A program made the translations under genes and the position numbers. Shown piece by piece: positions 1-38,564 of a stretch of 38,564 bases of DNA (its first letter is position 1; every line of letters starts with the position of its first letter). The DNA lies in NCBI GenBank assembly GCA_022711115.1, contig JAKLFP010000004.1, positions 242,625-281,188 of the forward strand, given 5' to 3'. Below the pieces are notes generated by a model. It saw nothing but the letters and a program-made list of their open reading frames with translations. It had not been told where the DNA came from and searched no databases. This DNA is from Candidatus Omnitrophota bacterium. Lineage in GTDB: Bacteria; Omnitrophota; Omnitrophia; Omnitrophales; Aquincolibacteriaceae.

Positions 1-806
1 GGTTCGGCAAAAGACTGCGAGATTCCAAAATGATCGATTCTCTCTGGGAAGGGTTGCAGGATCCTTTGTCGGGTATGATCATGGGGGAAACCGCGGAGCT
101 TTTAGCCGAAGAATTTAAAATTAGCCGGAAAGAACAGGATGAATATGCGCTTGGATCGCACCAAAAGGCTGTTCGCGCCATGACGGCGGGATTATTTAAA
201 GAAGAAATTATCCCGGTTCCTTTACATTCAAAATCTAAAAAAAATCAGGAAAAAGAAAAATATCTGTGGGATGATGAAGGGCCCAATCCAACATTAGATC
301 TTCAGGCGCTTGCGCGACTCTCCCCGTCTTTTAAAGAAGACGGAATGGTCACGGCTGGTAATTCATGTTCCATCTCGGATGGAGCGGCTGCGGTCCTGGT
401 GACAACAAAAAAGAAAGCCACAGAACTTGGTCTTAAAATTCAAGCGAATGTAAAAAGTTGGGCATTTGTTGGTATCGATCCGCTAAGAATGGGATTAGGC
501 CCGGTTGAAGCAACAAGAAAAGCTCTGGCAAGAGGCAAGTTGTCTTTAAAAGATATTCAAATTGCAGAGATCAATGAGGCATTTGCCGCTCAGTATCTGG
601 CGGTGGAGAGGCTCTTGAATATCGATCGCGCTATGACGAATATCAATGGCGGTGCAATCGCTTTAGGGCATCCGGTAGGGGCGTCAGGGGCACGGATTGT
701 TGTTGCATTGCTTCATGAAATGAAAAGACGTGATGCGGGGTTGGGGATGGCAGCACTTTGTATCGGGGGAGGACAAGGCGGCAGCTTAATTCTAGAACGT
801 TGTTAG
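1..806 (+). CDS. Thiolase (acetyl-CoA C-acyltransferase), 3' part only
   Basis: The frame is open from the first base and ends at TAG 804-806, leaving about 267 C-terminal residues of a protein usually near 390 residues long. The N-terminal third, which would carry the acyl-accepting cysteine, lies outside the window. The rest reads as a thiolase: an EEFKISRKEQDEYAL segment, an NSCSISDGAAAV glycine/alanine loop, EINEAFAAQ, the catalytic-histidine loop GGAIALGHPVGASGAR, and the C-terminal catalytic cysteine loop ALCIGGGQGG. Thiolases condense two acyl-CoAs or cleave 3-ketoacyl-CoA in the cytosol. The sequence cannot separate a biosynthetic acetoacetyl-CoA thiolase from a beta-oxidation enzyme. 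The acyl-CoA synthetase downstream makes a fatty-acid role plausible. No terminator hairpin follows the stop. Confidence 0.95.
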   Translation, partial: FGKRLRDSKMIDSLWEGLQDPLSGMIMGETAELLAEEFKISRKEQDEYALGSHQKAVRAMTAGLFKEEIIPVPLHSKSKKNQEKEKYLWDDEGPNPTLDLQALARLSPSFKEDGMVTAGNSCSISDGAAAVLVTTKKKATELGLKIQANVKSWAFVGIDPLRMGLGPVEATRKALARGKLSLKDIQIAEINEAFAAQYLAVERLLNIDRAMTNINGGAIALGHPVGASGARIVVALLHEMKRRDAGLGMAALCIGGGQGGSLILERC

Positions 807-856
807 CCGAATATATCAATCAATAAATCGTTAAGGCGGAAATTGAATTTTTCTAA

Positions 857-862
857 TATAAT
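857..862 (+). promoter_or_regulatory. Candidate -10 box for the small exported protein gene
   Basis: A perfect TATAAT hexamer lies 34 nt before the ATG at 896, in an AT-rich gap after the thiolase stop. I see no good -35 box at 16-18 nt spacing, so this is only a partial promoter call. The downstream ribosome-binding site is AGGAGAG at 881-887, 8 nt before the start codon. Confidence 0.4.
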
Positions 863-895
863 AGACCCACTATAAAATAAAGGAGAGAAACTCGT

Positions 896-1630
896 ATGCG
901 AAAGATTACCGGAGTAATTCTAATGGTCGCTTTAGCTCAATTAGGCGCAACAGCCACAAAGGAGAATCAAAATTCGGCTGGTGTTATGCCCGCAACTTTA
1001 GGCGAGAATATTTCACGATTTTTTTCTCAAAAAAAATCTTCTAAAAATACTTCCAGCAAATCAAACACTTCGAATACGAATCAATCAACGGAAGCGGTTG
1101 GGAATTCGGGGGGCGATGCTGGAGCGACAGTGGCCACGGTTGTATCCCAGGCGAAAGTAGTGGCGCCCGCACCAAAAAGTGTTTTACCGCCATTGGCGAA
1201 AAATTCTTTATCTGCAGGCACATCTGTTTTTAATAGTCCATACACACGTCTTTCTCGTCCTAGCGTTTCATCTCCGGTGGGCATTGCCAGGGTTAATCAG
1301 GCTCCTCGTGCTCCTTCTCCAGTAGGAGTCATTAAAATTGATCAGACATCTCAGATACGGCAAGAGATGCAGAGAATTATTGACATCAACAATCAGATCA
1401 AACAACTGCAAGCTGCGAAAACGTTCCAATTTCAACGCGTTCAGGAACTTGCTAAGGTGCGTCAGCAGATTTTGGCCGAGAAAAAGGATAAGAATGCAAA
1501 GAACCAGAAAAACTCTGAGGCAGCGCCCAATAAAAATTCTTTGCTGGAACAAGAAAAATTACGCATGATTCATGAAACAGCGCAGGATAATAAGGCGAAG
1601 AATACTTCAGATTCAAAAGTTCGCCCATAG
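896..1630 (+). CDS. Small exported coiled-coil protein, function unknown
   Basis: This encodes 244 residues with no family I recognise. The start at 896 follows AGGAGAG with 8-nt spacing. The N-terminus (MRKITGVILMVALAQLGATA) is a short positive stretch, a hydrophobic core and small residues, so it looks like a signal peptide and the product is probably periplasmic or outer-membrane associated. Residues about 45-70 are rich in Ser, Asn, Thr and Lys. Residues about 125-155 hold a 15-residue imperfect duplication (SSPVGIARVNQAP then PSPVGVIKIDQTS, units starting about 1271 and 1316). Residues about 155-200 are a Gln/Lys/Glu-rich predicted coiled coil, and the tail is Lys/Asn-rich and probably disordered. 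Its own -10 box suggests separate transcription. The two minus-strand frames inside it look like shadows. Confidence 0.75.
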   Translation: MRKITGVILMVALAQLGATATKENQNSAGVMPATLGENISRFFSQKKSSKNTSSKSNTSNTNQSTEAVGNSGGDAGATVATVVSQAKVVAPAPKSVLPPLAKNSLSAGTSVFNSPYTRLSRPSVSSPVGIARVNQAPRAPSPVGVIKIDQTSQIRQEMQRIIDINNQIKQLQAAKTFQFQRVQELAKVRQQILAEKKDKNAKNQKNSEAAPNKNSLLEQEKLRMIHETAQDNKAKNTSDSKVRP

Positions 1631-1789
1631 CAGTTGATTTACATTAAAGAGGACAGGTTTAGATCGATTTGAATATGGGCGCTGTCATTAAACAAAAAGC
1701 AAAGAATACTGATAGTTTAAATTAAATACCCTATATAAACGAGAACAACCTACAAGAGTGGTTAACTGAGTTGTTGAAAAAGATTTTCC

Positions 1790-3658
1790 ATGGCTGTAAA
1801 ACGTAACGGATTCCCTCCCGACACCGTTGAAGAAAACGGAAATTTGCCGAAGGTTTTCTTAAATCGCGCCTCTATTTTTGCTGACAAAAAGGCACTTTTT
1901 TATAAAGTGCACGGCCATTATACGGGCTATTACACTTGGCGTGAATGGATAACGCGTGTGCGCGATACTGCTATGGCGATTCATAGCCTTGGCATTCGAA
2001 AGTCCGATCATGTAGGTATTTTTTCCGAAAATTGTCCCGAATGGACTTTCGCAGATCTAGGGTGTTTATGCCTTGGTGCTGTTGTTGTGCCAATCTATCC
2101 CAATTCTTCGGAGGAGGATATTCGACACATCATCGAACATGCCAGGATCAAAGCTGTTTTTGTTGCGAATGATGCCCAATATCAAAAAATTCTTCCGTAT
2201 CAATCTATGTTTCTTCCCGGCGGGATTTCCGTCTTTTCTTCCAAGGAGCCCAAGGGAGATCATGCCTTTCTCTCATGGCTGGACAAAGGGCGTCAATACG
2301 GACTCAATCATACGGGGTTGTTTGAACAATGTGTCGCCCATGTTGGTCCGGATGATCTTGCGACCATTATCTATACATCCGGGACGACCGGGACCCCAAA
2401 AGGTGTGATGCTGACACACCGCAACCTCATAGCAAATTATCAGGGTTCCTTTCAGCGCATCCAGATTGATGAGACCGATTCGGTTTTGTCTTTTCTGCCT
2501 CTAAGTCACAGTTTTGAAAGACTTGCAGGGTACTACTTTCAAGCGGCTTATGGAGTTTCGATTGCCTATGCCGAAAACATGACGACCGTTGCGGAAGATA
2601 TAAAAAAAGTCCGTCCTACGATTGTGATCGCGGTACCTCGATTTTACGAAAAGATGTATGTCCGGATTCATGAGGAAGCGGCCAAGGCCCCTAAATGGAA
2701 AAGAAGGATTTTTGAATGGGCAAAGCGCATTGCGATGCGCACGGCACAAATGCGAATACGGAAACAACAAGTCCCGTTGCGTTTTTTTCTCCTTGACCTA
2801 TTAGCAAAGTGTCTTATCCTCCATCGGATTAAGGATGCTTTGGGCGGAAGAATACGTTTTTTTGTTTCGGGTGGGGCACCGCTTTCCAAGGCTATGGCGA
2901 ACTTTTTTTATGCGATCGGTGTCATGATCTTGGAAGGATACGGGTTGACGGAAACGGCGCCTGTGATTGCTGTCAATGCGTTGGATGATTTCAAATTCGG
3001 GACTGTGGGTAAAGTGATTCCCAATATTCGTGCTAAGATCGCTGAAGATGGGGAGATTTTGACAGCGGGCCCTTGTGTCATGAAAGGTTATTTTAATGAC
3101 CCTGAGGCCACAGCCGGTTGTTTAAAGGAAGGTTGGTTCCATACGGGAGATATCGGGCATTTTGATGAGGACGGTTTTCTCCATATTACAGATCGAAAAA
3201 AAGACATCATCGTGACGGCCGGCGGTAAAAATATTTCGCCGCAGAAAATCGAAAACAGCATTCTTCAAGACAACCTTTTTTCTCAAGTGGTTGTTTTAGG
3301 GGATAAACGTCCCTACCTTTGCGCGTTAATTGTTCCCCATAAAGAAGCTGTTCTCCAGTTTGCATCTCAGCACGAGTGGGCGAACCTTTCTTATGAGGAG
3401 ATGCTCCGGCATCCCGTTTTGAATCAATGGATCCGTGAACGCCTTGAAGCCAAAATGGAAGGACTGGCGAATTATGAAACCGTTAAGGCTTTTATCCTTT
3501 TGGCCAGGGAATTCAGCCAAGGCTCCGGAGAAATGACGCCTACGCAAAAGATTAAACGTCGTGTTGTGATGAAGGAGTATCAAAAAGAGATCGACGATCT
3601 GTATTGCAAAACAGACCAGGAATGGTTCAACCGCAAAACAGTGCCAGTTCCACGATGA
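1790..3658 (+). CDS. Long-chain acyl-CoA synthetase (AMP-forming, FadD-like)
   Basis: This is a 622-residue ANL-superfamily adenylating enzyme, full length for bacterial long-chain fatty-acid:CoA ligases. It would activate a free fatty acid with ATP to acyl-AMP and then acyl-CoA. Visible signatures are the P-loop IIYTSGTTGTPKG near residues 193-205, GYGLTETAP near 383-391, GWFHTGDIG with the ribose-binding Asp near 454, the hinge segment DRKKDIIVTAGGKNISP near 468-484, and a C-terminal catalytic-lysine region (TPTQKIKRR, Lys near 587). The Ser-rich loop and long C-terminal lid fit the FadD15/long-chain group better than acetyl-CoA synthetases. The Shine-Dalgarno sequence before the ATG is weak. 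The stop overlaps the start of the next gene by 4 nt (ATGA), implying co-translation with the lipase-like hydrolase. Confidence 0.95.
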   Translation: MAVKRNGFPPDTVEENGNLPKVFLNRASIFADKKALFYKVHGHYTGYYTWREWITRVRDTAMAIHSLGIRKSDHVGIFSENCPEWTFADLGCLCLGAVVVPIYPNSSEEDIRHIIEHARIKAVFVANDAQYQKILPYQSMFLPGGISVFSSKEPKGDHAFLSWLDKGRQYGLNHTGLFEQCVAHVGPDDLATIIYTSGTTGTPKGVMLTHRNLIANYQGSFQRIQIDETDSVLSFLPLSHSFERLAGYYFQAAYGVSIAYAENMTTVAEDIKKVRPTIVIAVPRFYEKMYVRIHEEAAKAPKWKRRIFEWAKRIAMRTAQMRIRKQQVPLRFFLLDLLAKCLILHRIKDALGGRIRFFVSGGAPLSKAMANFFYAIGVMILEGYGLTETAPVIAVNALDDFKFGTVGKVIPNIRAKIAEDGEILTAGPCVMKGYFNDPEATAGCLKEGWFHTGDIGHFDEDGFLHITDRKKDIIVTAGGKNISPQKIENSILQDNLFSQVVVLGDKRPYLCALIVPHKEAVLQFASQHEWANLSYEEMLRHPVLNQWIRERLEAKMEGLANYETVKAFILLAREFSQGSGEMTPTQKIKRRVVMKEYQKEIDDLYCKTDQEWFNRKTVPVPR

Positions 3659-4506
3659 ATGGTGGTTCAGTGAAGTCTCATTGTGTCTGTGATTTTTTTG
3701 AGACGCCAGATAAGATTCGGATTCATTATAGGTTTTTATCCCATTCGAAAGCAAAACATACCCTCATAATAATTCATGGTTATGGGGAACATTCGGGTCG
3801 CTATGAAGAGTTCTTCGAACGTCTTGGAGAAATTCCGGCCCAGATCGCGATGATGGATCTTCGTGGTATGGGACGTTCAGAGGGGGAGAGGGGTGATATC
3901 CGTTGCTTAGACGTTTACTTGCAAGACATCTCCGCTTTTGTCGATCATTTGCAAAAGAAATTTACGATTCCGCAAAAATTCATACTTTTGGGACATAGCT
4001 TCGGAGGTCTTTTGGCTATCCATTGGTCTATGAGGCACCAGAACGCTATCAAGCTGCTCATTCTTTCCGCCCCGTTTCTTGGGCTTAGAGGGGGGTGGGG
4101 TGCTTGTCTTCTCAATCGATTGATTCGCTTTGTTTTACCAAAATTCGTCTATCGCAATCCGATTTCCACCAAAATCTTGACCCAAGACCATAACGAAATA
4201 TCGATTTATCGAAAAGATGAGCTCATTATCCGTAAGATTTCAGCGCATTTTTTAGAAGAGATCATTCGGTACATGAAAATGCTGCAGAATACCGCGGTGC
4301 TTTCTTGCGTTTTTCCAGTGTATGTCTTTACGGCTGGGCAGGAGTTCATCGTCAGCGCGAAAGCGATAAAATTATTCTTCGAGAGATTAGTAGCGCCGCG
4401 TAAAGACCTGGTAAGTTTCCCTGGCTTTTATCATGAAATCTTTCATGAAACGGACAGAAAAAAACCATTTAATGTTTTAAAGACAATCATCGAGGATTGT
4501 GTATAA
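3655..4506 (+). CDS. Alpha/beta hydrolase, monoacylglycerol-lipase / lysophospholipase type
   Basis: About 283 residues of the Hydrolase_4 (serine aminopeptidase S33) family, which includes monoacylglycerol lipases and lysophospholipases. Seen are the oxyanion loop HGYGEHSGRY, DLRGMGRSEG, the nucleophile elbow GHSFGG (Ser near residue 115, codon 3997) and the C-terminal catalytic histidine in GFYHEIFHE. The usual acid-residue loop reads AGQEFIVS, so the expected Asp appears to be Glu (codon 4342), which is unusual for the family. I chose the ATG at 3655 because it overlaps the synthetase stop as ATGA, the classic coupled arrangement. In-frame TTG at 3604 and ATG at 3622 would add 17 or 11 residues. 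In context it could release fatty acids that the upstream synthetase then activates. Confidence 0.88.
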   Translation: MNGGSVKSHCVCDFFETPDKIRIHYRFLSHSKAKHTLIIIHGYGEHSGRYEEFFERLGEIPAQIAMMDLRGMGRSEGERGDIRCLDVYLQDISAFVDHLQKKFTIPQKFILLGHSFGGLLAIHWSMRHQNAIKLLILSAPFLGLRGGWGACLLNRLIRFVLPKFVYRNPISTKILTQDHNEISIYRKDELIIRKISAHFLEEIIRYMKMLQNTAVLSCVFPVYVFTAGQEFIVSAKAIKLFFERLVAPRKDLVSFPGFYHEIFHETDRKKPFNVLKTIIEDCV

Positions 4507-4507
4507 T
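4480..4507 (+). promoter_or_regulatory. Candidate sigma70-type promoter upstream of the tRNA
   Basis: AAGACA (4480-4485) and a perfect TATAAT (4502-4507) are separated by 16 nt. The -10 box overlaps the hydrolase stop codon. The next RNA gene starts 137 nt downstream, so this could make a tRNA precursor with a long leader. The -35 match is only 4 of 6, so the call is tentative. Confidence 0.4.
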
Positions 4508-4643
4508 ATCGCGATTTTCTCGTATCGATTATGAACTCAATGAGGGCCTGTCTTGAAGGATTGGCTGGTCTTTTTCTGTATTGCGGGCGGCAATGGCAAT
4601 CCAAATGCTGTTGCGGCAACGCATGAAAGTATTGAGATGTTAT

Positions 4644-4716
4644 GGGCCTGTAGCTCAGCTGGGAGAGCGCCGCATTCGCATTGCGGAGGTCAGGAGTTCG
4701 ATCCTCCTCAGGTCCA
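4644..4716 (+). tRNA. tRNA-Ala, anticodon CGC
   Basis: This is a complete 73-nt cloverleaf. The acceptor strands GGGCCTG (4644-4650) and CAGGTCC (4709-4715) pair fully. The D arm is GCTC/GAGC with an AGCTGGGA loop. The anticodon stem CCGCA/TGCGG encloses loop TTCGCAT, with anticodon CGC at 4677-4679. The T arm is AGGAG/CTCCT with TTCGATC. The third acceptor pair is G-U (G3:U70), the main alanine identity element, which independently confirms the anticodon reading. The discriminator base is A4716. CCA is not encoded, so it must be added after transcription. A run of six T follows at about 4719 with no hairpin. Confidence 0.97.
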
Positions 4717-4933
4717 GGTTTTTTAGCTGCTTTTTGCGCCAACGTTTTTCGCATCAATCAAGGTTTTTAAGCACGTCTTCAAAAACCCCGGAATTTTACC
4801 CTGCCTTTGTTTTGCGATTGTCCATCCTGAGAAAACGGTTCCAGTTTCCCAAGCAGTTGATAACGCATATTTGACATTCTGAGTCGTCGCATAATGCTGT
4901 TGCTTGAGCTTATAAAATCTCCTGAAGCTATCA

Positions 4934-5104
4934 AAAAGATTTTTTTTGATGGAATTATCGTCAGAAAAATGAGGGCGGGTGAGGAGCATGTTGAGTGGGT
5001 GATGTGAAGGTAATTCCTAATAAGAAATAGAAAAGTCTTAAAATAATTTAATCAAAAGTCTTAAGTTGTTTAATTTAAATACATTACAAAAGATTTTTTT
5101 TGAT
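4934..5104. repeat. Pair of 17-nt direct repeats
   Basis: The word AAAAGATTTTTTTTGAT occurs exactly at 4934-4950 and at 5088-5104. Each copy is also partly self-complementary (CAAAA ... TTTTTG). The second copy ends 8 nt before the -35 box of the giant gene. It could be an UP-element-like A/T tract, a duplicated protein site, or chance in AT-rich DNA. Confidence 0.45.
5031..5076. repeat. Tandem 23-bp imperfect repeat upstream of the promoter
   Basis: Two abutting 23-bp units begin with the identical 11-mer AAAAGTCTTAA (5031-5041 and 5054-5064) and match at 16 of 23 positions overall. The 23-bp period is close to two helical turns, so both copies face the same side of the DNA. They sit 37-82 bp upstream of the -35 box at 5113, a usual place for activator binding sites. 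No regulator is identified. Confidence 0.5.
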
Positions 5105-5112
5105 TACCTCGT

Positions 5113-5141
5113 TTGACAAAAATTCTCACGTTGTGTATATT
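5113..5141 (+). promoter_or_regulatory. Sigma70-type promoter of the giant gene
   Basis: A perfect -35 TTGACA (5113-5118) and a -10 TATATT (5136-5141) are separated by exactly 17 nt, directly upstream of the giant reading frame. Transcription would begin near 5148, giving a leader of about 105 nt. The near-consensus elements indicate strong basal transcription. A/T tracts and repeats just upstream could raise or regulate it. Confidence 0.85.
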
Positions 5142-5154
5142 TGTATTAGGTTTT

Positions 5155-5188
5155 TAAGAGCTTAAAATAAGCTTTAATGTAGCTCTTA
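5155..5188 (+). promoter_or_regulatory. Leader with two mutually exclusive hairpins
   Basis: The leader can form TAAGAGCT (5155-5162) paired with AGCTCTTA (5181-5188), a perfect 8-bp stem. Alternatively AGCTTA (5159-5164) pairs with TAAGCT (5168-5173) around an AAA loop, with possible extra pairs outside. The two structures share bases and cannot coexist. This could be a simple RNA switch or only a stabilising 5' structure. There is no T-run directly after either stem, so it does not look like a standard attenuator. Confidence 0.4.
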
Positions 5189-5252
5189 TTAAACCAATCA
5201 AATATTTAAAAAAATACAGGTCTATTTTATCTAAACGGAGGACGGCAATCCA

Positions 5253-5381
5253 ATGATTAGTTGGCAGCAACCAACAATCAAACCGTGGGTTAGGATCGTT
5301 GCATTTTTTACGGCGTTCGCGTTTACCTTTACGAGCGTTGTATGGGATGGCGGGCAACGTTCATATGCCGCTACGGCCCAG
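5253..5381 (+). other. Signal peptide of the giant protein
   Basis: Residues 1-43 have basic residues K10 and R14, a hydrophobic core from about 15 to 31 (VRIVAFFTAFAFTFTSVVW) and a small-residue region SYAATAQ near 37-43 that offers cleavage after A39 or A42. This predicts Sec export of what follows. An uncleaved anchor is the alternative. Confidence 0.7.
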
Positions 5382-8300
5382 ACGGAACAATTCCTTCCAT
5401 CTTCAAATCTTGCCGTCCAAGCTCCAGCTTTTCGGATCGATCGCCCGGACTTGCCGGATAGTTACGGCACAATCAAGAGCACCTTCAAGGGTTCGAAAGA
5501 CCAAATGGTTCTTCATATTCAGGATGCGCACGTGAATGAAGAAGCCCAGCACAATATTGCAAACATCATTCGTTATTTTTCCGAAAAATACCAGCTCCGC
5601 CTGGTAAACCTTGAAGGTGCAAGCGGGGAACTCTACACGGATCTTTTTTCTTTCTTCCCGAACAAAAAAGCCAGACAAGACGTTGCGGGTTATTTCTTAA
5701 AGGAAGGACGTTTGACCGGACCGGAATATTTAACCATTGTGGAAAAACCGGTTATCACTCTTTATGGGGTGGAAGATCCCGAGCTCTATGAGGAAAACCG
5801 TAAGGCTTATGTCGAAGCCCTGGATTTTAAAGGGCGTGATGAAAAAATCCTGGCGGAACTCAATAAATTACTCGAAGGGGTCAGCCGGTTTATTTTTTCC
5901 GAAGAAATCCGTGAGCTTAACCGTCGCCGAGGTGCGTTTCAGGAGGGCGGGCCTGAATTGGTGGCCTATGTGCGTTATTTAGTGGAGCTCGGTCGAAAAC
6001 GCCATATTGCGTTGGATGATTATCCGGGCATGCATTCGCTGCTGGAGCTTGTGGATCTCGAAAAAAAAGTTGATTTTGAAAAGGCCGAAAAAGAAACGGA
6101 TTTATTGATCAACGATCTAAAACATATTCTTTCCCGTGAAAAATTATCCCGTTTTTTAACCAATACCGTTCATTTCCGTATGAAAAAGATGAAGCGTGCG
6201 GCTTACTACGGGTATCTGGAAGAAGAAATCAAAGGGGCGACACCCCTTGAGGCGGGAGCGGGGGCGAACGCCATTCAGAATAAATATGCCAATGTTCTTT
6301 CTTATATCAAATACATGAAGATTTATGACGCCATCGATGTTTCAATCTTTAACGAAATTGAATTTCTCGAAAAGACGGTCAAAAACAAGCTATTCACCTC
6401 GCCCGAGCAGGTGAAGCTAGATCATTTGATCCGGATTCATGACATTTATTCGAAGATGTTTGATTTTACGCTGACGAAACAGGACGCGGAATTTTATTAT
6501 ACCTTTCAAGACGAATTTAAAGCAGAAACCTTCACAAGTTTTCTCAAACCGCTGCTCAAGCAATACCATTTCTCCTACGGATTGCCGTCCCAATTGGAGA
6601 CTCTCGATCAGGATCTGCCGCGCGTGGAGCGCTTTTATAAAGCCGCTTTGCAGCGTGATCAGGTGTTGATCGAGAGGGCGGTTGAGAAAACCCAGAATTC
6701 GAACCAGACCATTTCTGCGATCGTGACAGGGGGTTTCCACACGCCCGGCATTGAGAAGTACCTTCGTGAGAAAGATATTTCGTATATTGTGGTTGCTCCC
6801 CGGATCACTAAAAAAATCGATCAATCGAAAGAAAGCTTTCTTTATGACGCGGCTTTGCGCGAAACGCCGCTTCCGATCGAAAAAACTCTTTCAGAAGTGT
6901 TTTTGGCGCCCAAGACCGGCGTCCTTAACGATCCGCGTTTTCAGTTGGCAGCGTTACGTCCCGTTCCGAGTCTTCCTCAAATTCAACGCGGGGAAAATCT
7001 TAATCTTGCGCGTGCCTATGATTGGCTCGTGGCGACTCTTAGCTATTATGCTGATCCGAACGCGCGGTCCGAGATCCGCGGGGCTGTCGCAAAATTGGAT
7101 GTTACCGCACAGAAGATGCTCTCAGGTGTTTTGCCGTCCTTGGCCATTATGGATGGAAATAAACTTTGGATGCCCAATCAAAACGCAACTCTTGCCGCGG
7201 TTGCGGTATTGGCCGGATCCGATACGCCGCGCGGTGAAATTAAGGTGCCGGGTGCCCGCCAGCGCGCCGAGATCCGCTTAAACGAAAAAACTTCTCTCTT
7301 TGTGTATCCCCATATTGATGGATTGATGATCCCCGATAAGATCGCTTCGGCAGTTCGGGCGGAACTTCGGCTTTTACCGCAGGGAACCGTGAGTGATCTC
7401 TCGAGAGGTGTTCTGGCGGAAGTCGGTGTTTTACAACCTGTCGAAACCATCGCACCTGAGGACATCCTTCAAAAAGAATTGCAGGCGCGTTTGCAGACCG
7501 TTAATCGTCAGAAGCTCACTAAGGTGTACGGGGAACAAGTGCTTCAATATGAAAATAAGCCTGTCAGTTATCGTGATTTTATCGAAAAGCTTTTAGCAAG
7601 CGCCGATCTTGTGGAAAAGATCGATATGCTCCAGGAAAAATTTCCTTGGGCTTCCCAGAATATTGCTTACCTCCGTTTTGCCCTTTGGAGTTCGGATGAT
7701 CCGAATCACGCAACACCTTTTAAGACGCTCCAGGAAAAGGTTGTAGCGCTTGGAGAGATGGAAGCAGAAGTTCACCAAGCCAAAATGCCGGAAGAAAAAC
7801 GCACCGAATTTCTCCGAGTTCTGACCAGCAGTGAATTTCGCGAACATATGTTGCTTCAATACAGCGCCGACAGAATTCGTGATCAAATGCGCAAAATCCT
7901 CAAGGCTGGGATCGCACTCAATACCTACACGATGAGGCTGTCCGAATATGAAATCAGTATTCGTGTTGAACAAGATCGTTTGACTCGTGAAGCCGCGGAA
8001 CGTGCTGTGAAACCCGTAGTGCCGAAAGCCGCTCCCGAAAAACCAACAATGAACATGGTGATTGAAAAGATCCGTGCAAAATATCAGGGAAAGCCATTGC
8101 CGGATATGAGGAGTCTGCCCGAGCTTCCTGCGGATGCCACTCAGGAAATGATCATCGCAAGAATCAAAGCGGAGTTTGGCTATGATGATCAAGATATCGC
8201 ATTATTAGCGAAAGCTCCGGGTATTTCTTTGCAATCCGGTGTTTTGGGTACGGAACAATGGTGGGCCATCTACAAGGCGCTGGAAGGCGGCTCCGAGAGT

Positions 8301-11300
8301 TATCAGAATTTCAGCGCAGCACAGTTGGCGCAAGAGGCGCGTAAACTTCCGGAGGGATTAAGTTTTTGGGGAAGAGTTAAATACCGGGGGGTGGCTTTTT
8401 TGAAGAGGCTTGTCACTGGCCGCCTCGCGCTTGATCTGGTCAAAATGGGCCCTCATATCCTCGACAATTTCTTCTATAACTTCTACCGGAAAAAAATCGG
8501 TTTTTATTGGTTCCGCTCCGGCGCTGGATTTTTGAAACCCAAAGCGCCACTGCCGCGTGAATTATCCATCGATGTGCTCGCGGGCGCCATGCTGAGCGTC
8601 TCGAAACCGAATTTCGGCCGTGATTTCCTTGATTGGCAAAAAGGGACTTTGATTGAGCGGGGAATCTATCATGTATTTTTAAAGCATGAAAATGTAGTGA
8701 CGATGCTCAATGGTCTACAGTTTGGAACAGCGCCCGGGGATGTCCTGTTTCGCCGTCTTGACAAGGCTCTGATTCAGCCGTTTGTGGTTCCCACATTGCA
8801 ATTTCTGCAAAAGCGTTGGAAATTGGCTTTTTTCGGCGCTATTGGTCTTGCGATCGTTACTTTCTTTTTACCGGCCAGCCTTGTGGGCGTTAGCCTCCTC
8901 GGCAGTTTTGGTGTGTGGGCGATTCATGCAACGGCCGGTGTTCCTGTGATCGGAATCACCGTCGGTGCTCTTGTTCATTCTTTCGCGTTGGCCGCTTTTT
9001 TGAAAACTGCGGTTCTTTCATTTCAATTAGTCGTGCCATCTTTTTCTCAGAAATATTCAAATGCCAAAATTGATCAGGTGATTCTTAGGCAGTTGCAGGG
9101 GTTGAGAGAAATTAAAAACCTCGATTTCTTGACCATTCGCCAGATTGTCCGACAAATCGTTGGCGCTGAATTAGCTATAGATCAGAAATTGGTTTTACTG
9201 CAAGAGCTTCAAGCCATTCTTCCTGAAGTTCGTTACCAGAATTCTGTGGAGCGGACTCTCCTGACCCATTTGATCCATGAAGAATTGAAAAACTTGACAG
9301 AACAATCCGCGGCCCAGGCGCGTGCGCCTCCTACGATTCAATTAAAAACGCCGGGTTTTTTCAAACGCCAAATCCTTTATCCCTTCATGGGGGTTTTAAA
9401 AGCACTTATTTCGAACCCTTTTGCTGAAAAGGGTTTTTACGGAGCATGGGCGGTGAGTACGTGGGGCATGGCGATTGTGGGCGGCGAAATTGCGGCGTTT
9501 GCCGGCGGCGAAGGCTCGGCGGTTAATCCAGCGGAGTATGGCGCGGTTCAGTGGGCTGTTTCCCAGTTTACGGATAATCAGCACATCATACAGGGCCTTT
9601 CATTGCCCGTGACGTTTGTGGAACATCAGGCTATTGGCTGGGGTCAGAATTTATTGCAGTTTGCGGAGCATGTGACACATATTCCGGTTTCGGACACCGT
9701 CTTGAAGGGTGAGGCTCGTTTGTTGGGGGCATTTGGCTTTCACACAGAAGCCGGGGACTTTGCTTTGAGCGGATGGAATATCAACGAGATCTCGATGTTT
9801 CAGTATGCACGGCTTCAAGCCGAAGATGCTGCGAATCAAGGTTTGAATGCGGGGTTAGCACAAGAAACAATTCAGGGTTTGAAGGACGGCAAGTTTCTCA
9901 CTGCTGCGGAACGTGCCAGGGAATTTGAACGGATCCAGTTGAGTCTTGAGTTAGCTGCTGTCGAAAAAAACATATCAAAACTTCCGCTTGTTTATCAGAG
10001 CACGGCAGAAGTTCTGGAAGCTGCTAAAGCGATCAGGACTGCTTTGAGTGAAATTGAGTTTCCGTTGCGCGGGAAGGAAGCCCGTGTGGAATTGGCGGAT
10101 CTCGCCCAACAAGTAAAAATGCTTTTGCCAAAAGAAACGACTGTTGCTCAAAAGGCTGCGGAACAACCCAGCCCCGGTTTTTTTGCCAGAATTGTTTGGG
10201 CACTTAAAAGTACAGTTGTGACCGGTACTACGGGAGCTATGTTTGCGACGGTAACCCCTAGCATGGATTTTTCAAAATTCATACAAGCATTTAGAAAAGG
10301 GCCGCCGGTTTCCAATAGATCCGCAGGTGTTCCTGATCTGCCAAATCTGGCTTTTGAACTTGAGTCCGCAAGAAGAGCGACTGCGAAAGCTCCGATGCTT
10401 GCTCAAGTTTCAGCGCCTGTGGTGCCTGATCGAGAACCCGTGACGCTCCCCACGACGGTTGTGACCGGGACTTTGCCTCCTGAAGCAGAAATACCGGAAG
10501 TGGTGGCGCCTGTTCCGGCAATCATTCCAGAAAAATCTGAGGAACTCATCAAAACAAAGGAACTGCTTCCTGCCGTATCATCAGCGGATCAGATTCCCAG
10601 TTTCGATCAATTAAAAGAATCCGCCATCCTTTATGTGCTTAAGGATGTTTCCAAAGAAGATCAGGAGAAGTTCCGCAAGCAGGTGGAAGAGGCTCTCACA
10701 CAGGCGGCTTATGAGATTAGCGCGGAGTCATTGCCTGGAGAAGATGCTGCGACTGCCTTTAAAGCCAGGATCGAAGGCTTAAAGCTCCGGATTGATGCGC
10801 TTGCCCAAGCTTCGCAAACAGTGTCGTCGGCACCCGATGAGGAAGAAGCAAAACCAGTCATTGAAGCCTCGACGGGTCCAGCACTCCCCATGGAACTTTT
10901 TGTGGTGAGCCGCGATTTTGTAAAGACAGGTTCAAAAGCAGGGGAATGGATGAAATCAAAAAAAGATGTCAGACGATTTGACAGCCAGCACATACCGGAT
11001 GGTGCCGAATTTTTCTTTTATCAAGGCCGAGGGTTTTTGAAAGCGGGCACCAAGATTTTGGTTAAGGTGTCGGATGCCCGCGCTACCCACGTTCGTATCG
11101 GGAAGGATATATTTAAAATTGATCAGCGCAAAGTACCGCCGCCAACCGAGCCTGTGGAACCCAAGTTTTCGGAACTCCCGCCAGATAGGCCACTGATGTT
11201 GGGACAAGAAGCCATGATACGGCAGGCTTTAAGGGAAAAGATGGGAGAAACCCAGCCACCTGCGGCAAAGCCGGCTGATATGACTCCGAGCAGGGAAATT

Positions 11301-14300
11301 TCGGATAAAACCAAGCCGGCTGATGGGACAGTTGCTACGGTGATAGATGATAAAGTGACAGCTTCAAAAAGATTGGTTGAAAATATCCGGAAAAATAATC
11401 CAAACGTACGCATGACGGAGATTTTGGCTGAAAAACACAAGATCTCTATCAGGGAACCCTCGTTTCTTAAAGCCTATTTTGAAGTGTGGTATGCGTTCCG
11501 CCGTTCTTATCAGAAAATAGAGGATCCCGGATATAGCGTGCCTGAAACTTTCTCTCTCGATGGCGGCTCACCCCTTGTGACAGTGCCGTTGGAAACGACC
11601 TCTCCAGTTGTAGAGGCACTGCCGATTCCAGACATGCAAATTGAAGGTTATCGGCTTAAACTTGTTTTTAATGAAAGTGGCCTTGAATATTCAGTCATTC
11701 TTCCCATCTACGAAGGAGGAATTGAACCGGATGTCAATTATTACTATGCCGAACAGGCTATTGCAAACGGGCAATATGGCGTCTATGTGCTTGACACGGA
11801 TGCCAGCCGGCTTTCGGAGCTCAATTTAAGTTCAGGTTACACGGTGGTCTCTGATCCGCGGCTCACCCAGGCTACGGCACTTGTTGATAGTTTTCATTTT
11901 GGCTTCTCCGACGGTGATACGGAAGGGTTGAGCGCTTTCTTAGCGACGCATATGGATTCGAACGGGACCTTGACACTCACAAACGCTGAAAATGGAAACG
12001 TTGTTTTTCAGAATTCCGCCAGTGTATGGCTCAGTGCTTATAAACAAGCGATGGACGTGATCATCGATCCGCGGTCGGGAGCCGGGATACGCGACTTTTA
12101 TGGTCTCCCTGATAATGTGACCTATACGGACATTCTTATCGCACCTCCGACAACGCGTCCCATGACCGATCAAGAAAAGCGATTGGAAGAAGTGCGAAGT
12201 CTGATCGGGGCTTATGTCAGCGGCTACTACAGTCCGGATCCTAGAGTTCAGCAAAATTTCCGGCAAGTTTTCAGCAATAAATCCATAGCGCAGATTTTTG
12301 AATCCATGAGCAGAGTCTTACCCGAAGTCCAAAGAGCGTATACACGGCAGATGAATGTAAGCGGGAATACGGCAGATGCCGGTACCTTGGCTTATTTTAC
12401 CCAGTTGGATCTTGCCGGAGTCGATGTCCAGGAAGCCTTGATGGGAGCTGAATTTTATGCGGGGGGCAGGGTCGAGCTTCTTTTAGACAGTGATGTTTAT
12501 ACTGAAAAACACAAGCGGACCCATTTAACTGAGGCGGCGAAGGCACAGGTGGAGGCAACACGAGTGGAGGCATTAGAAGAAGCTGCGGGTTATGTCGCGG
12601 ATTCAAGTTTGCTTAAAAAAGAACTTGCGACGGTACAGAGACAGCAACAGATCCTGGAGGCCATGTGGAATGCAGCGGATGCGAAAAGGAAGACCGGCAG
12701 TATCAGCGATGCCAATCTTGTCGACCTTTGGGATGCATATCTAAAAAGCAAAGAGCGTACTCAGTCGGTCCAGGTCCAGCTGCAGGTGACCGAAAATAGG
12801 ATCCGCGCCCTGATGGGGACAAAGGGATTGGATTATCAATTTGAAATTCCTCCTGGAGAATTAACGCCGCAGGCTTTTCTTCAAGCGCTTATCGATTCCG
12901 GGATCGATAAAAAGGTCATTTACCGGATCGAAATGCAGTTAGAAAAGGCCTTGGCGGCCGAGGCCGGAAGGATCAACCGCGTACGGACCGCGACAGGATT
13001 AAGATTTAATTATGATGTGACCCGGGCTTTAGATATTAATACCATCGGTGACAAGTATTCGCTTGTGGCCGTTCTTTTTCAATTATCGGGAGATCTGGAT
13101 GAAAGGCTCCAGCTTTGGAAACGAGATCGTGCGGCTTGGGTCTATTCACTCCAAAGCCTGGCGAGTACGCTTCGCCAGGTTCAAATTGAAAAAGAGGCGA
13201 GCGATCAGCGCCTTCAATCGGCGGCAGATATTGTCGAACGTCAAAAGGAAGTCGTGGCCAAAATGCAACAGGGTGTGGCTGTTTATCAGGAGCAATATCA
13301 AAGCGACAATATCCTTGGGCCGTTCCAGCATATGCTCGAAGTGATGGATTCCGCGACGGAGGAAGAGGTTAACCTCGCTCGTTTCCAGGCTTCTTTCGAG
13401 CTCGAGCAGGTACACAATGTGACCCTAACGGATGCCATCGCTCGCGCTCAGAAGGTTGTGGAAGAAAATCGCAAGCGTTTCGAAAAGGCCGGGATCAAAT
13501 TGGAAGAACTCGGCACGAAAGAACCGGAAAAAATGCAGCAAACGATTCTTGTGCATAATGTCGCCGATGTTGTGCGGTCAGCGACACTTCCTGTGGACGA
13601 AATTATGGCTCAAGCCCGCGTCGGGGAACTCGAGCATGGCCGGGTGAAATTTCTCGGCTATAGCGTCGAACTGGGGTTGATGCTGCTGGCTTTTGGGAAT
13701 TCCCTGAATCTTACAGGGGGCGATCAATTTTATACCTTGGGAGACGGTGCGACGCAGCTGATTAATACTCAGACAGGCGAGACTAAAAAACTTACCGATG
13801 TCAGAAATATGCTGCAGCTTTCAGCCAATGTTCGTGCAACGTTGATTGATTGGGGCCGGGGATCCATCAAATTCCAAAAGATGTTGGCGGGAGAAAACGG
13901 GAAACTCATAGCGGAGGCAGGAAAAGTCGGTCTCACCTGGCAAGTTGCTTTTACGCTGCATGAACTCGCCCGTCTTAAAGTGCGTGAGGAGATCGCAGCC
14001 AAAAACCTGGCGGCAAGCCGTGAGGCATATGCTCTCAATCGTGAGGCTTTTAAGAATCGGCCGTATATCAAAGAACGGGAGACCGTGGTAAATGCCGAAG
14101 CTCAAGTGGCTCTCAATGAGAGAGAATATGCGCAGATCGAGGGCCTTATCGAACAGACCAAGAATAAACTCAAGTTGATTCTGCTGTTGCCCAAAGATCA
14201 GGACATCGAATTTGCCGATGATTTTTCTATGGCGAATCTTGAAGAGCAGTTTCCCTTTCTTAAGGCCTATCCCGATATCTTTGATTCCAAAAAGGAGTTT

Positions 14301-17300
14301 ACAGAGCACGGGCGTCAAAAAATGATGGCTGTGAGTAAAGCCTTGGAAGACATTCAGCAGCAGATGCAGAAAATGATCAAGGTCAAGGACGGAAAACCAA
14401 CGGGTCCTGCGGCGCTTTTAGAAGCCCAGGAACGTTTGAAAAATATCCAGGCGACCCTGGATCTTCTTATGAATGGGAAAATTCCTAGTGAAGAGCAAGA
14501 AGGCCAACTCACTATGATCGTTTTGAACTTGCTTGAGATCGACAGTGATCTTCAAGGGCCTCAGTTTTATCAATTGGGAGATGAATTCTTGCGGCTTCGG
14601 CTGATTCTCGGGGATCTTTCCGGAGCACACCAGCACCTTGTCATGATGCAATATCTCAACCACGCCTGGAACTATCTCTCCCAATCTCGCATCAAGCAGG
14701 TTCGTCAATTCAATGTGGCGATTTCCGGAAATGTGGGTTATGGAGCTGGTTCATGGAGCGGCGGCGTCTATCCCAGCCCCGATCCCGTCACCTATCCCAT
14801 TCGTTCGGCGTTGGCTCATGCCGGAAGTTGGCTGAAAGATCACGCGGGGGTCGTCGGCAAGGGTGGGGACGCGATCCTTGGGCTTGTGAATTCAGTGATA
14901 GGGGGAGATCCTCGTACCACTTGGGACCAAATGCAAAAACTCCAAAAGTTAGCGGAGCAGCAGCGTATTCAATTCGACTATTTTATCCGTTCCGAACGCG
15001 TGGAGCTTAAAAATCTGACGAAATACCATGATTATTATTCCCAGCGCATCGCACTTCTGCAAATAAAACGGGAGACGATCGATAGAGAACAACAGCATTC
15101 TTCCTGGTGGCGGATGTATCAAGCCGGTCTTTTTGGGTATTACAGTGCGGACGAAAACTTCGAATATTCCAGGGGGCGCATCGATCTTGAACTGAACGAG
15201 CTCCAATGGGCGCGGACGAAAGTCGAAGAGGAAATCCGTCGGCGGGGTTGGTCTACCGTTGAACATGCTAGAACAAGCGTGAACCAAAATGGTCTTAGCG
15301 CCAAGCTTCACGCGGATGTCCAGAGTGTCAAAACGGCGGTAGCTGCGGCAGCCCAAGCGGATCAGCAATTCAGTGTTACCGCCTATCAGGAAACCCGCAG
15401 GACGGCCGCGAACGCTATCGAAGTTGCGCTCCAGAGAAATCAGGCCGAGATGGATCGAGAAAGTGTCCGGTTGCTTAGCAGCAGTGTTTTGGATGTTTTG
15501 CCGGATGCGACCATCGGCAGCAATCTCAGCGTTGGTTTTTCAAACAGTTTTGATTATATCAAAAATCTCGAAGACTTTTTTGCGCCGACGCTGGTCTGGA
15601 CCGTCAATATCAATTTAATGGATTTGGCCGGACAGCTGCAGCGGCTGCGGCTATCCAAAGCGCGCGCTGAAGAGCAAGGCCTGCAGACTGAGTTTTACGC
15701 CCAACAGCACGAGGTGGCCAGAAAACTTGTGACTTACCTTCAAGCAAAAATGACGCTTGAGGATTATCGCGAAATGCAAAAGACCCGGGCGGGCCGGCTT
15801 CTTCTGAAAAGCCAGGCGCGTTTGCGTCACGCTGCGGATGTGACAGAGGGTGATGTGTTGATTGCAGAGCGGCTTGTGAACCAGGCGGAAGAAGATGAAA
15901 AAACAGCTCAGATTGAACTGGAGCTGGCGCAATCGGAATTCAATTCAAAATTCAATGTCCAGCTGGACCTGAAGAAACTCACCGACCAGCAGGGGCAAGA
16001 TTTGATGACTTTGATGAACAGTCTCATGGTTTCCATTCAGGAGAGCGGGGATGTTCGCCAGAGTCCGGAGCTTAAGGAAATTCGAGAACGTTTGGCAAAT
16101 CAGCGCGCGGTTCTGACGCGCACGTGGGGGGAAAAGGCCGCCATGTATCTTCAAGTCACTTTATCGGAAAACTATACCGGTCCTGTTGCCAAAATAGGGG
16201 GGAGTTGGGTGGTTTGGGGAAGCGGGAATATCGCGCGCATCCTTATGGCGAAAAAAGATATTGAAATGAGCAAGGTCCAAGAGGAAGCGCACCAAGTCGC
16301 TCAAATTCTGGAAAAACAAAATGTCATGGCGCAGGCCCAGCACTCCCAAAGAAAAATGATCATGGCGTTAGAGCGGGTGCAAATGCACCAAGCTATTCTG
16401 GAAGGGATTTTTGATAAAATGGACCGGGAAGCGATGGTCGCCGGAACCGCAGCGACTTTTCTGGATAATACCAAAAAAGCCTTTGATGCTTACAGCCAGG
16501 CGAAAGCGGAACTTGTGAAAGAATACTTCGATCTTGTTCAGTTGGCCGTGGATCTTGGCCTGCCTGAAGACACATTCCTGATGGGAGAGGACAGGGGCTC
16601 TGAAGGAGATTCGCGCGCGCCGCCGGTACTGTCTGAAGAATTTGAAAGATTACAGAAGCAGCCGTCTCCCATCCCTTACCAACCTCCCATTGAAATGGCT
16701 CCCGCAGTGCCCGAGGAACTGATTTCCTTTGAAAAAGTTCAAAATCCTGAGATCCAAAGCGAAGTAGATGCCCTCGTCAACCTTTTCAAGGTCGAGGACC
16801 AGGACGCTGGCAAAATCGAAAAGGCCAAGCAAGAGGCAGTTGATGCGGAAAAACAGTCTGGGGAAAAAATGGCCGTTGCGAAAAAGGCGGCCGCGGAACT
16901 GCAGAAAAACTTGGACGATAGCATTGAGGCCCTCAATGAAATTCAAACATTGCGCGCCGCCGTCGAGCAGGCAAAAACAGATGCCCAGAAATTACAAAAA
17001 GACCGTCTTGCTTTATTAAGGGAGTTGCGCGCTAAAGACGCGGTGGCAGAAGCGGCGCTGGCCAAGTCACAAAATGCCTTTCAGCGGCTATGGGGTTGGA
17101 TTTTTGGAGGGGAGGCAAGAAAGGCCGCTGATCTGAAGAAAGAAGAAAAATATTTGAAGGACGAGCAGGTAGTCCAACTGGATAAGCAGATCAAGGATTT
17201 AGAGGAAGGCATTAAAAAGAAAGAATTGGAAATCACCATCCTGGCCGAGAAATCGCAAAAACTCCAGTCGGAATTTCAAGTCAAACAAAAAGCAGCCGCT

Positions 17301-20300
17301 GACGCTCAGACGGCCGCGGATGCCGCGCGTCGTGATGCCAGTCAAAAAAAGGCTGCGGTGGATGCCATGATCGCGGATCACGAGAACTTCCTTCGGGCCA
17401 AAAATCTTCTCGCGAATATTTTTGAAGTCTACGCCGCCAAGCACAAGATCCCGGTAAAGCCTTGGGCGCAGACGCTGGTGGCGCTTTGGGCAGATGCCCA
17501 GCAAAAAGGGCTGTTGGCGAACGGCTATTTGGGGTCGCTGGTGGCAAAGGATGAAAAACTCGGGAACCTTTGGGCCAATATTGAAAAATCGGTTTCTTTG
17601 ACGGATAAGTCAAAAAAGCAGCTCGAGCTTATGGGGATTGATTTGAAGCTACTCCACTTCTTTGGACGATTTGCCTTAATGTCGCAGATGCTGGAGACCA
17701 ATCCCTATTTTATGGGACTTATGGAAAAAATGGGTAATCCGTCTCGAGAGCAGCTTGTCGCCAAGTGGTCGGAGGTCATGCGAGCGATGTGGGATGCCAA
17801 GAAGGCTGCGGAAGATTCCAGAAGTTGGTATGGGTGGCAGCATAGCATCAATGACTCCGGCGACTGGATCCTTTTTGTGTGGGCCTTGCGCTTTGTGGAA
17901 GAAAAAGAGAAAACGAAGAACCCCGCTCTCAAACTCGATGCGGCTTATATGAACGATCAGCGCCGTATTGACGAAGTCCATAATGCGGCGAAAAATTTTA
18001 CGCAAGACAATTTCGCATTTTTGGTCGAATTCCATTGGGTGGACCCCGAAGTAGTTCACCGTGGTGTGGAACTTGCGCGCCGGGCGTATGGTCTTGCGGT
18101 TATGGGGGATCAGGCTGCCTTTCCTAATGATATCGACAATAACCTTGATCAGGCCTCCGGGATTACGGCCTGGCTTGAAGACTCCTTCCGAAGGAATGTC
18201 TGGGGGGAAGTCGTTGGGATCGAGGAAAAGATAAAATCCCTAGAGACCCTACAGAAAACACGAGTTCTCACACCTGAAGAGCAGGATCAGTTGGAGAAAC
18301 TTCGTGCGCAGCATAAACTGGCCGTCCATCGAGTTCAAGATCAAGAACTTGCCCGCGCACAAAAGCTTCACGAGTTGGTGGAAGTCATCCGTAATCCTGA
18401 AGTTTTCGGCGAACCTCCGCTTGAACTCATGAATTCAAGGATCGTCCGAGCCTGGCAGGCTATCGATAAAAAATTCAGCGAAGTGCAAGCCCAGCTCGGG
18501 CGTACAGATTTATCTCCTGAAACCAGGGCAGCTCTTGAAAAGAACCTGGTTGAATTGGGGGTAGAGCGCACGGAACTGGAAAAGAGGAAGAACGCCGAGA
18601 TCGCCAAATTCAAGCAGGCTGGGCCTCTCGGAATGGCGATCGCGATTTTGCGGCAGACGGAAGGTTATCAGTTTGATGATAGAGAGGAGCGGGAAGAGTT
18701 TCTTAAGGAGAAGTCTCCGGAGGTGCGTTTTAACGACGTTGTCCGTTTGATCAGAGTCAGCGCGAATTTGTATCACGTGTTCAAGGAAAATGGCATCCGA
18801 AGCGATCTGAATCCCTGGGACTCCTCCGGCAAGAGCTCCGGATGGCTGATGGGCCGCGCCCAAGATGTTATCGAAGACTATGAGACATGGCAGGAAATGT
18901 TCGATCAAGATGGCAAAGTCAAGGATGTCGAAAAAGTCCGCGCGTTTTTCAACGAACCTGACGGAGATTATTCTCAAATCAAAAGGAATCCCCAGGTGAT
19001 CGGTTTTGCCCGGGAACTCCTGGGGATAGCGCCCCAGCTGCGTTTCGGCACCGAGCAGGAAGATTTTATAGATGCGGTAGCCTTTGGCTTTGCCAAGCAC
19101 AAGCTGTTGAATCCTCTGATTACCCAGGCTCAAATCGGCCGCTTGGCCCAGAGAATGAGAGAATTCTTGCAGGATCCCGTAAAGGTGCAGCAAGTCATCG
19201 GGCAGTCAGAACGCGAACTCCATGCCTTATACCCCGGAAAAGGAGCGGATGCGAAGTTCCAGTTTACACGCCGCACGGATATGGGCATTTTCATGAGTTT
19301 TCTCTTGAATGCCGCGGAAGAAGGTTATGGCCAATTTCTCTGGAAAGACGAACGTGTTCTGGAGATTCTTGAGAAGGATCCGCAAACTGTGTCGGCAGTC
19401 ATCGACCTAGCCAACCGCGTGCGTGCCGCGAGAGGGATTGACGAACGCATCACGCGCGAAAGCATCAGCCAGAGACGTTTTCACCGCGGTGAGATCATGG
19501 GCTATCTTTTTAACCTCGTTTCTGAGAACCCCGAAAGATTTCTGAATAAGCTCAACGACGCCCTTGGGTTGTTAAAAGACAACAGCACCTATGAAGGGAA
19601 AACTCCTCTGCAATGGGCTGTGGCACTTGCGAATCAGCGTGAAGAGGCGATATCCGGCCGCCAAGGCCGTTTTCAACCTGTCTTCCAGCCTGTCAGTGAG
19701 GAAACATTCCTCACAAACAAGATCCAGTGGAATCGTGTTTTTGCAGAATTGGTCGGGATGGCGGACAAAGAAGGTGTCAAAAAATGGGTGGACATAAGCC
19801 GTGTCACGCTGGAGCGCCTGAGTGATCCGCAAAAGCGAAGAGCAGGCATGGAACATGCCCAAAAATATTTCGATGCTCTCTATGGCGCAGGCGTTTATCA
19901 CCTCGTAAACGAAAATGTTTTTAACGAAAGCCTGGAGGAGAATGAAGATTTTAAAACGGACCGGATCCTTCGCGGCCAGGTACTGGGGTGGTTTGGGGCT
20001 TCCGCGGAAGAGGGGCAGCGTGATTCAAGCTGGATCAGCTGGCTCCAGAAAAGCGATGAAGCCGTCAGACGTCTAGAAGATCCGCAGCAGAGGGCCGTAC
20101 TTTTAGATGAAGCCCAGAGGCTTTACACGGCGATTAATCCTAACTTGAATATGAGTTTTTCCGGCGACAATCTGGTGGTCAGCCCGCACGTTCAGGCATT
20201 GGCAATCAATTGGCTGATGACCCGCATCGACGGCGGTTGGGACCAGACCGGTAATCTCGCGAACCGGCTTATTTATTTGATCAAAGACCGGCCGACCCTC

Positions 20301-23300
20301 CTTAAATTGCTCGACGAAAGCAAAACAATCGAACAATTACTGGTCGAAGGTTCCCAGCGGGATTTCAGTGAAAGCGCTTTTCGGCAGGATCTCGGAAAAG
20401 TCCAGGGCCGGGTTTTGAGCTGGATGGTATCACGGCTTGTCGACGGTTTTGAATTGACGGAAGGGCTGGCTGATCGCCTGAAATCCTTCATGTCCAAGAA
20501 AGAAAACCGTGACAATCTTTTGTGGGTGGGGGAACGCGTTAAATTCCTGCAGCAGTTTGACGGCAATATCAGTGAGATTAATCCCGCGAATTTTGCCTCG
20601 CCGCTGGACCTTGATGACCGGGAGGATCGCGGTATCGTTCTCGGTTCTCTGATGAACCAGCTATTGGACCGCGGTGAAGAGCAGGCAGCCAGAGATTTCG
20701 AACAAGCGCGCACCCTTTTGGTAAGCAGGTCCTTCCTCGATTATCTGGCCCCGGATTTGGAAGCGGATAGACTCCTGCTTCAAGATACGGCCATGAATCG
20801 CAAGGAGAAGGCTTTGCGTTTGAGAATGCCCGGGCAAATCGGATACTGGATGGGCAAAGGATCTGACGAGTTGAGGAAAGGGTTGAAGCCGGATGATGTG
20901 CTGGGCTATCGTGAAAATTTCTTCAGTGCGGTCAATGAGAACCGTCAAAATACGGATTATCAGGCCATCGCGGCTTCCAGGCGCACCAACGATGAGAAAC
21001 TGCGCCAGGAGCAGCAAGTGAATGAAAAGCTCTTGTCGGCCAGAGATCGCAATGAGCGTAAAAGAATCATGGCAGAGTATTCCGTGTTAGCGACGGCCGG
21101 CGGGATGGAAACTTCCTGGGCCAGGACGCGTCTGCGGTTTTCTAATCACCTGAAAGACCTCATGGAACAGGACGTCCAGGCAGAGACGAAAAAGGCAATG
21201 GACGCATTTTTTAAATATTTGCGTGAAATACGTCAGGAACCGATTCTGCAGGATTATTTCAAAGAGCTCGATCAAAAAGATCCAAGCTATGCGGATTCGA
21301 TCGCGGGATCTCTGGCGTTGCAGCGCCACGCAGGCGGATTATCGGATCAAGAGTACAAGAAGATAGCGGTGTATATCGCGCAGTCCGCGAAAGACCTGAA
21401 GGCAACGATGGGAGGCGATGTGATGCCGCCGAGCATTGTGATGGATTTCGCGAGGAAAATGCTGTTTGATCCCGGTATCGATTATGCCAAGTACCTTAAA
21501 ACGCGGCATCATGAATATGAAAAACTGGCTTGGAACGTGCCGTGGCGGACTCACCGCGTGATCAAGGAATTGTATCAGAGTCTGATGGGCCGGGAACTTG
21601 TCGAAGTCGGCGCGGAAGATGCTTATCAGCTCATGCTGGAAGCGGGCGCTGATCAGGAGTTAAGCCGTCTGGCCGGCCGTTTCATCGATATGAACGGAAA
21701 GCTTTCCATTGATTCCGTGGAGCTTAAAGGAGTCGTTGAGGATATCGAATCCCGGATCGCGCAGATTGAAAACCTGGAACAGCGCGCCAAAATCCGTGAA
21801 CAGTTCAGGCACATACGGCTCCACCGTGAGGATAAAAACATCCTGCTTTCCTTTGTGCAAATGCGCAAACACGCTGCTCAAAATGGCATGACACTGCCGA
21901 GGATCGTGGAAGAATTTATCCAAACGAATCCCCAGTATTTGAGGATCAAGGAACGCGCGGATTATGAAGACAGGGTTGCCTTAGATTTTAAAGAAAAGAG
22001 AATCATGCAGGCCGCGCAGTTGACCGAAGATCATCTGCCCCAAGCGGCGGAATCCCAGAGGAAAGTTCTTTTGTGGTCATCAATCATCGTTGTTTCCGTT
22101 TTCAGCTTTGCGATTATCGTTCTTTCCAACATATCAAAGATCCTAGGGGCGCGTGCCAGACCTGCGTTCAAAGCCCTTCTAGAGAGATTCCAAGAATTAA
22201 TAAAACTTATCCCAAAACTTGATCCGTCCAAGCCGGAAGAGAATAAAAGACTGGTTGCGTTGAACAAGGAACAGAAAAGTGTTCGGACAGCGATTAATGC
22301 ATCTCTCAATGATAGTTTTAATGATTGGAAGCGTCTTAGCAGCGAACTTACCAAACTTAGAAAAGAGGCTGGGACAGAACCGTCGGATGAATTCACAAAA
22401 AAGATAGAAGAGTTGGACAAAAAAGTGGCTGGCGCAGAGCAGAACCTGGCGCAGATGTTTAAGGATTTAGAATCTACGGAAGCTGGTTTTATTGCTCAAA
22501 AAGTGAAGGCTCTGGATCTTGAAAAGCTCAAAGCCTTTGGGCTTCTCTCGGGGGCCGGTGCCATTTTCTTGGCGTCAATGACAGCAATTATTCTTGGTGT
22601 GTTTTCTGTTGTCTCTTTTCCGATAATTTTGCTTGTTGGATTAGCTGAGCTATTGCCGTTTGTTGGCGTTGCAGTTTTCAAATTGGCGGCTAATCTACGG
22701 GGTTTGACTGATTTTCAAAATTATCTGAGGAAGAAATACTCCATTGGTACAGAAGGCGGAATTTCCGGTGAAGGTCCTGGCGTTGGGCGTCCGAGCGAGC
22801 CTTCCGCGCGATCCGAATTGCGTGGTGAAAGCGCACCGATTTTCTTGCCATCCTTGAAAACGATTGAGAAACGGCTTGCGAAAGATCCTAACTATGCAAC
22901 GGAAGAGAATTTTGAACCGTTTAGAAAAGTACTTGCAGGGGAAGACGAAAAGTTTCGAAAGATGCATCAGACGATCGAACGTGTTACCGAGGGACCTACT
23001 AACAAGATTTCACGTGTTGCCAATTGGCTTGGGAATGCGGCCTTTTTCTTTGGTGGTATATATGTTTTATCTCTGGCTGTAGGGGCCTGTTTATTTTTGT
23101 TAGTCATTCTTCCAATAGAGTTAGTATCTCTTAATGGACATGAAGTGCCGGCGTGGGTCGGTACCTGGCTTGGATTCTGGTGGGAGGGATTGATAGCGTT
23201 TTTTATTGGAATAATGAATGAAGGGAATGACCATCCATTTTTAAAATTACCTGCCCATGTTGCTACGAAACTTGGTGCTATTTTTAGCTCTTTTTATTAT

Positions 23301-26300
23301 AAACGTCTGCTGAAAGCAATAAAAGCTTTGGACCTTTTCGGTGAACGCAATTCTGATTTTTACAATAAAAAGCATGTGCATTTGGCAATGACTCATGCTT
23401 CTCTTATTAATGAAAATGATCTTTTCGTATTTTTGAACAAAGCTCTCCAGTGGGGATTTTCCGGGAAAACATTAAAAGAGAGTTTTGAAATTTTTAAGCG
23501 TTTCCAGTCCATTTTTCGTACTCGTACAGATGCTTTTGACTTGTTTGCTCAGGCATCTAGACGCTTAAATGCTGGTGAAAAGTGGGAAGAGGTCAAGGTT
23601 TTTCTGGTAGAAAGTCTAAGGAAAATTAAATGGGTGCCTGTGGAAATATCAGAAATCAATGGGATCGTTGAGGCTATAAGGATAAATCGCGGCAATGCCT
23701 CCGAAGAAAATTTAGCGGTGATCTTGTCCACACTTGGAGACCGCAGGGCTCGCGCATTTACGCTCGAAGCACTGCCTGCTTTTGTTGAGGCAAATAAAGC
23801 AGCATTTTCAGAGGCGAATTTGCTAAAAGTTTTGGATCATGCGAGCCGTTCATCTGGCGATTATAAAAATGTGGCGCTCGATGTGCTTCCTTTCTTTATC
23901 CAGGCTAATAAAAGCGCTTTTTCTGAATCGAATTTCAAAAAGATTTTAGTCAAGCTTAGTAATAAGGATTATGAATTAACAGTAGCAGCCGTTGAAGTCC
24001 TTCCTTTGTTTATTCAGGCGAATGCGGCTTATGCAACAGAATCTAATTTGTCCAAGGTTTTAGACGCATGTTTGCATGATGAGACAGGGACAGTAGCTCA
24101 TTATGCTGCTGAATCGCTTCCAGCATTTATTCAAGCGAACAAAGAAGCCTTTTCGAAAACTGGGTTTTCTAAGGTTCTGAATGCTCTCCGAGATTCTGAT
24201 GAGGCACAGCGTAGAATCGCGCTTAAAGTTCTTCCTGTTTTTATCCAAGCGGATTATAGCTATGCAACAGAAACGATTCTTAAAGAAGTTTTAGACATTC
24301 AGCGCGAACTTGGTTTTAGATTCCGAGATGAGGAGCTCAGACTCAGCGTGTTGCCGTTTTTTATTCAAGCGAACAAAAATGCTTTTTCAGAGGCTCTGTT
24401 TTCGGAGGTGAAAATGTATTTCTTTGCGAATACCCCTCGTGAAGATAACAGTGAAGTAGAGCAATTTGCCGCACGGCAGCGTCAGTCATATGCGCTAAAG
24501 GTATTAACTTATTTTGTGCAAGCGGATGAACGTTTTGCGCCAAGGGTGGCGGCTTTGCAGCGTTCTGATTCTTCTGACATTGAGGAACAAGCTAGTCCTG
24601 ATGCTGAAGAACAAACTAATATAGAACATTTTAGTGATCAAGATCATGCGCAAAGGGTTTTTCTAGAGATCTGGAAATTAATAGAGACGCAACGAAAAGC
24701 TGCGGAATTAGAAAATGAAAGAAGAGATCGACTGCTTGCAGAATTTGAGGATGCGATTAAGGCAGGTGATTGGGTTAGGGACGATATGTCTGGTTATGCT
24801 GATCTTGACGCCACAAAAGCCGCATGGAATTATGACGAGATTTCCACGCATGTAGAATATTCCTCTAGATTGGACCAAGAACGCATGACTCAAGCATTTA
24901 GATTTTTGAATCAAGCCCGTTCTTGGCATTTTTCGGAATTACAATTCAAGGATTTTATGGAATTTCTAGGTAGGTTTGCCAGCAATTACTCGGAGAGATA
25001 TGCTGATGCTATGGATCTGCTGGATCAAATTTCGATGCAAATTATGAAGGAAAAGTTAAGTGATGCAGATGCTGTTTCATTGGCGAGAACAAGATTTGCG
25101 CAGCTTTTCGAGCAGGCAAAAGCGCACAAAGCGCCAGGAACTCAAGGTTCGGATACAGGGGAGGCGCGGTCTGAATTGCGTGGAAAGAAGTTGGAGGAAA
25201 TGCAGGCTGGCGCGAAGAAGATTTTTGATAATGCCCTATGGCCGTGGCTTAAGCCTATAAAATTTATCTGGTTACCCATTGTGAAGCCCGCGGTCTTTTT
25301 GGGGTCCGCGTTCTTTTTCCTTGGGAAGCAGATCACTACCGGATTTTTCACGCCCTCAGAATTATCATGGAAAGAGCGGTTGTACGCCTATGCCGGTATC
25401 GGGATCATGCTGTTTGGCGTGGTCGTGCTTGCGCACTCCGTGCTTGCCATGGCGGCGACAGTGGCGGGTGCGGTTTCCGCTTATCAGGTTCTGCTTGCGC
25501 TCAATCCATTGCTTTGGCACAACGCGCTTGGCGCGGCTATTTTGGGAGCCGGTGTCGCCGTTTGGTTGAAAGGGGTTTTTGGAAAAGGTAAGCAGGATAT
25601 TGAAGATATCTATAATAATCCGTTTTATAAAAAAGATGTCCAAAAGATTATTCCTCGGTTTAATGCATTATGGGCGAAGGCGTATAAGGTTCCCGAGAAG
25701 ATTAATGGTATTGATGTGACAAAATCTGGGGAAGGACAAGACCTTTCGCCCGAGCATTTTCTTTATATGAAAGAATTTATCAAACGCAATACTACGGCAG
25801 ACTGGAAAACACTTGTGTATTTCGGATTTCTTGCCGGTGTAGTCGCTTTTTACGCCGCAAATTTTATCGCTATTACGGACTGGAGTATTACGAATTTATT
25901 CTTTACTCTTCCCAAGGTCATTCTCTATCCGCTTCTTGTTGTGAACATTGTCCGCATGGGGATTTTATTCACACTCGGGCTTTTCCGGCGTGAAACGCAT
26001 GTGCGGATCGATCCCAAAGTCCTTCTTGAAGGAGGATTGGGAGAGGATCAGAAGACAGCTATTATTTATCCTGCGAAAAGTGAAAACACGGCATCTTCCT
26101 GGGAAAGTCTGCTGAATCTTTTCCGCTCATTTACAGGTGAAAGTATTGATGATATCAATGTTGAGGAACTAGAGAAAGAATTGGTGCATTCGGAGGTTGG
26201 AGAGAGGGCCGCGATCTACATAAAATGGTTGAAAGATGCGCTTGGTGAGAAGGCGGGACAAATCAAGGGGGTTGACCACAATCATAACCTTTACGCGGTC

Positions 26301-29300
26301 CACGTTCAGATCGGTTCGAACATCGATATAGCAGAATTCGAAGCTTCTCTTGTGAATGGCATGCGCGAGTTTCTTGATCCGGCGTGGAGAAGTCAATGGG
26401 GTTTTGTGCGGGCCTCGGATTCAGCGCCGCGTGCCAAAACAGGTGTTTACCATGACCTGATGGAAGTATTTACTTTGGGGAATGACAGGCCTGTGGCTTA
26501 TCAGGAGGGGACCTCCAAATTCAAAATGGATCATGATCTAAAGCTGGAGGATTTTAAGACGAAGGCATTATTGCAAAACAGGACGAGCGATCAGATTATT
26601 TTAGATGTCCTGAAAATGGATGTGGACGCATTGAAAGATCTATCGCTGAAACAATTAATTGACGCGCTTAACAGTGTTCTGGAAATGCCAGATTTCTACC
26701 AGAGGGTCAAAGCTCAAATAGCGCAGCAGATTGAGGATGTAAGCAAGGAAATCGAAAAGGAAGCTTTGGAGAAGAAGAAAGAAATCGAAACGGAAGCTTT
26801 GAAAAAGAAGGAAGAAATCGAAACGGATAAAAAAATAACACAGGCCGACCAGACAAAAAAACTCAAAAAACTTCAGGACGATACAGCCCAAAAGCTCAAA
26901 AATCTTCAGGACGATACAGCCAAAAAGCTCAAGGGCCTTGATAAACAGAAAGCAGTACTGGAAGGTTTGCAGGCTGAGGCAGATAAGGCTTCACCACGGA
27001 ATAAGCTCGAAATTATTAAGTTGAACATGGCTTGTCTCAAGATGATATACGTGAGTGAAATAGGCGAGTTCCCTGGGTTGAGAACAACTTCAGCTATTTT
27101 TAAAATTGATCCAGAAGGATACCGTTTTGATGCGCCGTTTGCGGACAACAAGGAGAATCCAAAAGCCAAAGATATCACAGTTCAGTCCAAGGTGTCCACG
27201 GCGAGACTTCGGAAAGTAGTCGAAGAAAATAAGTATGTTGTTCGGGATCCTGAAACGGGTGAGGTTATTAAAAATACAAAAGCGCTTCTTGCTATGGAAG
27301 ATAAAGATTTGCGGGATTTGTTGTATAAAAACATTAAAGAGCGTGTGACTCATTTCGCAACTGTTGCCAAGAAGAGCCAGGGAGGGGATTACGGTGAGAT
27401 GCTGCTCCAAATAGGTAAAAGTCCGCAGCCGGGTGCTTTTACGTTACTTTCGGATCCGGACAACGCATGGATGCCGTTGGATTTGGATATCTTGAAACGT
27501 TATCTCATGGAATTTATATACGCCTATGAGGGAAAAACTCCGAGTGTCTTGATCGCGCGTCTTTTTGGTCGCAGAGCACCTCCTGATCTGGACGAATACA
27601 AAAAACTGCTCGCCCAGGTCATTGAAATGCAAAGCCGCGGTGAAAAATATTACCCCGGCGGAAATACTCTCCTCAATATAGCCCTTTTAGCGGCCAATCC
27701 AGAACACGCCATTGTGGAAGCCGCACTTGAGATTGGAAATCCTGAAGACACGCTTGATAACTCACTCGAACAGCAGGCCCGCCGTGAACTCTCCTCAGGC
27801 TCAGATACCGAAGCCGCGATCCTTGGACGCTGGGGGTTTTTTGGAAAAGGCGGCATTCAGAACTATTCCTATATCATCCACGTGCTTTTCAAAATGAAGA
27901 TCTTTTTGGGGAATCTGAGCCATGACACGATGGAAGCACCTTGGTTGCGGCCGCTTTATGTGAGTTTTCTTAAGCAAAGTGAGGGCGGTATTCTGAACCG
28001 TCTCGCGCTCTATTTCAAACAGAGCCGCTGGGCACTCGGAGAATTTGCGAACACCTTCAAAGAGCATGAATGGTTCAAGGATACTGTCACATTCTACTGG
28101 AAGACCCTGCTTCCATACTTAAAGGATGTGACGGGAGATATAGCGGATCAGAAGAATATTGTAAAAGCCGTTGAAGGCGCTATCGGGCTTTCTCCGGAGC
28201 AGATTTCCGGACCCAATCAGGTTTCTTTAGAGGAGCTTAAAGCTGCGCTTGAAAAAAGTAAAAAATTTAAGATTACAAAAAAAATTCCGGATCCGACGAA
28301 TCCCGGGAAACAAAAAGACAAGGAAATCCATACGAGTAAAAGTCTTCTTGCGCGAATTGAAAGAAATCGCAGTGAACTTCGCGCTGAAGGTCAGACCGCT
28401 GAAAAAGAAGCACCGCTGACTGAGGAGGAACTCAGGAAGATTCTATTTGACGAAGTGTCCAAACGGGTCAAAGCGGAAATTGACAAGTCCAATAAAGCGC
28501 CTCTTGGAAAACCGCTAGTTACTTCGGAGCATAAACATCGCGAGAAAATGAGTCTGGGTGCGTTCTGGCTTGTGATCCAGCCGTTTATCGGGCCGTTAGT
28601 CTCTTTCGGATTTTTCGCATATCTTCTTTTAGAGTGGGGTTCCTCTGCGTGGCCGGGCGGCGTGGAAATGGGTGTTCCAAGCCTTGCTGCTTTGTCCATG
28701 CTTATTACCGTTGGGCTTTTAATCACAACGGGCAAAATATTTGATGTCTTCAGGCATTTGATCCTTTCGGCTCGCAATCTGGCGAGGGCTGTGATGTCCA
28801 GCGGGCATAATCGACGCGAATGGCTTGGTTTTGCATGGAGCGATCTGAAAGAGGCTGGGCGTGGTGTGTTGCGGGCGCCCAAGGAATTGCGGTGGAGTAC
28901 GGGGTTGCTTCTCCAAAATGTTATTCTGGAGATCCGCCTCCAGTGGTCTACGCTGAGCAAACTGTTCCTGGAAGCCAAAGGCGTGTGGATTCCGCAGGCT
29001 TTTGTGGAGTCCATGCTTGTTTCCGCGACGTTGATCCAATACCTTTATCTCTTCTGGCCGGCCGTGATGTTCTATTTTGCAATCCAGTTGTTTGTGGTCG
29101 CGGTATTTCCGATCGGCGGCATGGTTTATCTGGCCATGCAGCTTGCGACTTATACCATTTTCGCTTCGCTAGCTGCTGCGAGTGTTTTTTCTTATCTCAG
29201 CGGCCGCAAAAGCTTCGCGGGATGGCTCAATTTTGCCCGCGAATGGCGCGATGGAAAAGCGCCTTCCTGGTTTGGTGCGCGCGGGGAGAAACCAAAGGGC

Positions 29301-32300
29301 TGGTGGAGCGCATTCCGTAATGATGAAGGTTATGCAAAAGATTACCAGCAGGCTTGGAACGGACCTAAAGAACTTTTCAAGACCATGAGCGGAACCATCG
29401 GAACGTGGGTCTATACTTTTCCCTATAGTCGCGTTCTGATCGGTCTTGGCATCTTGCTCCCAACAGTGATTGCTTCAGTTCTAGGCTTTACCTCCATGCT
29501 CACTTTCGGCTTTGTTTTCTGGAATGTTGTCCTTGGGTTATCGTTGATCTTTCTGCCGGTTCTTGTTCGAACACTTGAGCATATTGATTACAGGATTTAT
29601 ACCCACAAGGGTATTGGGAAGACTTTCTGGGGTGTGGTTCGCGGGTTGTTTCTCGGCTTGATCCTCATGAGTGCGGCAATTCCGTCGCCGGAAATCCATA
29701 CACCATTTAAAGTGGGATACCATATTGAGGAAATACAAGCCATTGGCAGTGCGTTTTTCACCACTGTTGTCAGGTCGGTCAATAATACTTTCGCCAACGG
29801 AGGAATCGGCCGTCTCATCTCCGCGCAACTTTGGAATCCCTCGAAACCAGAATTGACCGAAGCGGAAAAGATGCAAGTCAAAAAGTATGAGCTTTTGGTG
29901 GGCGAAGCCTCCGAAACTTTAGACCGGATTGACTTTGAGGATGAGATTTCCGCGCGGAAGGACAGACTGGCAGTTGAGAATTTCAACAAATCGCAGGGTC
30001 GTGTGACATTGGAAGTCAATACAGCAGCCCGGGAAGTGATCTATGTTCCCGATTTTCTGAAGGCTTTCCGGAGCGCGGTTGAAAAATCAGGGATCTCAAC
30101 AAACGCTCACGTACCGGTCGTGATCGATTATTCGCGGGAAAAGTTCCAGTCACGCTGGGAAGGGAGCAAGTTCCATATCAACGCGGCAGAGATTGAAAGG
30201 ATCCCGACGGAAACCGAGTGGCAGAACATTCTCAGTACCCGGGATCAGGCGCCTAAGATTCCGGCGCGTTCGGAAATGCGTTCTTTTGAGGAAAGGGTCA
30301 AGCTGACCGGTCGGATGACCTTTGTCCTGACGGGACTTTCGCGGTCCGGCAAAAGCACAGCCGGCCGTTTGGGGGCCATGCGGGTCGGCGGTGTGGCTTT
30401 CTCTGCGGGGGAGATCTTCAGGGCCGCGACTTATGTGGCTTTGGCTGAAAAAATTCCGTTGGAAAATCCCGATAGTGCGGCATTGCTTGCCGAGGTGTTG
30501 CAGAAAAAATTATCCTGGCGTATCGGCGCTAATGATGTCGAATTCTTATATGAAAGGAAGCCTCTTAAAACCGAATTGGAGTCGGTTGAGGTCGTTCAGA
30601 ATCTCCGCAAAGTGAGTCCGTTTATCGCGAAAAGTTACGCGGATCACATCTTCTTCCAAATTGTCCGGGCGATCGAGCGTTCCGGAAAACACCTTTTTCT
30701 CGATTCCAAACGTGGAATTTCCGAGGCGATTGCCGCTCACACCGATATTGAAGTGCATTTTACAGCGAGCGAAGAGGTACGTGCGCAGCGTGCCTTTGAT
30801 GCCGCCATCCGATTCGATAGTTTGAAATCTCTTTATGAAAAATTGCGCGCACCTTCCGACGAGTCTTGGGAATCGCTTCTTCATCGGGTAGGCGCGAAAG
30901 GCGTGAAGCAAAGAGTGTATGAAATGGTTTTGGCTGCAAACAACGCCCGGGATAAGGCAGACGACCAGTTCCGAAAAAAAATGGTTCAACTGCCTCGCCG
31001 GATCGAAATCGACACAAGTCAATTAGGACATAGGGAAGTTCAGAGTGTGTTGAATGGCAAGCTCGCGGAACTTATGAGCCTGTTAGAGTCGGACTCCGAG
31101 GATAAGGAATTTCAGGCTGAAATTCAGGAGATCCGGCAGCGGGATTTTTCGGGTGTCCCGGCCTTTGATGTCTTAACGGAGACGATCACACAGAATCCTG
31201 ACAAGATTGTGAACCTGGTGCTCGACGCCCTCGAGGCTCCGGAGGGATTGGTTCCCGAGGCGACCACAACACCGGATCCCTTGCTGATTTCGCGGCAGGA
31301 ATTTTCGGACCGGGCCTTAGCACTTCTCGGTTTTGAAGGCACTCCGGAACAACGTCAGGCTCTATCGCGACAACTTGAAAATGTCTGGGACGGATTCCTG
31401 GACAAGCAGATCGCATTATCCCGGAAGATAGTGGAAGATGTTGAGCGCAAGGCCCTGGAAGCTTCGAAGACTTTCATTCAATTTCAGAGCAAAAATACAA
31501 AAGAGTATAACGAGATCATCGAAAAATACCAGTTTGCGGCGAACCTTTGTGAGCGTTTGATTGCTGCCAGCCAATTTGATTCTGCCTTTATAACCTTGCA
31601 TCAAAGGATCTTGCAGGAGCTCGAGCAGTTTTACGCAAACAGTTCCATCCCTGATGGCCGATCGCATTTTCTGGTGCTTGTGCCGACGACGAACCGCCCA
31701 TCGTCTCTGAAAAAATTCTTCCAGAGCGCCCTGGACGAACGCCAGGCCTACCATTATTCCCGGGTGACGTATGTCATCATCGAAAACAGTGAATTTGAAT
31801 ATGATCGTGAAGAAAATGAGCAAACGATCGCGGCATTCCGGAAGGCCGGACTCAAGATTGATTATTGGGGCCTCGAACGTCAGCAAGTACTCATCCGATC
31901 CATGAAAGAAAAACACCCTGAGCTGTTCCTGGAAGAATTTCTTCAATCCAGCACCCCACGCGATATTACGAATGTCAGATTTATGTCTTTCAAAACCGTT
32001 TATGGCAGCCGCGAGATGACCCGGTTTGCCGCGCAGGAATTAATTGCCGGAATGCCCAAGAACACGCTTATCTGGCAAGTGGACGATGACCAGATTTTTG
32101 CGGCTACTTCGCTAAATAAAAAAGGCGGTGTGATAGAAACGAAAGCCTTTAGCACCTTTCATCGCGCATTGCAATTATTGAATAGTACTCAGGCAGATGT
32201 TGTGCTAGGTGCCGTGGATTGGGACCCCGCGGTTCCGCCCAGTTCTTTTATCTATGGCCAAATGGTGGATCTGGTTCATTTCTTTGAACGGGCGAAGGAT

Positions 32301-35300
32301 CGCCAACCAGGGGACGATGCGATGGAGGGATTGCCTGACATAAGAGATTATGCCCATCCGGAATCCAATATTGATTTCAACGGACTCAGAGGAGACCGTG
32401 ACGAGATTGCCGCTCATCCGAGGCCCGTGCTTGCCGAGCCGGGTGAAAAATTGGGCGATCTTTTTAACAGGTATTTACTTGTCATTGATCATATTTTTAC
32501 TGGAACGCCGTTGACGCGGCCGCTACTCTACCACCCCATGACGGCTCATTATGATACCCAGACTCAGGAAATGATCCCTTTTACTATGGATAATCCTTAT
32601 TTTTCAGGAGGGAACACGCTTTATCGCAATCATCATTTTTTAACAGACATTCCTTACTTCCTTTCTGCGAAGCGGCGGGGAGATTCGCTTTTTACTTATG
32701 CGCTTCGACAATTCGGTGCTTCCATTGTCTTGACTCCGCTTCCGTTTACGCACCACCGGGGAAGAGAATTTCGGGAGAATGTTCTTTTTGAAAGAGGTAA
32801 AAAGGTTGATTGGGGGGAAGAATTGATTGGTGAGTTTGAAGGGTATGTGATCCAGAAAATCTATGCCTTTTTATTCAATCGTTATCAAGTGACCGACCCC
32901 GAAGGATTGGCGCGCGCGCTTCAGGAAGCCTCAGTGCCCGAACTCGTCGAGCTTTACAAGAAACTCCTCAAAGAGCGGTGGAATGTTTATGAGAAGGCTA
33001 TGATCGGCGTCCGGAAAATGCTCGAAGAAATCAACGCCAAAGGTTATTTGGAGGATACAAAGTATTGGTGGAATCAGGATGGGGCCGTTTTTCAGGGAAG
33101 CATCGATCATTTAAAATGGTTCCTTAAGCAGGTGGCCGGCAATTTCACTCTTGAATCAGCGGCAGTCTCATCACTGGCGAAAAAAGTACATCATCCTGAT
33201 CCCGCGGAGATCGAACGTAAGGTCAGAGAGCTTCTGAACTTCCGGGTGAGCATGGAACACTGGAAGGCCATCATGGACGCCAGAAGAGAAGTGCTGGCTG
33301 CGAAGCAGGATCTTCTGACGTTGCTGGGTGCCAGATCGGAAATGAGGGAAGTGCCGGAATTTATCTTAAAACACGCACTCCGTGACGCGGCAGAAAAATT
33401 TCCCCAGTATATGCCGGTCTGGAGCGTACTTAAGGAAATTTATGGTATGTCTGGGCAAGAACAAATGAAGCGAATGGAACACCTTCAGGATGTCAGAATG
33501 TTGGCAGAAGCGAACGAGCATCTCAAGGCATTGATGATCGAGCAGTTCAATAGTTATTTTGGAAAAGAATTTTTTGAATCGAGCCGCGAAAAGACCTCGG
33601 CCGTTTCCGTCTATGAGATCCAGTCATTTTTCGATTATCTTGCGGGAGTGAATCCTGCCAGCGTCATCCCTATTTCCGTTGCTGTCGAAGGGGAGACGGG
33701 CGAGCTTCTTTCCAAAGTGATGATACCGATAGCCGAAGAATGGATCAAACGGTATCCGGACATGCTTTACCAATATTTGGCCGCACGCGTTTATAACCGT
33801 ATTCATTTAAAATTCCTAACGGCGCGAAGTGCTATTATCCGAACGCAGGATCCTGATTTGAGTGACCGACTCGTCACGCAAATAACGAAAGCTTATGAAC
33901 AATCAGACCTTTCCCTCAGGACGAAAAGAGATTCCAGAAATCCTGACGAACGCTATGAAATTATTGCCGGGCATGATGGTTTCGCGGAAGAACAACGCGA
34001 GGTGGAAACGGCCTTATCTTCGGTTTCGGTGCAGCCTCGTGCGAATCAGGAAGGAATTTTTGTCGGGCTCGATATCGGTGGGAATACGATCAAAGTGGTC
34101 ATCGTGGAGGGCGGGAGTATCAAATATAAAGAGACGGTCCCGTCTGTTGCCGTGCCGGTCGATGTGGGTGAATTGGATGTCTACGAAGATGCCGTTTTCG
34201 CGAAGATTAAAAAGTTACTACAGCAAATTCAAAAACAAGTCCTTCAAACCGAAAAAACGGCGCGGCCTATTTTGGGTGTCGGGATCACTTCCAAAGGGTA
34301 TGTCGATGAAAATGGCAATGCGTCCCGTTTATTTCCGACATTATCACAGCGTATTGAGGGCGAATTAAATGTGCCCGTAGTGTTGCGCAACGACAGTAAG
34401 TCCCATGCAGCCTGGCTGGTGGGTGCTAAGGGGGTTGCCGATGCCGTATCCTTGGCCCTGGGGACCCATGTAGGGTCTGAATTCATATGGGATCACCAGT
34501 TATCCGAAGATCAACCGGAACTCGCGTTTCTGGTGTATGGATTAGGTGCCAAATTAAAACGTGTCACGGATTCAGCTTCTCTGGAGTTTCTGGTATCGCA
34601 AGCCAAACAGCAGTCCATACATAAGGGGAAAGGTGAAATCACAGGTGTCGATATTGCCCGCGCTCTGAAAGCCGGAGACGAGCGAACCGACAAAATGATT
34701 CTGGAATATTCAGACGCGATTGCGGAATTAATTCGGGGAACGGTCTATGAAACGGGTTTTGATCATTTTTATCTTTCGGGCGGACTAGCTTCGGAAAATC
34801 TTGGAAAGCGCATTCTGGAAGAGGTCCTGAGGGCGCTTAAGAAGATGCAACCTCGTCTGGATGTGAAAGTGGAGTTAATCCAGCCTCGTTATGTGGAGCC
34901 TCAGTTTGCCGCGGCGGTAGGGGTGGCCATGGTTGCGGCGGGGGCTGTCATGGCAATGAAACGCAGTGAAGTCCGCATGCAGCAAAGCACGCTTGAAGAT
35001 CTGGTGGCGCGGGGTGCTTCGCCTAATGAAATTGAAGATGCGATTCAACAATATCACCGGGAGATCCCGGAAACGGCGATCGCCGCGTTCGGGAATGCCC
35101 TGAGTCATGCCAAACAATTAGGGATCTATGAGCTTTGGAAGGAAGCACGGAAAGTGAGCGCAGCGTTCCTTTTGACGGATATCGATGAGCTTGGGCGGCC
35201 GGAAACAGCCTTTGCCCATGTGGATAAAGTGGTGCGTTTCGCGGATGAGCTTGAAAAACACGCGAAAGGATCTGTTTCTTCGGATCAGCTCTATGCGTTC

Positions 35301-38300
35301 ATGATGGAGCGTAAACGAAAGCCGGATGTTGTTCTGGATCGAGAAAAAGTTATGCGAGTTACTCAGCTTTACGGCTCTCTTCGGCGTTCTCCGAGGCTTC
35401 TGGCCTTGACGTATCTTGGGATCATTTTTCATGACTTTGGCAAGGTGTTGAATGCCGGCGACGATTCTTTTGCGAGCGAGCGGCTTACGAGGGATTTCTT
35501 GAAACGCCTTGTGGCTTCGGGACACATGACGGAAGCTGAAGCGACTTTTGTCGTCGCGCTTACCCGGCTGCACACGGACATCGGTTCGTTCAATTACTAC
35601 CAATCGTCGCCTCGCATCATTGAAACTTATATCCACCAGAACAATATCGCTCCCTCAACTTTCCTCGAAGCTTCGATGATCCTTTACCTTGCCGATAACG
35701 GGGGAGCTTATGCCGGAACGATTGATAACGATACTTTAGATAATGTCCTGTGGCTCTCCAAGCCCGACAAACTGAGTGCGTTGGCCCAATATCCCTTCGG
35801 GCTGTATGATTTTTACCTGCGTTATGTTGTTCAGCATGGCCTGATCAATCTTTCGAAATATGATCCTAAGAGTTTCAACGTGGCCGAGGCTTATAAGGAT
35901 TCTCAAGGGATCCTGGATGAATGGGAAGCCGTCAAAGCGGTTGGAGATGAAGCATCCTTTTTACGATTCCAGGATGTCTTTCTGACCTATTTCCCGAGGA
36001 TCCGCAAAGTTGCGGTAAGCCCGTCTTCGGGAACATTGGTCAAATATCTCTACCTGATGACCAAGATCTCGGAGTGGCTTGAAAAACAACCCGGCGGGGA
36101 ATGGCCTCAAAATATCATCTGGCCGACAAGAAACGTGAAGCCGGATGATGCCCTTGAGTTTTTTAAAGCGGTGTTCGGAAATGTTTCGATCCGGGACATC
36201 AAACAACTGACGGAAGCGCCGGACATGAGCCTTGAGAAGATTAAGCAAAACTTCCATATCGCCATGAAAAAATCGCGTTCCGGCATTATCGTGGAGTTCC
36301 CGCCCCCGGGGTTTTCCGCTGCCCGTTCTGAACTTAGAACTGAGAACCTTTCCAGACTTGTGACCGCGATGGCCAAGCGAGACGTGCTGCCCGAGAAGGT
36401 CGGTGGGATCGTGATCTTCGGAAGTTCGAGCAAGAGAATCACTCCCGAGGCGGCAAGATTTTATAAAGAGGGAAAAGCCCCGTGGATCCTGGTTTCTGGG
36501 CGTTTTGGCAAAACAGTGCCTGAAGTTGAGGGGCAGAATTACGGCCGCATGCCTGATGGATCCATGGTCCAACCCGAAGCGCTTGTGTTCAAGAAAGAAC
36601 TGATGGATCTTGGCGTTCCGGAAGAGGCGATCCTTGTCGAGGACCGGTCGCAGGATATGACGCAAAACGCGGAAAAAACCGTGGCGTTGCTTCAGACTCG
36701 TGGTTTGAATCCTGAAACCGTCATCTTGATGCATGGCCCGTACCATGTGTTGCGAGGAGCGCAGGAATTCCGTCGTGCGTTGCAAAAGGCGGGTATGACG
36801 ACACGGCTTTATGAATATGCGGGTTATGTGCCGGACGTAGCAACAGCATCTGAAGCGGAACGCGCCAAAATTGAAAAAACGGCGCTTGCGCAGGTTCAAA
36901 AACTCAATTCGGATGTGCCGGAAATCCCGGAACTTGCTGGCATCAATGGCCTTCGTGATCAACTGATTCCTGTCCGTGCCGAGGTTCGCGAACAGAAGCA
37001 ATATACGATTTCAGCGGATTCACCGGATTTTCGCGACCAGTTCGTGCCAGGGATCCGTGAAGGGTATGTTGCCTTTGCGCAGATCAAACCGGATGGCGTT
37101 GTTTATAAAGAGAAGATAGTTGCCTTGTTTAAAGCGGCTGGTTTTGATGTGTATGTCGGTCCGCTCAAAAAGATGACAAGTGAGATGGTTTCTGAATTCT
37201 ACGCGGTTCACAAGGATAAAGATTTTTTCAAGGATGGCCGCTTGAACGAGTACATGACCCAGGAACCTGGCGTGATTCCTATCTTTTTGGTTTCCGAAAC
37301 GCCAGATGCCATTCAAAAATTTCGCGCTGTGGTTCCATCGATTCGAGAACAGCTGGAAACGACGTCGAAACTCAAGAATCGCATCCATGGTTCGGACTCG
37401 ATTGAAAATGCGCTTATGGAAACCGAGATCATGTTCCGGCGCAGCGAGGTGCGTACTCCTACTTTGGCAGATATACGTGCCGTGATGGAACCTTATTTGG
37501 CTGAAACGAATCCGGATCGCCAAAAGGCCATGCTCGCGGACATGGTAGCTCATTACGGATTATCCGAAGCCGATGCGGGCATGCTTGAAACAATTCATGA
37601 CCACGCGGCCCTCGATGAAGCTGTCAGGAGCGGGCAATTAAACATGCGCGTGATGGTGGATCTGGCAGAGCCCTCCATGATTGAACCTGTCTCCCGTAAT
37701 CTTTCAGGGCATGAAGAACAGCATTTCCCGGGTGTCAAAATCGAGGAAATCATGAGTTATGGCAGAGGGGTCAATGGTCGTCCCGAAGGCGTCAAGCGGG
37801 TGGGCAACACGACGGACATTCTGGCCATGGTGGATAAGATCACGAAGAAATATCCGCCGCTTACGGCCGAAGAAATTCGAAACGGGAAGAAACGTGTTTG
37901 GGTGTTGTCGCTGGATACGGGGGTAGGGACTCGCGCGGGATTATTCACGGTGGCTAGCGGCGGAGTAAAAGGAGCGATTTTAATGCTGGGACACCAGTTG
38001 AGTTCCCAGGTCGTGGACCAGTCGAAAGTATTCGCGAAGACATTGCCGGCAGGGGAATGGTTTATCGTGGCCTCCTCGGATAATATCGCACTTGCCAAGG
38101 CGCCGGAATACAAAGAAGGCCGCGGCTTATTTCTTTATGCGCCGAACGAACAAGTTTTTGGAGATTTGAACAAGGAGGGTATTCCCGGTGAATTCCCCTT
38201 ATCGACTGATCGTCTGAAGTATTTGATGGGATTGGGTCATGCGGCGGTGAACCCTGATGCGTTGGTGGAAGAATTCCGGGAGAAACCCAAGCCTTACCAG

Positions 38301-38564: not shown

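Follow-up and report, generated by a model that had tools for sequence, protein, structure and literature searches.

Junction peptides at the module seams of giant Omnitrophota proteins, candidate processed polyproteins

Giant ORFs and related systems

Giant ORFs of uncultured bacteria are usually interpreted as single surface proteins of huge size or as weapons for predation. Those of Omnitrophota/Velamenicoccia exceed 20 kb, encode transmembrane segments and few annotated domains, and were called poorly conserved, with adhesion or predation proposed as their role; a linker motif, cleavage or a polyprotein is not mentioned (Seymour et al. 2023, PMC10066038). The giants described here resemble them in ORF size (33.3 kb in the window, the whole stretch of 38,564 nucleotides that was analysed), in transmembrane segments and in a laminin_G_3 domain, which is found on another giant at the beginning of the same contig. 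They differ in a common N-terminal domain, a common C-terminal ending, junction peptides and housekeeping-type enzymes.

Viral and prohormone polyproteins likewise hold several units per chain, a short recurrent border peptide and units with their own targeting signals. Here, however, the chains are bacterial, with 10-20 or more giants per genome and tens of units in each, the peptides are lineage-specific, and we infer the cleavage. 2A/StopGo peptides are also short peptides between fused proteins, whereas the giants lack D[VI]ExNPGP and the context upstream of their peptide is unconserved. Rickettsia palindromic elements and in-ORF insertions place a repeated peptide within many proteins; in the giants, by contrast, only five residues recur, with no flanking repeat, in one frame, and only in giants and at module seams. 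No publications describing such junction peptides were found.

The window ORF and the shared termini

The contig (C20) terminates at the final base of the window, so the giant ORF is open-ended. Its features are as follows.

5253..38564, + strand: giant ORF of 11,104 aa or more, extending past the contig end
5283..5378, + strand: N-terminal hydrophobic signal/anchor helix, seen in the sequence and as helix 11-42 in the first structure model
5430..6812, + strand: N-terminal domain common to all giants, with H, E, R and GGFH invariant (alignments A1 and A2); tentative ChaN/EreA/Tiki-like fold (AF2 pLDDT 93; weak EreC/ChaN matches)
7065..7079, + strand: junction peptide RSEIR, at the first seam past the N-terminal domain
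7263..7277, + strand: junction peptide RAEIR
7356..7370, + strand: junction peptide RAELR
22809..22823, + strand: junction peptide RSELR
25167..25181, + strand: junction peptide RSELR
28368..28382, + strand: junction peptide RSELR
30267..30281, + strand: junction peptide RSEMR, with cytidylate kinase 18 aa downstream
30333..30800, + strand: cytidylate-kinase module, P-loop intact (Pfam PF02224, 1.1e-9)
33333..33347, + strand: junction peptide RSEMR
34062..34865, + strand: ROK (sugar kinase) module (Pfam PF00480, 1.6e-5)
34962..34976, + strand: junction peptide RSEVR, with ROK 33 aa upstream
36324..36338, + strand: junction peptide RSELR, with DUF218 24 aa downstream
36408..36800, + strand: DUF218 module (Pfam PF02698, 5.6e-13)
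36975..36989, + strand: junction peptide RAEVR, with NDK 29 aa downstream
37074..37451, + strand: nucleoside diphosphate kinase (NDK) module, HGSDS kept (Pfam PF00334, 2.5e-15; PDB matches, 2.8e-10)
37440..37454, + strand: junction peptide RSEVR, at the extreme end of NDK

No R[SA]E[ILMV]R copy occurs between aa 713 and 5858 of this protein. A phmmer comparison of its body with the PDB returned NDK as the sole match, and one scan of genome contigs gave only two distant NDK-like matches.

At the sequence level, the giants share one architecture. Each begins with an N-terminal domain that has a signal anchor, continues as a variable series of modules separated by short, disorder-like linkers in which the peptide lies, and closes with a module whose C-terminus is -[AS]A. 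The signal anchor comes first and would export the entire chain if it were uncut, a point that speaks against cleavage. The second structure model of the N-terminal domain is the confident one cited above, while the first was poor (pLDDT 69). Its best Foldseek match is EreC (E=0.42, prob 0.44), the EreC and ChaN matches all being weak (E 0.4-0.9). PF04187 is matched weakly by 4 of 54 members (best 9.5e-4), and a profile of the domain found no credible match in the PDB. The invariant His, Glu, Arg and GGxH, together with EreC and ChaN as top structural matches, resemble the ChaN/EreA/Tiki-TraB superfamily, from which the domain differs by a large helical insertion. Its placement in this superfamily is tentative.

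The junction peptide, its seams and its dialects

A first-pass annotation had reported twelve copies of R[SA]E[ILMV]R in one protein. All twelve are present, in frame, in the ORF at 5253-38564; the positions 7263, 7356 and 37440 were exact, while the other nine had been placed 3 nt too low (e.g., 7062 for 7065). Its chance estimate of 0.1-0.2 copies agrees with the 0.12 given by the composition of the ORF. Counted over stretches of 71 kaa of giants and 90,900 aa of other ORFs in the same genome, the motif occurs at 161 sites within 12 giant ORFs and at 3 outside them. RSE.R is, de novo, the most over-represented 4-residue pattern in the giants (139 vs 1.34 expected). Related giant proteins are likewise enriched in the motif, which leaves the boundary reading standing, and chance or composition as its source is ruled out by these counts against expectation. 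The consensus DNA of the motif occurs 78 times in frame and 0 times otherwise, one-step variants of the peptide are almost absent, and near-misses stay at background level. The single frame and the near absence of one-step variants mean that purifying selection acts on the peptide.

That the motif marks module edges is strongly supported by domain borders and homology breaks. Within 31 Pfam domains no copy is found (13 expected), which rules out that it is a piece of a common domain family. Pfam domains start at most 40 aa downstream of a copy 14 times (3.4 expected), and homology tracts between giants begin or end at the motif, only 3 spanning it versus 22.8 expected. The flanks are disorder-like (z=8.7), with Pro, Ser, Ala and Gly nearby, and the median spacing of 272 aa is an ordinary protein size. 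Where modules can be recognised, the motif does lie directly ahead of them, as with cytidylate kinase, DUF218 and NDK at the distances listed above; most other modules are unannotated. For membrane modules this amounts to only a modest excess (19 among 339 sites, where 8.5 would be expected), hydrophobic segments near the motif lying downstream in 19 cases versus upstream in 4.

The modules themselves are ordinary enzymes and proteins, including GDH, GalE, ACP, MraZ, CMK, NDK and HPr. The enzymes are whole, with catalytic residues retained and native-like starts. One ORF of 11,701 aa carries GDH, HEAT, malic enzyme, UDPGP, GalE, IMPase, a methyltransferase, ACP and MraZ. MraZ, HPr and ACP follow a junction peptide at a distance of 4-10 aa, with MraZ beginning 4 aa past RSEVR. 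At a minority of sites, the next module opens directly after the motif with a signal peptide of the Tat or Sec type. Of the six internal Tat-type signals, four, from two dialects, begin 1-10 aa downstream of such a peptide, where 0.38 would be expected; the remaining two have none nearby. In this genome NDK and RpiA are found only within giants. This location was set aside as proof of essential released enzymes, since giant-borne NDKs are divergent and most f1 genomes are without any NDK.

Related lineages place a different peptide at equivalent seams, as comparison of their sequences shows. Homologous giants of other families carry [AG]xSLG, AGFG(A) or [AG]ARLA, with A.SLG found 111 times in G036 (2.8 expected), G.SLG 60 times in G027 (0.7), AGFG 11 times in G024 (0.5) and ARLA 47 times in G061 (1.2). 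The same module bears different dialects in different genomes, and the dialect tracks the genome rather than the paralogue: on the N-domain tree it changes 14 times, against a minimum of 2. Some f1 giants (G010, G005) contain few motif copies, and no 4-letter junction peptide was found in G039, G119 or G087. Masked N runs of 72 kb create the apparent ORFs of 35,113 aa (G038) and 24,618 aa (G029), and these lengths are not counted.

Cleavage, joining and other explanations

The best explanation, which we hold to be slightly more probable than all others together, is that the giants are polyproteins cut at their seams by a lineage-specific protease, with RSE[VLMIA]R as the junction peptide. Each ORF holds several protein units, the peptide is confined to their borders, and native N-termini or targeting signals follow the site. 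A lineage-specific endoprotease would read the peptide and cut the chain into free modules; cytosolic enzymes would then be set free in the cell, and modules whose start is a Tat or Sec signal would become exportable. Modules are gained and lost through breaks at the seams, as one congeneric pair and the statistics show, and this retains the peptide at every seam. Among the three readings offered at first, a processing signal fares best, judged from sequence. A protease with simple Arg specificity would probably not account for everything, since junction peptides in homologous giants of other families are Arg-free. Besides the signal anchor and the codon signature described below, points against cleavage are the low copy number in some f1 giants, the two internal Tat-like signals far from any junction peptide, the many unannotated modules, and the divergence of giant-borne NDKs together with the absence of NDK from most f1 genomes.

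An unlikely alternative is that the 15-nt DNA is a joint for recombination or template switching, the peptide being an in-frame footprint with no function at the protein level. Breakpoints of module gain and loss do coincide with the motif, both statistically and in one congeneric pair of genomes, where a module of ~515 aa was moved or inserted and the motif lies precisely at either end of it; an earlier idea of module shuffling was right to this extent. The claim that synonymous codons differ between copies holds genome-wide (147 distinct 15-mers among 161 copies), although codon choice is not random. Its bias exceeds what the amino acids and the neighbouring context account for, with CGY and TCS in this genome, AGT for Ser in G036 and G029, and GCG/CGG in G061, and such a signature was found in every dialect tested. 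That the peptide is kept and not the DNA is therefore only half true: wobble positions vary freely, and a lineage-specific codon signature is also present. The bases flanking the motif show no conservation. Against a joint stand the use of one frame only, though a second would be stop-free, the near absence of peptide-changing variants while wobble is free, and the confinement of the motif to giants, as a passive scar would decay. A mobile DNA element of the RPE or MITE type is ruled out by the single frame, the missing flanking repeat, the restriction to giants and the diversity of the 15-mers. The codon signature suggests a DNA-level contribution beyond cleavage alone, and a joining role at that level is conceivable.

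It is improbable that the peptide is a docking or sorting tag, bound by a partner such as a chaperone, secretion factor or scaffold that handles the uncut chain module by module. Regular recurrence and exposure in linkers would suit such a tag, and a lineage-specific sequence could suit a lineage-specific partner, yet modules of a chain that stays uncut would have little use for signal peptides at their starts. A neutral flexible linker, its sequence merely homogenised per genome, would fit the composition of the flanks. It is very improbable, as five specific residues are retained across family-level divergence, some lineages use a charged RSExR and others an uncharged SLG, and the absence of degenerate variants had already disfavoured it. 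That the fourth motif codon restarts translation, or that ribosomes skip, is scarcely credible: 91 of the 161 fourth codons are ATG, GTG or TTG, but 64 are not NTG at all, Leu codons in G015/G011 lack start-codon bias, SLG, GFG and ARLA have no comparable codon, no ribosome-binding site lies upstream, a 2A signature (DxExNPGP) is missing, and the codon tables rule out a Shine-Dalgarno sequence or start codon at the motif.

In practical terms, the junction peptides provide expression work with new polyprotein linkers. The four peptides in homologous proteins offer a clean test of how a signal, for cleavage or joining, co-evolves with its reader. The seams suggest that many giants are strings of separable ordinary proteins, a reading that would alter genome annotation, proteomic searches and the view of what giants are for. 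In its broadest form, which is conceivable but somewhat short of probable, some lineages in one bacterial phylum would make a large share of their proteins as polyproteins of 2,000-24,000 aa, cut by a dedicated protease at the peptide specific to the lineage (RSExR, [AG]xSLG, AGFG or [AG]ARLA), with peptide and protease co-evolving and new modules captured at the seams. If true, it would amount to a polyprotein economy in bacteria, with "dialects".

The junction peptide and the architecture of the giants

The window forms the end of a contig in a 2.5-Mb genome with a completeness of 95.8% and contains one giant reading frame:

5253-38564, + strand, giant ORF of 11,104 aa, truncated by the end of the contig

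The 12 copies of R[SA]E[ILMV]R that the first-pass annotation had reported in a single protein all lie within this ORF, although nine of their coordinates had been quoted one codon too low. Its chance estimate of roughly 0.1-0.2 copies agrees with the 0.12 expected from composition. Genes for a thiolase, an AMP-binding enzyme and an alpha/beta hydrolase lie upstream (30-4506) and apparently belong to ordinary metabolism.

A DNA pattern encoding the peptide yields 241 matches in the genome, compared with 97 for a reversed control, and these map to further giant ORFs of 7042, 8375, 9879, 3728, 10288 and 11701 aa. In general, ORF lengths that span masked runs are unreliable. Enrichment in related giants, which the annotation had named as a check, was found: 161 R[SA]E[ILMVAS]R sites occur in 12 giant ORFs (71,233 aa), compared with 3 among 250 non-giant ORFs (90,900 aa) from two of the same contigs. 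RSE.R ranks first in a search for any enriched four-residue pattern (139 observed, 1.34 expected). Position 4 is occupied, from commonest to rarest, by V, L, M, I, A and S, and the median distance between copies is 272 aa. Variants one step away from it, for instance xSEVR or RSExx, stay near background frequency, which indicates purifying selection on the peptide.

All giants open with a homologous N-terminal region of about 600 aa, consisting of a signal-anchor-like helix and a domain in which DAH, EG, R and GGFH are invariant, and the first motif copy follows directly. Using 54 sequences, AF2 gave a confident model of this domain (pLDDT 93). Its Foldseek similarity to known folds is weak, with EreC and ChaN ranking highest, and 4 of the 54 members match ChaN/Tiki PF04187. 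The domain was found in 39 of 39 relatives examined, where a single genome can hold as many as 58 copies, and across the phylum in 68 of 116 genomes. In family f7 and genome G039, giant-family paralogues number about 40-58 per genome (G036_C16c, G029, G033, G039), a notable share of 2-3 Mb. One congeneric giant (G012_C45:148616-155539) has an in-frame TAG inside the N-terminal domain match, reflecting a pseudogene, an error or recoding.

At the other end, 38 of 49 complete giants terminate in -AA or -SA and two in -TA, whereas 40 control ORFs show no such excess; the final residue is A in 41 of the 49 (e.g., L032:13555 and L051:3181). This ending is independent of the identity of the last module and, judged by sequence, resembles tails recognised by C-terminal-specific proteases. 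An assignment to Omnitrophota is compatible with the giant-ORF literature (PMC10066038). No mention of the motif or of bacterial polyproteins of this kind was found in the literature searched, whose scope excluded preprints and many journals.

Modules and their seams

None of 31 Pfam domains placed in the giants contains the motif (13 expected), so it is not part of a common domain family, and 14 of the 31 begin within 40 aa after it (3.4 expected). In the window, the cytidylate kinase, DUF218 and nucleoside diphosphate kinase (NDK) modules begin soon after a copy. Further examples are:

RSEVR, 4 aa before HPr
RSEVR, 4 aa before MraZ
RSEMR, 10 aa before acyl carrier protein
Motifs flanking a response regulator, 14 aa before and 6 aa after it

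BLAST homology tracts between giants frequently stop at the motif and seldom span it (3 compared with 22.8 expected in this genome), and adjacent residues are disorder-like (z = 8.7). A module of about 515 aa with 60% identity occurs in different contexts in the congeneric genomes G019 and G022, its homology beginning at RSE[LM]R and ending at RSE[MV]R. The claim that the peptide marks module edges is thereby borne out, and modules are gained and lost at these seams; cross-genome module homology is sparse, and most modules lack annotation.

The 11,701-aa ORF carries glutamate dehydrogenase, HEAT repeats, malic enzyme, a UDP-sugar pyrophosphorylase-like domain, GalE, an inositol-phosphatase domain, a methyltransferase, acyl carrier protein and MraZ. 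Such proteins belong to the cytosol, and here they follow an N-terminal signal anchor. Active-site residues are retained in the giant-borne modules inspected. Some modules open with export signals directly after the motif. A hydrophobic segment lies close downstream of 19 of 339 RSExR sites (8.5 expected) and close upstream of four. Of six internal Tat-type signals (strict definition), four are preceded at a distance of 1-10 aa by a junction peptide (0.38 expected), which has the RSExR form in three cases and the SLG form in one; one of these four signals has a lipobox.

Giant-borne NDKs, such as the module at 37074-37451, are divergent (47-73 bits). NDK is absent from most f1 genomes; in other families ndk is a normal stand-alone gene, and G038 combines the two types. 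Contigs C2 and C7 (ends) and C20 (start) of this genome break within near-identical laminin_G_3-type regions of giants, so repeated LamG modules probably halted the assembly there.

Lineage dialects of the peptide

Giants of family f7 share the N-terminal domain and lack RSExR. Their top pattern is A.SLG (111 compared with 2.8 expected, G036), while G.SLG leads in f5 (60 and 0.7, G027), A.SLG in f4 (14 and 0.7) and AGFG in f2 (11 and 0.5). Genome G061, from another class, uses [AG]ARLA, with ARLA present in 6 of 6 giants (47 compared with 1.2 expected). These peptides occupy equivalent sites, directly behind the N-terminal domain and where one module borders on the next. The same modules are edged by RSExR in one genome and by SLG in another, as in a module of this genome's C20:12430 giant (aa 6374-6732) and its G035 counterpart (aa 4748-5121), and in both malic-enzyme segments of C22 and G027. 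Linkers of the G027 giants (L156-L159) also hold translated repeats, e.g., PSFAKATEGRRQSS and RVGAPVSEFASERVGPI, beside the G.SLG seams, which looks like an accumulation of short DNA repeats in the linkers.

A tree of 54 N-terminal domains needs 14 dialect changes, where the minimum possible is 2, and its well-supported branches impose at least 10. The dialect is therefore a trait of the genome and not of the paralogue, which points either to a trans-acting factor or to homogenisation across the genome.

Proposed processing at the seams and its alternatives

Proteolytic processing at the seams is the reading we place first, at roughly even odds, because export signals lie mid-chain, cytosolic enzymes sit on an anchored chain and each genome uses one peptide. 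A cut just before an internal export signal would let it serve its usual purpose, cytosolic enzymes would need release from the anchored chain, and a lineage-specific reader would account for one peptide common to all giants of a genome. Module shuffling, proposed earlier, holds as far as gain and loss at seams are concerned, but ranks behind processing.

Processing is complicated chiefly by codon choice at the motif, whose signature exceeds amino-acid and neighbour effects and differs in each lineage (CGY-TCS-GAR-NYR-MGR in this genome, AGT for Ser in f7, GCG-CGG in G061). The first-pass view that the peptide is kept rather than the DNA thus agrees with the apparent purifying selection on the peptide, but not with this signature. 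The flanking bases are not conserved. This pattern suggests an additional role of the seam at the DNA level, being copied or used there, perhaps as the joining point of modules. Docking and neutral-linker roles fit the data less well, and internal translation starts fit poorly. Proteolytic processing and joining at the DNA level are compatible readings.
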